A stretch of DNA of 64,000 nucleotides from Mesorhizobium sp. M4B.F.Ca.ET.058.02.1.1 (GTDB lineage: Bacteria; Pseudomonadota; Alphaproteobacteria; Rhizobiales; Rhizobiaceae): assembly GCF_003952505.1 (NCBI RefSeq), contig NZ_CP034450.1, positions 4,588,001-4,652,000 on the forward strand. Direction: 5' to 3'. Numbering within the stretch: the first letter of the stretch is position 1; every line of letters begins with the position of its first letter. The position numbers and the translations under genes were made by a program. The notes beneath the pieces are model-generated. The model did no database searches. It was not told where the DNA came from and saw nothing but the letters and a program-made list of their open reading frames with translations. Below are positions 1 through 64,000 of this stretch, one piece after another.

Positions 1-577
1 CGCTCGCATGCAGAACGGAATGCAGCGTGACCCCATGTTGGGCTAGCAGCTCCGTAGCTCCCTCGTCACGGTCCACGAGGCAAGCTGCGTCACCTACAAT
101 GCCCCCGACGCGGCGAACCTCTTCAATCGCCTTCAATATCGACTTGCCGCTTGTGGCAACGTCGTCAACGATCAGGACGACTTTTCCCTCGAGATCTTCT
201 TTGGGCCCAAGACCTTCAATCACGTCCCTTGTGCCATGAGACTTCGGAGTTTTGCGAACGAAGATCGTGTTTATGGGTTTGTTCATCGCCGAGCTGACAG
301 CTGCCATCGATCCGATTACGGGGACCGCTCCCATTTCAAGGCCGCCGACGTACTCTGCTTTCACTTGCTCAGCGATTTTTAGGAACTCAAGAGCGGCAAG
401 TTGCGCGCCTCGCGCCATCATCATGGTAGGCTTCATATTGAAATAGATGTCGCTCTCTATGCCCGACGAGAGCGTGTAGCGTCCGGATCGAAAAGAGCGC
501 TCACGGACGATTTCGCGGAGTTCGTCCTTATCGTGTTGGCTGGAATCAACTGGTCTGAATTTTGCCAGTGCCGCCAT
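1..577 (-). CDS. pyrE: Orotate phosphoribosyltransferase, 3' end cut by window edge
   Basis: Orotate phosphoribosyltransferase transfers the ribose-phosphate of PRPP to orotate to give OMP, a late step of pyrimidine synthesis in the cytoplasm. The frame is open from an ATG at 577 to the window edge (192 residues seen). The PRPP-binding motif [13 protein letters not shown] sits at roughly residues 135-147. The N-terminal part reads [20 protein letters not shown], typical of PyrE substrate-binding loops. A GAGG ribosome-binding site lies about 8 bases before the ATG. No pathway partner is adjacent; the next gene on this strand is adc, a kilobase upstream. A pyrimidine gene in a symbiosis region is somewhat unusual and may be a second copy. 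The family call is firm; whether the C terminus is intact cannot be seen. Confidence 0.93.
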
Positions 578-1606
578 AGATCTGACCTCGCCCTAGGGAA
601 AAAATTGGGTGCGGCATGCACCTAGTCACTACCGCTATGTGGCTTATGCAAGTGTTCGCGGGGTGTGTCAATTAATGTCAATACCGGTGCGACCGTTTCG
701 CGCAGATTTTTCCATTATCGTTATTGGGTGCCTAAAGCGTGATCACGGGTTTCCCTACGGCTGGGTAGCGTTGGCTACCCGCCCTTGCCCGATCTCGGCA
801 GGCACGGCTTTTCTCGATGCGGGCCGTCTCTTTGAGGATTTGGGCGTTTCATCCTCGTCCGCTCGAGTTCCGCCTCGCTCGGCCCCGTTTGCGCCAGCTT
901 CTTAACCAGGTTGCGCATGAGGTGAGCGTTTCGGCCGCCATGTCGGCCCGTGTCGCTCTTGTGATGACGAGTGGGCAAGGCCGCGCTTTTCGTGCAACCT
1001 CCTCGTAGAGGCGCGAGAGGTAAAGTTCGAGCCGCCGAGAATTTTTGTCATCAGCACCGCGGCGCAACATTTCGGCTCGCTTCATCTGACGACGGTAAAA
1101 AGCAAAAGTTCAAGGTAGGTCGTAGTCCACCTCCCCTGCCGGCCGAGTCTTTACGGCGATATCGGCGACAGGGGCGAGCGTCTGCCTCTGAGGCAGACGC
1201 CGAACAGCAGGCCGAGCCTTACACTGATTTTGGTGACATTGAGTTTCGCCGACACCCGTGAGATGGAGCCTATCACGGGCGGGAAGCGTCTTGTGGCAGA
1301 ACTCGACAAGCGGCGCTACGTTCTGGACGCCGGCGTTGCTGACAGGACATCGAGGCGCCCGAAGGTTTCGATTGCCTGCATCAGCCGCGTTCCACCTGCC
1401 CCTCACCCTGGCAACCATTTTTCGTCAATCGATCGATCCCGGACGCCGTTGTTGGACTTCGCTGTGATCAAGATCCGCGGACCACTCTTGCTCCCTCGCG
1501 GGCGAACCGCGCTTTCCTTGCCGACCCCGCTCGCGGCTTCGGCGATCACCGCCACCTTGTCGATAAGCCGGCCACCGGCTCCCCGTCGCGCTGGTTCAAC
1601 AAAATA
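578..1606. other. Gene-poor spacer between pyrE and adc
   Basis: No convincing gene in about 1 kb. Open frames exist on both strands, but their translations are rich in Arg, Pro and Ser and carry no motif I recognise. A minus-strand stretch near 850-1085 (MKRAEMLRRGADDK...) has a helical, coding-like composition and could be a relic of an unrelated gene. I cannot name it. Confidence 0.5.
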
Positions 1607-2392
1607 TCATTGTGAAAGTTCATGGTTTCTTCCTTTCCGATGGCGAGGCTCGGCTTCCGCGAGATAGTCGTGGACGACCTTCCCGAGCGCGAGCGTGAGA
1701 TCGGCGACGAGGTGTACGGCCGAGACTACTTCCAGCACCGGCAGTTCGGCGACGGGGGCAAGCGCATGCGACCAGAGGTTCAGGGCTGCCGGGCCGGTCC
1801 AGGCGCCTCTCAGATCGATGTCCTCCAGGTGGTATTCCACGAGTTCGCAGATGCGCGGCGTGCCGTCGACATGCGGGACGATTTTGAGGAGGAAGTTCGG
1901 GTCGGCGAGCGAGGCCTTAACGCTCCCAAGGTCCGCGGCCCGGTGCTTGTAGCCCATCGTACCCGTCGCGACGCGGACCGGGCCGTAGTCCAGCGTGCCA
2001 ACAAGCGTGTCCGTCTCTGTTCGGAGCGTTGGGCTGGCGAGCTTCTTGGGAAAGCCCCACAACTCGCGTCCGCCCGCTGTCGGCGGATGGTCGTCGAGAA
2101 ACATGCAGTGGGTGTAGCTCCCCCTGCGGCCGCAGAAGGAGACAGGGATGACCTGTCCGCTTTCCGTGTAGTCGCCGAAGCCCGTCGAGTCCGGCATGCG
2201 AATGAACTCGAATTTGACCAGAGGCTCGCACACCTGAAGCGGCTCCGGCACAAGGTCGCGCAGTTTTTGCGGATCGGTGCGATATGTGATGATCAGATAC
2301 TCCCGGTTGCTGAAGCGATATGGGCCGGCCGGGTAGGCCGGGCTGGTCAGGGGCATGGCGAAAGCTCTCCCACGGACGGTATCTTGGTGCAT
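1607..2392 (-). CDS. adc: Acetoacetate decarboxylase
   Basis: Acetoacetate decarboxylase family, predicted to convert acetoacetate to acetone and CO2 through a Schiff base on a lysine. The protein has about 261 residues, normal for the family. The conserved ELWGFPKK segment near residue 110 carries the lysine pair used in catalysis. Other family landmarks are the N-terminal [16 protein letters not shown] and the substrate-pocket stretch [19 protein letters not shown] place the start at 2392 because AAAGGA lies about 9 bases upstream; an ATG 27 bases further upstream is less well supported. The gene stands alone between long spacers. It might link to ketone or polyhydroxybutyrate metabolism, but nothing in the window confirms that. 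Confidence 0.92.
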
Positions 2393-3980
2393 GTTTGAAA
2401 TTCCTTTGTGCTGGCTCAAGTGGGCTTAGATAGGTCTCGATGATGGCGGCGAGGCTCTCCGAGGTGCCTTCGTTAGCCTGGATGCATGGCGTGATCGCGC
2501 GTAGCCATTTTGCGCTGGGCCATTGCCTCGGGGCGCACTCATTGTATGGTCGCGGACGCGGTTCCATGGGTCCGGTTGTAGTCGAGAGGCAAGATTCGAG
2601 GTAAAGTGATTTTGTTCCTCATTTGAAGGCGCTGCTTCCCGTCTGCTCTCGTGGTAGGAGGAAGTGGAGTGGCGGCCAGCTCCGATTTCGCCTCATGGCG
2701 GGGTTTGCGGATCAACGCGCACGCGCCATGCCAAATGAGAATCGTTCGAGGCAAAGCGATAGATCTTGCTCAGCTACGTTACGCCTCCGACGTTGTCGGA
2801 CATCGGATAGCGCCGAACAGGACCGCTTGCGGATTGGGAGGACGTGTCTTTTGCGCAAGAGGACCTCCGCCCCTCAGGCAAATAGCTCCGACCGGGGCGC
2901 TATGCTTCACCACCGTCGGCCCGGGAAGTAACGCTCTTTATGCCGAGGTGTTCTCCCACTGGACGCCGCGCATTCGCCATCATGTGAAAGAGTTCTACTG
3001 CTCGACGACCAGAAATTCTCGACCAGCCGGGGCCATGCGGCTAGGGCAAGGAGGCTCTGGGCCCAAAGGCAGGTTGACGTCGTGCGTACCCATTCGGCGC
3101 TGGTACGCCCGCAAGGTGAGCTGGACGCGCTCCGCCGGGGAACGAGACATTTCAAGGGATCTTGCGATATCCGTCGTGTTAGCCTCGCCGTCTTTACCGG
3201 TGTGGTTCGAGGCGCTAGTCAGCGTGACGCGCCTTGCATAGTGCCCGATCACCCGAGAACGCCTGTGATCCATCGCGAGGAAATACAGCGGACCTCATTT
3301 GCTGGCAGAATGCCTATCCGACCCAAGTACCTTCTAATGGCGGCTGGCTATCCTGCGGCGCAGATTACTGCAGTCGCGCTCGAACGTGGGCAGGTAGCGT
3401 CGCTCGACGCCTGGCTGCAGAAGTGGAGGCAGCGAAGGGCATCCGATACATTGGTGCAGCATTACGTGCTGTCGGGGCTCAACGCCGCGCTGATTGAGCC
3501 CAATGCCGCCGACTTGCCAGCCGCGTGGTGATTTATGTCCACGAGGCAAGGATCCACACGCGGCGGTGGCGGCACGAGGACCAAGCCGCCCCGCACTTTC
3601 GACCCGGCGCCAAAGTGCCACTGCTCGAGGACGCCGGCCAGTCTAATGACAGGCGAGCCATCCAAGCTCTCACCTGTCCTAAAGCGGCTGGCTCAAGAGG
3701 GCGAAACCCGACAGCGGCAGAAGACATGTCAGGTCCACGACAATCGGCCGTGTTTGGGCTCGTGGAGAATTTTCAAAGCATTCCCCGCCGCTTACCGGAG
3801 CTGAGAGGGGTTGGCACGCCCATTGCTGCTTGATGGGCGGCAACACTGTGAGAGGGCTGAATCGCATGCAAACGCGCAAGACGAGCGATGGCCTCCTGAT
3901 CCGTGTGTTGCGATTCTGACAGAGAAACCAACTACGCATAAAAGCCACGAAAGGTGTGGGTAGCTTTGGATAAGAACATC
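2393..3980. other. 1.6 kb spacer without a recognisable gene
   Basis: No gene could be supported. Several open frames up to about 200 codons exist on both strands, but none has a ribosome-binding site plus a recognisable motif. A plus-strand stretch at about 3311-3531 (MPIRPKYLLMAAGYPAAQ...) has coding-like composition but matches nothing I know. A TGT-N10-ACA pair at 3906-3921 fits the NifA binding consensus, but no -24/-12 element follows it. Confidence 0.4.
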
Positions 3981-5138
3981 ATGGAACTGCGTATGGGGTC
4001 CCCGGCTCCTCCGATCAAAGTGGAGAACTGGCTGCGTGGCGAGCCCGTCACGAACTTTAAGCCCGGCAAGGTCTACCTCGTTGAATTTTGGGCGACTTGG
4101 TGCGGACCATGTGTCGACGCCATGCCCCATTTGATTGAACTGCAGGAGAAATATAAAGACAGCGGATTTGAGATTATCGGAGTCGCAGCTTGCGAACAGG
4201 CTGCAACCGCGGACGAGGCGCGGACCAACGTGGATCCCTGGCTGACCGATAAGTTCCCGAATCTGAATTATCGTATCGGGTTCGATTACATTGGCGAAAT
4301 GAACAAGCTCTGGATGGATCCCAGCTCTTCGATTGGGATTCCCACCTCGTTCGTGGTCGACCGCGACGGCCACATCGCTTTTATTGGCCACCCGGCGGAA
4401 CTCGATGACGTTTTGCCGAAAGTCCTTAACGGCAGCTGGCGCAGCAGCTATGAAGCGAAAGCCGCCGATGCAAAGCGCATCGCGCATAACCAACTTGCAG
4501 CGCGCGAAATGTCGCTTACCCGGCCGATATACGCCAAACTTACGCCGGCGATGCAGGCCGAGGATTGGACGGCGGCGCTCTTGGCCATCGAAGAAGGCCT
4601 CGCCTTGATGCCAGACTCTTATGAGTTCCGGCAGATTCATGCGGATCTTCTGCTTCACAAGCTGCGCGACATCAAGACCGGCATGCCGGTCATGCGAGAA
4701 TTGGTCGAGGACGCGATCGACAAAACGTCCGAGGCGGTGTCGTGGATGGCCTTGGCCCTCAACCAACTCTTCGATCCCACGATGGACAATTCCCATCTTC
4801 CGCGCGCCGAGCGCTTTGCGATGGGCAACGAGCTCTCGGAACAGATACTGACCTTAAATCCCCCACAAGGCGATGGCCCGTTTAAATACCGCCGGTACCT
4901 CCCGGTAGCTCAGTATTATTACGAGAGCGGCAACAAAGATCGCGCAATCGAGTTGATCGAGGTGGCACTGAAATCGGTGGACCGTCTGGGGCCAATTCCG
5001 GACCACACCAAACAGTACTATCTTACCCCATTGCTCCAAGCACTGGCCAACTACACGGGTGAGCCTGCCTGTCACGCGGATCTTTGTGTGGCTCCGCAAA
5101 ACAAGGCACCCGAAACTCAAAACGCAGTCGCTTCCTGA
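3981..5138 (+). CDS. TlpA-like thioredoxin-fold protein with long helical C terminus
   Basis: A cytoplasmic thiol-disulfide redox protein is predicted, since no signal peptide or membrane segment is visible. Residues 1-150 form a redoxin/TlpA domain with active site FWATWCGPC at about residues 41-49, and GIPTSFVVD supplies the cis-proline loop. The remaining 230 residues are helical and TPR-like (for example AEDWTAALLAIEEGLALMPD and YYESGNKDRAIELIEVALK), suggesting a protein-binding module. The chosen start is the ATG at 3981, giving MELRMGSPAPP, the usual beginning of this fold. A GTG at 3954 is possible; neither has a strong ribosome-binding site. The gene lies upstream of the nif accessory block, so a role in redox protection or cofactor assembly during nitrogen fixation is a reasonable inference only. 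Confidence 0.85.
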   Translation: MELRMGSPAPPIKVENWLRGEPVTNFKPGKVYLVEFWATWCGPCVDAMPHLIELQEKYKDSGFEIIGVAACEQAATADEARTNVDPWLTDKFPNLNYRIGFDYIGEMNKLWMDPSSSIGIPTSFVVDRDGHIAFIGHPAELDDVLPKVLNGSWRSSYEAKAADAKRIAHNQLAAREMSLTRPIYAKLTPAMQAEDWTAALLAIEEGLALMPDSYEFRQIHADLLLHKLRDIKTGMPVMRELVEDAIDKTSEAVSWMALALNQLFDPTMDNSHLPRAERFAMGNELSEQILTLNPPQGDGPFKYRRYLPVAQYYYESGNKDRAIELIEVALKSVDRLGPIPDHTKQYYLTPLLQALANYTGEPACHADLCVAPQNKAPETQNAVAS

Positions 5139-5483
5139 GCAAGAATCGCGAAGGGACTGACAATTGGAATTGAACACTGGCCAATCCGCCCATCGAGGCT
5201 CGCTTCGCAGCAAGTATGTCGATGCAGCAAGGGCGGGCGGCTTGCGGCAGGGTGGATTTCAATTGCGTTGACCACCGGTCGGATCGCGGCGCAGACGATG
5301 TGCGCCGCGAATTCGCGCCGTAGGTCTCGCACTCGTGGACATGTCGAGGTCGGCCACGGGGCACTCTTGGGTGGGGTTGGGCCGCCCAAGCCATTCGTCG
5401 GCCACGCAAGTGGGCCCGGAGTGGGCATCGCAGGAAAAGGAAATCGTCCCTCGAAGACGAAGACTGAAATGAGGAACAACGAA
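5139..5483. other. Spacer upstream of the nif accessory block
   Basis: No independent gene is supported. The plus frame leading into the next gene stays open from about 5268, but its Arg/Gly-rich translation does not look like NifX or any other nif product. I found no convincing sigma-54 (-24/-12) promoter or NifA site here by eye, which is surprising for genes normally under NifA. Confidence 0.45.
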
Positions 5484-5912
5484 ATGCCTCATGCACCGGT
5501 TGGCCCTGCTGTCAACAAGGACGAAGAAGCCCTTGCTCGCCCGTTCGTCAAATGCCTTCTGCGGCTGATCCGTACTCAGGATTCCTTCGGCTTATGGGAA
5601 GGCAATTCGGACGCCGAGCTGCTGGCCGAATTCATCATCACCAAGGAACAGCAATGTGCGACCCCTCTCATCGGCGATCCTGATTCGGACGCGCTGTGGA
5701 GGCTCGACATGTTTTACACCGCCGTGGCGCTTGCGATTGAGGAGCGCTCCGGCGTGTCGACGTCGCCAATAATTGGAATGAAACCCCTGGGGGCTTCCGG
5801 CGGTTGGTCGTTCTATCGAGATGTCCACCGGTTCGGCTTCGAGACTCTCCGCAAACTGGCTGAGGCCGGTACGAAACTGGTCGACGATGCGACTGCAGTC
5901 ATTGAAGCCTAG
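5484..5912 (+). CDS. NifX-associated nitrogen fixation protein (DUF269)
   Basis: Small protein of the DUF269 family, which normally follows nifX in diazotrophs and is thought to assist FeMo-cofactor assembly or traffic. The 142-residue length is typical. Family-like stretches include ARPFVKCLLRLIRTQDSFG, WEGNSDAELLAEFIITKEQ and PIIGMKPLGASGGWSFYRDV. The start at 5484 is set by GAGGAA five bases upstream; an in-frame ATG at 5469 lacks a good site. It is followed after 46 bases by a DUF683 gene and then fdxB, the conserved tail of the nifE-nifN-nifX operon. Here nifE, nifN and nifX are missing upstream. Function is inferred from family and neighbours. Confidence 0.9.
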   Translation: MPHAPVGPAVNKDEEALARPFVKCLLRLIRTQDSFGLWEGNSDAELLAEFIITKEQQCATPLIGDPDSDALWRLDMFYTAVALAIEERSGVSTSPIIGMKPLGASGGWSFYRDVHRFGFETLRKLAEAGTKLVDDATAVIEA

Positions 5913-5958
5913 CCCGAGATGGCGCGCATCAAGAAAACCATTGTTCCAGGAAGGATCT

Positions 5959-6162
5959 ATGTCAGACCTAGATAAGATGAGGAAGAAAGTCCGAAAGCTC
6001 CAGTTGCGTGCAGCTATTGCCAAGATGGCATTGCAGGACCTTGTCGAGGGTCTGCCGGGCAAGTGGGCCGACATACAGGAAGTCGCCGAGAAAACCCACG
6101 CCGTTTATGCCGAGTTGGATGTTGCCAAGAGAGAACTCGCTTCAATGAAGAATTTAGGATGA
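5959..6162 (+). CDS. DUF683 / CCE_0567-family nif accessory protein
   Basis: A 67-residue, mostly helical protein of the DUF683 (CCE_0567) family, found between the DUF269 gene and fdxB in nif operons. The translation begins MSDLDKMRKKVRKLQLRAAI and continues with the conserved LPGKWADIQEVAEKTHAVY core. Its biochemical role is not established. AGGAAGGA lies about 7 bases before the ATG. The stop codon overlaps the ATG of fdxB by four bases (6159-6162), implying translational coupling, so it is part of a three-gene operon with the DUF269 gene and fdxB. Confidence 0.88.
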   Translation: MSDLDKMRKKVRKLQLRAAIAKMALQDLVEGLPGKWADIQEVAEKTHAVYAELDVAKRELASMKNLG

Positions 6163-6476
6163 TGCGCACATTCACCACTCGTGACGGCTCCATTTGGATG
6201 CCGTCGTACCTGACCTTCATCGATAGCAAGACCTGCATCGGCTGCGGCCGTTGTTTCAAGGTCTGCTCGCGTGATGTGATGCATCTTCACGGCGTCGATG
6301 ACGCGGGTGAAATCCTCGGCCCCTGCGATGACGAGGACGACGATTTCGACGGCGAGCTCAATCGCATGATCATGGTTGTCGCCAATGCCGGCCGCTGCAT
6401 CGGCTGCGGAGCCTGCGCCCGCGTCTGCCCCAAGAACTGCCAGACCCATGTTGCGGCCGACGAGCTCGCAGCATGA
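6159..6476 (+). CDS. fdxB: Ferredoxin III, nif-specific (two 4Fe-4S clusters)
   Basis: Nif-specific ferredoxin III, an electron carrier co-expressed with nitrogenase genes in rhizobia. It has 105 residues. Two cysteine motifs are visible: CIGCGRCFKVC at about residues 26-36 and CIGCGACARVC at about 77-87, the second followed by PKNC. Each would help hold a 4Fe-4S cluster. An acidic loop (DDEDDDFDGE) separates them, typical of FdxB. The gene overlaps the upstream DUF683 gene at ATGATG (6159 or 6162 could start). It lies 27 bases before the ExoX-like gene. Confidence 0.93.
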   Translation: MMRTFTTRDGSIWMPSYLTFIDSKTCIGCGRCFKVCSRDVMHLHGVDDAGEILGPCDDEDDDFDGELNRMIMVVANAGRCIGCGACARVCPKNCQTHVAADELAA

Positions 6477-6503
6477 TCAGGCCGAAAAACCAGGAGAACG
6501 GCG

Positions 6504-6881
6504 TTGCACTTCACATCCTTTTGTCGGCTCCTGGGGCTGGTCCTGTGCAGCAATGCTTTGATTGTTTACGTCGCTTTGGATTCGCTCCGTCTGGCAGTCG
6601 TCACGACGCTGGCCTGTTCGCTGCTGCTTCAGGCCTGCTATTTCGGCAGCGTGCTCTTTCTGATCTGGCAGTCTAGCCGCGCTCGTGGAACTCGCCTCAG
6701 CCGCCAGCATGTCGATGGTTCCAGGAAAGCTTGGTACCAGTCGTCTGACTCTGATCAGCTGCGGAATGAAATTTCAGCTGTGTCCCGGCTTGGTCGAATG
6801 CCCAGCATGCGCTGCTGTTTTGATGCGCGGATGACAGGATCAGTGCTCAGCCCCACACCAATTTTGGTCACGCTCTCATGA
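6504..6881 (+). CDS. ExoX-like exopolysaccharide production repressor, TTG start
   Basis: Small inner-membrane protein with two hydrophobic segments, about residues 7-23 and 28-54. These are followed by a basic tail, QSSRARGTRLSRQH. The layout and the pattern LLLQACYFGSVLFLIWQSS match the ExoX/PsiA family, which lowers exopolysaccharide synthesis, probably by acting on the ExoY glycosyltransferase. The predicted start is TTG at 6504, supported by AGGAGA about 9 bases upstream. At 125 residues it is slightly longer than usual ExoX proteins; the last 60 residues look non-conserved, so the 3' end may be altered. It sits just behind fdxB and may be co-transcribed with it, which would tie exopolysaccharide shutdown to nitrogen fixation (inference). 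Confidence 0.62.
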   Translation: MHFTSFCRLLGLVLCSNALIVYVALDSLRLAVVTTLACSLLLQACYFGSVLFLIWQSSRARGTRLSRQHVDGSRKAWYQSSDSDQLRNEISAVSRLGRMPSMRCCFDARMTGSVLSPTPILVTLS

Positions 6882-7104
6882 CTGAGCTGATCGTATAGGG
6901 AATCTGTGTTCGGCTAAGACGCGACCACATTCGGTTTGTCCTTAGGCCGGGAGATGCGGGTGGTTGGTCGATTAGGCACATAAGAGTCATCGCAGCACGC
7001 CGGATGCGGTCTGCTTGTCGCAATGACAAACTCGGTGCTGTAATAACGATGAACGTCTTCTTCACCCGCTTCGAAAGACGGGTGGCTTTGATCACACACA
7101 CCCT

Positions 7105-7120
7105 TGGGCTGACCGGTGCG
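7105..7120 (+). promoter_or_regulatory. Possible sigma-54 (-24/-12) promoter of acdS
   Basis: The sequence TGGGCTGACCGGTGCG keeps the essential GG-N10-GC spacing of sigma-54 promoters (GG at 7106-7107, GC at 7118-7119) and would give a leader of about 24 bases before acdS. In Mesorhizobium acdS is known to be controlled by NifA and sigma-54. The match to TGGCAC-N5-TTGC is imperfect, and no clear TGT-N10-ACA NifA site is seen upstream, only a near match (TGG-N10-ACA) ending near 6983. Confidence 0.35.
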
Positions 7121-7154
7121 TAGCCGGTTCAGGTACTTTTTTGCTGGAGAAAGC

Positions 7155-8168
7155 ATGCTGGAAAAATTCGAACGTTATCCGCTCACCTTTGGGCCCACGC
7201 CGATCGAGAGGCTCGACCGCCTCGGCAAGCATCTGGGCGACAAGGTGGAAATCTACGCCAAACGCGAGGACTGCAACTCCGGTCTCGCGTTCGGCGGAAA
7301 CAAGCTGCGCAAGCTCGAATACATTGTGCCCGACGCGATCGCGTCAGATGCCGATACGCTCGTCACAATCGGTGGCGTGCAGTCCAACCATACGCGCATG
7401 GTCGCTGCGGTCGCCGCCAAGATCGGCATGAAATGCCTCCTGGTCCAGGAGAGCTGGGTCCCGCATGATGATGCCGTCTACGACCGGGTCGGCAATATCC
7501 TCTTGAGCCGCATCATGGGGGCAGAGGTGCGCCTGGTTGACGAGGGCTTTGACATCGGCATCCGCCGCAGCTGGGAAAAGGCACTTTATGAGGTCAAGGC
7601 AAGGGGCGGCAGGCCCTATGCGATACCGGCCGGCGCCTCTGTCCACAAATACGGCGGCCTGGGCTATGTGGGGTTCGCTAAGGAGGTGCGCGCCCAGGAA
7701 AAGCAGCTTGGGTTTGCCTTCGACTATATCGTCGTCTGTACGGTGACTGGTTCAACCCACGGCGGCATGCTCGTCGGGTTCGCCAAGGACGGTCGACAGC
7801 GCAACGTGATTGGTATCGATGCCTCCGCCATGCCCGCCAAGACCAAGGCGCAGGTGCTTGGCATCGCCCAAAATACAGCGAAGCTCGTCCACCTCGGAAC
7901 GGAAATTGTCGAGGCAGACGTGGTGTTGCTCAAGGACTACGCGTACCCGGGTTATGGCGTTCCATCGGAGGAAACCAAAGAGGCAATCCGTCTGTGCGCG
8001 CGGCTCGAGGGCATGATTACCGATCCCGTTTACGAGGGCAAATCGATGCAAGGGATGATCGACCTCGTCCAGAGGGGCTTCTTTCCAGAGGGATCGAGGG
8101 TCCTCTACGCACATCTAGGCGGCGCGCCGGCGATCAACGGGTACGGCTACACGTTTCGCAACGGCTGA
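7155..8168 (+). CDS. acdS: 1-aminocyclopropane-1-carboxylate (ACC) deaminase
   Basis: PLP enzyme that splits ACC, the plant ethylene precursor, into 2-oxobutyrate and ammonia, lowering ethylene and favouring nodulation. It has 337 residues, the family length. [10 protein letters not shown] at about residues 48-57 holds the PLP lysine, and GVQSNHTR the catalytic serine region. VYEGKSM and YAHLGG carry the Glu and Leu that separate true ACC deaminases from D-cysteine desulfhydrases. The start ATG at 7155 is preceded by GGAGAAAGC. An in-frame extension upstream has no ribosome-binding site. The gene is monocistronic here. A decayed second copy of its 3' end lies at about 12.6 kb. Confidence 0.96.
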
Positions 8169-8895
8169 CATTCCGCAGACTACGATTCCCCGTCCTGCCG
8201 TACCGGACGTGCATAACACCGTTCAGCGCTGGGCCGGAAAGGCCGAGGTCAATTTCGCGGACGTCGATGATCTGTAGAACTGTTCATTCGCTCCGCAGAG
8301 GGCCGGCGAATCCAATCTCGTCCTAGGGCGTTGGCCGTAATCGAAAGACACGAGGCCGGCGAGTTCGTGCTCAGCTGCCACTCTGGTAGCAAGGGAACGG
8401 AATCCAATCCCCCGGAGCAAATGGCGAGAGTTGAGCGAAGACTGCGGTCGGAGCTCCTGCGCTTCCGGGTCTGCGAGGGACGCCTTTGCGAACCGAAGGG
8501 AGTTTGATGCGTTGACGTGCTGGCGTGCGGCAGGTTGGGCCAGCGACAGGGCTCCCAGCCGGCCGGGAAGCACCGCCCTCTTCAATGTGCGTTGACTTCG
8601 CTTTCTTTGGCGAAATGTGGGTAACGGCGAGGGCCGCACACTTCCCGGACCCAAATGACCGCCGACATTGCCGCCCTTTTGGTGCGTTCGCCGTGAGGCG
8701 CGACAATTCGGTGCCGGCGTGTAACTGCGCGCATTCGCCGAAGCTTAGACGTGGTGCATTCCCGCCCGCCCGCTCGGCGGACAGTTCCGGCCGTGGTGGT
8801 TTTGCCGGCCGTAACGCCCCCCGCTCGTCGGTAAGGCCTCACTGCCACACGCCTCTCCGGCAACGGCTCGGCGCATCGCGCAACCCGGTTGGCGA
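8169..8895. other. Spacer between acdS and the ABC exporter
   Basis: No gene supported in about 730 bases. Open frames on both strands give low-complexity translations. The region separates convergent transcription (acdS plus, ABC exporter minus), but no clear terminator hairpin with a T-run is visible. Confidence 0.45.
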
Positions 8896-10683
8896 TCAGG
8901 CAAGGCCTTTCGCTAGTTCCAATGCCTGCCGTTCATATAGGCGGCGGTAAATGCCACCATCGATACCGACCAGCGCCGCATGATCGCCGTCCTCGACAAT
9001 GCGGCCGCGGTCGAAGACGAGCAGACGATCGAGCGCGCGGACCGTCGACAGCCGGTGTGCGATGACAAGCGTGGTCCGACCAACCATCAGCCGATCCATC
9101 GCTTCTTGAATGAGCACCTCGGATTCCGAATCGAGGCTTGACGTCGCCTCGTCCAGGATGAGGATCGGCGCGTTCGCCAGGAAGGCGCGCGCGATCGCCA
9201 CCCGCTGGCGTTCGCCGCCTGAGAGCTTTAAACCCCTTTCGCCGACCAAGGTCCGATAGCCCTTCGGCAGGGGCGCGATGAATTCGTGTGCACTGGCCAT
9301 TCGTGCCGCTTGCTCGATCTCGGCCTGGCTAGCACCAGGCCGGCCATAAGCGATGTTCTCGGCTAGCGACCTGTGAAACAGGATAGGCTCCTGCTGCACT
9401 ATTGCAATCTGCGAACGAAGCGATTCTTGGGTCACCTCGGAGACGTCCTGGCCGTCAATCAGGATCCGGCCGCCACTCAGGTCGTAGAGTCTCTGGATGA
9501 GCTTCACGAGTGTTGTCTTGCCGGAACCGGAGGGACCAACCAGCCCGACCCTCTCGCCAGCTTCAATCGACAGCGAACATTCGCTGTAAAGCGGCAGGAG
9601 ATGGTTGCTGTAGCGGAAATGGACGTTCTCGAAAACAATGCGCCCCTTTGTGATCCGGATCGGCTTGGCCGCTGAATGGTCGGCAACATCCAGCTGCTGA
9701 TTGTGGATGGCGACCAGTTCTTCTATTTCATTAACCGAGCGCTGCACGTTGCGGACGTGCACGCCGGTATCACGCAGATAGCCCTGGAGGACGACGAGGG
9801 ACGTGAGAACATATGCGATCTCGCCAGGCGTTGCACGTCCATCCGACGACAGTAAAAGGGCATACCCGACCACCGCCATCCTGAGAGCCACCAAAGTGAC
9901 ACCTTGGGTTGAACTAATTGTCGTTCCGCGCATCCAAGCCCGGCGCGTGCGGTGCCGCCATTTGGTAACGATCTTTGCTAGGCGCTCGTCTTCGCGGCCC
10001 TCGGCGCCGAAGCCCTTGACCACAGCGTTGCAGCTGACCGCATCCGCAAGCGCTCCGCCGAGCCTTGTGTCCCACCCGTTAGCAAGGCTCGCCGCCGGCG
10101 CGACATAGCTGAGCGACAGCGAAATCGCAAATGCAAGGTAGATGATAGCGCCGCACGCAAAGATCAGGCCCATGACCGGCCAGTGCCAGCCGAGCAGCGC
10201 CGTCGAACCTACCAAAATGATAAAGGACGGGAGCAGCGCGATTAATATAGTGCTGTTTAGGAGCTCAAGCGCCCCCATGCCGCGTGTTATCTTGCGCACT
10301 GTCGAGCCGGCGAAGCTGTTCGCATGCCAGTCTGTCGAAAAGCGCTGGAGGTGATAGAACGCTTCGTTCGCGACATCGGACATCATCTTCAGCACCAGGT
10401 CGTTCAGGCCAATCAAGGCGACGTGGCGAATGGCAATGGCACCGAGTGCTAGTGCAAACGGTACAGAGAAGGCTGCAAGGACAGTGTCGCCTCGGAAAAC
10501 AGCGTCGATGAGACGGCCTGAATAGAGCGGCACCAGCACGTCAGCCAGCGTGGAGGCGAGCATCGCGCTCATGATGATCGCGAGCCGGGCCGGCTGCCGG
10601 TTCCAGAGGTGGACAGTAAAAGTAAAGACGTCGCGACAAGTGGCATCGCGCCCATGGACGGGGAAGCGTTTCATGGTTTCCAA
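8896..10683 (-). CDS. ABC exporter, fused permease and ATPase (MsbA/NdvA type)
   Basis: Half-size ABC exporter of 595 residues: an N-terminal transmembrane domain of about six helices (residues 30-310) and a C-terminal nucleotide-binding domain. The ATPase shows Walker A GPSGSGKTT (about 385), Q-loop IVQQEPILF, signature LSGGERQR and Walker B ILILDEATSSLD, followed by the H-loop IAHRLSTVR. It should work as a homodimer in the inner membrane. Relatives export lipids, glucans or peptides; the substrate cannot be told here. A start at 10674 (METM) is also possible. A short stretch closely similar to its linker region (FENVHFRYSNH) recurs as a fragment at about 14.1 kb, so a paralogue has been lost nearby. 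Confidence 0.9.
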   Translation of the reverse strand: METMKRFPVHGRDATCRDVFTFTVHLWNRQPARLAIIMSAMLASTLADVLVPLYSGRLIDAVFRGDTVLAAFSVPFALALGAIAIRHVALIGLNDLVLKMMSDVANEAFYHLQRFSTDWHANSFAGSTVRKITRGMGALELLNSTILIALLPSFIILVGSTALLGWHWPVMGLIFACGAIIYLAFAISLSLSYVAPAASLANGWDTRLGGALADAVSCNAVVKGFGAEGREDERLAKIVTKWRHRTRRAWMRGTTISSTQGVTLVALRMAVVGYALLLSSDGRATPGEIAYVLTSLVVLQGYLRDTGVHVRNVQRSVNEIEELVAIHNQQLDVADHSAAKPIRITKGRIVFENVHFRYSNHLLPLYSECSLSIEAGERVGLVGPSGSGKTTLVKLIQRLYDLSGGRILIDGQDVSEVTQESLRSQIAIVQQEPILFHRSLAENIAYGRPGASQAEIEQAARMASAHEFIAPLPKGYRTLVGERGLKLSGGERQRVAIARAFLANAPILILDEATSSLDSESEVLIQEAMDRLMVGRTTLVIAHRLSTVRALDRLLVFDRGRIVEDGDHAALVGIDGGIYRRLYERQALELAKGLA

Positions 10684-11352
10684 GCGGGCGCATCAACACG
10701 CTCGGTCCCAAAGAAGTTAAATGACAAAGCTGGAATTTTCGACCTCCCCCACACAGGGTCAGTTTGGCGGGCAGCTCCTGCCGCCTCGCAACGGTGGGCT
10801 TCAAAAGTCGTGCCAACTGAGCGGGACCAGCCGCACCGGCAGGTTACCGAGCCTGGAGAAAGTCAGCTGGGATCCAGTCGAATACGATTGCTACGGCTAT
10901 CCCAAACTCGAGGGAGATTGCAAAAGAAAGGCCGATGCTATCGATGTAAAATTGTTCTTCTTTATGCTTTAAGCGTGTTTGGCGATCATCACCTGGTGCA
11001 TCACGTTGCCTCGATCAAATAAGTACAGTTGCAACGCAGCTTTCTCACGTGCCCGGCGCTTAGGTGCTGATTTCAAAAACGCGCCGCGAATACTTTCCTG
11101 CCCATATTCCGTCAATCGAATGCTCGACTGTCGGATTGTGCGCTCCCCGACACAGTGCTGTTCGGTTCGCCTCCTGGGTACCTCGCTCCAGTCGGTTTAC
11201 AACCTGAAGAAAGCTCCGCTCGCAAGGTGGCACGACTCTTGATCGTACGTCTTTAGGTGGCGGAAGAAACTCCGGCTGTCGATTCCCATACTACGCATGT
11301 TGCGATGCTGGGCTGGAGCTGCGCACCTGAGGACGCAACTGAAGGAGAGATC
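10684..11352. other. Intergenic region between ABC exporter and luxR-type gene
   Basis: Divergent intergenic region of about 670 bases. Small open frames carry no recognised motif. It must contain promoters for the ABC exporter (leftward) and the LuxR gene (rightward). An imperfect dyad TGTG-N10-CACA at about 11137-11154 is the only lux-box-like element I noticed, and it is weak. Confidence 0.4.
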
Positions 11353-12096
11353 GTGGAACTCCCGCGGATCGAGTTAGGTCTATTCCTCGACATGACTGAT
11401 GATATCGCGCAATCCGAACAGTTGTTCGAACTGTTGTCCGCGTTTGCGCTGAAGTTCGATTGCCCGTGGATTGCCTATGGCCCGCTCGCATCAAAACAGA
11501 GGGTTTTCAAGCCGAACCGACAGGATTCTGTGGTGATGTGGAATTATCCTGCTGAATGGCAGGAGCGCTACTCGAGAATGGGCTATGCCAAAATAGACCC
11601 ACTCATCAAGAAAGGTCGAAAGGAGGCAGGGGCCTTTCGATGGAGCGAGGTGTATACCGATGAAAGCATAACTGAAGATGGACGCCGCGTCTTGGACGAA
11701 GCAGCAACATTCGGCTTGAGGTCAGGCGTTACCGTCCCATTACATGGCCCTGCTGACAGCTTTAGGTTTATGAGTTTTGCTCAATCCTCGGACTGCGAAT
11801 TGCAAAATAGAGCGATCACCTACCTGCAAATGGCCGCGCTACGGTTTCATCTGAGGGTTACGAAGTTCGACACTACGACTGCGTCGGAACAAGTTCATAA
11901 CCTGTCTCCGAGAGAAATACAGTGCATTGATTTGGTGTCACAAGGAAAATCGTCATGGGTCATCGGAACTATTTTAGGGATATCACGATATACCGTAGAT
12001 TTCCATCTTAAAAACGTGATGCGGAAGTTGGATTCGACCAGCAGAACATCAGCTGCTGTAAAGGCTTCGAAACTTGGGATTATCGAACCGCAATAG
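11353..12096 (+). CDS. LuxR-family quorum-sensing regulator (no luxI nearby)
   Basis: Transcription factor with an N-terminal autoinducer-binding domain (residues 1-165) and a C-terminal LuxR helix-turn-helix (LSPREIQCIDLVSQGKS through TVDFHLKNVMRKLD). Ligand-pocket residues typical of acyl-homoserine-lactone receptors are present: W and Y in AEWQERYSRMGY, D-P in KIDPLI, W in AFRWSEV, and the later G in LRSGVTVP. I prefer the GTG at 11353, because GAAGGAGAG lies just upstream and gives 247 residues, the family norm. The same frame is open from a GTG at 11257. No luxI-type synthase is seen in the window, so it is a solo here. It could control the genes that follow. Confidence 0.9.
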   Translation: MELPRIELGLFLDMTDDIAQSEQLFELLSAFALKFDCPWIAYGPLASKQRVFKPNRQDSVVMWNYPAEWQERYSRMGYAKIDPLIKKGRKEAGAFRWSEVYTDESITEDGRRVLDEAATFGLRSGVTVPLHGPADSFRFMSFAQSSDCELQNRAITYLQMAALRFHLRVTKFDTTTASEQVHNLSPREIQCIDLVSQGKSSWVIGTILGISRYTVDFHLKNVMRKLDSTSRTSAAVKASKLGIIEPQ

Positions 12097-12109
12097 GTGC
12101 GCAGCTAGT

Positions 12110-12255
12110 TCTCCGCCCGTAGTAGCGCGAGTGATAGCCGAGACGCTCCGGCGTGCGCTCGCTCTTTCGAAGCACCCAGCGCCTCGTCCATCTCGGCCTC
12201 GAGCACCTCCTGCATCACCGCGCGGATCACCTCGTTCAATCTATCCCGGTTCCAA
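12110..12255 (-). pseudogene. IS256-family transposase, N-terminal fragment
   Basis: The minus strand encodes LNEVIRAVMQEVLEAEMDEA, the characteristic N-terminal stretch of IS256 (Mutator) transposases. It then continues ERTPERLGYHSRYYGR in another frame after a frameshift near 12150. Nothing of the catalytic core remains, so this is an inactive remnant. Confidence 0.75.
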
Positions 12256-12942
12256 AGCAGAATGTCTTTGACGGCAGCGCTGGCGGTCTTACTTTCTGTC
12301 TTGATCGGCGGCGTTCCTTCCAGGGAATCGGTGACGTTGAACACCACCCTGTCATGACCGCCCACTCTCAGCGAATTTGCAGAACTCAGCACACCATTCC
12401 GTCTTAAGCGACTGACGCATGAGTGATGTGTGTCCAAAATCTGACAGCCGTCAGAAAACATGTCGGGTTCAAAACAGCGGAGCGTCTTGAGCCTGTCGGG
12501 CTTTTCGAAGCCTATCACGCAGTAACTGCGCGCCAGGCGCACTGGCACGGCCTTTGCTGGTCGAGGTGCGGCAATATAGGGTGAGGGCTGACCCGCATGA
12601 GAACACGGAACTCGCTCGATGAAAGGGATGACTCGACCTCATCCAGAAAGCTTCTTTCCGGCGGGTTCGAGGGTGCTGTGCGCGCATCTCGGCGGCGGGC
12701 CAGCGATCAACGGTTGAGGCTACATCTCCGGAGCGAGTGATGCCTCGAAAAATGCAATGCTGTCTCTGGTCCGACGCGCTCGAAGTTTGTGAAGAGTCGG
12801 CCCGGCAAATCGGCGAACCGGGCGGCTTAGGCTGCCAAAAGGGTAGATGGCCGCGTTGACTCAGTAGATCAGCAGGCGGTGCCAGAAAGCCAAAGGCACA
12901 CCATCGTGGCGCTTCGACGTAAGTAGATGGGAGTCGTCACCA
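12256..12942. other. Debris region upstream of the radical SAM gene
   Basis: Apart from the acdS relic at 12612-12728, no gene is supported. The stretch 12256-12600 keeps one minus-strand open frame joined to the transposase fragment, but its product (MPVRLARSYCVIGFEK...) matches nothing I know. No clear promoter for the following gene is seen. Confidence 0.4.
12612..12728 (+). pseudogene. Remnant of the 3' end of a second acdS gene
   Basis: The DNA aligns by eye with the last 120 bases of acdS at 8044-8160. The translation gives FFPAGSRVL-C-AHLGGGPAING, against [21 protein letters not shown] in the intact gene. A stop codon follows ING, and one extra base in the ATGACTCGACCTC stretch shifts the frame upstream. 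The rest of the gene is gone. Confidence 0.82.
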
Positions 12943-13785
12943 GTGATTTTGCCGGAACTTCGCTTAGCAAACACAGCCGGCAGGGTTTTGGAGATAACGA
13001 CGACCACGGGATGCGTCGTAGGATGTTCATATTGTCCCCAGGACAAGTTCGCGGTCCGGCAAAGAAAAGTGTCTCATGCGAGTCATCTGGGTCTTGAAGA
13101 TTTCAAGCGGTGTCTGGCCCGCGTACCGACTTCCGTCGACATTGGTTTTGCGGGATACTCCGAACCTTGGCTCAATCCGGACTGCACCGAAATGGTGGAG
13201 CACGCCTTCGCCAAAGGCCATGGCATCAGGATTTTTACGACGCTGGTGGGAATGAACGGGCAGGACCTGCAACGATTGCAAGCCTTGCGCTTAGGCGTAT
13301 TCGTGGTTCATGTTTTCGATGATGGCACCTACATGAACAGCCGCCTGGTCGGAGACAAGTATCGCGATCTGGTTCGTCAACTCGTCGACGCGGATATCCC
13401 CTTGATCCGGTTCGTGGCTTTGGGCGAGCCCCACCCAGATATAGCCGACATTATTCCTACCCAAGCACTGATAAAAGCGCGGCCCATGAGCAGTAGGGGT
13501 GGAAGCGTCGACCCTAAGATCGTTGCACCACGCCAGCCAGTGGTCGGAGCCCTAACCTGCGTGGACGAACGACAGTATCGGAATGTTCTTCTTCCAAACG
13601 GCGACGTTACCCTATGCTCCATGGATTTTGAACGGCGTCACGTATTGGGCAACCTTCTATATGAGGGTTACTCCGATCTGTTTGAAAAGCCAGTTTTTCG
13701 CGAAATCGTCGACCGCATGAATGGAGCGGATGGTTTTCTGCTTTGCAGAATGTGTGAATTCGCCGACCCAAACGACCGGACCTGA
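12943..13785 (+). CDS. Radical SAM protein with C-terminal SPASM-like cysteines
   Basis: Radical S-adenosylmethionine enzyme of about 280 residues. The 4Fe-4S motif CVVGCSYC (CxxxCxxC) lies at about residues 24-31, and FAGYSEPWLNPD resembles the following GGEP region. The C-terminal part contains ALTCVDERQYRNVLLPNGDVTLCSMDF and, later, LLCRMCEF. This spacing is typical of SPASM or twitch domains that bind an auxiliary cluster. Such enzymes often modify peptides or cofactors; no precursor peptide gene is obvious nearby. The start is GTG at 12943, and the ribosome-binding site is weak. It is intact although flanked by gene fragments. A role in the adjacent putative biosynthetic cluster is only inferred. 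Confidence 0.85.
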   Translation: MILPELRLANTAGRVLEITTTTGCVVGCSYCPQDKFAVRQRKVSHASHLGLEDFKRCLARVPTSVDIGFAGYSEPWLNPDCTEMVEHAFAKGHGIRIFTTLVGMNGQDLQRLQALRLGVFVVHVFDDGTYMNSRLVGDKYRDLVRQLVDADIPLIRFVALGEPHPDIADIIPTQALIKARPMSSRGGSVDPKIVAPRQPVVGALTCVDERQYRNVLLPNGDVTLCSMDFERRHVLGNLLYEGYSDLFEKPVFREIVDRMNGADGFLLCRMCEFADPNDRT

Positions 13786-13899
13786 GCGGATGCCGGCCGA
13801 GAGGGCGTGCCTGGCAATGCGGATGGCCCCACGACAAATGCACCTGCCCGCGACGCCATCGTGTTTTCGCGGTACGCGAGCATGATCCGGTAGGCGCGG

Positions 13900-14125
13900 C
13901 AGAGGGCCTCGAGCATTTCGGAGACGAGTTCATCGAACGTGGTCTTCGCCTTCCAACCGAGCTTGCCGGCTGCCTTGGAGGCATCGCCGATCACCAGGTC
14001 AATCTCGGTCGGACGGAAATAGCGTTTGTCGATACCGATGAGCGCTTGATTGCTTATGCATCACGGCCCACCTCGTCAACGCCTTCCCCCTCCCAGACTA
14101 TCTCCTTTTCGACTGGCCTGAAGGC
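13900..14125 (-). pseudogene. noeL: GDP-mannose 4,6-dehydratase (noeL/gmd) 3' remnant
   Basis: The minus strand encodes IVWEGEGVDEVGRDA and, after a one-base frameshift near 14057, ALIGIDKRYFRPTEIDLVIG and GDASKAAGKLGWKAKTTFDE. This is the C-terminal end of GDP-mannose 4,6-dehydratase. In rhizobia noeL makes GDP-fucose for fucosylated Nod factors. The N-terminal three quarters, with the NAD-binding domain, are missing. The reading continues into unrelated sequence after about 13900. Confidence 0.8.
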
Positions 14126-14132
14126 AGCAGCC

Positions 14133-14203
14133 CAGCTGCGGCCGGGATGGTTGCCGTCGCGGTAGTGGACGTTCTCGAAATCGATGCGGCCCTTCGCCAG
14201 CAC
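14133..14203 (-). pseudogene. Short fragment of a second ABC exporter
   Basis: The minus strand reads VLAKGRIDFENVHYRDGNHP, closely parallel to ITKGRIVFENVHFRYSNH in the ABC exporter at 8896-10683. The DNA match is also visible, for example TGGACGTTCTCGAAA in both. It is about 70 bases long and fused directly to the noeL remnant. Confidence 0.6.
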
Positions 14204-14843
14204 GTCTCCCGGTTGCTTCCGCCTGGCCTACGAACGGGCTTTCCGTCAAGGGCGCCCACGGCGGCCCCGCCCCTTTTTTCCGGCGGCTCGGGCCAATCAT
14301 CTCGCGCAAGAGATCGGAATCCGCAGTCGTCTCCAAGAGAGCGCGGCTTTCGCTGTGTCATCGGTCATCAAAAGTTTTTTGAATCAGGTTGGTGTCCGCA
14401 GCCCGAGGTTGAACGGCGAATATTGATGACCACCGCAAAGCCGCTCGCTCGCTACGGCACTATTGAGGGGGCGCGCTCGCGAGCGGCTTCGCTACCGCCG
14501 AGCTACACAACCTCTGGCGACGCGACCCTGCTAATCGTCCTTGGACTTATCATTCTCTGGAGTCGCTATGGGTAGGCGATGGGATACGTCAACTACCCGA
14601 TATCGTAGTATCGGTGCTTTCGCGGAAACTGTAAAAGCCATCTTGTTGCAGCAGATTCACCGAAAGTGTCCTCACGGAGGCAACGCAACCGAACAACGTT
14701 CGATGAGGATGCCGGCATCACCAGACTAACCAAGGCTGCCTCCGGCATTCTGCTCTCAATGTTGGATGACGAACATCTACCGCGAACCACCAGCCATTAA
14801 TCGCTCTCTCTTCTTTGAACGACCCAAGTGCAGAGGACTTAAT
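14204..14843. other. Spacer upstream of the EctB-like aminotransferase gene
   Basis: No intact gene. A minus-strand stretch near 14300-14335 reads ADSDLLREMIG, reminiscent of the start of another IS256-type transposase, but it is too short to call. The rest holds no recognised feature. Confidence 0.4.
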
Positions 14844-16100
14844 ATGAACACCGACCCTTTCACCGCGCATGAGTCCAACGTTCGTCGCTATGGTCGGTCG
14901 TTTCCCGCGGTCTTTGAGAGGGCACTTGGGGCCACCATCTGGGACGAAACCGGTAACGCATATATCGACTTCCTCGTCGGGTCCGGGGCGCTTAATTACG
15001 GGCACAACAATCCGGATATCATGGCGCCAGCGATTGAATATCTCGTCGGTGAGAACATTCTTCTGTCGCTTGATATGCATACGGCGGCAAAGCGTGACTT
15101 CATTGAAGGGTTCGTCGATTGGATCCTGAAACCCAGAGGCCTTTTGTACAAGATTCAGTTTCCCGGCCCGACCGGCACGAACGCCAACGAAGCGGCTCTG
15201 GCGCTGGCGCGAAAATACACCGGCCGCTCGAGCGTCATGGCCTTTACGAATGCGTTCCACGGCATGTCGCTCGGCTCTCTGGCGGTGTCGGGCTCGGCCT
15301 CAACCAGGCAACTGGGAGGCGTTGCTCGCCACGATGTGATCCGTGTTCCCTATGACGGCTATCCGAGCCAAGCTTTCGATTCCGCCAGTTACATCGACCA
15401 CGTTTTGAGCGACCCGGGGAGCGGCATAGAAAAGCCTGCCGCAATTATACTGGAGACCATCCAGGCAGAAGGCGGCATGAACGCCGCGTCCGCGGCTTGG
15501 CTCACGGAAATTCAGCGCATTTGCCGTACTCACGGCATTGTTTTTATCGTCGACGATATTCAGGCGGGTGCGGGCCGAACTGGCGATTTCTTCTCATTCG
15601 AGTCCGCAAAAATCGAACCGGACATTGTGTGTCTTTCCAAGTCCCTAAGCGGTTCAGGTAGTCCGTTGTCCATCGTTCTGATTCGACCCGACTTGGACAT
15701 ATGGAAGCCGGGAGAGCATAGCGGGACATTCAGAGGCAACAATTTCGCCTTCGTGACGGCAGGAGCCATGTGCAAGATGTGGTCGGATAGAAAATTTACT
15801 GCAGGTATCGAGCGGACAGCCGTCAGGCTGCAAACGCACCTCGATCGCCTCGTTGCGAAATTCCCCCGGTACATCGAACAAAAGCGCGGTCGCGGTCTGA
15901 TGGCCGGCCTGAAATGCCGTTCACCGGCAGTTGTCGGCCGCGTGCACGATGTCGCGTTCGAAAATGGCCTTCTTATCGAATCCTCAGGGCCAAATCGCGA
16001 CGTTATCAAAGTCCTCCCGCCGATAACCATCACCGATGCCGAACTCGATCGTGGCATCACCATCCTTGATCACGCACTACAGGAGCAAGACAATGCATAA
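14844..16100 (+). CDS. Class III aminotransferase, EctB-like (diaminobutyrate aminotransferase family)
   Basis: PLP-dependent class III aminotransferase of 418 residues, closely resembling EctB, which forms L-2,4-diaminobutyrate from aspartate semialdehyde and glutamate. Landmarks are RSFPAVFERALGATIWDETG at the N terminus, PGPTGTNANEAALALARKYT, the cofactor-binding VDDIQAGAGRTG, and the PLP lysine in LSKSLSG. Next come HSGTFRGNNFAFVTA and RGRGLMAGL. The start at 14844 is supported by AGAGGA about 8 bases upstream. Its stop overlaps the next gene by eight bases, so the two are coupled. No EctA or EctC is present, so ectoine itself is probably not the product. The reverse reaction (a DoeD-like role) is possible. 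Confidence 0.87.
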   Translation: MNTDPFTAHESNVRRYGRSFPAVFERALGATIWDETGNAYIDFLVGSGALNYGHNNPDIMAPAIEYLVGENILLSLDMHTAAKRDFIEGFVDWILKPRGLLYKIQFPGPTGTNANEAALALARKYTGRSSVMAFTNAFHGMSLGSLAVSGSASTRQLGGVARHDVIRVPYDGYPSQAFDSASYIDHVLSDPGSGIEKPAAIILETIQAEGGMNAASAAWLTEIQRICRTHGIVFIVDDIQAGAGRTGDFFSFESAKIEPDIVCLSKSLSGSGSPLSIVLIRPDLDIWKPGEHSGTFRGNNFAFVTAGAMCKMWSDRKFTAGIERTAVRLQTHLDRLVAKFPRYIEQKRGRGLMAGLKCRSPAVVGRVHDVAFENGLLIESSGPNRDVIKVLPPITITDAELDRGITILDHALQEQDNA

Positions 16101-16929
16101 GCAGATAACTCAAGTGCCAGCCATCTCCCCGGTTTCAATCAAAGAACGGACCGGGTCGATCAACACGGCGGATATCATCTCAGTCCTGAAAGGTGAGCTC
16201 ACCGCTCTGCACATCAAGCAAGCGTTCAGCGCCGAAGTAGCCGAGGAGATCACCACGAACTTTGTAGGCAGTTCCGGTCTCAAGGAGCGTAATGATGGTG
16301 TGCCCGGACAATATGTCGGCGCATCTCACTACAGGAAGGATGCAGCCACATATTTCGCAGACGCCGAAAACGCGCGGCCGTACGTCGATGCCCTTTTTAA
16401 GAATTTGGTTGACCCGGTCCGAGCAATATTCGGCGCGTTGAAGCGAGAGCTTCATAACCAGGGCATCGAATTGCGGCTGGCCCGTTCCGAACACGGCCAG
16501 GCCAATGTTTGTCGCGCTCTCAGTTGGTCAGGCAGTGGCACGTTTTCCTTGGATCCCCACGACGATGTCGCTCAAGTCTTACGTGCTGGCGATGATTACG
16601 AGCTTTCTGCGGTGGCGCACAATACGGTCGCAGCGCTCAACCTCTATCCCAGCATGTCCGAGAACGGGGGCAATCTGAGGCTCTGGAGCCATAAGCCGAC
16701 AGTTGCGGACCGAAAGTCGCAGGGTGTGGAGACCACTGGATATCCCTATTCGGCAGCCTATCTTGAGGCCGTCCCTTGCCGCGAGTTCCAGCTCAAGGCC
16801 GGGGATATCGCCCTAATCGATGGCGGCTTCGTTCACGGGGTTACCGGTCAATCAGACGGAAAGCGTCGCCTGGTGCTGAATTGCTTTTTCGGATTTGCCC
16901 GGCCTGATCTTGTTCTCTGGTGGACCTGA
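16093..16929 (+). CDS. Fe(II)/2-oxoglutarate-dependent oxygenase
   Basis: Predicted non-haem iron oxygenase (278 residues) that would hydroxylate a small substrate with 2-oxoglutarate and O2. The iron-binding triad is visible as HDD in SLDPHDDVAQV (about residues 155-157) and H in GGFVHGVTGQ. The downstream KRRLVLN supplies an arginine for 2-oxoglutarate. Other features are NGGNLRLWSHKP and GDIALIDGG, typical of cupin strands. AGGAG lies 7 bases before the ATG, and translation overlaps the EctB-like gene. This pairing suggests it acts on the aminotransferase product or a derivative, such as a diamino acid (inference). The substrate is unknown. Confidence 0.78.
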   Translation: MHKQITQVPAISPVSIKERTGSINTADIISVLKGELTALHIKQAFSAEVAEEITTNFVGSSGLKERNDGVPGQYVGASHYRKDAATYFADAENARPYVDALFKNLVDPVRAIFGALKRELHNQGIELRLARSEHGQANVCRALSWSGSGTFSLDPHDDVAQVLRAGDDYELSAVAHNTVAALNLYPSMSENGGNLRLWSHKPTVADRKSQGVETTGYPYSAAYLEAVPCREFQLKAGDIALIDGGFVHGVTGQSDGKRRLVLNCFFGFARPDLVLWWT

Positions 16930-17947
16930 AATAGGAATGTCGCAGCGACCGACCGGATTTAGCCGGCAGTTAAAGCGTGAACATCCTTCGTCACGGGGAC
17001 TTGCCACGGGTGATTTCCTCTAGCTGCAATTAGAGTCCATCCTAATTGATGTAGAAAGAAGATCACTCGTGGCGTGAGTTCCAACGAGGACATCGTTGCT
17101 TGCAAGGGGCCGGCCTCCGAAGCAGGGAAAGAAACATGTGGATCGTCGCACGAATTCTTTCTTGCGATGCGCGACGACTGCGGCGTCATAGCTTTGACCG
17201 GTTGAAAAGCCATTGACCATCCCACTGAGATGAACGCCTTGGATCCCCCGCCTCCGGCCCCGTCGCGTGCGTAAAGCGTCTGCCCTGGTAAGTCAGCACC
17301 GTAGAGATTGGGCCGGAATATTCTCATGCATCATGGCGCGCCACCTCCCGTCGAACGCACTATCGATCTCGCCGTGCCAAGACCGATCTCCCCGCGTGAC
17401 TTGCCCTCGCTATCCGCGGCTGACGGCTTGGGTGGAAGGCACCATCGACACACTTTAAAGACGGCTCAATATAACGAAACAATCTTAGATTCTCAGTTTT
17501 TGAAGGATTTCTCGAAAGGTCGCTCCGACTGAGTGAAAGCTGGCCTGATTCCTGGTCGCCCCGCAGAGGAGAGGCCGAATACCTCGCGAGCAATTGCCAG
17601 TCTGTCTTACGGCGGGAAAACTCAAACGTCAGTTCCTGTCCGGTTGGCTCTTGAAACAGAAGCCCATGACGGCAATAAGCTTCGCATACCAGGAAAGTAC
17701 TTAGCGCCACCCCGGAGGTCAAAGTAGGCGAAATCACCTACAATATTGATGTTGTTTAAAACACCAGAACGAATTTGTATTATATTTTTAACATATAAGT
17801 TCTTGAATCGTCCCTCAATAACTTGGTATTGATCCCATAAGTTAACTGGATCAGGGGTCTCATTGTTTTATTTTACTTAGGCAGAAACTGAGTTGCGAGA
17901 TTTTCCAGGAGCCCAGCAGGGGGCGCCGATACAGACGGAGGATGACT
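16930..17947. other. Long intergenic region with an AT-rich promoter-like zone
   Basis: No gene supported in about 1 kb. The stretch 17740-17880 is strikingly AT-rich for this DNA (for example TTGTATTATATTTTTAACAT) and probably holds the promoter and regulatory sites of the oxygenase gene that follows. No single -35/-10 pair stands out. The remaining 800 bases show only short low-quality open frames. Confidence 0.5.
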
Positions 17948-18877
17948 ATGACCACGCTACCGCAAATCTCATTGGCGAAACTGTCTGCCGATGCGACGCG
18001 ACATGAAGAGCAACAGCGCTTGCGCAATGCATGCGAGGTGTACGGGTTCTTCTACCTTATCGAGCACGGAATCCCGAAGGAACAGATCGCGGATGCCATC
18101 GACGCGTCCCGGCGGTTCTTCGCGTTGCCACTGGCTACAAAGGAACGCTTCGGTCACGCCGCACAAAACGTGCACCCCACTATCGCACGTGGATACAGTC
18201 CGCTGTACGGCGAAATCCTGCATCCTGAGGCCGGCCGCGATCCAAAGGAAGTGTTCGATCTCGGAATCGACAACGAAGGCGATCGGCGTCCGTTTGCGGG
18301 GAGCACACTGTTTCCGGATGAGGCTTTGGCTCCTGGTTTCGCGCGAAGCCTGCTTGCCTTGCAGGCTACCGTGCTCCGCGAAGTCGTCCCGCAGCTCGGA
18401 ACCGCGCTTGCCGACGTGATCGGTTTGGAACAGGGCTGGTTCCAACGGTATTTCAGCCCGCCGACGCTCGAGCAACGCGTAATCCGGTATCCAGCTCGCG
18501 GCGGCACGTGCGCTAAGCACACCGATGGTGGCTTTTTCACGCTGCTGCTGCAGGAGGAACTCCCCACCCGGTCGTTGCAGGTGTGGTTGCGCGGGCGCTG
18601 GATGCCAGTGCCGAGCCTGCCCGACAGTCTCGTAGTCAATTTGGGCGATATGCTTCAGGCTTTGAGCGACGACCGCTTCAAGAGTACGCCGCATCAGGTC
18701 GCGCACAATGGTCTGACCGACCGAATTTCGCTTCCCTTCTTTATCTATCCCGACGTCGACGCGCGCCTGACTTCGCTGGAAGGGCGCCACACCTTCAGTG
18801 TCGCGGAAATGATGCTGCGCAATTACGAGTCAGTCGAGACCGGGAATGGCGCCGGGCGCGCCCGAGAGTTGCAGTGA
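17948..18877 (+). CDS. Isopenicillin-N-synthase-type Fe(II)/2-oxoglutarate oxygenase
   Basis: Member of the isopenicillin N synthase-like dioxygenase family, 309 residues. The N-terminal DIOX_N region includes EVYGFFYLIEHGI and ATKERFGHAAQNVHPTIARG. The catalytic domain holds KHTDGGFFTLLLQ (HxD), STPHQVAHN (distal His) and DRISLPFFIYP (RxS, 2-oxoglutarate binding), so the full active site is present. Relatives hydroxylate or cyclise small molecules; the substrate is unknown. I choose the ATG at 17948, since GGAGG ends 6-8 bases upstream; an ATG at 17942 is too close to it. The long AT-rich region upstream suggests its own promoter. The 3' neighbour is a DUF2267 gene 297 bases away. Confidence 0.86.
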   Translation: MTTLPQISLAKLSADATRHEEQQRLRNACEVYGFFYLIEHGIPKEQIADAIDASRRFFALPLATKERFGHAAQNVHPTIARGYSPLYGEILHPEAGRDPKEVFDLGIDNEGDRRPFAGSTLFPDEALAPGFARSLLALQATVLREVVPQLGTALADVIGLEQGWFQRYFSPPTLEQRVIRYPARGGTCAKHTDGGFFTLLLQEELPTRSLQVWLRGRWMPVPSLPDSLVVNLGDMLQALSDDRFKSTPHQVAHNGLTDRISLPFFIYPDVDARLTSLEGRHTFSVAEMMLRNYESVETGNGAGRARELQ

Positions 18878-19174
18878 GTGTTTGGTTTTCCCAGGCGTGG
18901 GCAATTACTGGCGACGACGCGGGGCACCTCGGCCAATATGCCGGGGGAACTCAATCCGTCCACGTCGCGTGTATAGCGCGGCGGCAATGCGCTTGGGACC
19001 GACCCCGACACCAATGTTCCGTTAGGCTGCATCTGCCGCGGGCTTGGAATCATTTTCGTTCATCTTTCTTGCAGCGCTTCCCCTGAGAGGGGGGCTGGCG
19101 CAAGGCGACGTGACGCATTTCGAGTAACGGCGCGTGAATCTGCCCTGAGAAACTTAAAGGACAGGAATATATGG

Positions 19175-19594
19175 ATGTACCTGAGGCGCGATATCAGCTA
19201 TACGTTGCAAGCAACCCAGAATTGGGTCAGCGATCTGGCGTGGAGACTACGTTGGCATGACCGCGAGCAGGTTTTCCGAGCCCTGATTGCGACACTTCAC
19301 GCCCTGCGCGACTGCCTAGGTCGCGACGAGGCGGTGTACATCGGTGCCCAGCTGCCAGCCTTACTCCGCGGCTTTTACTACGAAGGTTGGCACCCCGGCC
19401 GCCGCGCCATAAACACAAAACGGACTTCGTTTCTCGACCGGATCCACGAGGGCCTCCACCGCGACCCGGCAGTGGATCCGGAAGAGGTTGCCCGCTCGGT
19501 TCTGAGCCAATTCGCGGACCGTTTGTCTGCAGCAGAGATCGAAGAGGCCAGGGCTGCCACTCCAAAACCACTGCATGATCTTTGGCCAGACTGA
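19175..19594 (+). CDS. DUF2267-domain protein
   Basis: A 139-residue soluble, helical protein of the DUF2267 family. The diagnostic part is HDREQVFRALIATLHALRDC followed by EAVYIGAQLPALLRGFYYEGW; then PEEVARSVLSQFADRLSAAE and KPLHDLWP at the end. The function of the family is unknown. The N terminus is a little short, and an overlapping ATG at 19171 in another frame makes the exact start uncertain. AAAGGACAG lies about 10 bases before that ATG. No partner is obvious. Confidence 0.75.
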   Translation: MYLRRDISYTLQATQNWVSDLAWRLRWHDREQVFRALIATLHALRDCLGRDEAVYIGAQLPALLRGFYYEGWHPGRRAINTKRTSFLDRIHEGLHRDPAVDPEEVARSVLSQFADRLSAAEIEEARAATPKPLHDLWPD

Positions 19595-20524
19595 GAGACG
19601 TCTGCCCATGAGCATAGAGACATGAAGCCATCGGCTTGGGAGCCTTCGACCCGGAAAGTCGCCGGCGTTTCCATTTCCGCCAAAACTGGCGGTAAGGGCT
19701 CGAGGCCACCGTTTTGAGGGCGCATCACGGCCCTAGGCCCACTTGAAAATTGGCCAATCCCAGAGCCATCGAGCCAACAAAAGCGACCGGAACTCTGAGC
19801 TGCATAATTCGACCGCTGTCCTGCTGCTCAGTGAAGGCTGATGAAAGACCATCGCGGAGCCAGTGAGCGCCTCCTCGGCTTCATCCTGCTGACACCCAGC
19901 CAATTGGCGCCAGAACGCGTCGCTCTTCGCCGAATTCTAACATTATCCCCGTGGGGGACACTCGTCTCATCAGCTCTCATTCAATGGCGTCAAACATCTT
20001 TCAGCAAATAATGGTTGGGCTGTTTCGTGTTTGCTCTAGGGCAGTATGGCATCACCGATGTCCCTGGCGACACGATGCCGGAATTTGCCGCTCCAGTTGA
20101 AACACTGAATACTCCCTATTGGGTAATCAAAGAATGCTCGTCTGGATAACAAGACAAAGTTACGCCTATATAATACGTTTCCAGCAAATGCAGCCCACGT
20201 ATCTGGTAGGTACCCGAAGGTAGAAGACAAGCTATCATCGCGGGAGAGGAATTGGCTAAAAGGAATTTTAAGACGCATCCTTGCGATTTGTCGGTCTTAG
20301 CGCGGGAGCTGCGTCGTTATCGGTCGTGCGTGGGGCGGGGGCAGGTGGCGATTGAGGTCGCATCAAGAAATGCGATCCTCATAGGCAACCAGGAATCGAC
20401 CTCCGCTGTCGACTTCTTCGAAGCCTATTTTTGCGCTCAGAAGCCCAAAGGCGGCTTTCCCAGGAAGACACGTACGAAGCGTTTGATGCTCAGTACCAAC
20501 AGGAACCGGCGGCGATCGACAAGC
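19595..20524. other. Spacer before the first aldehyde dehydrogenase copy
   Basis: No gene could be supported in about 930 bases. A 57-codon plus-strand frame starting at about 19841 (MKDHRGASERLLGF...) looks mildly protein-like, but has no recognised relative. The frame from 20252 runs into the aldehyde dehydrogenase, but its Arg-rich product looks non-coding. Confidence 0.35.
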
Positions 20525-22026
20525 ATGGCTACTTCAGAAGTGATCAAGAATTTCATCGATGGGGAATGGAGAGATTGTTCGTCCGGCAAACGGATCGAGG
20601 TTGATGACCCTTCAAACGGAGAGACGGTAGCGGTTATTGCAGAGGCAGGACCTGAAGAAGTGCATCTCGCCGTTGCTGCCGCCGACCGTGTCTTTCGCGA
20701 CCGCGTTTTGATAGACATGCACCCGTACGACCGTGGGCGCATGCTTTTCCGCGTGGCGGACGCACTTGAGGCACGCAGCGACGAGGTCGCGATCATTAAC
20801 TGCATAGAGACTGGGAAGGCGTTGGACCTTGCCCGTGGCGAGGTTCGGACCGCCGTCAGATACCTGCGGTACTACGCTGGCTTGGCGGACAAGCTCGAAG
20901 GTCGCTCTATTCCGCGGGGGCGGATCTTGTTGACTATACGGTTAGAAGCCCCTTCGGAGTGTCAGCCCAGATCGTTCCTTGGAACGGCCCCCTCGAACTG
21001 ACGGCCCGTTCACTAGCTTGCGCCATTGCAACTGGTAACTCAGTGGTAGTGAAGTCCCCCGAACTGGCTCCTTTATCAGGCATAGAACTTGCTCGCGCCT
21101 GTGAGACCGCGGGCCTGCCTGCCGGAGCCGTAAACGTGCTCACTGGGTATGGCCAGACGGCAGGCCAGGCGCTGATCGATCATCCCGATGTTCGCCACAT
21201 CGTCTTTACGGGCTCCATGGCAACCGGGCGAACCGTCCTCAAGGCTGCAGCGGAGCGCATCGTACCCTGCATCATGGAACTGGGCGGCAAATCGGCCGCT
21301 GTCGTTTATTCCGATGCCGATCTCGACGCCGTCGTGGAAGCGGTGCGTATCGGAACCTATCTAAATGCTGGCCAGAATTGCAACAACCTAACAAGATTGC
21401 TTGTAGAGCGTTCAATCGCTGATGAAACGTTAGAAAGAGTGAAGGCCTGCGTCGAAGGACTCTCAATTGGACCAGGACGCGAAAACTGCGACATCACCCC
21501 GTTGATCTCTCAAAAGCAGCGAGAGGGGGTCGAGAGCGCCTGCCGGATGGCCCTGTCGCAAGGGGCACGGCTTGTGGCCGGCGGAACTGCACTTTCGGTG
21601 CGAAGCGGCTATTTCATGGCGCCGACTGTATTTGCCGATGTCGCGCCCGACAGTAGTCTTTTTCAGAAAGAAGTCTTCGGTCCTGTTCTTTCCGTTACTG
21701 GTTTCGATGATCCGATAAAAGGGATCGAACTGGCCAACGATACCGATCAAGGCTTGGCAGCGGGCGTTTTCACCCGGGATATCGACCGGGCTCTTTGGAG
21801 CGCGGATCGCCTTTGGGCTGGCCAAGTGTACGTGAATGGATGGTACGTCGGCGGCGTAGAAACGCCGTTCGGTGGAGTGAAGAAGTCTGGCTACGGTAGG
21901 GAAAAGGGTCAGGAAGCCCTTGATGGCTACGTGCAGACCAGAAATATTGGCATCCGGATCTCACAACCCTTGTCTGGTTCGGGCAACAGCGAGCCCGCCG
22001 TGAATCGATCCGATCGTTATTGCTAG
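20525..22026 (+). pseudogene. Aldehyde dehydrogenase copy 1, inactivated by one-base deletion
   Basis: NAD(P)-dependent aldehyde dehydrogenase, practically identical to the intact copy at 38906-40393. The run of G at about 20916-20920 has five bases where the other copy has six, so the frame breaks after SIPRG (about residue 132). It stays broken until an internal start at 20959 (MSAQIVPW). The downstream part still holds the active-site Glu (MELGGKSAA) and Cys (AGQNCNNLTR), but the N-terminal half of the NAD domain is separated. The last 12 residues differ from copy 2 (SEPAVNRSDRYC). A sequencing error in the G run is a possible alternative; if so, the gene would be functional. Confidence 0.9.
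20535..21991 (+). repeat. 1.46 kb direct repeat, copy 1 (aldehyde dehydrogenase)
   Basis: Near-identical to 38916-40373 and in the same orientation, about 18.4 kb apart. By eye I see one missing G and only a handful of substitutions (for example near 20562 and 21898). Homology stops abruptly at both ends, inside the coding region. Confidence 0.93.
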
Positions 22027-22952
22027 TCGCCAATCCGCCGTCGGGAAGTCTTGCGGCGGAGGTTTAGTCGTCGATGCTGGTTTGGGGTCTTCACAGGGCA
22101 CATCGCGCACCAGAACGCTGACCTAGCACCCGACCGGCACAGTATCTCTCGTCGTAACTTTCAGAAATGTTGAGAACCCGTAGTTGCGATTTGGAAAAAT
22201 TGAACCAAGCCGGATGCAGGCGCATGAGCCCCCTACTCCCCTGAAAGCTGCGGGAGGGCACAAGGTTGTCAATCTCGCCGGATATTCCCACCGGTCCAGC
22301 GCGTGCATCGAGATCGAGGTGGTCTTGCGGCTGAGCCTCACGAACAACATCCGGTCGAGGATTACCCATGTCGTGTCGTCGGCCAGCGAGCGGGCATTCC
22401 AAGCATTCCAGTGCGTCTCCTGCTTGCCCCCTTTCTAGGCGACGATCGACCAGGACGTCGTGATCTGCATCGGGCGCAAGGTGACACGAGGGAGTGTCGC
22501 GTGCTCATGCCCGCTAAGTAGTCTCGAGGCGATGCCCGGCGTCATCCGTGCGTCGCTGATTGGCGCTGAGCCCTGCTCCTCCATCCACTGGCTTTGCCTC
22601 GTCGATATCTAGCCCGCTCGCGGACCGGTGATCTGCTGATGTTGAAGGTCCTGTCAAAGTGCGCGTACGGTAGCCGGCGACATCGACGGCCTCATCAGCG
22701 CGCCGACGGCTGCTGGCCAAAAAAACGGAGACAGGCAAGCACCGCCCCAGCGACTATTCAGCGAGAGCCAACCGGATCCCAGCCGGGTGGTCAAAAATCG
22801 CAACAAATCATTCAGCTAACTTTACAAAATCTTCGCGAGATCAGATCGCTGAGCATGGTAGCTTCTCTTGGAGGCTGACGTCAGGCCGAACAACAAGTCG
22901 ACGCCTGTTTACTCCCAGGCCGTCGCACTGCACACTGCGGAGATCGACGGCA
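22027..22952. other. Spacer between aldehyde dehydrogenase copy 1 and ATP-grasp gene
   Basis: No gene supported in about 930 bases. A CCGCCG...CGGCGG inverted repeat just after the stop (about 22035-22060) could be a weak terminator, without a T-run. The plus frame near 22270-22435 (SACIEIEVVLRLSLTNN...) has coding-like composition but no recognised match. Confidence 0.4.
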
Positions 22953-24296
22953 ATGACAAAAAGAGCTCTCATCCTGGTTGAAGGCAACAGAAGTACTGGT
23001 GAGCTATATGTTAAAGCGGCCAAGCGTCTTGGCCTTCATCCAATTACCTTGTCGGCTGACCCAACCCAGTACGATTATCTTGCAGCAGACGATATGGAGA
23101 CAATCCGCGTCGATACGGACAACCTCGATGCCCTGATCAGCGAATGTTCCCGGGTGCGTGCAACTTATGATATTGCTGGCATCACCGGCTTTACGGGTCT
23201 CGATGAGTTAGCCTATGCTACAGTTGGTAAGCTATGCCGATCCTTCGCTCTGCCAGGGCCGAACCCCAGTTCGATTGAACGATGCTGCGATAAATTCACT
23301 CAACGTCAGATCCTCGCGGAGGCCGGCGTTCCTATGCCGGCCTATCGCTTAGCATCGAATGCCGCGGACGTACAAAGCTGTGCCGCGGAAATCAACCTCC
23401 CGGTAATTCTTAAGCCTGCCGTGGGCAGCGGCAGCAGCGGTGTCCTATTGTGCCGCGACGTCGACGAACTAGCAAAACATACGATCCATCTGTTGGGCGG
23501 GAAGCACAAATGGCGGGCTTCGCCCAGGATACTGGTCGAAGAATTCGCACAAGGCCCCTATTATTGGGCTGACATAATGGGGAATGAGGTCATTGGAATT
23601 GGCGGCGCTGACTTCGGGCGCCCACCGCATTTTGTCCATCGTGGGTGCACCTATCCAGCGGTGCTTACTGACGTCGAGCAGCAGCGTATCGCCGATGTAT
23701 CGCTAAGCTGTTTGGAAGCTCTCAGCCTTGGCTGGGGGCCATCGAACATTGGATTCCGCTGGACAAGGCGTGGCCCAGTCGTCATCGAGGTCAATCCGCG
23801 TCTTGCTGGCGCGCCCGGTCCTCAAATGGTTAAATTGGTTTATGGTATCGATCTAGTCACCGAGCACATCAAAGTGGTTATCGGCGAAGAATCGGATTTG
23901 CGAAGTACGCGTTCGCATGTCGCGGGCGCTCGGTTCCTCCTCCCGGAGGGTGATGGCATCCTCGATTGGATTGATGGCGCCAGTCGAGCGGCTGCCGTAG
24001 AAGGTGTCTCGGAGGTCAAATTGCATGTTCAGCCTAAGACACCTATCGTCAGGGAAGGCGATTACCGAGACACGATCGGACACGTCATCGCCGCTTCCCC
24101 GAGCCGCCCTCAGACCGACGCGATACTTCAGCACGCCGTTGCCTTGATTGATTGGTCGATCACGTCGGTTTCTGCCCTTGGCGAAACGGAACACGCTGTG
24201 GCCCCTTACCTTCCACCTGGTGCGGAGATGGTGACAGATAAAGGTACTCATCGCAGCATGTTGGTGAAATCGAGTGCAGGAGACGATGCGGTCTAG
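22953..24296 (+). CDS. ATP-grasp carboxylate-amine ligase
   Basis: ATP-grasp enzyme of 447 residues, likely joining a carboxylate to an amine with ATP, as in L-amino-acid ligases of the BacD type. The N-terminal domain starts ALILVEGNRSTGELYVKAAK. The ATP-binding core includes LPVILKPAVGSGSSGVLLCR (P-loop-like glycine strand, about residues 148-167), RILVEEFAQGPYYWADIM, and the metal-binding VVIEVNPRLAGAPGPQMV near residue 275. A C-terminal lobe of about 130 residues follows. In a cluster with an aminotransferase and two oxygenases, it could conjugate an unusual amino acid to another amino acid or acid (inference). No ribosome-binding site better than GGAGATCG was seen before the ATG. Confidence 0.88.
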   Translation: MTKRALILVEGNRSTGELYVKAAKRLGLHPITLSADPTQYDYLAADDMETIRVDTDNLDALISECSRVRATYDIAGITGFTGLDELAYATVGKLCRSFALPGPNPSSIERCCDKFTQRQILAEAGVPMPAYRLASNAADVQSCAAEINLPVILKPAVGSGSSGVLLCRDVDELAKHTIHLLGGKHKWRASPRILVEEFAQGPYYWADIMGNEVIGIGGADFGRPPHFVHRGCTYPAVLTDVEQQRIADVSLSCLEALSLGWGPSNIGFRWTRRGPVVIEVNPRLAGAPGPQMVKLVYGIDLVTEHIKVVIGEESDLRSTRSHVAGARFLLPEGDGILDWIDGASRAAAVEGVSEVKLHVQPKTPIVREGDYRDTIGHVIAASPSRPQTDAILQHAVALIDWSITSVSALGETEHAVAPYLPPGAEMVTDKGTHRSMLVKSSAGDDAV

Positions 24297-24650
24297 GGTG
24301 AATTGGCCATCCGCGAGGAGACCATTATGCTGACGGGCGTCATTGCTTCCTAGAGCCGACGCGCTCGCCTACCTCCGCTTTTATGCACATGTCGCCGCAC
24401 AAAGCCGATTTCCTGCGTGAACGCGGAAGATTCGAATAGATCGGCCATTTACATGCGCTACATTCAGTAAGGGCGCTCTGAGCGGTCCGGTCCTCTTATT
24501 GTAAGCGGGCCTGATGCGGCTGGTTCAGAACGTTTGCGAAGATACGCCTCCTCCCAAGGCGCACCTGCCCGGCAGCGAGCTAAGTCTCCTGCCGGGCGCC
24601 CTGAGTTGTGTGCGCACTGAGCCAGCGTCCAGCCTTATGAGAGCGGATGA
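24297..24650. other. Intergenic region upstream of the FAD oxidoreductase
   Basis: About 350 bases with no gene. A tiny frame ATG...TAG at about 24328 (MLTGVIAS) follows GAGGAGACC, a good ribosome-binding site. It might be a truncated start of a lost gene or a leader peptide; nothing more can be said. Confidence 0.35.
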
Positions 24651-25931
24651 ATGCTGAACGATAGACGGTCCCATGGGCTTTGGGAGCGGACAGCTCCGCC
24701 GCCGCCTGCAACGGAGAATCTGCGAGGCAACCTCGTCGCCGATGTCGCGATCGTCGGCGCCGGCTACACCGGGTTGTCCACTGCGCTGCACCTTGCCGAG
24801 CGGGGCCTGGACGTTGTCGTGATTGAGGCAGCCGAAATTGGTTTTGGCGCCGCCGGGCGAAGCACCGGGTTGGTGAATGCGGGCCTTTGGGTTATGCCCT
24901 CGGCGCTCAAGGAGACGCTCGGTCCGCTCTATGGCGATCGTTTGCTTAATTTGCTGCGCGATTCCCCACGCACCGTCTTCGAGATCGTCGACAAGCACAA
25001 CTTGCAGTGCGAGCTGAAGCGGGCCGGCACGATCCATTGTGGAGCCGATAAGAAGGGCGTTGCCGAGATCGCGGAGCGAGCTCGGCAGTGGCAGGCGCTC
25101 GGCGCCCCGGTGCACATCCTCGACGCCGGGGAGACGCGTGCCAAGACAGGCACCTCGGCCTTCCCCGGAGGCCTCCTCGACCTGCGTGCCGGGACGATCC
25201 AACCGCTCGCCTATGTGCGCGGCCTCGCTGGTGCGGCGATTGCCGCCGGCGCGACCGTCTTTACGGCGAGCCCGGTCGAGCACATCGGGCGCGAGGGCCG
25301 CCTCTGGCGGCTCGCCACGCAAGGTGGAACCGTCCGGGCGAAGTGGGCGGTTCTTTCGACCGACACCTACACGTCGCGCATCTTCCCCGAGCTGCGTGGC
25401 GAGCAAGTGGTGCTCCCCTTCTTCCATGTTGCGACTGCGCCGCTGAGCCACAGAATTCGCCACACGATTCTGCCCGAAGGGCACGGCGCATGGGACACCC
25501 GCACCGTGCTGACCGCCTTTCGCACAGATAATGCCGGCCGCCTCATCGTCGGCAGCGTCGGCGCGCTCCGCGGCGCCGGAACCGTGATCCATCGCAACTG
25601 GGCACGGCGGCGTATCCGGGCGCTCTTCCCGCAGGTCGGTGAGGTCGAGCTGGAGCATGAGTGGTACGGTCGGATCGGCATGACGAACGACCATCTACCA
25701 CGCCTTCACGCCCCAGCGGAAAACATGATCGCGCTGACGGGCTTCAACGGACGAGGCATCGCGCCGGGCACCGTGTTCGGCCGCGAGCTCGCCCGCCATA
25801 TCAGCGGCGAGCTGCGGCTCGATGCGATGTTCCTGCCCGTGTCCCCGGCGCAGAACGCCTCCTTCCGGGCCATCAGAGAGGGCTACTATGAGCTCGGTGC
25901 GCAGATCGCGCATCTACCGCCGGCGCGCTGA
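24651..25931 (+). CDS. FAD-dependent amine/amino-acid oxidoreductase (DAO family)
   Basis: Flavoprotein of 426 residues with an N-terminal FAD-binding Rossmann motif VGAGYTGLSTALHLAE (about residues 35-50). EAAEIGFGAAGRSTGLVNAG carries the usual GASGRNGG-like flavin loop, and GFNGRGIAPGTVFGRELA lies near the C terminus. It belongs to the DAO family, near PuuB-type gamma-glutamylputrescine oxidases, which oxidise amines to aldehydes. The gene is clearly richer in G and C, especially at third codon positions, than the ATP-grasp gene before it and the GMC gene after it. This suggests a separate origin. An aldehyde product would suit the aldehyde dehydrogenases in the window (inference). Confidence 0.87.
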   Translation: MLNDRRSHGLWERTAPPPPATENLRGNLVADVAIVGAGYTGLSTALHLAERGLDVVVIEAAEIGFGAAGRSTGLVNAGLWVMPSALKETLGPLYGDRLLNLLRDSPRTVFEIVDKHNLQCELKRAGTIHCGADKKGVAEIAERARQWQALGAPVHILDAGETRAKTGTSAFPGGLLDLRAGTIQPLAYVRGLAGAAIAAGATVFTASPVEHIGREGRLWRLATQGGTVRAKWAVLSTDTYTSRIFPELRGEQVVLPFFHVATAPLSHRIRHTILPEGHGAWDTRTVLTAFRTDNAGRLIVGSVGALRGAGTVIHRNWARRRIRALFPQVGEVELEHEWYGRIGMTNDHLPRLHAPAENMIALTGFNGRGIAPGTVFGRELARHISGELRLDAMFLPVSPAQNASFRAIREGYYELGAQIAHLPPAR

Positions 25932-25994
25932 TCCGGTGGGTCAGCTGCTGGTCCACGGCGCGAAGCCTTGTGAGTGACTCAAAGTGCTGACAAA

Positions 25995-26014
25995 TCACCT
26001 CCTCACGGAGGTGA
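25995..26014 (+). promoter_or_regulatory. Hairpin sequestering a perfect Shine-Dalgarno sequence
   Basis: TCACCTCC (25995-26002), loop TCAC, GGAGGTGA (26007-26014): an 8-bp perfect stem whose 3' arm is an ideal ribosome-binding site, four bases (26015-26017 between) from an ATG at 26018. Folding would hide the site, suggesting translational control of the small frame that follows. Confidence 0.5.
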
Positions 26015-26017
26015 ATC

Positions 26018-26286
26018 ATGAACCACGCCTCATTGGAATCCCTCGCGATTCAATCTGAACGTCCGACGCGCTAGCAATGCCGCAGCCTCGAGATAGCCTC
26101 GCGAAAAAGCCGCGCCACTGCAATCGCCTCAAAATCCTTCAGCAGAGCGCTGAGGAAACTCGAAGACCGGAAACGGCTGCAAAGACTGGCAGCCGAAACT
26201 TCGAAAAGACAAGGGAGCAGCACTCCTGCCGATCATTGCGCGTGTGGAAACTCTTCCCACGGCTTCTGTCAAGATGGGTGCTTTTA
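26018..26286 (+). pseudogene. Small reading frame with strong ribosome-binding site, interrupted by TAG
   Basis: Starting at the ATG at 26018, right after GGAGGTGAATC, the frame gives MNHASLESLAIQSERPTR and then a TAG at 26072. The same frame continues open to 26286 with a basic, helical product (SLEIASRKSRATAIASKSFS, then ALRKLEDRKRLQRLAAE). This pattern suggests a small basic protein of about 89 residues broken by one amber codon, or an 18-residue leader peptide. I do not recognise the family. It lies between the FAD oxidoreductase and the GMC oxidoreductase genes. Confidence 0.4.
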
Positions 26287-26452
26287 ATGTCTGTAAGGGG
26301 AAGGAATTCGCTCTCTTCGTAACGTGCAGGAGAATCGCGTGTTTCTGCGGAAATTGCAAAAAATCGGGGCTTTCCTGCCCAGGAATGATCTCATTCGCAA
26401 ATTTCCGCTCTAGAACTGTGCTAGCTTGCTGCCGCAAGATGGGGAGGAATCG

Positions 26453-28162
26453 TTGCTTTTTGACTATATAATTGTAGGTGGTGGCTCATCCGGATGCGTT
26501 ATGGCGAACAGGTTGTCGGCCGATGGTAGTCACGTCCTGCTCGTCGAAGCTGGGCCTGACTTTCTCCCCAACGAAATTCCTGATGATATTCTAGATGGGA
26601 ACCCGACGCGCGCTTACTACAATCAACGATATCAGTGGCCGTCACTTACTGCAGCCGTTGCGCGAAATAGCGACAGACGTGTGCACTATGAGCAAGCTCG
26701 AGTCATAGGTGGAGGCTCCAGTATCAACGCTCAAGTCGCCAATCGGGGTGGACCCGCCGATTATGATGAGTGGGCCTCCACCGGGGCAACGGGTTGGGAT
26801 TGGGAAGGCGTCCTGCCATATTTCCGCCGACTCGAATGCGATCTGGACTTTCGCGATCACTTCCACGGCAACAGCGGGCCGTTGCCGATTAGCCGTGCCG
26901 ACAAAGGAGAGTGGTCAGGATTCGTGAACGCGGTGTCGACGGCTTTTGAAGATGAAAATATACCCTTCTGGCCTGACTTCAACGGTGAGTTCCGCGATGG
27001 CCACTCAGTTGTTCCACTAACAAACCTCAATCGTCGCCGAGTGTCAGCTGCGATGGCTTATTTGCCAGAGAGTGTCCGCGCTCGGACAAATCTTACAATT
27101 TTGGCAGAAACTACGGTCGTAAAACTAACTCTTTCAGGTCGCAAAATAACTGGCGTCGATACTGAGAGTAAGACCGGTCGTCGCCAATCCTATAGCGCAC
27201 CAACTGTGGTCCTATGTGCTGGCGCTATTCATTCGCCCGCAATACTGATGCGATCCGGTATTGGCCCGGCTAAACCCTTATCAGAGCTCGGCATTCAAGT
27301 CATCGCAGATATTAAAGGAGTCGGAAAAAACCTGCAGGAGCATGCCGGGGTCGCCATCTCGGCGTACTTGAAGCCAGAGGATCGGATGTTGCCGACCGCG
27401 ACCGGATATATCCAGATGCATGCTCGGTATTCATCCGGTCACGACGGTTGCCCGCCTACCGATATGGCCATCTCGGTTCTGGCGAAATCTGCCTGGCATC
27501 CCATTGGCAAACGCCTAGGGACGCTCAATTTCTGGGTTAATCGCGTCTATTCGACAGGAACTGTCTCGCTCAAGAGTTCCTCTCATTTCATTGAGCCAGA
27601 AGTGAACTTCGACATGTTGAGCGACCAGCGCGACGCGGAGCGATTGAAAAACGCGTTTCGATTCGTTGCAAGACTGATTAATCATAAGGCCTTGGCGAAT
27701 ACGGCGCTCGACCCTTTTCCTTCTACCTGGACTGGACGAGCAAAGCGGATCGGCAAGTACAACCGTCTGAACTACGGTCTCACATCCTTGCTCGCGGCCG
27801 TTATGGATAGTTCCTCGTCGCTTCGTCGAAGCCTGATCAGATTCGCTATCACTGATGGTCGCAGCATCTCAGACCTTCTAAATAACGACGAGCTTCTTGA
27901 TTACTTTGTACGACAAAACGTTTTTGGGAATTTTCATCCCACTTCAACTTGCAGAATGGGATCTGCTCATGATCCGAACAGTGTGACGGATCCGACAGGC
28001 CGCGTTCATGGACTATCCGGTTTAAGAATCGCCGATGCGTCGGTGATGCCATTCTGCCCGCGAGCAAATACGAACATCCCAACGATTATGGTCGCCGAGA
28101 AAATGTCTGACGCCATACTTCATGAACGCGGGGCAGCAATGAAGGTGTCGTTGGTCAAGTAG
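26453..28162 (+). CDS. GMC-family (choline-dehydrogenase-like) oxidoreductase, TTG start
   Basis: FAD enzyme of the glucose-methanol-choline family, 569 residues, expected to oxidise an alcohol to an aldehyde, as choline dehydrogenase does. It starts FDYIIVGGGSSGCVMANRLS (FAD motif), has the signature ARVIGGGSSINAQVANRGG near residue 85 and the second signature GAIHSPAILMRSGIGPA near 260. It ends with the active-site stretch NFHPTSTCRMG and ANTNIPTIMVAEK. I place the start at TTG 26453 because GGGGAGGAATCG precedes it with ideal spacing; an upstream TTG at 26426 has none. Neighbours are an FAD oxidase upstream and an M20 amidohydrolase downstream. Confidence 0.9.
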   Translation: MLFDYIIVGGGSSGCVMANRLSADGSHVLLVEAGPDFLPNEIPDDILDGNPTRAYYNQRYQWPSLTAAVARNSDRRVHYEQARVIGGGSSINAQVANRGGPADYDEWASTGATGWDWEGVLPYFRRLECDLDFRDHFHGNSGPLPISRADKGEWSGFVNAVSTAFEDENIPFWPDFNGEFRDGHSVVPLTNLNRRRVSAAMAYLPESVRARTNLTILAETTVVKLTLSGRKITGVDTESKTGRRQSYSAPTVVLCAGAIHSPAILMRSGIGPAKPLSELGIQVIADIKGVGKNLQEHAGVAISAYLKPEDRMLPTATGYIQMHARYSSGHDGCPPTDMAISVLAKSAWHPIGKRLGTLNFWVNRVYSTGTVSLKSSSHFIEPEVNFDMLSDQRDAERLKNAFRFVARLINHKALANTALDPFPSTWTGRAKRIGKYNRLNYGLTSLLAAVMDSSSSLRRSLIRFAITDGRSISDLLNNDELLDYFVRQNVFGNFHPTSTCRMGSAHDPNSVTDPTGRVHGLSGLRIADASVMPFCPRANTNIPTIMVAEKMSDAILHERGAAMKVSLVK

Positions 28163-28502
28163 AATTCTGCAAGCTCAAGCGGCCGCAGGCACACCGGTCA
28201 CTTCAGCTCGCTATCAATCTGGCTGGTTCGGAACTTGCCGAATAGCCGGGAACACCAGCTGACCGCCGATCATCTAGAAGTCTGTCGCCCACGTGAACGC
28301 GAGGAGTTTGCCTCATCTCGAAGCGAGATGGGGTCAATACACACAATGCATTTGACTGTAGGGGTTCAACCCTGGAAGTTTTCCAGCGATAGAGACGCGA
28401 CGCGGAACCGCGCATCTAGGATGCTGAGCCCCGCTGCGCAGATGTGGTTCAAGCCGGCAGACGCGAGGCGCGGGCTGCTCATTTTTGGTGCAGGAGACAA
28501 GA
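28163..28502. other. Promoter region of the M20 amidohydrolase gene
   Basis: About 340 bases without a gene. It holds the conserved element at 28314-28358 described separately, and AGGAG just before the next start codon. Confidence 0.55.
28314..28358 (+). promoter_or_regulatory. Conserved operator-like element, copy 1
   Basis: Palindrome CATCTCG-AAG-CGAGATG (28314-28330), 17 bases of mostly variable sequence including TCAATA, then GCATTTGACTG (about 28348-28358). The same layout with identical spacing recurs at 33222-33266, upstream of an M24 hydrolase gene. It lies about 145 bases before the M20 gene. A shared transcription factor site, with TTGACT as a possible -35 box, is inferred. Confidence 0.65.
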
Positions 28503-29672
28503 ATGCGCAGCATCGATGAATTCCGGGATATTCATGATGAGGCTATCGCTTGGCGCCGTCACCTCCACCAGAATCCGGAACTCGGATACAACGTGCACAA
28601 CACCGCCCGCTTCGTCGCCGAAAAGCTCGCTTCCTTTGGGATAAACCATGTCGAGACGGGCATAGCCGAGACCGGTGTGGTTGCGGTGATCCAAGGCGCC
28701 GGCGGGGACGGACCGACGATTGGCCTGCGCGCGGATATGGACGCCCTGCCGATCGTCGAGGCTACCGGCAAGCCTTGGACTTCCCAGATCGAAGGGAAGA
28801 TGCATGCCTGCGGTCATGACGGCCACACCGCCATGCTGCTGGGTGCTGCTAAGCATCTCTCCGCCACTCGGGACTTCAAGGGTTCGGTGGCGCTCATTTT
28901 CCAACCCGCCGAGGAAGACGGGCAGGGCGCCGGACGAATGGTGCAAGAAGGGTTGATGGACAGGTTCAATATCTCCCAAGTCTTCGGCATGCACAACATG
29001 CCAGGTATTGACGTTGGCAAATTCGGTATTCGCGACGGATCGATTATGGCGGCCCTCGACGAGTTTGACATCACTGTCACAGGCCGGGGCGGACACGCTG
29101 CAACGCCTCATTTTACTATAGATCCGGTGGTGGTCGGAGCACAGATCATCACGGCGCTCCAGACCTTGGTTTCCCGAAACCTCGATCCGACGGAAGCGCT
29201 CGTTGTGTCAGTGCCGAAATTCACCGGAAGTGAATCCTACCACATCATACCTGACTCCGTGACGCTGGGCGGAACGGTTAGGAGCCTATCGCCAGAATTG
29301 CGTGATTTTGCGGAAAAACAAATCAAGGTCTGCGCTGAAAATATCGCGGCAGCTTTCGGGGCTAAAGTGGAATTTCGGCACAGGCGTCTCGAGCCGCTGA
29401 CGTTCAACCACACAGAGGCGACCGAATTGGCCGCCGCAGCCGCGCGGGGTCTTGTGGGGCGAGAGGCAGTCAACGAACAGGTCAAGCCGGTGATGGTCTC
29501 GGAGGACTTCTCTTACATGTTGCAGGCGCGACCTGGCGCGTTCCTATTCCTTGGCAACGGACCTACCGCGGGCCTGCACAATCCAACCTACGACTTCGAC
29601 GACAATGCAATCCCTTACGGGATCGGCTACTGGGTCAACCTGGTGGAAGGCGGCTTGGCTAGCGCTGCATAG
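28503..29672 (+). CDS. M20-family amidohydrolase (HipO/DoeB2-like deacylase)
   Basis: Metal-dependent amidohydrolase of 389 residues, M20 family, which removes acyl groups from N-acyl amino acids. Metal-binding and catalytic stretches are visible: LRADMDALPI, MHACGHDGHTAMLLGAAKH, FQPAEEDGQGAGRM, and VSEDFSYML near the C terminus. AGGAG lies 7 bases before the ATG at 28503. Relatives include hippurate hydrolase and DoeB2, which deacetylates N2-acetyl-L-2,4-diaminobutyrate in ectoine breakdown. With DoeA-like hydrolases and Ehu-like transport nearby, a DoeB2-like role is the best inference. Its promoter shares a conserved element with the M24 gene at 33434, suggesting joint regulation. Confidence 0.88.
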   Translation: MRSIDEFRDIHDEAIAWRRHLHQNPELGYNVHNTARFVAEKLASFGINHVETGIAETGVVAVIQGAGGDGPTIGLRADMDALPIVEATGKPWTSQIEGKMHACGHDGHTAMLLGAAKHLSATRDFKGSVALIFQPAEEDGQGAGRMVQEGLMDRFNISQVFGMHNMPGIDVGKFGIRDGSIMAALDEFDITVTGRGGHAATPHFTIDPVVVGAQIITALQTLVSRNLDPTEALVVSVPKFTGSESYHIIPDSVTLGGTVRSLSPELRDFAEKQIKVCAENIAAAFGAKVEFRHRRLEPLTFNHTEATELAAAAARGLVGREAVNEQVKPVMVSEDFSYMLQARPGAFLFLGNGPTAGLHNPTYDFDDNAIPYGIGYWVNLVEGGLASAA

Positions 29673-30228
29673 TCTCTTAAACTCTGCCCGCGCGCACCTC
29701 AGATAGGCGCGCAGGGTTGCTAGCTAACTGGGCGCGCCATCGCGAGGCATGACAATCCAGCTCCGTCGTCAGACCGAGCAATCTCGGCGCCGTGCAAACT
29801 CAAGATAAGGAACTAGGCTGTTCCCTCCATCCACGCACTGGCCGAGCATGGCCGGCGTGCGACCCGAAACCGGGTTATGGCAAGCGGATGGCGTATACAT
29901 CTGGGACACCGAGCGTCTCACAAGCCTGGATAGGTTTGGCGGCCTTCACTGCGCTAAAATCCAATACGGTTGCACGAAATTGCCGATGCGATTGCGAGAC
30001 AAGCCCATGAGCTGCCGTTCGCCCACGTTATGCCAGCCAGAGCACAAATACCGTTGCCCTAGCTGAGGGCCGTTGAAACGAGGCCAGCGTTAAGCTGGCC
30101 TGTAGCAACGACGTCATAGCGGGCCGCGTGTGTGGGCATCTTATCCCCAATCGATGCGCGACCCGATGCAGCGCGTGCTGGTCGACCAGAGGCGCAGCTC
30201 AGTCGTCCAAGATTGCGCAGTCTAGTTT
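29673..30228. other. Convergent intergenic region
   Basis: Lies between the plus-strand M20 gene and the minus-strand dehydrogenase pseudogene; no gene supported. A hairpin AGGCCAGC-GTTAA-GCTGGCCT at 30081-30101 could terminate transcription from the minus strand, although only a short TCGTTT follows. A GC-rich imperfect inverted repeat near 29690-29720 may act after the M20 gene. Confidence 0.45.
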
Positions 30229-32723
30229 TCAGGCCTTGAGGAGCTCTTTCGCCACCAACTCCTCCACAGCACGCCACTCGCCCTTCACGCGGCTGCGTCC
30301 GGCGTCATAGAATGGCCGCAGAGAAGCTATGGCGGAATAGCGCTCCCCAGCGATCTCGATTTCGAATGACCCTCCGGACAGCCAATCAGCCGTCACCCCG
30401 GCTTCTGCCGTGAGATATCCCATGCCGATGCCACAGCCGACAGTGTGGCCAAATCCAGCCGATCGCAGGTATCCGACAAGGCTGCCGTTACGCCAGACAG
30501 GCTCGGTCCCGAACATCAACGATTTGGCATCTGGGGCAGCGAGCTGGACCAGCCGCCGGCGCAAGGGTTTGCCGCGCTGGGCCTCGAGTGCAGCGCGTCC
30601 GATGAAATCCTCGCGCTTATCCCAGGCAACCGTGAACCCCAGTCCCGATTCCAACGGGGTGTCCTCATCACCAACATCTGCACCCCAGTCACGGTAGCCC
30701 GCTTCCAGGCGCAGCGTGTTGAGAGCGACATATCCGGCGTGGCCTAGGCCGAGATCGGCACCGGCGGCCACCAGGGCGTCGTAAACCCCTAGTGTTTGTT
30801 CGGTCGGGATGTGAAGTTCCCAGCCCAACTCGCCGACAAAGGTCATCCGGAATGCGAGCGCGAGGCTATACCCGACCTCGATTTCACGAGCCGTTGCGAA
30901 GGGAAATGCCTCGTTAGAAAAATCCGCAGGACTGACGCGCTCCAGTAACTCACGCGATCGCGGACCCATCACGGAGAGGGTCGTATATCCGGATGATACG
31001 TCGGCAACCGAGACGTGGCCGGCTCCCTTGGCATGCAAGCGCAGCCAGGCGAGATCACGGGTGCGTTGGACCGCCGCTGTCACGACAAGAAATTCCTCGT
31101 CACTGATGCGTGCGATAGTGACGTCGGACTCCATACCGCCTCGCTCGTTCAGCCACGGCGTATAGACAACACGGCCAACGGCTACGTTCACGTCGTTCGT
31201 GGACAAGCACTGTAGCAGCGCAAGGGCATCCGAACCCTGCACCAGAAGGTGCGCGAAGGAGGTTTGGTCGAACAGAGTGACGCCGGAGCGGGTGGCGGCA
31301 TGCTCCGCGCCACTTCGCTCGAACCATTCGTCCTGGCCGAACGTTGCATGGCTTTCATTCGGCGATCCAGGCGCACCAAACCATTGAACGCGTTCCCACC
31401 CTGCGCTTTCGCCGAAATTCGCGCCGACGGCGGATAGGCGGTCGTGCAGGGGGGACACGCGGACGTTGCGTGCGGTCGTCGGCGACTTATGCGGCAAATG
31501 AAGCGACCAGAGGTTGCCGACCGCCTCCACCGTGCGGTCGTACAGATACCGCCTATTCCGCTGGAAGGGCATTGACCGCCGGACGTCCATCTCCCAGCAG
31601 TCTCCCGCTGGCAAACCTGTCGACATCCACTCTGCCATGACCTTGCCCGCCCCACCCGAGGACTCGATACCGCAGGAATTGAATCCAGAGGCGACATACA
31701 GACCTTGAATTTCAGGCGATGGCCCGAGGTGGAACCGGTTATCAGGCGTGAAGCTCTCAGGGCCGTTGAAATTCAGTTGGAGGCCGACATTTGCCAGGAC
31801 GGGCATGCGCTCGATGGCCGCAGAGAGATACGGTTCGATGTGGTCGAAATCTTCGGGCAACGAATCGAAGCTGAAATCCTGGGGATGCCGTTCATGCCCC
31901 AAGGTTTGCCATTGGCCTCGAAGAAACCTACGAGCAATTTCCCGGCGTCTGCCTTTGCATATACGCGCGCGTCCATATCGCGGATCGTCGGTAGGTCATG
32001 GGGTAGGTCGAGAATCGCCTCGGTGACAACATAGAAATGCTCGGCAGCCTGCAATGGCACCGACCAGTTAAGTTCAGCAGCTATATTCCGCGTCCATAGG
32101 CCGGTGCAGATGACCGCCCGTTCAGCTCGGACCGTTCCCTGACTAGTTTCCACGCCGACAAAACGGCCCTTCTCGACGAGGATGCGCGTGACGGGTGTCC
32201 GCTCAAGGATCGTTGCTCCACCCTGCCTCGCCCCAGTTGCGAAAGCACGGGCGGTATCGATAGCGTTGGTCATCCCGTCGGAAGCGATCCATGCCGCCCC
32301 CAGGACATCACTGACATCGAGCAATGGAACGCGGCGTCGGGCTTCCGCAGCGCTTATCATCTCCACGTCCAGGCCAAACGAGCGGCCCATCGAAGACCCG
32401 CGCTTAAGCTCTTCTAGGCGGTCCTGGGTCGCGGCGACAGTGATGGAGCCGGTTTGCCGAAAACCAGTTGCCTGACCGGTTAGATTTTCGAGGTCCCTGA
32501 ACAGATCCGCAGAGTATTGAGCGAGCTTTGCCATGGTCTCGTTGGCGCGGAGTTGCGTCACCAGGCCCGCAGCATGCCAGGTCGTGCCGCATGTCAGTTG
32601 GTCGCGCTCCAGAAGCAGAACGTCCCGGTGGCCGAGACGTGTCAGGTGATAGGCTATCGAGAGGCCGATTATGCCGCCTCCGATGACAACGTATTCGACA
32701 TGCGATGGTACTTTGCTGGCCAT
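30229..32723 (-). pseudogene. Dimethylglycine/sarcosine-dehydrogenase-like flavoprotein, frameshifted
   Basis: Would encode about 831 residues: an N-terminal FAD (DAO) domain, a central FAO_M region and a C-terminal tetrahydrofolate-binding GcvT domain. Such enzymes demethylate dimethylglycine or sarcosine and pass the carbon to tetrahydrofolate. The N terminus reads YVVIGGGIIGLSIAYHLTRL; TTWHAAGL carries the histidine that binds FAD covalently in the family. The frame breaks near 31881-31884: the minus strand has CCCC where a fifth C would restore MNGIPQDFSFDSLPEDFDH. The rest is intact to LRPFYDAGRSRVKGEW. An intact paralogue is at 57045. The start at 32723 is ATG (MASKVPSHVEY). A sequencing error in the C run cannot be excluded. 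Confidence 0.88.
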
Positions 32724-33433
32724 TTGAAACCTGTTGGAGCTTGGGCGAAAGCGCGGGCTAAGGCGGACTGGTCGTGGCCAATAAAATATTGTCAGATATG
32801 CTCTGATTTCCGCTGATCTGCATACCAGGAGTGCAGTATTTCTGCGCCGTGAGGCGGCCCAATGCAGCGTGACTCCAGCAGAATGCACCAGGGTAAATGT
32901 GGTGATGACTTGAAGGGCCGCCGTGCAACATAATCGGATGGTGACTCTGGAGCGGGAACGCGCCGAGATCGGCACCCAATCACGTGCCGACAGGGGTCGA
33001 GGGAACCGGCGCCCTTATAAATATCAGGACCTTGGGCAGTGGTTCCCAGCATAGCGGCTGCCCCGCGCCGCCTCGATTGTCGTAAGCGCCGGTGCCCAAG
33101 CCGAAGACAAAATCCATATGGGCACGATGGGTGCAGATGGCCCAGCGTCAGGTGACATGGGCGTCTTTAGTCGAAGCCAGCGGCATTCTTCAACGCGCAA
33201 TTTCTTGTCTGCAGGCCCCGGCATCTCGAAGCGAGATGATGCCAATATAAACACTGCATTTGACTGAGAATGCCTTGAGACAAATGCTCGCCTGAGCACC
33301 CGCAACACAAGCAAACTGGGACGTGCGAGAATGGGCATCAAGATTTCCGGGCGTCGCCTGCGGTCGTCCTGGGCCGCACGAGCTTGGGCGAACTCAAGAG
33401 CGCACATGCTCAATTTCGAGAAGGATCATATGC
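32724..33433. other. Divergent promoter region between flavoprotein and M24 genes
   Basis: About 710 bases with no supported gene. It holds the second copy of the conserved element (33222-33266). Near 32775-32800 there is an AT-rich zone with CTGACA on the minus strand, a possible promoter for the leftward gene. Confidence 0.45.
33222..33266 (+). promoter_or_regulatory. Conserved operator-like element, copy 2
   Basis: Palindrome CATCTCG-AAG-CGAGATG (33222-33238), 17 spacer bases containing CCAATA, then GCATTTGACTG (33256-33266). Same order and spacing as 28314-28358, while flanking DNA differs. Lies about 168 bases before the M24 hydrolase gene. Confidence 0.65.
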
Positions 33434-34612
33434 ATGAGCTACCAAAAACCTTTTCTGCGTGAGGAGTTCGACTGGCGCGTCCAGGACACGAAGAAGCGGA
33501 TGCAAAAAGCTGGTCTTGATCTCCTCATCTGCCAGGATCCAGCCAATATGTACTGGCTTACGGGCTACGACAGTTGGTCCTTCTACACGCCGCAGGCAGT
33601 GCTAGTCCATGTCAACGAGGATATGCCTCTTTGGTTCGGGCGCCCGATCGACGCAAAATCGGCTACCGTTACAACAAACTTGCCGGCCGAGAACATCTTC
33701 GGATTCGCGGAGACTTTGGTTCACCATCCGGAAAATCATCCTTTCGATGATTTGTGCGGGCTCATCAATTCCAAAGGGTGGGGTTCCGATCGCATCGGCG
33801 TCGAGCTCGACACTCACTACTACACCGCGCGGGCCCATCAGCACCTTGTTAGAGGCCTGCCTAATGCGAAGATCTCGGACAGTCGGGAACTTGTAAACTG
33901 GGCGAGGCTCGTCAAGTCAGAAGCCGAGCTCGTCTATATGCGAGAGGCGGGTCGTATCATTAGCAGAACTATGCGAGAGGCGATTGCGAAGCTCAAGCCG
34001 GGGGTTCGCGACTATGAGGTCGTAGGGGACATTTACCGCAATCAGATTTTGGGTGAGGGCAAGTTCGGCGACTACACTGGTCTGTGTCCCCTAATCCAGA
34101 TTGGTGAGGGGACGAGCACTTGCCACCTCACATGGACGGGCCAGGCGATCCCCGAGTCAGCGCTAGTGGTGATGGAGCTTGGCGCGGCACGTCGCCACTA
34201 TAACGCGCCCCTGACCCGCACAATTCACGTCGGACAGCCGCCACAAGAAATCTCGCGTCTGGCCTCCGTGATCGTTGAAGGCGGCGACCTCGCACTCGAA
34301 GCGGCCAAGCCGGGCGTGGCCGTCGAAGAGGTAGCCGCCGTATTCCAACGTACACTGAAACGGAATGGCTACAGCAAAGACAGCCGCGTCGGCTACTCAA
34401 TCGGTGTTGGCTACCCGCCGGACTGGGGCGAACGCACTATCAGCATCCGCGCGGGTGAAACAACGCTATTGCAGGAAGGAATGTGCTTCCACTTCCAATC
34501 CGGAGTGTGGCTCGACGATTTTGGCGCAGCGATCTCAGAACCTTTCGTGGTCACAGCGAAGGGCGGCCAGCGCTTCTGCGATGTGGAGCGCCGCTTGGTC
34601 GTTATCGACTGA
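33434..34612 (+). CDS. M24-family hydrolase, DoeA/EutD (ectoine hydrolase) or creatinase-like, paralogue A
   Basis: A 392-residue protein of the M24 'pita-bread' fold in the branch of ectoine hydrolase (DoeA/EutD) and creatinase, which open small amide or amidine rings rather than cut peptides. Diagnostic stretches are LLICQDPANMYWLTGYDSWS, GSDRIGVELDTHYYTARAH, NWARLVKSEAELVYMREAGR and YPPDWGERTISIRAGETTL. The metal-ligand pattern of aminopeptidases is not obvious. AAGGA sits about 9 bases before the ATG at 33434. It heads an array with an Ehu-like transporter, which supports a role in breaking down an imported ectoine-like solute. A very similar paralogue is at 54739 and a more distant one at 44773. 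Confidence 0.87.
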   Translation: MSYQKPFLREEFDWRVQDTKKRMQKAGLDLLICQDPANMYWLTGYDSWSFYTPQAVLVHVNEDMPLWFGRPIDAKSATVTTNLPAENIFGFAETLVHHPENHPFDDLCGLINSKGWGSDRIGVELDTHYYTARAHQHLVRGLPNAKISDSRELVNWARLVKSEAELVYMREAGRIISRTMREAIAKLKPGVRDYEVVGDIYRNQILGEGKFGDYTGLCPLIQIGEGTSTCHLTWTGQAIPESALVVMELGAARRHYNAPLTRTIHVGQPPQEISRLASVIVEGGDLALEAAKPGVAVEEVAAVFQRTLKRNGYSKDSRVGYSIGVGYPPDWGERTISIRAGETTLLQEGMCFHFQSGVWLDDFGAAISEPFVVTAKGGQRFCDVERRLVVID

Positions 34613-34796
34613 TTATTAGCCCATCAACTTTTCGAATAACGCCTTGGCGGGCCCGGACTATGCGGCAATCGCCCAACACCGGTTTGTTACTCAACGAAAT
34701 AGGAGATCAGCTTCTGCAAAAAAAGACGCTTCTACAAAGCTGGAAACGCCCATCCCGGGCTGCTGGATAATTCAACAAATAAGAAGGGAACGAGAA

Positions 34797-35642
34797 ATGA
34801 AGATCAGACTTTCATACATTGCGGCTGGCTTGGGCCTTGCCGTCGCGCTTGCCGCTTTTCAGGCCCACGCAGGAGAACTAACCGACCGTATCGCCAGCGG
34901 CAAGTCCATCCGCATCGGCTTCGCGAACGAAGAGCCGTTCGCCTTTCCGGACAGTAATGGTCACCCAGTAGGGTTTGTAAACGCGATTACTCTCGGCGTC
35001 CTTAAGCAGATGGGCTACGAAAACGTAGAGATCGTCGTAACAGATTGGGGCGGACTTATACCCGGACTGCAGTCTGGACGGTTTGATATGGCTACCGGGG
35101 GGCTCTACATCCTTAAATCAAGGTGCCAAAGCGTTACATTTTCCGAGCCTTTGGCGAAAGTGACCGACGCGCTTATCGTCAAAGCTGGCAATCCTAAAGG
35201 GCTGCACAATTATGCAGATATCGCAGCCAAGGGGGCGACTATGGTGACCGGCATAGGATATAGCAATATAGAGCAAGCGAAAAAGGCAGGAGTTCCGGAA
35301 GATCAAATCATGCAAGTGCCGGGACAGACAGAAATTCTTGCAGCGGTCGAGGCGGGACGAGCAGATGCCGGGGCATCGGGATACCTGTTGTCTCGATCTG
35401 TGGCTGGCAAATCGGGTGGAAAACTTGACGTAACCGACCCGGATGCAATGCCGGAATCAACTCAAAACTGGGTCAGCATAGCCTTCCGAGAGTCGGACAA
35501 GGACTTTGTGGAGAAGTTCAACGAGGCTCAGAAAAAATACATCGGTACGCCCGAGATGATGAAGGCTGTCGAGCCTTATGGCTACGACGCAAAGCTGCTA
35601 CCAAATGACAAGAGTGCGGAGTGGGTTTGCGCCAACCGCTGA
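34797..35642 (+). CDS. EhuB-like ABC transporter substrate-binding protein, paralogue 1
   Basis: Periplasmic solute-binding protein of the amino-acid/ectoine (family 3) type, 281 residues. A signal peptide (MKIRLSYIAAGLGLAVALAA, cleavage after AHA) is clear. The body begins SIRIGFANEEPFAFPDSNGH, followed by VTDWGGLIPGLQSGRFD and KSRCQSVTFSEPL, which parallel EhuB of the ectoine/hydroxyectoine transporter. The two cysteines in the body are not unusual. AAGGGA precedes the ATG at 34797. It is followed by a strong hairpin and then the EhuC-like permease, the standard order. The ligand is probably an ectoine-like or betaine-like compound (inference). Confidence 0.87.
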   Translation: MKIRLSYIAAGLGLAVALAAFQAHAGELTDRIASGKSIRIGFANEEPFAFPDSNGHPVGFVNAITLGVLKQMGYENVEIVVTDWGGLIPGLQSGRFDMATGGLYILKSRCQSVTFSEPLAKVTDALIVKAGNPKGLHNYADIAAKGATMVTGIGYSNIEQAKKAGVPEDQIMQVPGQTEILAAVEAGRADAGASGYLLSRSVAGKSGGKLDVTDPDAMPESTQNWVSIAFRESDKDFVEKFNEAQKKYIGTPEMMKAVEPYGYDAKLLPNDKSAEWVCANR

Positions 35643-35650
35643 CCCCGCCC

Positions 35651-35685
35651 AGACACGGCCGGAGGCTTGCCTCCCGGCCGTGTCT
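35651..35685 (+). terminator. Strong hairpin between binding-protein and permease genes
   Basis: AGACACGGCCGG and CCGGCCGTGTCT form a 12-bp perfect stem, extended by AGG/CCT inside. No T-run follows. Such hairpins usually act as partial terminators or mRNA stabilisers, so that the binding protein is made in excess over the permeases. Confidence 0.7.
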
Positions 35686-35700
35686 GACGCAGGATGGCGA

Positions 35701-36366
35701 ATGTCAATCTTGGAGTTTCTCCAAAACTATGGCCAGGCGCTCTTACAGGGGACCTTGGTCACATGCGCGCAATTCTTGCTTGCTACGCTGGTCGCTGTAG
35801 CTGCCGCCGGGGCCGCAGGCATCGGCAAACTGTCGAGCAAGTGGCCTATCCGGAGTGTAAGCGTTGTATACATAGAGATCTTCCGCGGAACGTCGCTGCT
35901 AGTGCAGCTATATTGGATTTTCTTCGTGTTGCCGCTGTTTGGTATAACGCTTCCGAACTTCACCGCCGGCTACATATCCGTCGGCCTCAATATCGGTGCC
36001 TATGGCGCCGAGATTGTGCGCGGCGCCATTGAGTCAGTTCCGCGCGGACAGTGGGAAGCGGGAACCGCGCTGTCGATGCCGCAGGGCGTGAGGATGCGCA
36101 GGATCATATTGCCGCAAGCGCTGGCGATCATGCTTCCGCCTTGGGGTAATCTCCTGATCGAGCTTCTCAAGGGAACCGCCCTGGTGTCCCTCATCTCGGT
36201 CGCCGATCTCATGTTCCAGACACGCCAGATCAACGCCTCGACCTATCTGTCGGCGCAGGCGTTTGGAACAGCTTTGATTATCTACTACATCCTTGCCAGG
36301 TTCCTCATAACCCCGATGATGCGCTGGGCGGAACGCTTGGTTGCCCGGAGGCTTGGAAGGGCATGA
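35701..36366 (+). CDS. ehuC: EhuC-like ABC permease, copy 1
   Basis: Inner-membrane permease of the His/Glu/Gln/ectoine family, 221 residues with about five membrane helices. The EAA-type cytoplasmic loop is seen in GQWEAGTALSMPQGVRMRRI, and other marks are EIFRGTSLLVQLYWIFFVLP and NLLIELLKGTALVSLISVAD. AGGA precedes the ATG at 35701. The 3' two thirds are about 98 % identical by eye to the copy at 41239, while the first 180 bases are clearly divergent: a mosaic pattern. The stop overlaps the truncated ehuD by four bases (ATGA). The gene itself looks intact, but its natural partner ehuD is broken, so it would need the EhuD made from 41901. Confidence 0.87.
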   Translation: MSILEFLQNYGQALLQGTLVTCAQFLLATLVAVAAAGAAGIGKLSSKWPIRSVSVVYIEIFRGTSLLVQLYWIFFVLPLFGITLPNFTAGYISVGLNIGAYGAEIVRGAIESVPRGQWEAGTALSMPQGVRMRRIILPQALAIMLPPWGNLLIELLKGTALVSLISVADLMFQTRQINASTYLSAQAFGTALIIYYILARFLITPMMRWAERLVARRLGRA

Positions 36367-36490
36367 CATTCAACTGGCGCTGGGACTTTACGTGGGAGAT
36401 CCTGCCACAGTTATTGTGGGCTACCCTCAACACGTTGATTGCGGCCGGGATCGGGTATTCAATTGCTCTGGTCGGCGGCCTGCTGCTCGC
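35881..36490 (+). repeat. 610-base direct repeat, copy 1 (ehuC 3' part and ehuD 5' part)
   Basis: Matches 41419-42028 in the same orientation without gaps; I count about 14 differences by eye. It begins sharply at TTCCGCGGAACG and ends sharply at CTGCTGCTCGC, where the ehuD copy 1 is truncated. Confidence 0.9.
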
Positions 36491-36524
36491 GCTCGCGCCC
36501 CTCGACGACCGCCTTCAGGATTAA
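36363..36524 (+). pseudogene. Truncated EhuD-like permease (first 45 residues only)
   Basis: Begins MTFNWRWDFTWEILPQLLWA, as in the intact ehuD at 41901, and follows it to LVGGLLLALA. Then it runs into unrelated sequence and stops after nine more residues (PLDDRLQD region). The pore-forming part is missing, so it cannot work. Confidence 0.9.
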
Positions 36525-36875
36525 GATCCAGAGATTGTCTTCCGGCGCCGCTGAAGGCACCGGAGACACGAAAATGCCGGCTGAGGCTCAGGTCTCTCGC
36601 GTTGCGAAGATGCTCCCCGTGCCCTCCGCAGCATTCCACCGATCTGCTCAGCCGTATTAAGTCATCCATTTCGATGGTGCTCGTGCACGCAGGATCTCTG
36701 CGCTTGGGCGGGAAGTTTTGCAGCTGCAACGCCCAAGAGCTGCGTTCTTCGCAGAAAGGAGCACTTAAAATGGCCTATCATACCTGATGCAAGCGTCTCT
36801 TGCTCGAAGTGCAAAGGAAGAACGCCCATCGCCGCCGAGAGGCGCGCGTTCAACAGAACAAGAAAAGGGAACAGA
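36525..36875. other. Spacer after the truncated permease
   Basis: About 350 bases with no recognised gene. It begins at the recombination junction that cut ehuD and ends with AAAAGGGAAC, the ribosome-binding site of the next gene. Its origin is unknown. Confidence 0.45.
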
Positions 36876-37718
36876 ATGGAACGTATAACCAAGATTTTTC
36901 TGAGCATTGGGCTCGTCGTCGTCGGTCTGACGGCGCCCGCTTACACAGGTGAGCTTGCTGATCGCGCGGCAAGCGGCAAGACAATTCGTCTCGGCTTTGC
37001 TTCCGAGCCGCCACAGGCATATCCTGGTGAGGGCAACAAGCCTCTGGGGTACGTAAATGCCATTGCCGAAGGGGTTCTTCGTTCAATGGGTTACACCAAT
37101 ATCGAGCCTGTGGTGACCGATTGGGGTGGGTTGATCCCGGGGCTGCAAGCCGGCCGGTTGGATTTAATTACAGGTGGCATGTATATCAATAAAAAGAGGT
37201 GCGACAACATAACATTCTCGGAGCCTGTTTCTAAAGAAACAGATGTCTTCATGGTGAAATCCGGAAATCCGGAACAAATCACTACGTACAAGGATTTGGT
37301 GACTAAGAATGCGACCATGGTGACTGGGGCAGGCTACGCTGGCATCGAGATCGCTAAGAAGCTGGGCGTGCCCGCATCGCAGATTATGGAGGTTCCAGGA
37401 GGTACCGAAATTCTTGCGGCGGTGATCGCTGGTCGAGCAGCCGCCGGAGTGACGTCTTATACAGTCGTCCAGGATATCGCCAAAAAATCTGGAGGGAAGG
37501 TGGAGGCCACCAATCCCGCCTTGATGCCGGAGGAATCGTCCGCTTGGATAGGTATTGGATTTAGGAATTCAGACAAAGATTTCGTGGCAAAATTCAATAC
37601 CGAACTGAAGCGCTATCTCGGAACGCCTGAGATGATGAAGGCTGCGGCAGAAGATGGTTACGACGAGAAGGCGTTGCCAGGCGATACAACAACAGAATGG
37701 GTCTGCGCTCATCGCTGA
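36876..37718 (+). CDS. EhuB-like ABC transporter substrate-binding protein, paralogue 2
   Basis: Second periplasmic binding protein, 280 residues, clearly homologous to the one at 34797 but well diverged. It has a signal peptide (MERITKIFLSIGLVVVGLTA), IRLGFASEPPQAYPGEGNKP, VTDWGGLIPGLQAGRLDLIT and the C-terminal RYLGTPEMMKAAAEDGYDEK. AGGGA lies six bases before the ATG. It is followed by a perfect hairpin and the EutA-like gene. Two binding proteins sharing permeases could broaden the range of compounds taken up. Ligand unknown. Confidence 0.88.
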   Translation: MERITKIFLSIGLVVVGLTAPAYTGELADRAASGKTIRLGFASEPPQAYPGEGNKPLGYVNAIAEGVLRSMGYTNIEPVVTDWGGLIPGLQAGRLDLITGGMYINKKRCDNITFSEPVSKETDVFMVKSGNPEQITTYKDLVTKNATMVTGAGYAGIEIAKKLGVPASQIMEVPGGTEILAAVIAGRAAAGVTSYTVVQDIAKKSGGKVEATNPALMPEESSAWIGIGFRNSDKDFVAKFNTELKRYLGTPEMMKAAAEDGYDEKALPGDTTTEWVCAHR

Positions 37719-37725
37719 AAACTTG

Positions 37726-37757
37726 TGTGCTAGAGGCAGGCGACTGCCTCTAGCACA
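37726..37757 (+). terminator. Perfect 14-bp hairpin with GCGA loop
   Basis: TGTGCTAGAGGCAG, loop GCGA, CTGCCTCTAGCACA. It lies eight bases after the binding-protein stop codon. There is no T-run on the plus strand, so it is more likely an attenuator or mRNA stabiliser than a full terminator. Confidence 0.72.
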
Positions 37758-37857
37758 GCCAATTTCATCAGCAGCCGCTCTGCGAAAAACCAGGGATGAC
37801 ATATCAGAAAGTACGAGTCTAATCCGGAAACGGATCGTACGCACGGAGAACTTTGAG

Positions 37858-38622
37858 ATGCCTAGTGAGACTGCGTTCTACACCACTCACGTTGAGCCAT
37901 CATATCCTGCTGTGGCAACTGAGACCGTCATCGGATTGATAACCCCGTCCAACGACGTCCTCACAGAGCTTGAATTGCGCAGAATGATGCATGATGACGG
38001 CATCAGTTTCTGTGCCGCCAGGATGAAGCATCACGAGCCCAGTACGGTCGAAAACCTCTACCGCCATGTTGATGAGATCGCTAAGGTTGGCGAGCTATTC
38101 GACCCGCCAGGTGTCGTCAAAGTATTTGCCTACGCCTGCACATCGGGATCAGCCATCATCTCGCAGAAAAGGTTTGAAGAGGAGCTACATACAACCCGAC
38201 CCGGGGCCTCCTTAACCTCACCGATGACAGGAGCTTTGCGCGCCTTCGACAGGCTCGAGGTGAAACGCATCGCCATGCTCACACCTTATATCGATCAGGT
38301 AGGCGCTGTCGTCACCGAGGCCCTCAGCAGGTCGGGTATTTCGGTCTGCGCGTCTGCTTCATTCCACTGCAAAAATGATTCCGACATCGCCGGACTTTCC
38401 CCGGAAAGTATCTTCGAGGCCTCTTGCTCGTTCGATTCCTCTGAAGCTGAAGCTCTTTTCATCCCATGCACCCTCCTTCGGACTTCAAGCATAATCGACC
38501 GCCTGGAGGCGCGCCTCGGCAAGCCAGTGATAACTGCAAACCAGGCTATGCTGTGGGACGCATTGAGGCTCGCGCAATATGGGAAGCCAATAGTCGGCCA
38601 TGGCCAGCTCCTGATGCTGTAA
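37858..38622 (+). CDS. eutA: EutA-like Asp/Glu racemase / maleate isomerase family protein
   Basis: Protein of 254 residues in the Asp/Glu racemase and maleate cis-trans isomerase superfamily, near EutA of ectoine utilisation clusters. Two active-site cysteine motifs are present: VFAYACTSGSAII (about residue 84) and ALFIPCTLLRTSS (about 203). The middle holds TSPMTGALRAFDRLEVKRIA, and the C terminus reads KPVITANQAMLWDALRLA. The ATG at 37858 has GGAG about ten bases upstream. It follows a binding-protein gene, as in eut/ehu loci. EutB and EutC, the usual partners, are not seen in this window. Substrate inferred only from context. Confidence 0.78.
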   Translation: MPSETAFYTTHVEPSYPAVATETVIGLITPSNDVLTELELRRMMHDDGISFCAARMKHHEPSTVENLYRHVDEIAKVGELFDPPGVVKVFAYACTSGSAIISQKRFEEELHTTRPGASLTSPMTGALRAFDRLEVKRIAMLTPYIDQVGAVVTEALSRSGISVCASASFHCKNDSDIAGLSPESIFEASCSFDSSEAEALFIPCTLLRTSSIIDRLEARLGKPVITANQAMLWDALRLAQYGKPIVGHGQLLML

Positions 38623-38905
38623 TCTTCAAGGGTGCTAGATAAGTTCTCAAACTGCCAACCCAGCCTTTTGAACCACCCCGGGCATTGCAACCGCGGCCAA
38701 CTTGCGGTTCGAGGTTCGGCTCCAGAATAGCTGAGTCCGGCTCACAAACGGCCAATATTAATTCGGCCCGAGCCTCTGCAAGCCGCCCTAATGCTCTGCA
38801 GGCCCGAAACGCGCAAATGCGAAGGAGCCTCCCTAATGACTCAGCGAAAGCCTGCGCTTCTTTTGACCGGCTCGGATCGGATAATGGGTAAACTGGAGGA
38901 CTTTG

Positions 38906-40393
38906 ATGTCGAGCGCAGAAGTGATCAAGAATTTCATCGATGGGGAGTGGAGAGATTGTTCGTCTGGCAAACGGATCGAGGTTGATGACCCTTCAAACGG
39001 AGAGACGGTAGCGGTTATTGCAGAGGCAGGACCTGAAGAAGTGCATCTCGCCGTTGCTGCCGCCGACCGTGTCTTTCGCGACCGCGTTTTGATAGACATG
39101 CACCCGTACGACCGTGGGCGCATGCTTTTCCGCGTGGCGGACGCACTTGAGGCACGCAGCGACGAGGTCGCGATCATTAACTGCATAGAGACTGGGAAGG
39201 CGTTGGACCTTGCCCGTGGCGAGGTTCGGACCGCCGTCAGATACCTGCGGTACTACGCTGGCTTGGCGGACAAGCTCGAAGGTCGCTCTATTCCGCGGGG
39301 GGCGGATCTTGTTGACTATACGGTTAGAAGCCCCTTCGGAGTGTCAGCCCAGATCGTTCCTTGGAACGGCCCCCTCGAACTGACGGCCCGTTCACTAGCT
39401 TGCGCCATTGCAACTGGTAACTCAGTGGTAGTGAAGTCCCCCGAACTGGCTCCTTTATCAGGCATAGAACTTGCTCGCGCCTGTGAGACCGCGGGCCTGC
39501 CTGCCGGAGCCGTAAACGTGCTCACTGGGTATGGCCAGACGGCAGGCCAGGCGCTGATCGATCATCCCGATGTTCGCCACATCGTCTTTACGGGCTCCAT
39601 GGCAACCGGGCGAACCGTCCTCAAGGCTGCAGCGGAGCGCATCGTACCCTGCATCATGGAACTGGGCGGCAAATCGGCCGCTGTCGTTTATTCCGATGCC
39701 GATCTCGACGCCGTCGTGGAAGCGGTGCGTATCGGAACCTATCTAAATGCTGGCCAGAATTGCAACAACCTAACAAGATTGCTTGTAGAGCGTTCAATCG
39801 CTGATGAAACGTTAGAAAGAGTGAAGGCCTGCGTCGAAGGACTCTCAATTGGACCAGGACGCGAAAACTGCGACATCACCCCGTTGATCTCTCAAAAGCA
39901 GCGAGAGGGGGTCGAGAGCGCCTGCCGGATGGCCCTGTCGCAAGGGGCACGGCTTGTGGCCGGCGGAACTGCACTTTCGGTGCGAAGCGGCTATTTCATG
40001 GCGCCGACTGTATTTGCCGATGTCGCGCCCGACAGTAGTCTTTTTCAGAAAGAAGTCTTCGGTCCTGTTCTTTCCGTTACTGGTTTCGATGATCCGATAA
40101 AAGGGATCGAACTGGCCAACGATACCGATCAAGGCTTGGCAGCGGGCGTTTTCACCCGGGATATCGACCGGGCTCTTTGGAGCGCGGATCGCCTTTGGGC
40201 TGGCCAAGTGTACGTGAATGGATGGTACGTCGGCGGCGTAGAAACGCCGTTCGGTGGAGTGAAGAAGTCTGGCTACGGCAGGGAAAAGGGTCAGGAAGCC
40301 CTTGATGGCTACGTGCAGACCAGAAATATTGGCATCCGGATCTCACAACCCTTGTCTGGTTCGGGCAACAGCGTCCGCAACAGCTCCACTTGA
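38906..40393 (+). CDS. Aldehyde dehydrogenase copy 2 (intact)
   Basis: NAD(P)-dependent aldehyde dehydrogenase of 495 residues, oxidising an aldehyde to an acid. The cofactor domain has QIVPWNGPLELTARSLACAI, with VVKSPELAPLS and FTGSMATGRTV. The general-base Glu is in CIMELGGKSAA and the nucleophile Cys in LNAGQNCNNLTR; FGPVLSVTGF and GGVKKSGYGREKGQEALDGY close the fold. GGAGG lies about seven bases before the ATG at 38906. It is nearly identical to the frameshifted copy at 20525. Following EutA-like and transport genes, it may oxidise a semialdehyde from solute breakdown, as DoeC does in ectoine catabolism (inference). Confidence 0.92.
   Translation: MSSAEVIKNFIDGEWRDCSSGKRIEVDDPSNGETVAVIAEAGPEEVHLAVAAADRVFRDRVLIDMHPYDRGRMLFRVADALEARSDEVAIINCIETGKALDLARGEVRTAVRYLRYYAGLADKLEGRSIPRGADLVDYTVRSPFGVSAQIVPWNGPLELTARSLACAIATGNSVVVKSPELAPLSGIELARACETAGLPAGAVNVLTGYGQTAGQALIDHPDVRHIVFTGSMATGRTVLKAAAERIVPCIMELGGKSAAVVYSDADLDAVVEAVRIGTYLNAGQNCNNLTRLLVERSIADETLERVKACVEGLSIGPGRENCDITPLISQKQREGVESACRMALSQGARLVAGGTALSVRSGYFMAPTVFADVAPDSSLFQKEVFGPVLSVTGFDDPIKGIELANDTDQGLAAGVFTRDIDRALWSADRLWAGQVYVNGWYVGGVETPFGGVKKSGYGREKGQEALDGYVQTRNIGIRISQPLSGSGNSVRNSST
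38916..40373 (+). repeat. 1.46 kb direct repeat, copy 2 (aldehyde dehydrogenase)
   Basis: Partner of 20535-21991. One base longer because of a G6 run at about 39297-39302 instead of G5. Flanking DNA on both sides is unrelated. Confidence 0.93.
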
Positions 40394-41238
40394 CCTAGTT
40401 GTCGCCAGCAGTTGTTCGCCATCCGCCACACGTTGGGTGTGGCGGCCGAGACGCCGGCATTTGCCAAGCTTTTTCGTTGCGCGAACGTAGCGCCGGACGC
40501 GATGGGCTGATCAGAGGGCCACGGCTGCCAGTTCAGGATTGAAAAATTGCTCAACTTATTGCGGTTCAGGTCATATGTCTGGCCCGCGGCACCGCCACTC
40601 CCTCTTTTCGAGCAGAATTTCTCGGACATCCTTCGCGAAGATTCGGACGACCTCGAACGGGTACCGCGCTGCCTTACGGACGGCCTTGGCGTCGTTGGCG
40701 AACGCTTGCGTTAAAGCTCCAGCGATGCGGCGTCAGCTCTTGCCGGAAGGGCCAGCACGTTCCGCATGAGGACCCGCAGCTCTGCTATGTCGCGCACTGC
40801 ACCTCGCCACCCTGATGCCTTCTGCGCATGTGAGATCACGCGATTTCTGGTATTCCGGGGAGGGGTCGCCGCCGGACGGCGCCAGCCAGGTCATTGCAAT
40901 GTGGCGGATGCCGAGTTGCTGGGTACGGCTTCCCGCCGGGGTTGTCTCCCCCTGGCGCTGCCCCCATAACGGAACAGGTCTTTCCTCGATCAGATTATGC
41001 GCCAATACCAAAAAGAACGCAGATTTCCTGCGTGGCAAGAGCTATACGAGCCCAAATCGGTCTTGGAAGCGTGCTACCTTAACGGCCAGGCGGAGGGTTA
41101 TGGAAGGACATTTGTCGGGTCATGTGAGCTCTGAGATTCGACCCTATGCCCAAGAAACAGGACCGCAGAGCTAGCGCCCTCCACTGACGGTGGCATTCGG
41201 GACTAGGCCTTAGTTCCGATGCGTAAAGAGGATGGTGA
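40394..41238. other. Spacer between aldehyde dehydrogenase and transporter genes
   Basis: About 845 bases with no intact gene. A minus-strand stretch at about 40575-40715 reads RIAGALTQAFANDAKAVRKA and RYPFEVVRIFAKDVREILLE before a stop, with coding-like composition. It may be the tail of a lost gene that I cannot identify. No clear terminator is seen. Confidence 0.4.
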
Positions 41239-41904
41239 ATGTCAATTTTGGAGTTTCTCCAACAATTTAAGCCCGTTCTACTGCAGGGAACGCTGGTCAC
41301 ATGCACGCAGTTCCTGCTCGCTGCTCTCATTGCGATCTTGGTCGCCCATGTGGCAGGACTTGGAAAGATTTCGAGAAACCCGCTGGTCCGCGGCGCTTCG
41401 GTGATTTACATTGAAGTGTTCCGCGGAACGTCGCTGCTGGTGCAGCTATATTGGATTTTCTTCGTGTTGCCGCTGTTTGGTATAACGCTTCCGAACTTCA
41501 CCGCCGGCTACATATCCGTCGGCCTCAATATCGGTGCCTATGGCGCCGAGATTGTGCGCGGCGCCATAGAGTCAGTTCCGCGCGGACAATGGGAAGCGGG
41601 AACCGCGCTGTCGATGCCGCAGGGCGTGAGGATGCGCAGGATCATACTGCCGCAAGCGCTGGCGATCATGCTTCCGCCGTGGGGTAATCTCCTGATCGAG
41701 CTTCTCAAGGGAACCGCCCTGGTCTCCCTCATCTCGGTCGCCGATCTCATGTTCCAGACACGCCAGATCAACGCCTCGACCTATCTGTCGGCGCAGGCGT
41801 TTGGAACAGCTTTGATTATCTACTACATCCTTGCCAGGTTCCTCATAACCCCGATGATGCGCTGGGCCGAACGCTTGGTTGCCCGGAGGCTTGGAAGGGC
41901 ATGA
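41239..41904 (+). CDS. ehuC: EhuC-like ABC permease, copy 2
   Basis: Inner-membrane permease of 221 residues, the functional partner in the complete transporter set. The N terminus (MSILEFLQQFKPVLLQGTLV) differs from copy 1, but from EVFRGTSLLVQLYWIFFVLP onward the proteins are the same. The EAA loop GQWEAGTALSMPQGVRMRRI contacts the ATPase. AGGATGGTGA precedes the ATG. Four-base overlap (ATGA) with ehuD shows translational coupling. With ehuD and ehuA it forms a complete membrane complex fed by the two binding proteins upstream. Confidence 0.9.
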   Translation: MSILEFLQQFKPVLLQGTLVTCTQFLLAALIAILVAHVAGLGKISRNPLVRGASVIYIEVFRGTSLLVQLYWIFFVLPLFGITLPNFTAGYISVGLNIGAYGAEIVRGAIESVPRGQWEAGTALSMPQGVRMRRIILPQALAIMLPPWGNLLIELLKGTALVSLISVADLMFQTRQINASTYLSAQAFGTALIIYYILARFLITPMMRWAERLVARRLGRA

Positions 41905-42028
41905 CATTCAACTGGCGCTGGGATTTTACGTGGGAGATCCTGCCACAGTTGCTGTGGGCAACCCTCAACACGTTGATTGCGGCCGGGGTCGGGTATGCAA
42001 TCGCTCTGGTCGGCGGCCTGCTGCTCGC
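41419..42028 (+). repeat. 610-base direct repeat, copy 2 (ehuC/ehuD)
   Basis: Partner of 35881-36490, in the intact permease pair, 5,538 bases downstream. Confidence 0.9.
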
Positions 42029-42569
42029 TCTTGCACAACGCACAAAGTGGCCCGCACTGACATTTGTCGTCAGGGAGCTGATTGAATTCATCCGGTCCAC
42101 GCCCTTGGTCCTGCAGATTTTCTTTGTTTTCTACGTCGGACCCCAGTTCGGGATTTTCCTGTCGCCCTGGGTATCCGGCATCTTTGCGATCGGTCTGCAC
42201 TATTCGGCCTATCTCTCAGAGGTTTACCGCGCAGGCCTCAATTCCGTGGCTCCCGGGCAATGGGAAGTGTGCCGTGCGCTGAACATGTCCCCCCGCGTCA
42301 CCTATGTACGCATCATCATCCCGCAGGCGCTTGCGCCTGCGGTGCCAGGCCTCGGCAACTACCTGGTGGGCATCCTCAAGGACACGCCCATGCTGTCGGT
42401 GATTGGTGTCATGGAGCTAATGCACACGGCCAACGCGTTAGGGTCCGAGAACTACAGGTATTTGGAACCTTTTACTTTGGTTGGCCTGATTTTCCTCTTG
42501 ATCTCGCTTCCGACGGCCGGACTCGTCAGGATGTTCGAACGACGGCTGCGGCTGAGACTAGGACTGTAA
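41901..42569 (+). CDS. ehuD: EhuD-like ABC permease
   Basis: Second permease of the Ehu-like importer, 222 residues. Hydrophobic segments alternate with the family marks EFIRSTPLVLQIFFVFYVGP, GLHYSAYLSEVYRAGLNSV and the EAA loop GQWEVCRALNMSPRVTYVRI. KDTPMLSVIGVMELMHTANA lies near the C terminus. It would pair with EhuC to form the channel. The first 45 residues recur in the truncated copy at 36363. It overlaps ehuC by four bases and is followed, without a gap, by the ATPase gene. Confidence 0.92.
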   Translation: MTFNWRWDFTWEILPQLLWATLNTLIAAGVGYAIALVGGLLLALAQRTKWPALTFVVRELIEFIRSTPLVLQIFFVFYVGPQFGIFLSPWVSGIFAIGLHYSAYLSEVYRAGLNSVAPGQWEVCRALNMSPRVTYVRIIIPQALAPAVPGLGNYLVGILKDTPMLSVIGVMELMHTANALGSENYRYLEPFTLVGLIFLLISLPTAGLVRMFERRLRLRLGL

Positions 42570-42570
42570 A

Positions 42571-43383
42571 ATGAGCAATACCGACTATCCCCTTGAACTG
42601 CCGGAGAATGACCGCCCCATGGTCCGGTTCATGAACGTCAGCAAGAGCTATGGAAGGCTCAACGTCATCAGCCACCTCGATTTTGACGTGGCCGAAGGAG
42701 AGATGGTTACCATTATAGGACCCTCAGGGTCCGGGAAGACCACGGTGTTGCGAGCCCTTATGACACTCGAAACTATCAATGGCGGCGTGATATACGTCGA
42801 CGGCAAGCCGCTGACACACATGCCCCGCGATGGGATCCTTGTGCCGGCAGACGAGCGATACCAGCGGAAGATTCGCTCCTCGATCGGGATGTGTTTCCAG
42901 CACTTCAACCTGTTTCCGCATATGACCGCGATCCAGAACTGCATGGAAGGCCCAGTCCAGGTACTGGGGCTTTCGAGGAAAGAGGCGCTTGAGCGATCCG
43001 AAGAGCTCCTGAAAATGGTGGGTATGATCGACAAGCGCGACCAGCATCCTTCCCGTCTATCAGGGGGACAACAACAGCGCGTCGCCATAGCCCGCGCGTT
43101 GGCGATGCGGCCCAAGGTGATGCTTTTCGACGAAGTCACTTCCGCCCTCGACCCCGAAGTCATCGGCGAGGTGACACATGTCATTCGAAAGCTAGTCGCC
43201 GAGCACAATCTAACCATGATCATGGTCACCCATCAGATGGGTTTTGCTCGCGACATCTCTGACCGCGTGTGCTTCTTTTATGGCGGCTCGATAGAGGAGC
43301 AGGCGCCCCCGCAGACATTATTCACCAGCCCACAGCGCGACCGCACAAAGCAGTTCCTTTCTGCCGTCAAGGAAGCGGTTTGA
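42571..43383 (+). CDS. ehuA: EhuA-like ABC transporter ATPase
   Basis: ATP-binding subunit of 270 residues that powers the Ehu-like importer. Walker A is GPSGSGKTT at about residues 50-58; Q-loop MCFQHFNLFPHM; signature LSGGQQQRVAIARALAM; Walker B VMLFDEVTSALDPE; H-loop MVTHQMGF. The stretch GILVPADERYQRKIRSSIGM is typical of the ectoine transporter ATPases. It begins one base after the ehuD stop codon, so the three genes form an operon. No second ATPase accompanies the first permease set, so both sets would have to share it. Confidence 0.93.
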   Translation: MSNTDYPLELPENDRPMVRFMNVSKSYGRLNVISHLDFDVAEGEMVTIIGPSGSGKTTVLRALMTLETINGGVIYVDGKPLTHMPRDGILVPADERYQRKIRSSIGMCFQHFNLFPHMTAIQNCMEGPVQVLGLSRKEALERSEELLKMVGMIDKRDQHPSRLSGGQQQRVAIARALAMRPKVMLFDEVTSALDPEVIGEVTHVIRKLVAEHNLTMIMVTHQMGFARDISDRVCFFYGGSIEEQAPPQTLFTSPQRDRTKQFLSAVKEAV

Positions 43384-43869
43384 AAGATCCGCATTGAGTC
43401 TTCGTCCCCAATTCCATGGCCTTGACCCGCTGAGGGACTACGGCCGTGGAGCGTTCCGACTTTACTTTTAAGCCCGTCCCGACCGGTCAGCGAAGTACTG
43501 GCCTAGAGGCTTTGGTGGATCGAGGCGCCGTTCCTCTCGTTGCCCGAAGTGTTGCTGGGCGATGGCCAGTCAGCCTGGCAACTAGCGCTTTGCGCGCCAT
43601 CCGTCGCGAAAGGACCGCTGCTGTCCAACTCCGCCCATTTTCTTGATGGGCAAAAATTGATCTCTGCATGCCTCCACTTCGGAGCTTGCTACGGCGGAGA
43701 CGCCTTAAGGGTCTGACGTTCTAAGTGCATCGGATAGCGAGACCATCTTGTCGTAAGATGATTTCGATCGGCAAACTGAATTTGACATAGAACCTCAGAG
43801 CAGTGAACGTACCGGTGTTCAGTTCTTGCCTAGGTTCGCTTATCAAGACTAACCAGGACTGAAGCTTGA
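43384..43869. other. Spacer between ehuA and the IS630 transposase
   Basis: About 490 bases with no supported gene and no clear terminator after ehuA. The left end of the IS630 element should lie here, but its terminal inverted repeat could not be identified by eye. Confidence 0.4.
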
Positions 43870-44280
43870 ATGACAGCACCCCTCTCCAAGAGCCTGCGCG
43901 AGCGCATCGTATTTGCGATTGAAGCTGGCGAGAGCTGCCGGTCGGTCGCGGCTCGTTTTGGGATTGCAGTTTCTTCCGCCGTTAAATGGTCGCAGCGCTA
44001 CCGAAGGAGCGGTTCTATCGAGCCTCGCAAGACGGGTGGCCACCGAAAGCGCGTTCTGGAACCTCACCGGGATTTCATCCAGGAGCGAATTGACAAGGCG
44101 CCGCATTTGACACTGCATCAGTTGAAAGCAGAGCTTGAGGCACACGGTGTGAAAGTCTCACATGACACTGTTTGGCAATTCCTGCGCCGTGAGGGGCTAA
44201 GCTTCCAAAGGTGGACAGGCTCCGCGCCAATTTCGCGTGGCGACGCCAAAGCCGAGCCCGAGCAGACGCCGCATACTTGA
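43870..44280 (+). pseudogene. IS630-family transposase, N-terminal part
   Basis: Encodes the DNA-binding half of an IS630 transposase: MTAPLSKSLRERIVFAIEAG, GESCRSVAARFGIAVSSAVK (helix-turn-helix), GGHRKRVLEPHRDFIQERID and LTLHQLKAELEAHGVKVSHD. After REGLSF the sequence diverges from the family and stops. The catalytic DDE half (FIDETW..., YLPPYSPDLNPIE) is absent, so this is an inactive truncated element. It separates the transporter operon from the minus-strand genes. Confidence 0.8.
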
Positions 44281-44772
44281 GGGGGTTATGCCGGGACCCG
44301 ATGCAGAGTCATTCTTGTCGGTGATGGGTGAGCTTGATAGCGCTTCAGGCTCTTGCTGTATCGCTCGACGGAACACCGCTGTCGTCGTGGCGCTCCCATG
44401 AAGAACCCGGCCCATAGCGCATCCCGGATTCGGAGGACAAGCCGCATCAAAATCTGGATCAAACGTCTAGCGTCGGTTGCCAGAACCTGGGCGTCGCCCT
44501 TCCCAAGTTGATCGAACCCGCCGCTACGCCGGTCGTTCGCGCGCGGGAACGCTGCAAGAAGCTGAACGTACGCCAAAGGCCGGTACCGGCAGCCGCGACG
44601 GCTTCGACGGCAATACCGAAGCGGGCCTCTGCCTCATGCCGCTGAACCGGCTTCTTCGAACACTAATTTCGAAGGCCGGCGCATCGCTCACTTTGCTCGA
44701 CGGTTGCCGAATTGCGATGGAGTTGGCGCCGTTCGATCATCGGCGTTCCAGCGCGGGATCCATCATTGCCGT
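44281..44772. other. Spacer after the IS630 remnant
   Basis: About 490 bases with no identified gene. It may contain debris of other insertion sequences, but no motif is recognisable. Confidence 0.4.
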
Positions 44773-45951
44773 TCAGTGTTTGACATGGATCTCTCGCGGG
44801 AAGCTGGTCAGAGTTTCGCAGCCGTCAGCGGTGACGAGGATGGTTTCGCTCACTTCGATCCCCCAGCCGTCCATCCACATGCCGAGGATCGAATGAAGGA
44901 CATTGCCTGGCTTCAGGATTGTCTTATCCCCTTGGCGCAGGCTAATCGTGTGCTCGCCCCAGTCTGGCGGATAGGCCGCGCCGATCGAATAGCCAATGCG
45001 GGATTCCTTCTTCAGGCCGTAGCTCTGGATGACCTTGCGCCAGCTCGCCTCGATGTCCTCCGCCAAGACGCCAGGCCTGATGGTCGAAAGCACGGCCTCC
45101 ATGCCTTCGAGCACGGCCTTGCCGGTGTCGCCGACCTTGGCTGGCATGGCGCCCAGCTGAAGCGTCCGCGCCAGACCGGCGGCATAGCGACGAACGACGC
45201 CGGCCAGCTCGAGCGCGACGGTTTCGTTGTGGCCAAAGCGACGATCGCTCCACATGATATGCGGCGCCGATGCATTTTCGCCGCCCAGTATGGTCGGCGG
45301 CAGGGCGGTGATGTCGCCGGCGAAATCCGGCGATCCAGCTACCTGAGCGGCCTGGATTTTGGCGATGGCGTCGCACTCGCGAACGCCTGGCGCTATCACC
45401 TCATAGGCCGCGGTGACCGCCGCCTCGGCAAGACGCGAGGCTTTGCGTAGGTAGCCGATCTCGGCCTCCGATTTGACGCTGCGGATCCAGTTCACCAGAA
45501 GGTCAGCATCGTGAAAGATTGCGTTGGGCAGCCCAGCGGTCAGCCGCGCATGCGCCTTGGGGGAATAGTAGTAGGCTTCAAGCTCGATGCCGATATTGCC
45601 GCGCCCCCAGCCCTTCCTGTCGATCCAGGCGGCAATCCAGTCCATCGGATGACGGTCGGTGCGCTGGACATGATCCTCGGGAAAGCCGACGATGTTCTCG
45701 GGCTTCATCCAAGCCGTCAGCAACCCGCCGGCGGCATCCATGGCGCGACCGATCCAGACCGGCTCCTCGTCGGCGAGCCGGACCAGGACCATTTGCGGCG
45801 TGTAAAACGACCAGCCGTCATAGCCGGTGATGTAATGTTGGTTGGCGACATCGTTGACGATGAGAAGATCGAGGTTGCGGCGCACCATTTCCGCGCGGAT
45901 AGCGGAAAGCCTGCTGCGGTATTCGTCGGGGTGGAATGGTAATGGTATCAT
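44773..45951 (-). CDS. M24-family hydrolase, DoeA/EutD-like, paralogue B
   Basis: A 392-residue M24-fold hydrolase of the ectoine-hydrolase/creatinase branch. It shares NLDLLIVNDVANQHYITGYDG, NIGIELEAYYYSPKAHARL, NWIRSVKSEAEIGYLRKASR and YPPDWGEHTISLRQGDKTIL with paralogues A and C, but is markedly more diverged. Its codons are richer in G and C at third positions, indicating a separate origin. The start at 45951 (MIPLPFHPDEYRS) has GAGGA about nine bases upstream; an ATG at 45996 is possible. It lies 110 bases after the GlxA-type regulator on the same strand, so it may be read from the same transcript. Confidence 0.87.
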   Translation of the reverse strand: MIPLPFHPDEYRSRLSAIRAEMVRRNLDLLIVNDVANQHYITGYDGWSFYTPQMVLVRLADEEPVWIGRAMDAAGGLLTAWMKPENIVGFPEDHVQRTDRHPMDWIAAWIDRKGWGRGNIGIELEAYYYSPKAHARLTAGLPNAIFHDADLLVNWIRSVKSEAEIGYLRKASRLAEAAVTAAYEVIAPGVRECDAIAKIQAAQVAGSPDFAGDITALPPTILGGENASAPHIMWSDRRFGHNETVALELAGVVRRYAAGLARTLQLGAMPAKVGDTGKAVLEGMEAVLSTIRPGVLAEDIEASWRKVIQSYGLKKESRIGYSIGAAYPPDWGEHTISLRQGDKTILKPGNVLHSILGMWMDGWGIEVSETILVTADGCETLTSFPREIHVKH

Positions 45952-46061
45952 GTTGAGAAAATCCTCTTCTATCGCGCTCGAGCCCGGTTTCGACAAGAGC
46001 TCATCGACGTGAGCCCATCACCAACACCAGCGTCATAACTGATCTTCACAGAATAACTCTG

Positions 46062-47135
46062 CTAGTGGCAGTTAGGCACCCTTTCGTAACTTAGCCTCCG
46101 ATCGATTTTCCTGATTCTATTTTCTTCCGGCGCGCTCGAGCGCGCTTTTTTTCGTTGGTGCACTGGCAGTCGTGATTGATGCGGCGCGCACCCGTAAGCA
46201 TCGCGGTACGCTTTTGAGAAATGCGATGCGGAGATAAAGCCGCAAGCCATCGCTATCTCAACGACCGGCAGGCGGGAACTGATGAGCAGCAGATGCGCCC
46301 GTTCCAGACGAAGATCCAAATAATAACGGCTTGGAGAACATCCCAGTTCGCGCCTAAAAAGCCGCTCGATTTGACGTCGGGAAAGGCCGGCTGATCCCAC
46401 AAGTTCGTCTAATAGCAATGGCTCCGTGAGGTTTGCCTCCATCTCCTCGATTATCTTGATGACCGCCCGATGGTTTAGTTGCACTCGTGAATGGAGCGGC
46501 AAACGTTGGCGGTCACCGGCTGAACGGGTCCTACACGCGATAGCTTTTTCACAAATACGATTGACCACTATCGTCCCATGGTGACGGTCAACCAAATCTA
46601 GAAACATGTCGAAGGGAGCGTCTCCCCCGGCGCAGGTGTACAGGTCTCCATCCCGCTCAAAGGCGGTTTGAGTGGCTGACACACCCAGAAAGCGCTCAGA
46701 GAATATAGGAAACTGTTCCCAGTGAACCGCGCAACGCCGCCCTTCTGCAACACCGGCACGAGCAAGCGCAATCGTTCCACTACTTATGCCTACGAGACAA
46801 CTGCGGTGGTTTCTGCACTCTCGTAACCAGGCTTCAAGCTGTTTGTGCGAGCTAGGAGCATTACGGCCGCCGACGACGACGACGGTCGGCGCTGAGATTG
46901 ATCGACGAGTTCTTTCACGTTCGAACGACAACGACGATGCAGCGCATACCAACAACCCGCAACTTGAGACCACAGGACCCCCGTCGTCCGAAACGACCTG
47001 CCAGCTATACACGTCCCGCCCCAACACTTCGTTGGCGAGCCTTAGCGCCTCTACTGCCGACGAGAACGCCTGGAGCGAAAAGGCAGGGAGGAGGTAAAAG
47101 CAAAAATTTCGGCAGGTCGACTGCGAGTCTAGCAT
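46062..47135 (-). CDS. GlxA-type AraC-family transcriptional regulator
   Basis: Regulator of 357 residues with an N-terminal DJ-1/PfpI-like domain (FCFYLLPAFSLQAFSSAVEA, PTVVVVGGRNAP) and a C-terminal AraC double helix-turn-helix. The DNA-binding part reads LLDELVGSAGLSRRQIERLF, RRELGCSPSRYYLDLRLERA and VVEIAMACGFISASHFSKAY. This GlxA/GbdR/CdhR group often controls breakdown of betaines, carnitine and similar compounds in proteobacteria. I choose the ATG at 47135, since AAAAGGAAC lies upstream; an in-frame extension to 47240 lacks a site. Its position among solute-breakdown genes suggests that it controls them (inference). Confidence 0.9.
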   Translation of the reverse strand: MLDSQSTCRNFCFYLLPAFSLQAFSSAVEALRLANEVLGRDVYSWQVVSDDGGPVVSSCGLLVCAASSLSFERERTRRSISAPTVVVVGGRNAPSSHKQLEAWLRECRNHRSCLVGISSGTIALARAGVAEGRRCAVHWEQFPIFSERFLGVSATQTAFERDGDLYTCAGGDAPFDMFLDLVDRHHGTIVVNRICEKAIACRTRSAGDRQRLPLHSRVQLNHRAVIKIIEEMEANLTEPLLLDELVGSAGLSRRQIERLFRRELGCSPSRYYLDLRLERAHLLLISSRLPVVEIAMACGFISASHFSKAYRDAYGCAPHQSRLPVHQRKKARSSAPEENRIRKIDRRLSYERVPNCH

Positions 47136-47383
47136 CCCGGGAGTTCCTTTTCTGCTAGCCTGATCTCTCGTTCGTGAAACGGCCATGTGCAAAACTGCGC
47201 GACCGGCTTTGGCATTTGGATTGGCGCTGAGCCACCACATTCGGGTGCCGAGGATTCTCCCGCTAAGTGTCCATTGATCTTCGCTAGCGTCGCCACCGGT
47301 GAACCGCTCAGGAGGCTGAACCTGCCTAAGGCAGACATCAGGGCGTCTGGCGCTGCAGGTTCGGCTGTCGCCCGCCTCAGACG

Positions 47384-48781
47384 CTAAGCCCCCTCTCTCG
47401 TGAGCTCATCCATAACGAAGCGCACTGCACTCTCAGCGATGCCAATGATCTCTTCCACTTCAGACTTGGTTGTCACCAAAGGCGGAGCGAAGCCGAGGAT
47501 GTCACCATGCGGCATGGCGCGGACGATCAGGCCGCGGTCGCGTGCTGCCTTCGAAATGCGTGCACCGACCTTCAGCGACGGATCGAAACGTTTCTTCTTG
47601 CCGCGATCGGCAACGAATTCGATTGCAGCCATTAGACCGACGCCGCGCACTTCGCCGACGATCGGCAACTGCGCGAACTTCTCCTGCAGCTGCGCCTGGA
47701 AGAACGCGCCGACGTCACGGGCATTGCCGGGAAGGTCTTCTTTCTCGACGATGTCGAGGACCGCGTTGGCCGCGGCAGCCCCGATCGGATGGCCTGAATA
47801 TGTATATCCGTGCGAGAATGCCCCGACCTTGTCCGCCCCGTCCTCCAGGACCTTGTAGACTTTTTCACCGACAATTGCCGCGGAAAGCGGGAAATAGGCC
47901 GAAGTCAGACCTTTTGCGATCGTGATGAGGTCTGGCTCGATGCCGTAGTGCTGCGAGCCGAACATGGAGCCAGTTCGACCAAAGCCGGTTATGACTTCAT
48001 CTGCGATGAGCAGCACGTCGTGCTTCTTGAGCACGGCCTGGATTGCTTGCCAGTAGCCTTCCGGCGGAGGCGTGATGCCGCCGGTGCCGAGCACCGGCTC
48101 GCCGATGAAGCCCCCCACGTTGTCTGGCCCCAGCCGCTCGATCAGCTGATCAAGTTCCTCGCCCCGCCGCGCTGAAAATTCCAGTTCGGTCTCGCCCGGG
48201 GTTGCACCCCAGTAATGATGCGGAACACCGGTGTGAACAATCTGCGGAAGCGGCAGGTCCATGTGGTCGTGATAAAAGCTCATGCCGGTCATCGAGCCGG
48301 ACACGACGCTGCAGCCGTGATAGCCGCGTTCACGCGAGATGATCTTCTTCTTGGTCGGCTTACCGCGGAGATTATTATAATACCAGACGAGCTTGGCCTG
48401 CGTCTCGTTGGCGTCCGAGCCGGACATGCCGTAGAACACCTTGCTCATCTTGCCCGGCGCCATCTTCACGAGGCGATCGGAAAGGATTGCGAGCTCGTCG
48501 GTCGTGTGGGCGGCGTAGGAATGATAGTACGCCAGACGGAAAGCTTGGCGGGAAATCGCTTCGGCGACCTCGGTGCGGCCGTAACCGACATTGACGCAAT
48601 AAAGGCCGGCGAATCCGTCGATCAGCTGGTTGCCATGCGCATCTTGAATGCGGATGCCTTTGCCTGTCTCAACGATGGTCGGCTCGCCGAGCTTGCCGGT
48701 GGCAAAATCCTTGAGTTGTGTGAAAGGATGCAGGACAGCATTTCTATCCTTCTCGCTGATGTCCTTGATGTTGATACTCAT
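47384..48781 (-). CDS. Class III omega-aminotransferase
   Basis: PLP-dependent aminotransferase of 465 residues, similar to omega-amino acid or putrescine pyruvate aminotransferases. It carries LIDGFAGLYCVNVGYGRTEV, VFYGMSGSDANETQAKLVWY, YHGCSVVSGSMTG, cofactor motif LLIADEVITGFGRTG, the PLP lysine in TIAKGLTSAYFPL and GYTYSGHPIGAAAANAVLD. AAGGGA lies about eight bases upstream of the ATG. It starts 12 bases after the stop of the semialdehyde dehydrogenase, so the two form an operon (a gabT/gabD-like pair) that would turn an omega-amino acid into a semialdehyde and then a dicarboxylate. The true substrate could be gamma-aminobutyrate, diaminobutyrate or another amine. Confidence 0.88.
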   Translation of the reverse strand: MSINIKDISEKDRNAVLHPFTQLKDFATGKLGEPTIVETGKGIRIQDAHGNQLIDGFAGLYCVNVGYGRTEVAEAISRQAFRLAYYHSYAAHTTDELAILSDRLVKMAPGKMSKVFYGMSGSDANETQAKLVWYYNNLRGKPTKKKIISRERGYHGCSVVSGSMTGMSFYHDHMDLPLPQIVHTGVPHHYWGATPGETELEFSARRGEELDQLIERLGPDNVGGFIGEPVLGTGGITPPPEGYWQAIQAVLKKHDVLLIADEVITGFGRTGSMFGSQHYGIEPDLITIAKGLTSAYFPLSAAIVGEKVYKVLEDGADKVGAFSHGYTYSGHPIGAAAANAVLDIVEKEDLPGNARDVGAFFQAQLQEKFAQLPIVGEVRGVGLMAAIEFVADRGKKKRFDPSLKVGARISKAARDRGLIVRAMPHGDILGFAPPLVTTKSEVEEIIGIAESAVRFVMDELTREGA

Positions 48782-48793
48782 GCGTCTGTCCCT

Positions 48794-50272
48794 TCAGTTT
48801 GCCGTATTACCGATGCACACGTATTTGGCTTCCAGATATTCGGCGAGACCATGCCTTGAGCCCTCGCGGCCGAGCCCGGATTGTTTCCATCCGCCAAAGG
48901 GTATGGGAGCGCCGGTGAATTTCGGGGTGTTGACGGCGACCATGCCGTATTCCAACTGATCGGTTAGCCGCATGGCGCGATTCAGATCTCTTGTGTAAAC
49001 GTAAGCCGCAAGGCCCATTTCCGAGTTGTTGGCTCGTGCAAGCACTTCCGCCTCCTCATCGAACGGAAGGACTGCTGCCACCGGCCCAAAGGTCTCTTCC
49101 TTCGCCACCAGCATGTCGTCCGTGACATCGGCGAGAACAGTCGGGGTAAGGAAGTTGCCCCCGAGAAGACTATCCTGTCCGCCAACAACGATGCGAGCCC
49201 CGGAACAAAGAGCTTCGGACACCTGCCGTCTGCACTTTTCGGCGACGGATGGTCTGGTCATTGGGCCAATATCGACGCCGGGTTCGAATCCGTGCCCGAC
49301 TTTCAGTTTACCGGTGGCCTTCGCGAATTCTTCCACGAAGCGCTCATAGTTTCCTCGCTGAACATAGATCCTATTGGCTGCCAGGCAGTCCTGACCGGAT
49401 GTGGCAAATTTGGCTGCTATGCATCCAGCTACGGCTGTCTCCATGGGGGCATCATCGAAAATGATAAAAGGAGCATTGCCGCCCAGCTCAAGCGAAGCCT
49501 TCTTCACGGTTTTTGCCGACTGCTCGAGCAGGATCCGACCGACCTCCGTCGAGCCCGTGAAGGAGAATGCCCGCACATCTCTATGATCCAATAGCCGTTT
49601 TGCGAGTGGGGCAGCCTCTCCCGTGATCACCTGAAACACGCCAGCCGGGATTCCTGCCTCCTCGGCAAGGCGGGCAAGCGCCAGAGCGGACAAGGGCGTT
49701 TCCGGGGCTGGCTTCACAATCATCGTGCAGCCCGCAGCCAAGGCGGCTCCTGCTTTCCTGGTGATCATCGCCGACGGAAAGTTCCAAGGCGTGATAGCGA
49801 CCGTCACTCCGACCGGCTGCATCTGCACGGAGAGCCGGCTGCCCGCAAGATGGCTCGGAATGGTCTCGCCATATGCTCGCTCACCCTCTGCCGCAAACCA
49901 GTCAAGAAAGCTGGCGGCATATAAAATTTCACCGTGCGCCTCGGTTAATGGTTTGCCTTGTTCAGCGGTCATGATGGTGGAAAGGTCTTCCGCATTCTCG
50001 CGAATACCGGCGGCCCATCTCCGCAGACATGCGCCCCGTTCCCAAGGAAGAACATTGCGCCAATGTTCAAACGCAGTCCTCGCGAAGCTGACCGCGTCAT
50101 CTACATCAGACACCTCACAGGCAGCCACGTGAGCCAAGTCCTGGCCAGTAGCCGGGTCAACCACCAAGATCGTCTCAGCCTTGGAGAGCCAAGCTCCATT
50201 CACATAGGCGCACTTTTGAAGGAGGTCCTGCCTTTTGAGCTCCTTTAACGCGGCAGTTGCTGTACCTTTCAT
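48794..50272 (-). CDS. NAD(P)-dependent succinate-semialdehyde dehydrogenase-like enzyme
   Basis: Aldehyde dehydrogenase of 492 residues, closest by eye to succinate-semialdehyde dehydrogenases (GabD). Landmarks are AITPWNFPSAMITRKAGAAL, KPAPETPLSALALA, FTGSTEVGRILLEQS, catalytic Glu in ASLELGGNAPFIIFD and Cys in TSGQDCLAANRIYV. EETFGPVAAVLPF and GAPIPFGGWKQSGLGREGS follow. The start at 50272 has GAGG seven bases upstream; the open frame reaches to 50380 without another good site. First gene of a minus-strand operon with the class III aminotransferase. It faces away from mclA, with 650 bases between them. Confidence 0.9.
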   Translation of the reverse strand: MKGTATAALKELKRQDLLQKCAYVNGAWLSKAETILVVDPATGQDLAHVAACEVSDVDDAVSFARTAFEHWRNVLPWERGACLRRWAAGIRENAEDLSTIMTAEQGKPLTEAHGEILYAASFLDWFAAEGERAYGETIPSHLAGSRLSVQMQPVGVTVAITPWNFPSAMITRKAGAALAAGCTMIVKPAPETPLSALALARLAEEAGIPAGVFQVITGEAAPLAKRLLDHRDVRAFSFTGSTEVGRILLEQSAKTVKKASLELGGNAPFIIFDDAPMETAVAGCIAAKFATSGQDCLAANRIYVQRGNYERFVEEFAKATGKLKVGHGFEPGVDIGPMTRPSVAEKCRRQVSEALCSGARIVVGGQDSLLGGNFLTPTVLADVTDDMLVAKEETFGPVAAVLPFDEEAEVLARANNSEMGLAAYVYTRDLNRAMRLTDQLEYGMVAVNTPKFTGAPIPFGGWKQSGLGREGSRHGLAEYLEAKYVCIGNTAN

Positions 50273-50918
50273 TACTAACCTCACAATCGACCGTTCATTT
50301 CCGGCAAAATAGCCGTGCAACTGCGTCGATTGGCAGCGCGATCGAGGGCCACCAAGGCGTTCTCCTGCGAATAAGGGCATGCGACTGAGGTTTTTTGCCG
50401 TTTGATCTCTGTCGGCTTATGGGCAAGGTTCAGCAAGGAAAGATGACATTGTCACCTGTGGCCATCCACGATCACACTCAGCCTCGAGGGGCGGCGAACG
50501 GTAAGTTGCAGTTGGCCACGCTAAGCGGACACTTCGGCTTCGCAGTATACCTCAGGATTGTAATGGGCTTCGAAAGGTGGGGAAGTTGATTGTAAGATCG
50601 GTGACCTGGTGGGGAGATCTTGTGCTTAGATCGCCACTGCGGTTTGTGAAAACAGATTGGGGCAAATCCCAAAAATCACACTAAATCGAAAATCTTCTTG
50701 CCGAAAATATTTCTGCTGCGCTCCCAATGGGTGGCAACCGCTTCCCAGGCGACGAAAGAACGAGGGGAAGAGGATTTGCTGCGCAAGCGGCCGCAAATAT
50801 GCAGATCTTGTGCGGCATCACCGGCTGGGCAGCAGAACCCCAGCGTCCAAGGCGTGCTAGCCTGTGAAGAACACAAAAGGACTTGGAAAAGCAACAGCCC
50901 GATGCTGGGGAGCCCACG
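50273..50918. other. Divergent intergenic region
   Basis: About 650 bases between the leftward dehydrogenase and the rightward mclA gene; no gene supported. It should hold both promoters, though I could not assign -35/-10 boxes with confidence. Confidence 0.45.
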
Positions 50919-51881
50919 ATGAGCCACACGATCAACCACCTGAAGAAACTGAGGCTGCAGCGCAGCGAGTTGGCCGTTCCCGGCTCCAGTCCGGAGATGA
51001 TCGACAAGGCGGCGAACAGCGCCGCCGACTTCGTATTCCTCGACATCGAGGATGCGGTCGCCCCGCCTGACAAGGAACGCGCCCGCAAAAACATCATCCA
51101 GGCGCTCAACGACATCGACTGGCGCGCCAAGGGCAAGACCGTCTCGGTGCGCATCAACGGCCTCGATACCCATTACATGTATCGCGACGTGGTCGACGTC
51201 ATGGAACAAGCGGGCGACCGCCTGGACACCATCCTGGTGCCGAAGGTGGGCGTTCCAGCGGATCTCTACATGGTCGAGGCCATGGTCAACCAGATCGAGA
51301 TGGCTAAAGGTTTCAAGACCCGTGTCGGTCTAGAAGCGCTGATCGAGACCGCGCTCGGCATGGCCAATGTCGAGGCGATCGCCGCCACGCCGGGCCGGCT
51401 GGAAGCCATGCATTTCGGCGTTGCCGACTATGCCGCCAGCAACAAGGCGCGCACCGTCAACATCGGCGGCCTCAACCCCGATTATCCCGGTGACCAGTGG
51501 CATTTCGCTTTGTCGCGCATGACGGTCGCCTGCCGCGCCTACGGCCTGCGCGCCATTGACGGACCGTTCGGCGATTTCTCCGATCCCGAAGGCTACAAGG
51601 GAGCCGCAAGGCGCGCCGCAGCACTTGGCATAGAAGGCAAATGGGCGATCCATCCCTCGCAGATCGCGCTCGCCAACGACGTCTTCTCGCCACCGGAAAA
51701 AGAGGTCACCCGCGCCAGGCGCATCCTCGAAGTGCTGAAAGAGGCCGAGGCGCAGGGCAAGGGAGCGGCAGCCCTCGACGGCAAGATGATCGACGCCGCG
51801 TCGGAGCGCATGGCCAGGAACGTATTGGCGGTTAACGAGGCGATCGAGCGCGCCGGCCAGGCGCATCTGGCGGCGCAGTAA
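50919..51881 (+). CDS. mclA: Malyl-CoA lyase (CitE-like CoA ester lyase)
   Basis: Enzyme of 320 residues that splits malyl-CoA to acetyl-CoA and glyoxylate, or the reverse. It follows the Mcl branch of the CitE family closely: LRLQRSELAVPGSSPEMIDK, ADFVFLDIEDAVAPPDKERA (Mg-binding acidic residues), SVRINGLDTHYMYRDVVDVM, LVPKVGVPADLYMVE, LEALIETALGMANVEAI and GKWAIHPSQIALANDVF. The start at 50919 has GGGGAG about nine bases upstream. It is followed after 18 bases by mtkA and then mtkB, the order of the serine-cycle genes. The three genes are GC-rich, unlike the island genes around them. Confidence 0.93.
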   Translation: MSHTINHLKKLRLQRSELAVPGSSPEMIDKAANSAADFVFLDIEDAVAPPDKERARKNIIQALNDIDWRAKGKTVSVRINGLDTHYMYRDVVDVMEQAGDRLDTILVPKVGVPADLYMVEAMVNQIEMAKGFKTRVGLEALIETALGMANVEAIAATPGRLEAMHFGVADYAASNKARTVNIGGLNPDYPGDQWHFALSRMTVACRAYGLRAIDGPFGDFSDPEGYKGAARRAAALGIEGKWAIHPSQIALANDVFSPPEKEVTRARRILEVLKEAEAQGKGAAALDGKMIDAASERMARNVLAVNEAIERAGQAHLAAQ

Positions 51882-51899
51882 AAATACCGGGAGGACATG

Positions 51900-53084
51900 A
51901 TGGACATCCACGAATACCAGGCCAAGGAACTGCTTGCCCGTCATGGCGTGCATGTGCCGCGCGGCGGGCTGGCCTACAGTCCGGAGCAGGCAACATACCG
52001 TGCCAGCGAGATCGGCGGCGGCAAATGGGTGGTCAAGGCGCAGATCCATTCCGGTGCGCGCGGCAAGGCCGGCGGCATCCGCATCTGCTCGTCCGACCAG
52101 GAAGTGTCCGATGCGGCCGAGGCGATGCTGGGCAGGAAGCTGGTGACGCATCAGACGGGGCCGCGCGGCAAGTTGGTGTCGCGGCTCTATGTCGAAGAGA
52201 CCGTCGACATTGGCCAGGAAATCTATCTCGCCTTTGTTCTCGACCGTAAAGCCGAGCGGGTGATGATCGTCGCGTCTGCGTCCGGCGGCATGGAGATCGA
52301 AGAGATCGCCGAAAAGCAGCCAGATTCAATCATTCGCGCGACGGTCGACCCTGGCGCGGGAATGCAGCACTATCAGGCGCGCGAGATCGCCTTCGAGCTT
52401 GGTCTCGAAAACAACCTAATTGGCAAGGCGACCGAAACCCTGCTTGGTTGCTACCGCGTGTTTCGCGACTACGACGCCTCGATGCTGGAGATCAATCCGC
52501 TGGTCGTCACGCGTGACGGTAATCTGATGGCACTGGACGCCAAGATGTCGTTCGATGAGAACGCGCTGTTTCGTCGTCCCCAAATTTCCGAATTGCGCGA
52601 CAAGTCGCAGGAGGATCCGCGCGAAACCTTTGCCAGCGACCGTGGCCTGTCCTATGTCGGCCTCGACGGCAATATCGGCTGCATCATCAACGGCGCCGGC
52701 CTCGCCATGGCGACGATGGACATGATCAAGATCGCCGGCGGCGAGCCGGCAAACTTCCTCGACATCGGCGGCGGCGCCTCGCCCGAGCGGGTCGCGAAAT
52801 CGTTCCGGGCCGTGCTTGGCGACAAGAATGTCGAGACCATACTGGTCAACATCTTCGCCGGCATCAACCGCTGCGACTGGGTCGCCGAAGGCGTTGTCAA
52901 GGCGATACGCGAGGTCGGTGTCAACGTGCCGCTGGTGGTGCGGTTGGCCGGCACCAAGGTCGAGGAAGGGCGCCGCATCCTGGCCGATTCCGGCGAGGCG
53001 GTGATCGTCGCCGAAACGCTTGCCGAAGCCGCCGAAAAGGCCGTCGCCGCCTGGCGGTCCGCCACGATGAAAAAATCAGGCTGA
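51900..53084 (+). CDS. mtkA: Malate-CoA ligase beta subunit
   Basis: Beta (ATP-grasp) subunit of malate-CoA ligase, 394 residues, related to succinyl-CoA synthetase SucC. With MtkB it makes malyl-CoA from malate, CoA and ATP. Typical stretches are [59 protein letters not shown] and [20 protein letters not shown], with [14 protein letters not shown] and [16 protein letters not shown] choose the ATG at 51900, giving the usual MDIHEY start with GGGAGG five bases upstream. Assignment to malate rather than succinate rests on its position next to mclA. Confidence 0.9.
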
Positions 53085-53096
53085 GGGGACGATAGA

Positions 53097-54059
53097 ATGG
53101 CAATTCTGCTTGACCGGGACACCGGCGCAATCGTGCAGGGATTTACCGGCAAGATCGGCAGTTTTCACGCTGAGGACATGAAGCGGTACGGCACCAATGT
53201 GGTCGGCGGGGTCACCCCCGGCAAGGGCGGCCAAACACATCTCGGCCTGCCGGTGTTCAACACCGTCAAGGGCGCGGTGCGCGAAACAGGAGCCGATGCG
53301 AGCATCGTCTTCGTGCCGCCGCCCTTTGCCGCCGATTCAATCATGGAAGCGGCGGATGCCGGCATCAAGGTCTGCGTCTGCATCACCGACGGCATTCCCT
53401 CGCAGGACATGATGCGGGTGAAGCGCTACATGCGCCGCTACCGCTTCGAGGACCGCATGCGGCTGATAGGGCCGAACTGCGCCGGCATCATCACGCCCGG
53501 CCAGGCGCTGATGGGCATAATGCCCGGCAGCATCTACCTTCCCGGCCGCGTCGGCATCGTCGGCCGCTCCGGCACGCTGGGCTACGAGGCCGCATCACAG
53601 ATGAAAGCGCTGGGAATCGGCGTGTCGACCAGCGTCGGCATCGGCGGCGACCCGATCAATGGCTCGTCCTTCAAGGACATCCTGGAACTGTTCGAGCAGG
53701 ATGACGACACCGACGCCGTGGTCATGATCGGCGAGATTGGCGGCCCTCAGGAAGCCGAAGCCGCGCTCTGGGCGCGCGATAATATGCGCAAGCCGCTGAT
53801 CGCCTACATCGCCGGGCTGTCCGCGCCGAAGGGCCGCCGCATGGGCCATGCCGGCGCGATCATCTCGGCCTTCGGCGAGTCTGCTCAGGAGAAGGTCGAG
53901 ATCTTGAAGGAAGCCGGCGTCATCATCGTGCCGACGCCAGCCTCCTTCGGCGAGGTCGTGGCCGGCGTGATGGCGGATCGGGACGAAGGCGGCATAGCGC
54001 AAAATACCGGTCAATTTGAGGATCGGGTAAAAGGAGCCGGTCCGTCGCATCCAACATGA
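53097..54059 (+). CDS. mtkB: Malate-CoA ligase alpha subunit
   Basis: Alpha subunit of malate-CoA ligase, 320 residues, related to SucD. It binds CoA and carries the phosphorylated histidine. Seen are GFTGKIGSFHAEDMKRYGTN, GGVTPGKGGQTHLGLPVFNT, IVGRSGTLGYEAASQMKALG, VSTSVGIGGDPINGSSFKDI and the active-site histidine in GRRMGHAGAII. GGGGA lies about seven bases before the ATG. It begins 13 bases after mtkA, completing the mclA-mtkA-mtkB operon. Together they convert malate and CoA to acetyl-CoA and glyoxylate. Confidence 0.92.
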   Translation: MAILLDRDTGAIVQGFTGKIGSFHAEDMKRYGTNVVGGVTPGKGGQTHLGLPVFNTVKGAVRETGADASIVFVPPPFAADSIMEAADAGIKVCVCITDGIPSQDMMRVKRYMRRYRFEDRMRLIGPNCAGIITPGQALMGIMPGSIYLPGRVGIVGRSGTLGYEAASQMKALGIGVSTSVGIGGDPINGSSFKDILELFEQDDDTDAVVMIGEIGGPQEAEAALWARDNMRKPLIAYIAGLSAPKGRRMGHAGAIISAFGESAQEKVEILKEAGVIIVPTPASFGEVVAGVMADRDEGGIAQNTGQFEDRVKGAGPSHPT

Positions 54060-54738
54060 CGGAGCCTGCAAATAGCGCGACTTTCGGCGGCGCTTCGATC
54101 ACATCGATGTCGTGGCCCCGCATCTTGCGAAAGCCAAGTTGCGAGTCTTTAGCTGATTGACAGTTGAATAAACGAAACCACGCAGTCGTGGATCAGCACG
54201 TCACCGCTACTATCATGCCAAGCGAGCTTCGGCATGGTGGTGTGGCAGTAGCTCGGTCTTGGGCTGTCCAAACCGGGGATTGTCTCCGCCGTCAATGCAA
54301 CTACAGGGGTCATGCGCAACGCCTTGCCTAGACGGTTTCACGACACCCTTTGGGCACGATATTTGCACGGCCATAGGCCGTCCCAGATGGTCCATCTGGT
54401 CTGACGACGCCAGCCTGCCCGTCTGCAGTGTTCTCCAGAAGAGCCCCGCCCTCGGCGTCGCTCTTCCCCATGGAGATCAAGCGGCGGTTCACATGTCCAC
54501 CGTTGTCCGGCTATTTGGCACCAACAAAAGGCTGCATCCCAGCCCCGGACATCGGCCGAGCCGTTTAATAAAGGAGGTGAACCTGCGCATGGAGCCCCAA
54601 CAACGCAGGTTTTCTGCGATTAGACGAAGAGGTCCGCGCGAAGCAAGCATCTGAAGCATGCTAGGTTGGAAACCAGCACGGATTGGGCGGGAATGCTTGG
54701 TCCGGTCAGCCAACCTAGGTGCAGAGGACGACTACATA
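54060..54738. other. Spacer upstream of M24 paralogue C
   Basis: About 680 bases. Apart from the short frame at 54589-54654 no gene is supported. The conserved operator-like element found before paralogue A was not seen here. Confidence 0.45.
54589..54654 (+). other. Possible leader peptide with strong Shine-Dalgarno and hairpin
   Basis: AGGAGGTGA ends at 54580, eight bases before an ATG at 54589 that opens a 21-codon frame rich in Arg (MEPQQRRFSAIRRRGPREAS). AACCTGCG and CGCAGGTT form an 8-bp stem around the start codon. It stops 84 bases before the M24 gene. A regulatory leader is possible; equally, it may be chance. Confidence 0.3.
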
Positions 54739-55920
54739 ATGGACTTTGAGAAACCGTTTAAACCGGCGGAGTATCGACGCCGTGTCCAAGACGTGAAGAG
54801 ACGTATGGAGGAAGCAGGATACGACCTGCTAATCTGCCAAGATCCCGCGAATATGTGTTGGCTGACCGGTTACGACGCTTGGTCCTTCTATACGCCTCAA
54901 GTGGTTCTATTGCATCTGAAGTCGGACTCGCCGGTGTGGATCGGACGGCTGGTTGACGTAAACGGCGCTCGTGCGACGACGAACCTGGCTGCTGAGGATA
55001 TCATCAACTTCTCCGATGACCGGCTGCATCACGTGGAACTGCATCCCTACGACGAAGTAAGCGAAATCATAAAATCACGCGGATGGGGATCCGATCGCAT
55101 TGGGGTCGAGCTCGATGCGCACTTCTACACCGCCCGAGCGCACCAGCACCTCGTCGCGGGTCTTCCAAACGCCAAGTTCTCTGACAGCCGCGGCCTCGTT
55201 AATTGGGCGCGACTCGTCAAATCCGACGCCGAACTCGTCTACATGAGGGAAGCGGGCCGGATTGTCAGCCACACCATGCGCCAGGCGATCAATAACCTGA
55301 AGCCAGGAGTTCCTGAATACGAAATCGTCGCTCAGATTTATGCCGATCAGACAAGAGGCGTTGATGGGAAGTACGGTGACTATACAAGCCTCTGTCCATT
55401 GATCCAAGTTGACGAGAAGACGAACGCTCCACACCTCACATGGTCGGACAAGCCCCTGCCCAAGTCGGGGCTGGTTCTCCTGGAGATTGGAGCGGCCAGG
55501 CGCCATTATCACGCGCCTCTGACGCGTACGGTCTACATGGGAAAGCCTCCTAAGGAGGCCCAACACCTCGCCAATGCCATTATCGAAGGTGGCGACGCCG
55601 TGCTAGAAATGGCAAAGCCGGGTGTAATCGTCGACGAACTGAACACCGTTTGGCTGAGCGTTCTGAACCGCCACGGGTACGTCAAAAAAGGCCGTTCCGG
55701 CTACTCAATCGGCATGAATTTTCCGCCAGACTGGGGCGAGCGTACTGTGAGCATTCGCGCCGGCGAAAAGACCGTGCTGCAGGCTGGCATGTGCTTCCAT
55801 TTCCAATCAGGGGTGAGGCCTCCTGCCTTCGGAGCCGCAATCTCAGAGTCGTTTGTTGTTACCGAAAAGGGTGGCGAGCGGCTCGCCGACGTCGCACGAG
55901 AGTTGATTGTCGTAGACTAA
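54739..55920 (+). CDS. M24-family hydrolase, DoeA/EutD or creatinase-like, paralogue C
   Basis: A 393-residue M24-fold hydrolase, very similar to paralogue A at 33434: AGYDLLICQDPANMCWLTGY, SDRIGVELDAHFYTARAHQH, NWARLVKSDAELVYMREAGR, FPPDWGERTVSIRAGEKTVL. AGAGGA lies about 12 bases before the ATG at 54739. It is followed, after 1.1 kb, by an intact dimethylglycine-dehydrogenase-like gene, the same pairing as paralogue A with the frameshifted flavoprotein. This suggests that the hydrolase releases an N-methylated amino acid used by the dehydrogenase, as creatinase feeds sarcosine oxidation (inference). An ectoine-hydrolase role is the alternative. Confidence 0.87.
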   Translation: MDFEKPFKPAEYRRRVQDVKRRMEEAGYDLLICQDPANMCWLTGYDAWSFYTPQVVLLHLKSDSPVWIGRLVDVNGARATTNLAAEDIINFSDDRLHHVELHPYDEVSEIIKSRGWGSDRIGVELDAHFYTARAHQHLVAGLPNAKFSDSRGLVNWARLVKSDAELVYMREAGRIVSHTMRQAINNLKPGVPEYEIVAQIYADQTRGVDGKYGDYTSLCPLIQVDEKTNAPHLTWSDKPLPKSGLVLLEIGAARRHYHAPLTRTVYMGKPPKEAQHLANAIIEGGDAVLEMAKPGVIVDELNTVWLSVLNRHGYVKKGRSGYSIGMNFPPDWGERTVSIRAGEKTVLQAGMCFHFQSGVRPPAFGAAISESFVVTEKGGERLADVARELIVVD

Positions 55921-57044
55921 CTGAAACCTTTCAGGCAGCCGGATGGGAAGGTGGCCGAAGTGCTTCGCTTCCCAATCCGTTAACTTTTTATCTTACCCGG
56001 AAGGCGCTGAGGTTACCCGTCGGTCGACTATCATTTTCTGGCCACTCATAACCCATTCCATGCCGCAGATCTTTCCCAATCGACGCGGGATCGTGCCCCC
56101 GGAAGGGTGTAGCTGAGGACTTGGTCGCCGCACTCTCTGGCCGGTTCATCAGCGCCGCTGCCTTCAGGCCAATGAGCGGATGATGGCTCATGTGGCCTAG
56201 CAAAGCTCCTTCATCGCCATGTGTGGATGCAGCTTTGCGTGGAGCTGCCGTATGGCGACGAGCTGGGACCTCCGCCGGGCCTGGTCAGCAGCGGCCCTAT
56301 TGGTTGTTCCCGCCACCTCCTGCACGACGGCCGTCAGCAGCTCATAGGAGCCCTCCGCAGCTTGGGAGGCGCAGCTCGATGTGCCGACGCGGGTCTCGCA
56401 GTCGCGCTCGGGACAAGCCGTTGCGCCGCGCAGTGCGCAACGGATTCTTCTCGCCGGGGGCAGGGTGGCGCCAATCTCCTGCTTCCTCGGCCGCTCGGCG
56501 GCAAAGGCGACCATGTCTTGCAGGATAGTCGGCGTTGGGGTCTTCTCTTCGAGCGTTCATCGTTTTATCGGTCACCTGTGCTCCTCAAGCAGTTTGTATC
56601 GGCGACCTACATGGTCCAGCCAAGCCGCTCGCTCGCTAAAGCGCTGTCGAGGGCTGTCGCGAAGGACGCGGTTATCACGTGGCCCGGGTAGGCACGCGAC
56701 CTGTCCCTATTCCAGCTATCCGGGCCAAGGGCCGCTATCTGATAGACGGCGCAATTTACCATCCGGGCGCTCGGGCTGCTGTGAAAGTGTTCGCAGTCTG
56801 CCCAACTCCCTTTCACTTCGCGCAATAATTCAGCGTCGAACCGAAGAATACGCAGAAGGACATCGCTGTTGCGGCACATTTAGCGCGATCAGCGCGAGCC
56901 TCGGCGCTTAGTCTGCTGGAAAGTGACCGACTAATGATCATGGGACTGGAAATGCGTGGGAGCGCCCGCAGAAGCTCAAGATGGCCAAACTCGTCGAAAC
57001 ACCTTGCCGCTGCCAGTTCCGAGTGAAAACGAACAAGGATACAT
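55921..57044. other. 1.1 kb spacer before the flavoprotein gene
   Basis: No gene supported. A minus-strand frame near 56200-56360 (LTAVVQEVAGTTNRAAADQA...) and another near 56610-56880 look mildly protein-like, but have no ribosome-binding site or known motif. AAGGA just before 57045 serves the next gene. Confidence 0.4.
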
Positions 57045-59519
57045 ATGATTACGAATCCGCCCTTCCGTCCTCGTGAGATACCGACTCGCCACCACGAGAT
57101 CCTCATAGTTGGCGGAGGGATCGCGGGCGCAAGTGTTGCCTTTCACCTGGCAAGGAATGGTAAGAAGGACGTCGCACTCTTGGAGCGCAACAGTCTTACG
57201 TCCGGTACTACTTGGCACGCAGCGGGTTTGATTATGCAGACGCGTGGTACGCACGCGCTGACGGAGATCGCAAAATACAATGCTGAACTTTACTCCGCGC
57301 TGGAGGCCGAGACCGGCCAAGCTACCGGATTCAAGCGAAATGGCACGCTTGGGGTAGCCAGAACCAAGGAACGCCTCTACGAAACTGCACGCAACGCCTC
57401 GATCGCCAAAAGTTTTGGCCTTGAGGCCAACATGATCTCGCCGAGCGAGGCGAAAAAACTCTATCCAGCGCTCAACGCGTCAATCATCGAAGGCGCAGTC
57501 TTTATCCCTGGGGACGGCCAAACCAATCCTGTCGACACATGCATGGCGTTAGCTCTTGGCGCCAAAAAGAACGGGGTAAAAATTTGCGAAAACGCAGAAG
57601 TCACAGACCTCTGGCGCACAGCAGACGGGCACTACCAAGTTCGAACTAATGACGGAGTTGTTGAAGCTGAAATTCTCGTACTTGCGTGTGGGCTTTGGAC
57701 CAGAGAACTAGCGTCGAAATTAGGTGCACGAATTCCGATATACGCGGCAGAGCACTTTTATGTAGTGACCGAAGCCATGGATTTTGTGACGCCCACCTTG
57801 CCAGTGCTACGCGACACCGACGGGCATGTGTATCTCAAGGAAGATACAGGAAAGCTCTTGGTTGGTGCCTTCGAGCCTTGGGGAAAACCTTTGCCGATGG
57901 GGAAGCTTCCGAAGGAAACGGCGTACATCGAGCTTCCTGATGACTGGGATCACTTTGAGCTACCGATGACCAAAGCGATAGAGATTGTTCCTGATCTTGC
58001 GAACTGCGGCATTGGAAAGTTTTTCAATGGTCCTGAAAGTTTCACCCCCGACCTTCTGTTCATGATTGGGGAAGTTCCCGGATCGAAAAATCTCTTCGTT
58101 TCCACCGGATATAATTCAGAGGGCATTGAATACGGGGCAGGAGCCGGACGAGCACTGGCAGAGTGGATCATCGCCGGCGAGCCTCAAATGGACATCAGCT
58201 TTGTCGATGTCGCCCGATTTCATCCCTTCCAGATCAACAAGCGATATTTGCACGATCGCACAGCCGAAGTGCTGGGCCTTCATTACAAGATGCATTGGCC
58301 GGCGTACCAGCCTGAGACATCCCGAGGTGTCCGCAAAAGCGCTCTTCACGACCGGTGGGCGAGGCTTGGTGCCAGCTTTGGCGAAGGAATGGGATGGGAG
58401 CGTCCCATGTGGTTCGCGGGGGAGGGGGTATCGACTACAAACGTCTACTCCTACGATGAGCCTAACTGGTTCAAGTATACCAGTCAGGAATGCCAGGCTG
58501 CCCGCAACGATGCTATTTTGTTGGACCAAAGCTCTTTCGGTAAACACTTGGTGCAGGGTCGTGATGCCTGCCGTTTTCTTCAGTGGCTTTGCGCCGGCAA
58601 CGTGGATGTACCGGTGGGAAAGTTGGTATACACCCACATGCTCAATGAAAAGGGCGGGATAGAAACAGACATCACTGTAAACCGATTGTCGCAGACAGAG
58701 TTCCTAATCATCTCGTCAGCGACCGTCCATCCCCGGGATCAGGCCTGGATAACAAAACACATTACTGACGAATGGAATGTCACGGTCACCGATCTCACCT
58801 CCGGGTACGCGGTCCTGTCATTGCAAGGCCCGCGATCGCGCGAGATCCTATCCCAGGTAACTGATATAGATCTCGCGAACTCGGCGTTTCCATTCGCCAC
58901 CAGTCAGGAAATCGATATCGGATATGCTCGTGTTATAGCCAATAGATTGACCTATATCGGAGAGCTTGGCTGGGAGCTTCATATTCCAACCGAGATGGCA
59001 CAGCACGTGTTTGACGTTGTTTGGGAGGCCGGCCAGGCGTATGGGCTCAAGGCTGCAGGATACCACGCCCTTGAACATCTGCGGTCCGAGCGCGCCTACC
59101 GAGAATACCAGCTCGATCTGACGCCAGTGGATACGTTGCTTGAAGCGGGGTTAGGATTCACGGTGGACTGGAATAAAGAAGGCGGCTTTATAGGAAAAGA
59201 GGCGTTGACATGCCAGAAAAAATCCGGACCGCTTAAAAAACGACTGGTATTATTCAAGCTTCGCGATCCGAAGCCTGTCCTCTTTCATGAAGAGCTTGTC
59301 CTCTGTGACGGGAGGATTGTCGGATATATTTCCTCCGGCGTGAAGAGCTTTACGATCGGGACGTCAATCGGAATGGGATATGTAAACCACTCCGCTGGTG
59401 TCACGAAGGACCTGATCGAAAACAGTCGATGGGAAATCGAGATCGCCGGCAAACTCTATGCATGTGACGCGTCGCTCCGGGCGTTTTTCGATCCAAACGG
59501 GGATCGGGCTAAGCAATAG
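57045..59519 (+). CDS. Dimethylglycine/sarcosine-dehydrogenase-like flavoprotein (intact)
   Basis: Flavoprotein of 824 residues that would oxidatively demethylate an N-methyl amino acid and give the carbon to tetrahydrofolate. Domains in order: FAD-binding DAO domain from residue 17 (ILIVGGGIAGASVAFHLARN), with TTWHAAGLIMQ holding the FAD-linking histidine. Then the FAO_M segment around residues 380-430 (AVARFHPFQ-like, RYLHDRTAEVLG), and GcvT with its C-terminal barrel (VTDLTSGYAVLSLQGPRSRE, LGWELHIPTEM, EAGLGFTVDWNKEGGFIGKE). AAGGA lies five bases before the ATG. It is an intact homologue of the broken gene at 30229 and stands next to M24 paralogue C. Exact substrate unknown. Confidence 0.9.
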   Translation: MITNPPFRPREIPTRHHEILIVGGGIAGASVAFHLARNGKKDVALLERNSLTSGTTWHAAGLIMQTRGTHALTEIAKYNAELYSALEAETGQATGFKRNGTLGVARTKERLYETARNASIAKSFGLEANMISPSEAKKLYPALNASIIEGAVFIPGDGQTNPVDTCMALALGAKKNGVKICENAEVTDLWRTADGHYQVRTNDGVVEAEILVLACGLWTRELASKLGARIPIYAAEHFYVVTEAMDFVTPTLPVLRDTDGHVYLKEDTGKLLVGAFEPWGKPLPMGKLPKETAYIELPDDWDHFELPMTKAIEIVPDLANCGIGKFFNGPESFTPDLLFMIGEVPGSKNLFVSTGYNSEGIEYGAGAGRALAEWIIAGEPQMDISFVDVARFHPFQINKRYLHDRTAEVLGLHYKMHWPAYQPETSRGVRKSALHDRWARLGASFGEGMGWERPMWFAGEGVSTTNVYSYDEPNWFKYTSQECQAARNDAILLDQSSFGKHLVQGRDACRFLQWLCAGNVDVPVGKLVYTHMLNEKGGIETDITVNRLSQTEFLIISSATVHPRDQAWITKHITDEWNVTVTDLTSGYAVLSLQGPRSREILSQVTDIDLANSAFPFATSQEIDIGYARVIANRLTYIGELGWELHIPTEMAQHVFDVVWEAGQAYGLKAAGYHALEHLRSERAYREYQLDLTPVDTLLEAGLGFTVDWNKEGGFIGKEALTCQKKSGPLKKRLVLFKLRDPKPVLFHEELVLCDGRIVGYISSGVKSFTIGTSIGMGYVNHSAGVTKDLIENSRWEIEIAGKLYACDASLRAFFDPNGDRAKQ

Positions 59520-59615
59520 TCGTGCGCCACTGTGGAGGTGGAGAGAGCTGGTTCTCGTCCTCCCCCCAAGCGGATCCGCTCCGCGATTATCTTCGAAGCG
59601 GCCGGCTCACTTTCC

Positions 59616-59982
59616 TTATGGCTCATTGGACCGCTCGGCCGGCGGAGCTATGACGAGGTTTCGATGAGCTCCGAGTTGAGGCTTCGCCCGGCGCGCCAGC
59701 CTTGAGAGCGAGCTGCCTCTGCTTTGCCGGGCGATCGCCTTCACCAGCATCGGGTTGGCGACAATCACCCGGTCGACATAGGGCGACAGAACCCGCACCA
59801 CCGCCATGGCATTGCCTCGTAGCTTCGATGACAACCTCATCCGTCCGTCGCAAACTGCGGCCGAAGCCTTCCAGTCCCGAGCGGGTCATGTCGACCCATC
59901 CGTGATGGCGGAGCCGGCGGTCTTCCCAAACCACCACCTCCGCAAAGGTGCGGTGGATGTCCATTCCAATCACACGTCTCAT
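59616..59982 (-). pseudogene. IS110-family transposase, truncated and frameshifted
   Basis: Begins with MRRVIGMDIHRTFAEVVVWE after a good site (GGAGGAGCC). It continues RLRHHGWVDMTRSGLEGFG, then shifts frame into VRVLSPYVDRVIVANPMLVK, typical of IS110 transposases. It breaks off after about 120 codons, so the catalytic C-terminal domain is absent. Confidence 0.83.
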
Positions 59983-60141
59983 CGGCTCCTCCTTAAACAG
60001 TCGGGAGCCGGCGGGCGACGCGACACCCTACGGATCCGCGCTTTCGGCGCAACCGGGCAGGTCGTATCCCCACGGTGACGGCCGCCTTGCTGAGGTAGGC
60101 TGAAGGCTGCAAGTCCTAGTGCAAGCACTAGGAGTAGCCCT

Positions 60142-60537
60142 GTGACGAAGCATCAGATCGAAGTGATCACGTCGGTCGAGCGGCGCCGGCGCTGGTCTCG
60201 CGAGGAGAAGGAGCGGCTGGTCGCCGCGACGTTTGAGCTTGGGGCCAGTGTTTCCGAGATTGCGCGATCGGCTGGCATCCATGTGAGCCAGCTTTTCCGG
60301 TGGCGCAAGGAGCTCTGCCAGATCTCCGCGCCGTTCGTGCCGCAGCTCGTTCCCGTGGAGGTCGTCGAGGCACTGCCAGCGCCACCTGCGCCTGCGCAGC
60401 CACCGCCGATCTCCCGACCGCGCAAGAAGAGCAGCATGGTGACGATCGAGCTTGGCGGCGCCCGCCGCCTGCGGGTCGAGAGTGATATCGATAGCGAGGC
60501 GCTCGGCCGGATCCTGGATGTGCTGGAGCGGCGATGA
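60142..60537 (+). CDS. IS66-family accessory protein TnpA
   Basis: First gene of an IS66 element, 131 residues, GTG start. It carries the helix-turn-helix typical of IS66 TnpA: RRRWSREEKERLVAATFELG, SVSEIARSAGIHVSQLFRWR, and a C-terminal LGGARRLRVESDIDSEALG. The stop overlaps tnpB by four bases, so the genes are coupled. It appears intact. Confidence 0.9.
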   Translation: MTKHQIEVITSVERRRRWSREEKERLVAATFELGASVSEIARSAGIHVSQLFRWRKELCQISAPFVPQLVPVEVVEALPAPPAPAQPPPISRPRKKSSMVTIELGGARRLRVESDIDSEALGRILDVLERR

Positions 60538-60881
60538 TCTCGATCCCGAGCGGTGTGAAGGTGTGGCTCGCCACTGGCTATACGGATATGCGCAAGGGCT
60601 TCCCCGGCCTGTCGCTGATGGTGCAGGAGACATTGAAGCGCGATCCGCACAGCGGTCATTTGTTCTGTTTCCGCGGGCGGCAGGGAGGGCTGATCAAGGT
60701 GACCTGGCACGACGGCCAGGGTGCATGCCTGTTTACGAAGAAGCTCGAGCGCGGCCGCTTCATCTGGCCCTCGGCGGCCGACGGTACGGTGGTGATCACG
60801 CCCGCTCAGCTTGGCTATCGGCTCGAAGGCATCGACTGGCGAATGCCGCAAAAAACCTGGCGTCCAAGCTCGGCGGGATGA
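60534..60881 (+). CDS. IS66-family accessory protein TnpB (Orf2)
   Basis: Second IS66 gene, 115 residues. IPSGVKVWLATGYTDMRKGF, LFCFRGRQGGLIKVTWHDGQ, LFTKKLERGRFIWPSAADGT and LEGIDWRMPQKTW are the family signature. Overlaps tnpA by four bases. It is intact, although the transposase gene behind it is broken. Confidence 0.93.
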   Translation: MISIPSGVKVWLATGYTDMRKGFPGLSLMVQETLKRDPHSGHLFCFRGRQGGLIKVTWHDGQGACLFTKKLERGRFIWPSAADGTVVITPAQLGYRLEGIDWRMPQKTWRPSSAG

Positions 60882-60926
60882 GCAAAACCGCTGGCATGGC
60901 GGGAGCGAATATGATTCCATCGCGCC

Positions 60927-62413
60927 ATGACCGATGCAGCCGATCAGCTTCCTGGTGATCTTGCCAGTGCGCACGCGCTCGCCGAGCGTGCAGCCTGCCG
61001 GGAGGCGCAAGCAGTCGCCGCCCGCGCGCAAGCCGTGAACTCGCACTCGGATGCGCTGATCGCCCGACTCAGGCTGGAGATCGAGAAGCTGAAGCGCGAG
61101 ATCCATGGCCGCCGCTCGGAGCGCAAGGCGCGGCTTCTCGAACAGATGGAGTTGCAGCTTGAGGAACTGGAAGCCGACGCCAGCCAGGACGAATTGGCGG
61201 CGGAACTGACGGCACGCTCCTCGACGGTCAGGGCGTTCGAGCGCAAGCGACCGTCGCGCAAGCCTTTCCCCGAACATCTGCCCCGTGAGCGCGTGGTCAT
61301 AGCCGCGCCGGCGAACTGCCCGTGTTGCGGTTCGGGCAAGCTGGCCAAGCTTGGCGAGGACGTTACCGAGACGCTGGAGGTGATCCCGCGCCAGTGGAAG
61401 GTGATCCAGACCGTGCGCGAGAAGTTCTCTTGCCGCGAATGCGAGAAGATCTCGCAGCCGCCGGCGCCCTTCCATGTGACGCCGCGCGGCTTTGCCGGGC
61501 CGAACCTTTTGGCGATGATCCTGTTCGAGAAGTTCGCCCAGCACCAGCCGCTGAACCGGCAGAGCGAGCGCTATGCCCGCGAGGGCATCGACCTCAGCCT
61601 TTCCACACTGGCCGATCAGGTCGGAGCTTGTGCCGCGGCGCTCAAGCCGGTGCATACGCTGATCGAGGCCCATGTGCTTGTGCTGACCGCCTACATGCCG
61701 ATGACACGACCGTGCCGATCCTGGCCCGCGGCAAGACCGATACCGGTCGCATCTGGACCTACGTCAGGGATGACCGGCCGTTCGGCGGAACATCGCCGCC
61801 GGCGGCGCTCTACTATGCCTCGCGCGATCGGCGGCAGGAACATCCCGAGCGTCATTTGCGGAGCTTCACCGGCATTCTGCAGGCCGATGCCTATGGCGGC
61901 TACAATCCGCTCTTCAAGGTGGACCGTGATCCCGGTCCGCTGACCCAGGCGCTGTGCTGGGCGCATGCGCGCCGCAAGTTCTTCGTGCTTGCCGACATCG
62001 CAACGAATGCCAAGCGTGGCAAGAACGCCGCGCCGATCTCGCCGATCGCGCTTGAGGCGGTCAAACGCGTCGACGCCCTGTTCGATATCGAGCGCGACAT
62101 CAACGGACTCGTCCCCGACGAACGTCTGCAACGACGCCGGCAGGAAAGCCGTCTTCTCGCCACCGAACTTGAGGCCTGGATGCGGGCAGAGCGGGCAAAA
62201 CTGTCGCGCAGCTCTCCGGTCGCCGAGCCAATCGACTATATGCTGAAGCGCTGGGAAGGGTTCACGACCTTCCTCGGCGATGGCCGGATTTGCCTCACTA
62301 ACAACGCGGCCGAACGCGCGCTGCGTGGTTTGCTCTCGGCAGAAAAGCTTGGTTGTTCGCGGGCTCCGATCGAGGTGCCGATCGGGCTGCCTTCATGGCG
62401 ACGCTGATCAACA
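60927..62413 (+). pseudogene. IS66 transposase TnpC, frameshifted and cut at the 3' end
   Basis: The N-terminal part (residues 1-250) includes the coiled coil LRLEIEKLKREIHGRRSERK and zinc-binding CPCCGSGKLAKLGEDV with FSCRECEKI. A frameshift near 61690 moves the reading to HADDTTVPILARGKTDTGRI, then AYGGYNPLF and ALCWAHARRKFF (DDE core). A second shift near 62335 is needed to read GRKAWLFAGSDRGADRAAFM. The sequence ends at LINT near 62415, where the next element begins; the usual last 30-40 residues are missing. Confidence 0.88.
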
Positions 62414-62417
62414 CCTG

Positions 62418-62526
62418 CTTATACCGCGCGCGGCATAAGCAGGTTTATGCCGACCGCCGAACTATGCCGAGTGAGCAAGTTTTTACCAACACTTTCCTCA
62501 ACGTAGCGGTAGCTGGATCGGCATAG
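62418..62526. repeat. Cluster of inverted GCTTATGCCG-type repeats at the recombinase element end
   Basis: A nearly perfect palindrome GCTTATACCGCG/CGCGGCATAAGC at 62418-62441 directly follows the broken IS66 gene. CGGCATAA (62431) and TTATGCCG (62445) form a further pair; CTATGCCGA (62462) and TCGGCATAG (62518) another. The repeats lie just upstream of tyrosine-recombinase genes and are probably their binding sites and the element end. Confidence 0.6.
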
Positions 62527-62569
62527 CTTAGGCTCTCTCCGTCGCAATTAGACGCGAAGGAGAGGACAT

Positions 62570-63788
62570 ATGAACGCAAGTGACTATCTGCAACGCAGCA
62601 CACTGTATCGGAAGCTGCTCCACGGGCCATTTGGCGAGTTTGCACGCGTTTATGCGGGCAGATTGTCGGACGAAGGCTTCGGTCGGCAATGCACCTGGCG
62701 ATCGTCAAGCCTATTTCGTGAGCTGAATGACTGGCATGTCGGCAACGGGCACGATCTCCAGGATTTAAGCGAAGTTCATGTTGAGCGGTTTCTTGAGCAC
62801 CGTTCCAAGCACTGGAGCATCGATTCGGGCACCGATCGGCGCTCCGGCGCTTGCTTGCCGCGTTACGGCAAGAAGGTTTGATACCAACCGCCCTTCCGAT
62901 TGAGCGCACGGAGTACGAGCAGATTGTTGATGTGTTCGCGGCTTACCTCACGAATGAGAGGGGGCTCGCCCGCTCGACGGTGGAAAGCCACAAGCTGCTA
63001 TCGCGCCGATTTCTGCAGGAGGTCTGTCCGGCTGGCGCAGATGCGTTTGCAGCGCTCACCCCGGAGATCGTCATCGGTTATGTCGAGCGACATGCTCTCG
63101 ATGGCTCCGCCGACAGCGGCAAGGCAATGTGCGGGGTGGTGCGCGCCTTCCTGCGCTATTTGCATCTGAAGGGCTTCATTTCGGTGGCCTTGGCCAATTG
63201 TGTGCCGTCGATCCGTCGCTGGCGGCTTGCTGGCCTACCAACCTTCCTGCCACCACAGAAGGTTCAGGTGGTTCTCGATGCCTGCGATCGGACCACGGCA
63301 ATGGGCCTTCGCGACTATGCGGTTTTGATGGCGCTGGCCAAGCTGGGCTTGCGCGCCAGCGAGGTTGCCGCGCTCAGTCTTGACGATATCGATTGGCAGT
63401 CGGGCAGAGTCCTCGTCCATGGCAAGGGGCGGCGGCAAGCGATGATGCCGCTACGCCACGACGTCGGTGCAGCTATCGTCGCCTACATCCGGCATGGGCG
63501 ACCCGCTTCACCGTGTCGCCGGTTATTTCTGCGAATGCTTGCTCCGCACGTCGGCTTTGCCTCGCGAAGGAGGCCCTCGAGCGGGCGGGTATTCACGGCT
63601 ATGCGCACCACGGCGCGCATCTCTTCCGCCACAGCCTTGCGACCGACCTGCTGCGGTCGGGGGCCAGCTTTGCCGAGATCGGCCAGTTGCTTCGTCACCG
63701 GAGCATCGACAGCACAAGGATCTGTGCCAAGCTCGACATCGAGAAGCTGCGCGAACTGAGCCTGCCGTGGTCGGGAGGTGTCCAATGA
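62570..63788 (+). pseudogene. Tyrosine recombinase/integrase, two frameshifts
   Basis: Would be about 405 residues. The first part (MNASDYLQRSTLYRKLLHGP) ends in frame near 62845; the second frame supplies EGLIPTALPIERTEYEQIVD, the SAM-like core-binding region (TNERGLARSTVESHKLLSRR) and the first catalytic Arg (LGLRASEVAALSLDDIDWQS). A second shift near 63510-63560 leads to GYAHHGAHLFRHSLATDLLR (HxxR) and LLRHRSIDSTRICAKLDIEK, where a Cys replaces the usual nucleophilic Tyr (normally TRIYAK). So besides the frameshifts the active-site tyrosine is lost. The 3' end overlaps the next recombinase gene. Confidence 0.85.
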
Positions 63789-64000
63789 GCCGTCTTCGAA
63801 CAGCGCTCGAGCGCTATGTGGGCATGCGCCAGGGATTGGGATACAAGTATCATGGCCCCGCTCGGCGGTTGTCGGATTTCGTCACTTTTATGGAGGCTTG
63901 CGGCGCCGAGACCGTCACCACGGCGCTGGCGATGAAGTGGGTGACGTTGATCGGCCGACAACCGAGTTGGTCCATCCGCCTGACCGATGTGCGCTGCTTC
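63785..64000 (+). CDS. Second tyrosine recombinase, 5' part (cut by window edge)
   Basis: Starts at ATG 63785, overlapping the previous stop by four bases. The product begins SRLRTALERYVGMRQGLGYK and continues LSDFVTFMEACGAETVTTAL with RQPSWSIRLTDVRCF, the N-terminal SAM-like domain of integrases found in tandem recombinase elements. The catalytic domain lies outside the window. Tandem arrangement suggests a multi-recombinase (RIT-like) element. Confidence 0.85.
   Translation, partial: MSRLRTALERYVGMRQGLGYKYHGPARRLSDFVTFMEACGAETVTTALAMKWVTLIGRQPSWSIRLTDVRCF

Follow-up and report, generated by a model that had tools for sequence, protein, structure and literature searches.

What does the gene set at positions 12943 to 28162 of this window, a 64,000-nucleotide stretch of the Mesorhizobium sp. 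M4B.F.Ca.ET.058.02.1.1 genome, produce, and under which control? The first-pass annotation had described a single small-molecule pathway under density control, in which a diaminobutyrate-type amino acid is made, hydroxylated and joined to another acid. All of the genes that it named were indeed found, all on the + strand, but they probably do not act as one pathway under a density switch, and the constant core is a pair of genes. The first, ectB (14844..16100, +), encodes a 418-aa EctB-type L-2,4-diaminobutyrate (DABA) transaminase, which scored 626.5 bits in the profile search against the TIGR02407 equivalog (cut-off 552.2). The second, OG (16093..16929, +), encodes a 278-aa Fe(II)/2-oxoglutarate (2OG) oxygenase of the WelO5/HilA family (PF22814), a predicted hydroxylase. 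The starts given here, the conserved 14844 for ectB and 16093 for OG, are corrected positions, and the reading frames share 8 bases.

We surveyed 50 retrieved loci, with flanks of at most 10 kb and counts dependent on contig ends, and compared 15 regions, among which the plasmid regions were picked by hand. OG adjoined ectB in all 50 loci, so the case in which the EctB and 2OG genes never occur together, which would have marked the cluster as accidental, did not arise; the same adjacency was seen in four of four plasmid regions. Among 55 junctions, an 8- or 11-base overlap was seen in 39, a further 12, left unresolved by the script, carried the same letters on reading, two had a 4-base gap, one had a 128-base overlap, and in R. 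jaguaris the two genes were fused into a single 696-residue frame. Pairwise dN/dS values, which like the Fisher values take no account of kinship, were 0.085-0.141 for ectB (10 comparisons) and 0.133-0.286 for OG. Furthermore, the pair was present in 77 of 101 Mesorhizobium genomes positive for nodC (a TIGR04242 match above cut-off), whereas none of the 45 nodC-negative genomes carried it; OG was absent from the remaining 24 nodC-positive genomes. A DABA-type amino acid is thus very probably made and hydroxylated, as had been proposed, and the co-occurrence of the two genes is wide.

We then investigated the chemistry of OG. The enzyme is akin in sequence and fold family to HilA L-isoleucine dioxygenase and the WelO5 halogenases: it scored 43.6 bits against PF22814, above the Pfam gathering cut-off of 27, and fold searches returned WelO5 and amino-acid dioxygenase folds, with BesD absent from the rows shown. 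It stayed far under the cut-off of the HilA profile NF041274, however (90.1 against 500 bits), and a sequence search of solved structures gave no significant match for either OG or the radical SAM protein described below. In WelO5-type halogenases, Gly or Ala replaces the iron-binding Asp. OG differs in keeping it: the iron site HxD...H and an Arg were invariant in alignments A1 and A2, with D158 kept by each of the 31 sequences in A1 and throughout A2. Halogenation, suggested by the database name "halogenase", was rejected on account of this invariant Asp, because of which the sequence indicates that OG is probably a hydroxylase. EctB would convert aspartate semialdehyde to L-2,4-diaminobutyrate, the reaction of its family, and OG would convert DABA most simply to 3-hydroxy-DABA, with both the substrate and the position predicted.

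EctB is also common to the EctABC(D) system, but OG is not EctD by family match, and no TIGR02406 match for EctA was detected in the genome at E 0.001. Ectoine synthesis is therefore unlikely and was rejected. Ectoine or hydroxyectoine metabolism tied to the Doe/Eut/Ehu-like genes at 28485-38622 would fit the EctB equivalog match, the presence of DoeA-, DoeB2- and EutA-like genes, EhuB1 and EhuC scores above cut-off, and one EctC-family match (PF06339, 131 bits) at genome position 5021259, not near ectB. We consider it highly improbable, since, apart from the lack of EctA, the DoeA-, DoeB2- and EutA-like scores fell under cut-off, and M20, M24 and EhuB1 homologues were each near OG in one of the 50 loci. 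Hydroxy-DABA would rather be a precursor than an osmolyte.

The other neighbours were much less constant. An IPNS-type 2OG oxygenase (17942..18877, +), a DUF2267 protein (19175..19594, +) and a GMC oxidoreductase (26426..28162, +) look like a separate travelling module, and between its parts lie an aldehyde dehydrogenase gene that spans two frames and is probably a pseudogene (20252..22026, +), an ATP-grasp amino-acid ligase (22953..24296, +), whose LAL_C2 domain passed its cut-off (53.1 against 29.4 bits), and a pipecolate-oxidase-like FAD oxidase of the DAO family (24651..25931, +), which stayed under the NF050086 cut-off (424 against 600 bits). The DUF2267 and aldehyde dehydrogenase genes had been missing from the first-pass annotation. 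Several genes lie about 1 kb apart, which makes a single operon unlikely. Within flanks of up to 10 kb, IPNS was near the pair in 20 of the 50 loci, GMC in 17, ATP-grasp in 15 and DAO in one; IPNS, DAO and GMC are thus not constant partners, contrary to their earlier listing as fixed parts, whereas LuxR and ATP-grasp recur near symbiotic ectB. Ligation to another acid by the ATP-grasp enzyme, a possible later step, is plausible: in 20 genomes of 1-5 contigs entered by hand, the nearest listed relative was at most 20 kb from OG in 14 of the 18 having both on one contig (distances are upper bounds, among the matches listed), and in a further genome outside these 18, G002, the nearest listed copy was 73 kb off. 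The family is multi-copy, however, with at least three members in this genome among the matches listed.

The LuxR-type regulator (11257..12096, +) has autoinducer-binding and GerE domains, and its W-Y-DP-W-G residue spacing fits AHL-type binding residues in the numbering of TraR. LuxR was near the pair in 39 of the 50 loci (flanks up to 10 kb), and homologues of 51-59% identity were near ectB in five of the 15 compared regions. The description of this regulator as lacking a luxI holds for the window; the genome has three Autoind_synth matches above cut-off, the nearest at genome position 4736537. A scan detected no tra box near these genes, the one tra-box-like site being far away at 47185, and scans for other symbiotic motifs gave scattered nod-box-like matches with two mismatches and no tts box. 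Instead, motif scans located two NifA-type upstream activator sites, TGT-N10-ACA, at 12431-12446 and 12461-12476 (+), and a sigma-54 (-24/-12) promoter, CTGGCACGGCCTTTGCT, at 12542..12558 (+). The activator sites at 12431 and 12461 thus precede the -24/-12 site at 12542 by about 100 bases, as in NifA promoters, and such a cluster arose in none of 300 Markov resamplings.

These results also bear on the idea that EctB, OG, IPNS, ATP-grasp, DAO and GMC form one LuxR-controlled set acting on one compound. The recurrence of LuxR homologues and of ATP-grasp relatives (near ectB in four of the 15 compared regions) speaks for it, as does locus L035, which has OG, LuxR, IPNS, GMC, DAO and ATP-grasp inside its retrieved flanks; the strongly differing gene presence among loci, the gaps and the split aldehyde dehydrogenase within the stretch, and NifA sites in place of a tra box nearby make it quite unlikely. 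LuxR may nevertheless provide an input to the gene set, perhaps through a box of another type than the tra box.

The NifA-type promoter precedes a gene for a 280-aa radical SAM protein (12943..13785, +) with a Cx3Cx2C motif at residue 24 and a SPASM-like C-terminus; of its Pfam scores, SPASM was above cut-off and Radical_SAM below. Between promoter and gene, alignment with loci L036 and L041, in which acdS precedes the radical SAM gene, revealed the remnant of a copy of acdS, corresponding to its 3' end (12600..12735, +, limits approximate). The radical SAM gene, near the pair in 24 of the 50 loci (flanks up to 10 kb), probably belongs to the same NifA-linked set. Among these 24 relatives, the strict sigma-54 site was kept in eight, the -24 element read TAGCTC, with the GG lost, in 13, one had another change, and the region was missing in two. 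No sigma-54 site was detected within 900 bases directly before ectB in the 55 rows scanned. In M. loti CJ3sym, an open orthologue, 87% identical, stands behind the identical promoter sequence, which a study of M. loti R7A lists without an annotated gene (PMC3538637); the open gene in CJ3sym is a possible explanation for this R7A NifA promoter.

The same study describes msi260 of R7A, a putative DABA transaminase gene (PMC3538637). It is a gene of the same type, located on the symbiosis island beside iscN-iscU in the layout of locus L092, and strongly NifA2-dependent in nodules, where its fusion gave 1339 units as compared with 5 in a nifA2 mutant. Its authors considered direct activation by NifA very unlikely, and the msi260 mutant was fully effective; a coupled 2OG gene, as present here, is not mentioned in the passages of this study. 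We compared the two through the CJ3sym copy, whose EctB is 84% identical to ours. With no tra box nearby, the NifA and sigma-54 sites in its place and the NifA2-dependence of the msi260 fusions, the proposed density control is not sustained. In a P. phymatum nifA mutant, furthermore, the ectB transcript and DABA both fall. The view that no such locus had been described is thus only partly right, since rhizobial DABA transaminases have already been studied.

A third case is Dat of R. leguminosarum, a proven DABA transaminase encoded on a symbiotic plasmid and induced in pea nodules (PMC10228743), and the one enzyme considered here for which formation of DABA from aspartate semialdehyde is established in print. 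Dat mutants had lower beta-alanine, and DABA relieved pantothenate auxotrophy. As has been proposed for Dat, DABA might serve primary metabolism in bacteroids here, leading to beta-alanine and pantothenate or acting as a nitrogen carrier, with OG as a strain-specific side branch. Indeed, OG was absent beside NifA-dependent or nodule ectB in the P. phymatum, NGR234, CIAT 899 and R. leguminosarum regions, and these other clades without OG indicate that DABA also has other fates; the symbiotic-plasmid ectB of R. leguminosarum UPM791, about 53% identical and presumed to be Dat, has ATP-grasp neighbours and no OG. We nevertheless regard this explanation as unlikely for our locus, because it does not account for the constant OG behind this ectB clade, with its overlapping frames.

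Finally, the pair could belong to a hydrazine pathway built on DABA, as one of its arms, in which EctB supplies DABA, OG hydroxylates it, an N-monooxygenase (NMO) acts on the terminal nitrogen, and a cupin-MetRS synthetase joins a second amino acid, the last step having decayed in this strain. The window indeed contains two short pieces of such a synthetase (2933..3138, +; 91% identity over 22 residues and 58% over 52 aligned residues; E 2.8e-9). In M. loti CJ3sym, genes for the radical SAM protein, NMO, PhyH, cupin-MetRS, acdS, ectB and OG are all open on one strand within 22 kb, NifA/sigma-54 sites precede the radical SAM, NMO and acdS genes, and the synthetase is an open 696-residue frame with MetRS family matches, whose cupin part aligns with a Coralliovum Cupin_2 protein. 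In Coralliovum, MetRS-like, ectB, OG, methyltransferase, LysE and HilB-like genes are closely spaced, and NMO and cupin genes lie divergent from the ectB-OG group. Actinopyridazinone-type synthesis, whose Apy11/Apy9 enzymes use N4-hydroxy-DABA according to PMC11705231, has counterparts of its DABA, NMO and synthetase components in CJ3sym; the rhizobial set differs in its symbiosis-island location, NifA-type promoters and extra Fe/2OG enzyme, and in our window the synthetase is a relic. A table of hydrazine synthetases also includes an R7A protein. However, among the matches listed for nodC-positive genomes, carriers of a close synthetase were not enriched in OG (22/28 against 77/101 overall), nor was NMO enriched with OG (72/77 against 21/24); the NMOs of Coralliovum and Mesorhizobium share about 26% identity; and this genome has no intact synthetase at 1e-40 among the matches listed and an NMO with no recognisable NifA promoter. 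The hydrazine role of the pair is doubtful. Only tentatively, and at less than an even chance, we also entertain a NifA-switched bacteroid pathway to hydroxylated DABA on Mesorhizobium symbiosis islands, which M. loti and its relatives would extend to a hydrazine through the radical SAM, NMO and cupin-MetRS proteins, this strain keeping the front half and having lost the N-N step.

Taken together, we favour, with somewhat more confidence than doubt, a nodule-linked, NifA-dependent and translationally coupled ectB-OG module that makes hydroxy-DABA as a precursor, with strain-variable later steps, because of which the pair alone is constant. This two-gene module on the Mesorhizobium symbiosis island would serve nitrogen-fixing bacteroids; its NifA dependence has been published for the transaminase of M. 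loti and is presumed here. In islands of the M. loti type, later steps would comprise N-hydroxylation together with the formation of an N-N bond; elsewhere they would be ATP-grasp ligation and export. Hydroxy-DABA synthesis would be part of a pathway to a DABA-based, perhaps N-N-bonded, metabolite. With the hydrazine step dead in this strain, the product here would be hydroxy-DABA itself, an amide of it or an N-hydroxy derivative. Three rhizobia were already known to have nodule-linked DABA transaminases. The coupled predicted hydroxylase, which in this Mesorhizobium sample was seen in nodC-positive genomes only, is a candidate for the next step of DABA. If the hydrazine link is true, rhizobia would make an N-N-bonded nodule metabolite under the nitrogen-fixation regulator; more generally, nodules may be a site where they produce a compound not yet described.

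Every gene that the first-pass annotation had listed was present in the window, including an EctB-type diaminobutyrate (DABA) transaminase gene (ectB, 14844-16100) and the gene of a WelO5/HilA-family Fe/2OG enzyme (OG, 16093-16929). In profile searches, EctB scored above its equivalog cut-off, and OG exceeded that of PF22814 (WelO5 family) and was weakly HilA-like (90 bits versus a cut-off of 500). OG relatives are named "2OG-Fe(II)-dependent halogenase WelO5 family" in databases; their iron-site Asp points instead to a hydroxylase. The co-occurrence of EctB and 2OG genes in rhizobia, proposed earlier as a check, was indeed borne out, as OG directly followed ectB in all 50 loci from one scan, and the two were also adjacent in 4/4 plasmid regions read. 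Among 55 junctions, 39 showed an 8- or 11-base overlap, and 12 were not resolved by the script but carried junction letters identical to the overlapping ones. The others comprised two 4-base gaps, both in Bradyrhizobium, one 128-base overlap, and a fusion of both genes into one 696-residue frame in Rhizobium jaguaris (L091:10741-12831). Pairwise dN/dS values were 0.085-0.141 for ectB and 0.133-0.286 for OG (10 comparisons each).

We then investigated the distribution of OG. It was matched in 79 of 146 Mesorhizobium genomes, and after two weak matches were dropped (a 28% match in the nodC-negative G061 and a fragment in the nodC-positive G134), all of the remaining 77 carried nodC above its cut-off. 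OG was found in 0/45 nodC-negative genomes, and 24 nodC-positive genomes lacked it (Fisher 2e-20, kinship ignored). An even sample of the order gave matches in 9/397 genomes (three from Mesorhizobium, Coralliovum at 47%, and five of lower identity: 32% in one, 28-31% in the other four), and protein searches extended OG to Bradyrhizobium, Ensifer, Sinorhizobium, Rhizobium, and Phreatobacter. Many rhizobial plasmids carry a more distant ectB, about 50-55% identical, and no such 2OG enzyme was annotated alongside it in eight regions with annotated neighbours (NGR234, CIAT 899, pHRC017, S. mexicanum, R. sullae, R. anhuiense, R. leguminosarum, and R. etli), nor in the Rhizobium sp. 007 region. DABA formation is therefore more widespread than OG, which is the specialised trait of the two. 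In four loci (L110, L112, L114, and L115), a plasmid ectB of about 52% identity lies near nif genes and acdS, together with genes for an aspartate-semialdehyde dehydrogenase, an amino-acid-kinase-like protein, and ATP-grasp proteins. Symbiotic DABA supply thus appears to extend beyond the OG-linked loci.

In the single 6.46-Mb contig of this genome, the window (4588001-4652000) lies about 75 kb to the right of nodC (4512414), no more than 15 kb separates its left edge from nifDKEN-like genes, as read from ORFs, and the closest relatives of its OG protein are Mesorhizobium loci (96% identity), which together mark it as symbiosis-island DNA. An aldehyde dehydrogenase gene (20252-22026) and a minus-strand sarcosine-dehydrogenase-like gene (30229-32975) are relics, each broken across two frames; an intact 824-residue relative of the latter occupies 57045-59519. 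M20, M24, EutA-like, EhuC, and two EhuB genes at 28485-38622 resemble ectoine uptake and breakdown genes, several scoring under curated cut-offs.

The other genes within the retrieved flanks of the pair formed a mosaic, with LuxR in 39/50 loci, acdS in 26, an ABC exporter and a radical SAM/SPASM-like gene (rSAM) in 24 each, IPNS in 20, GMC in 17, ATP-grasp in 15, DUF2267 in 13, and DAO in one. Homologues of the window LuxR (11257-12096) neighboured ectB in 5 of 15 compared regions (51-59% identity) and in one more at 40%, and two others held partial ones. Two strong AHL-synthase (LuxI-family) matches elsewhere in the genome, at positions 4736537 and 4928133, are a possible signal source for this LuxR. 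The ATP-grasp protein (22953-24296) carries LAL_C2, a domain of amino-acid ligases, and its relatives (62-68%) neighboured ectB in 4/15 regions, as two copies in three of these. In a hand-entered list of 20 genomes, OG and ATP-grasp shared a contig in 18, and in 14 of those 18 the nearest listed ATP-grasp was within 20 kb of OG; G002, outside that list, had them 73 kb apart. The family is multi-copy (in 96/146 genomes, with three copies here). The ligation step proposed earlier is favoured by these results but unproven.

Two NifA sites and one sigma-54 site lie within 12431-12558, ahead of an acdS relic and rSAM (12943-13785); one related locus (L036) retains a complete acdS before rSAM. None of 300 Markov resamplings gave such a cluster, the pattern having been chosen after the site was seen. 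Conservation of this promoter is weakened by a strict sigma-54 site in just 8 of 24 rSAM-bearing relatives; 13 lost the -24 GG, one is changed differently, and the region is missing from two. Elsewhere in the window, a redoxin/TlpA-like gene (3954-5138) is also preceded by a NifA site (3727) and a sigma-54 site (3811). In print, the putative DABA transaminase gene msi260 of M. loti R7A, which sits next to iscN-iscU as in our locus L092, reached 1339 units in nodules, against 686 in a nifA1 mutant, 5 in a nifA2 mutant, and <20 in broth; its mutant was fully effective, and the authors, finding no NifA promoter ahead of it, judged direct activation highly unlikely (PMC3538637). By analogy, the pair here may likewise depend on NifA. 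A nifA mutant of P. phymatum had lower ectB transcript and DABA (PMC8305402). No 2OG gene is annotated alongside that ectB. The R. leguminosarum transaminase Dat is presumably the product of the ectB adjoining nifH on pRlvC. Its DABA transaminase activity has been proven, it benefits the symbiosis with pea, and DABA is tied to beta-alanine and pantothenate (PMC10228743).

Hydrazine formation offers one possible fate for the product. An N-monooxygenase (NMO), a cupin, and a MetRS-like protein are known to form hydrazines together (PMC8664883, PMC11705231), and Apy11 and Apy9 of this family act on DABA (PMC11705231). Coralliovum pocilloporae has closely spaced MetRS-like, ectB, OG (8-base overlap), methyltransferase, LysE exporter, and HilB-like genes, with NMO and cupin divergent from this row. 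Mesorhizobium islands hold the same parts: M. loti CJ3sym carries rSAM, NMO, a PhyH-type oxygenase, a cupin-MetRS synthetase (696 residues), acdS, ectB, and OG on one strand within 22 kb, all frames open. Its sigma-54/NifA sites, CTGGCACGGCCTTTGCT before rSAM, CTGGCACGTTCGATGCA before NMO, and TTGGCACGGTACATGCT before acdS, all appear in the R7A promoter table, the first marked "no annotated genes" (PMC3538637). In CJ3sym (L160, contig 22000-31000), CTGGCACGGCCTTTGCT, identical to the R7A promoter, precedes an open 280-residue rSAM (contig 30421-29582). There and at L130:16424-18514, on M. loti-type islands, a synthetase-like gene follows NMO and the PhyH-type oxygenase, with a NifA/sigma-54 promoter ahead of NMO. 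The R7A protein Q8KGM6 appears in a review table of hydrazine synthetases.

The synthetase occurs in 44/146 Mesorhizobium genomes at 1e-40 (28 close, 5 fragments only, and 11 with just a distant type, 26-31%). Counting genomes with both types, the distant type (L156, L157, and L158 among others) occurs in 15/146 and adjoins a PF13434 (NMO) match in 12 of the 15, among the matches listed. OG was not enriched among close-synthetase carriers (22/28 versus 77/101), and PF13434 at ≤1e-50 was found in 72/77 OG-positive, 21/24 nodC-positive OG-negative, and 8/45 nodC-negative genomes. In our strain, the synthetase is a relic (2933-3138), and therefore the N-N step cannot be what maintains the pair here. 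The NMO (L121:17033-18331), which lies 1.2 kb outside the window on its left, retains an open frame and dN/dS of 0.12-0.47 against close relatives, indicating purifying selection, the top value resting on very few changes; no NifA/sigma-54 site was found for it or in six related loci. A NifA-switched hydroxy-DABA pathway on Mesorhizobium islands that leads to a hydrazine in M. loti and relatives, its N-N step lost in this strain, is a tentative and rather doubtful reading, and promoter loss in most rSAM relatives slightly lowers its odds. Literature searches, mostly outside subscription papers, brought up the DABA transaminase papers, whose examined passages do not describe the coupled 2OG gene. 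The one paper retrieved on hydrazine in Mesorhizobium symbiosis islands was unrelated by title, and "hydrazine synthetase" was absent among the papers listed in a further search, so that earlier descriptions may still exist.

Taken together, fixing bacteroids would convert aspartate semialdehyde into DABA, which OG would then hydroxylate, most simply to 3-hydroxy-DABA. Later ligation, N-hydroxylation, or export would vary by strain, and such variation may explain why only the pair is constant.
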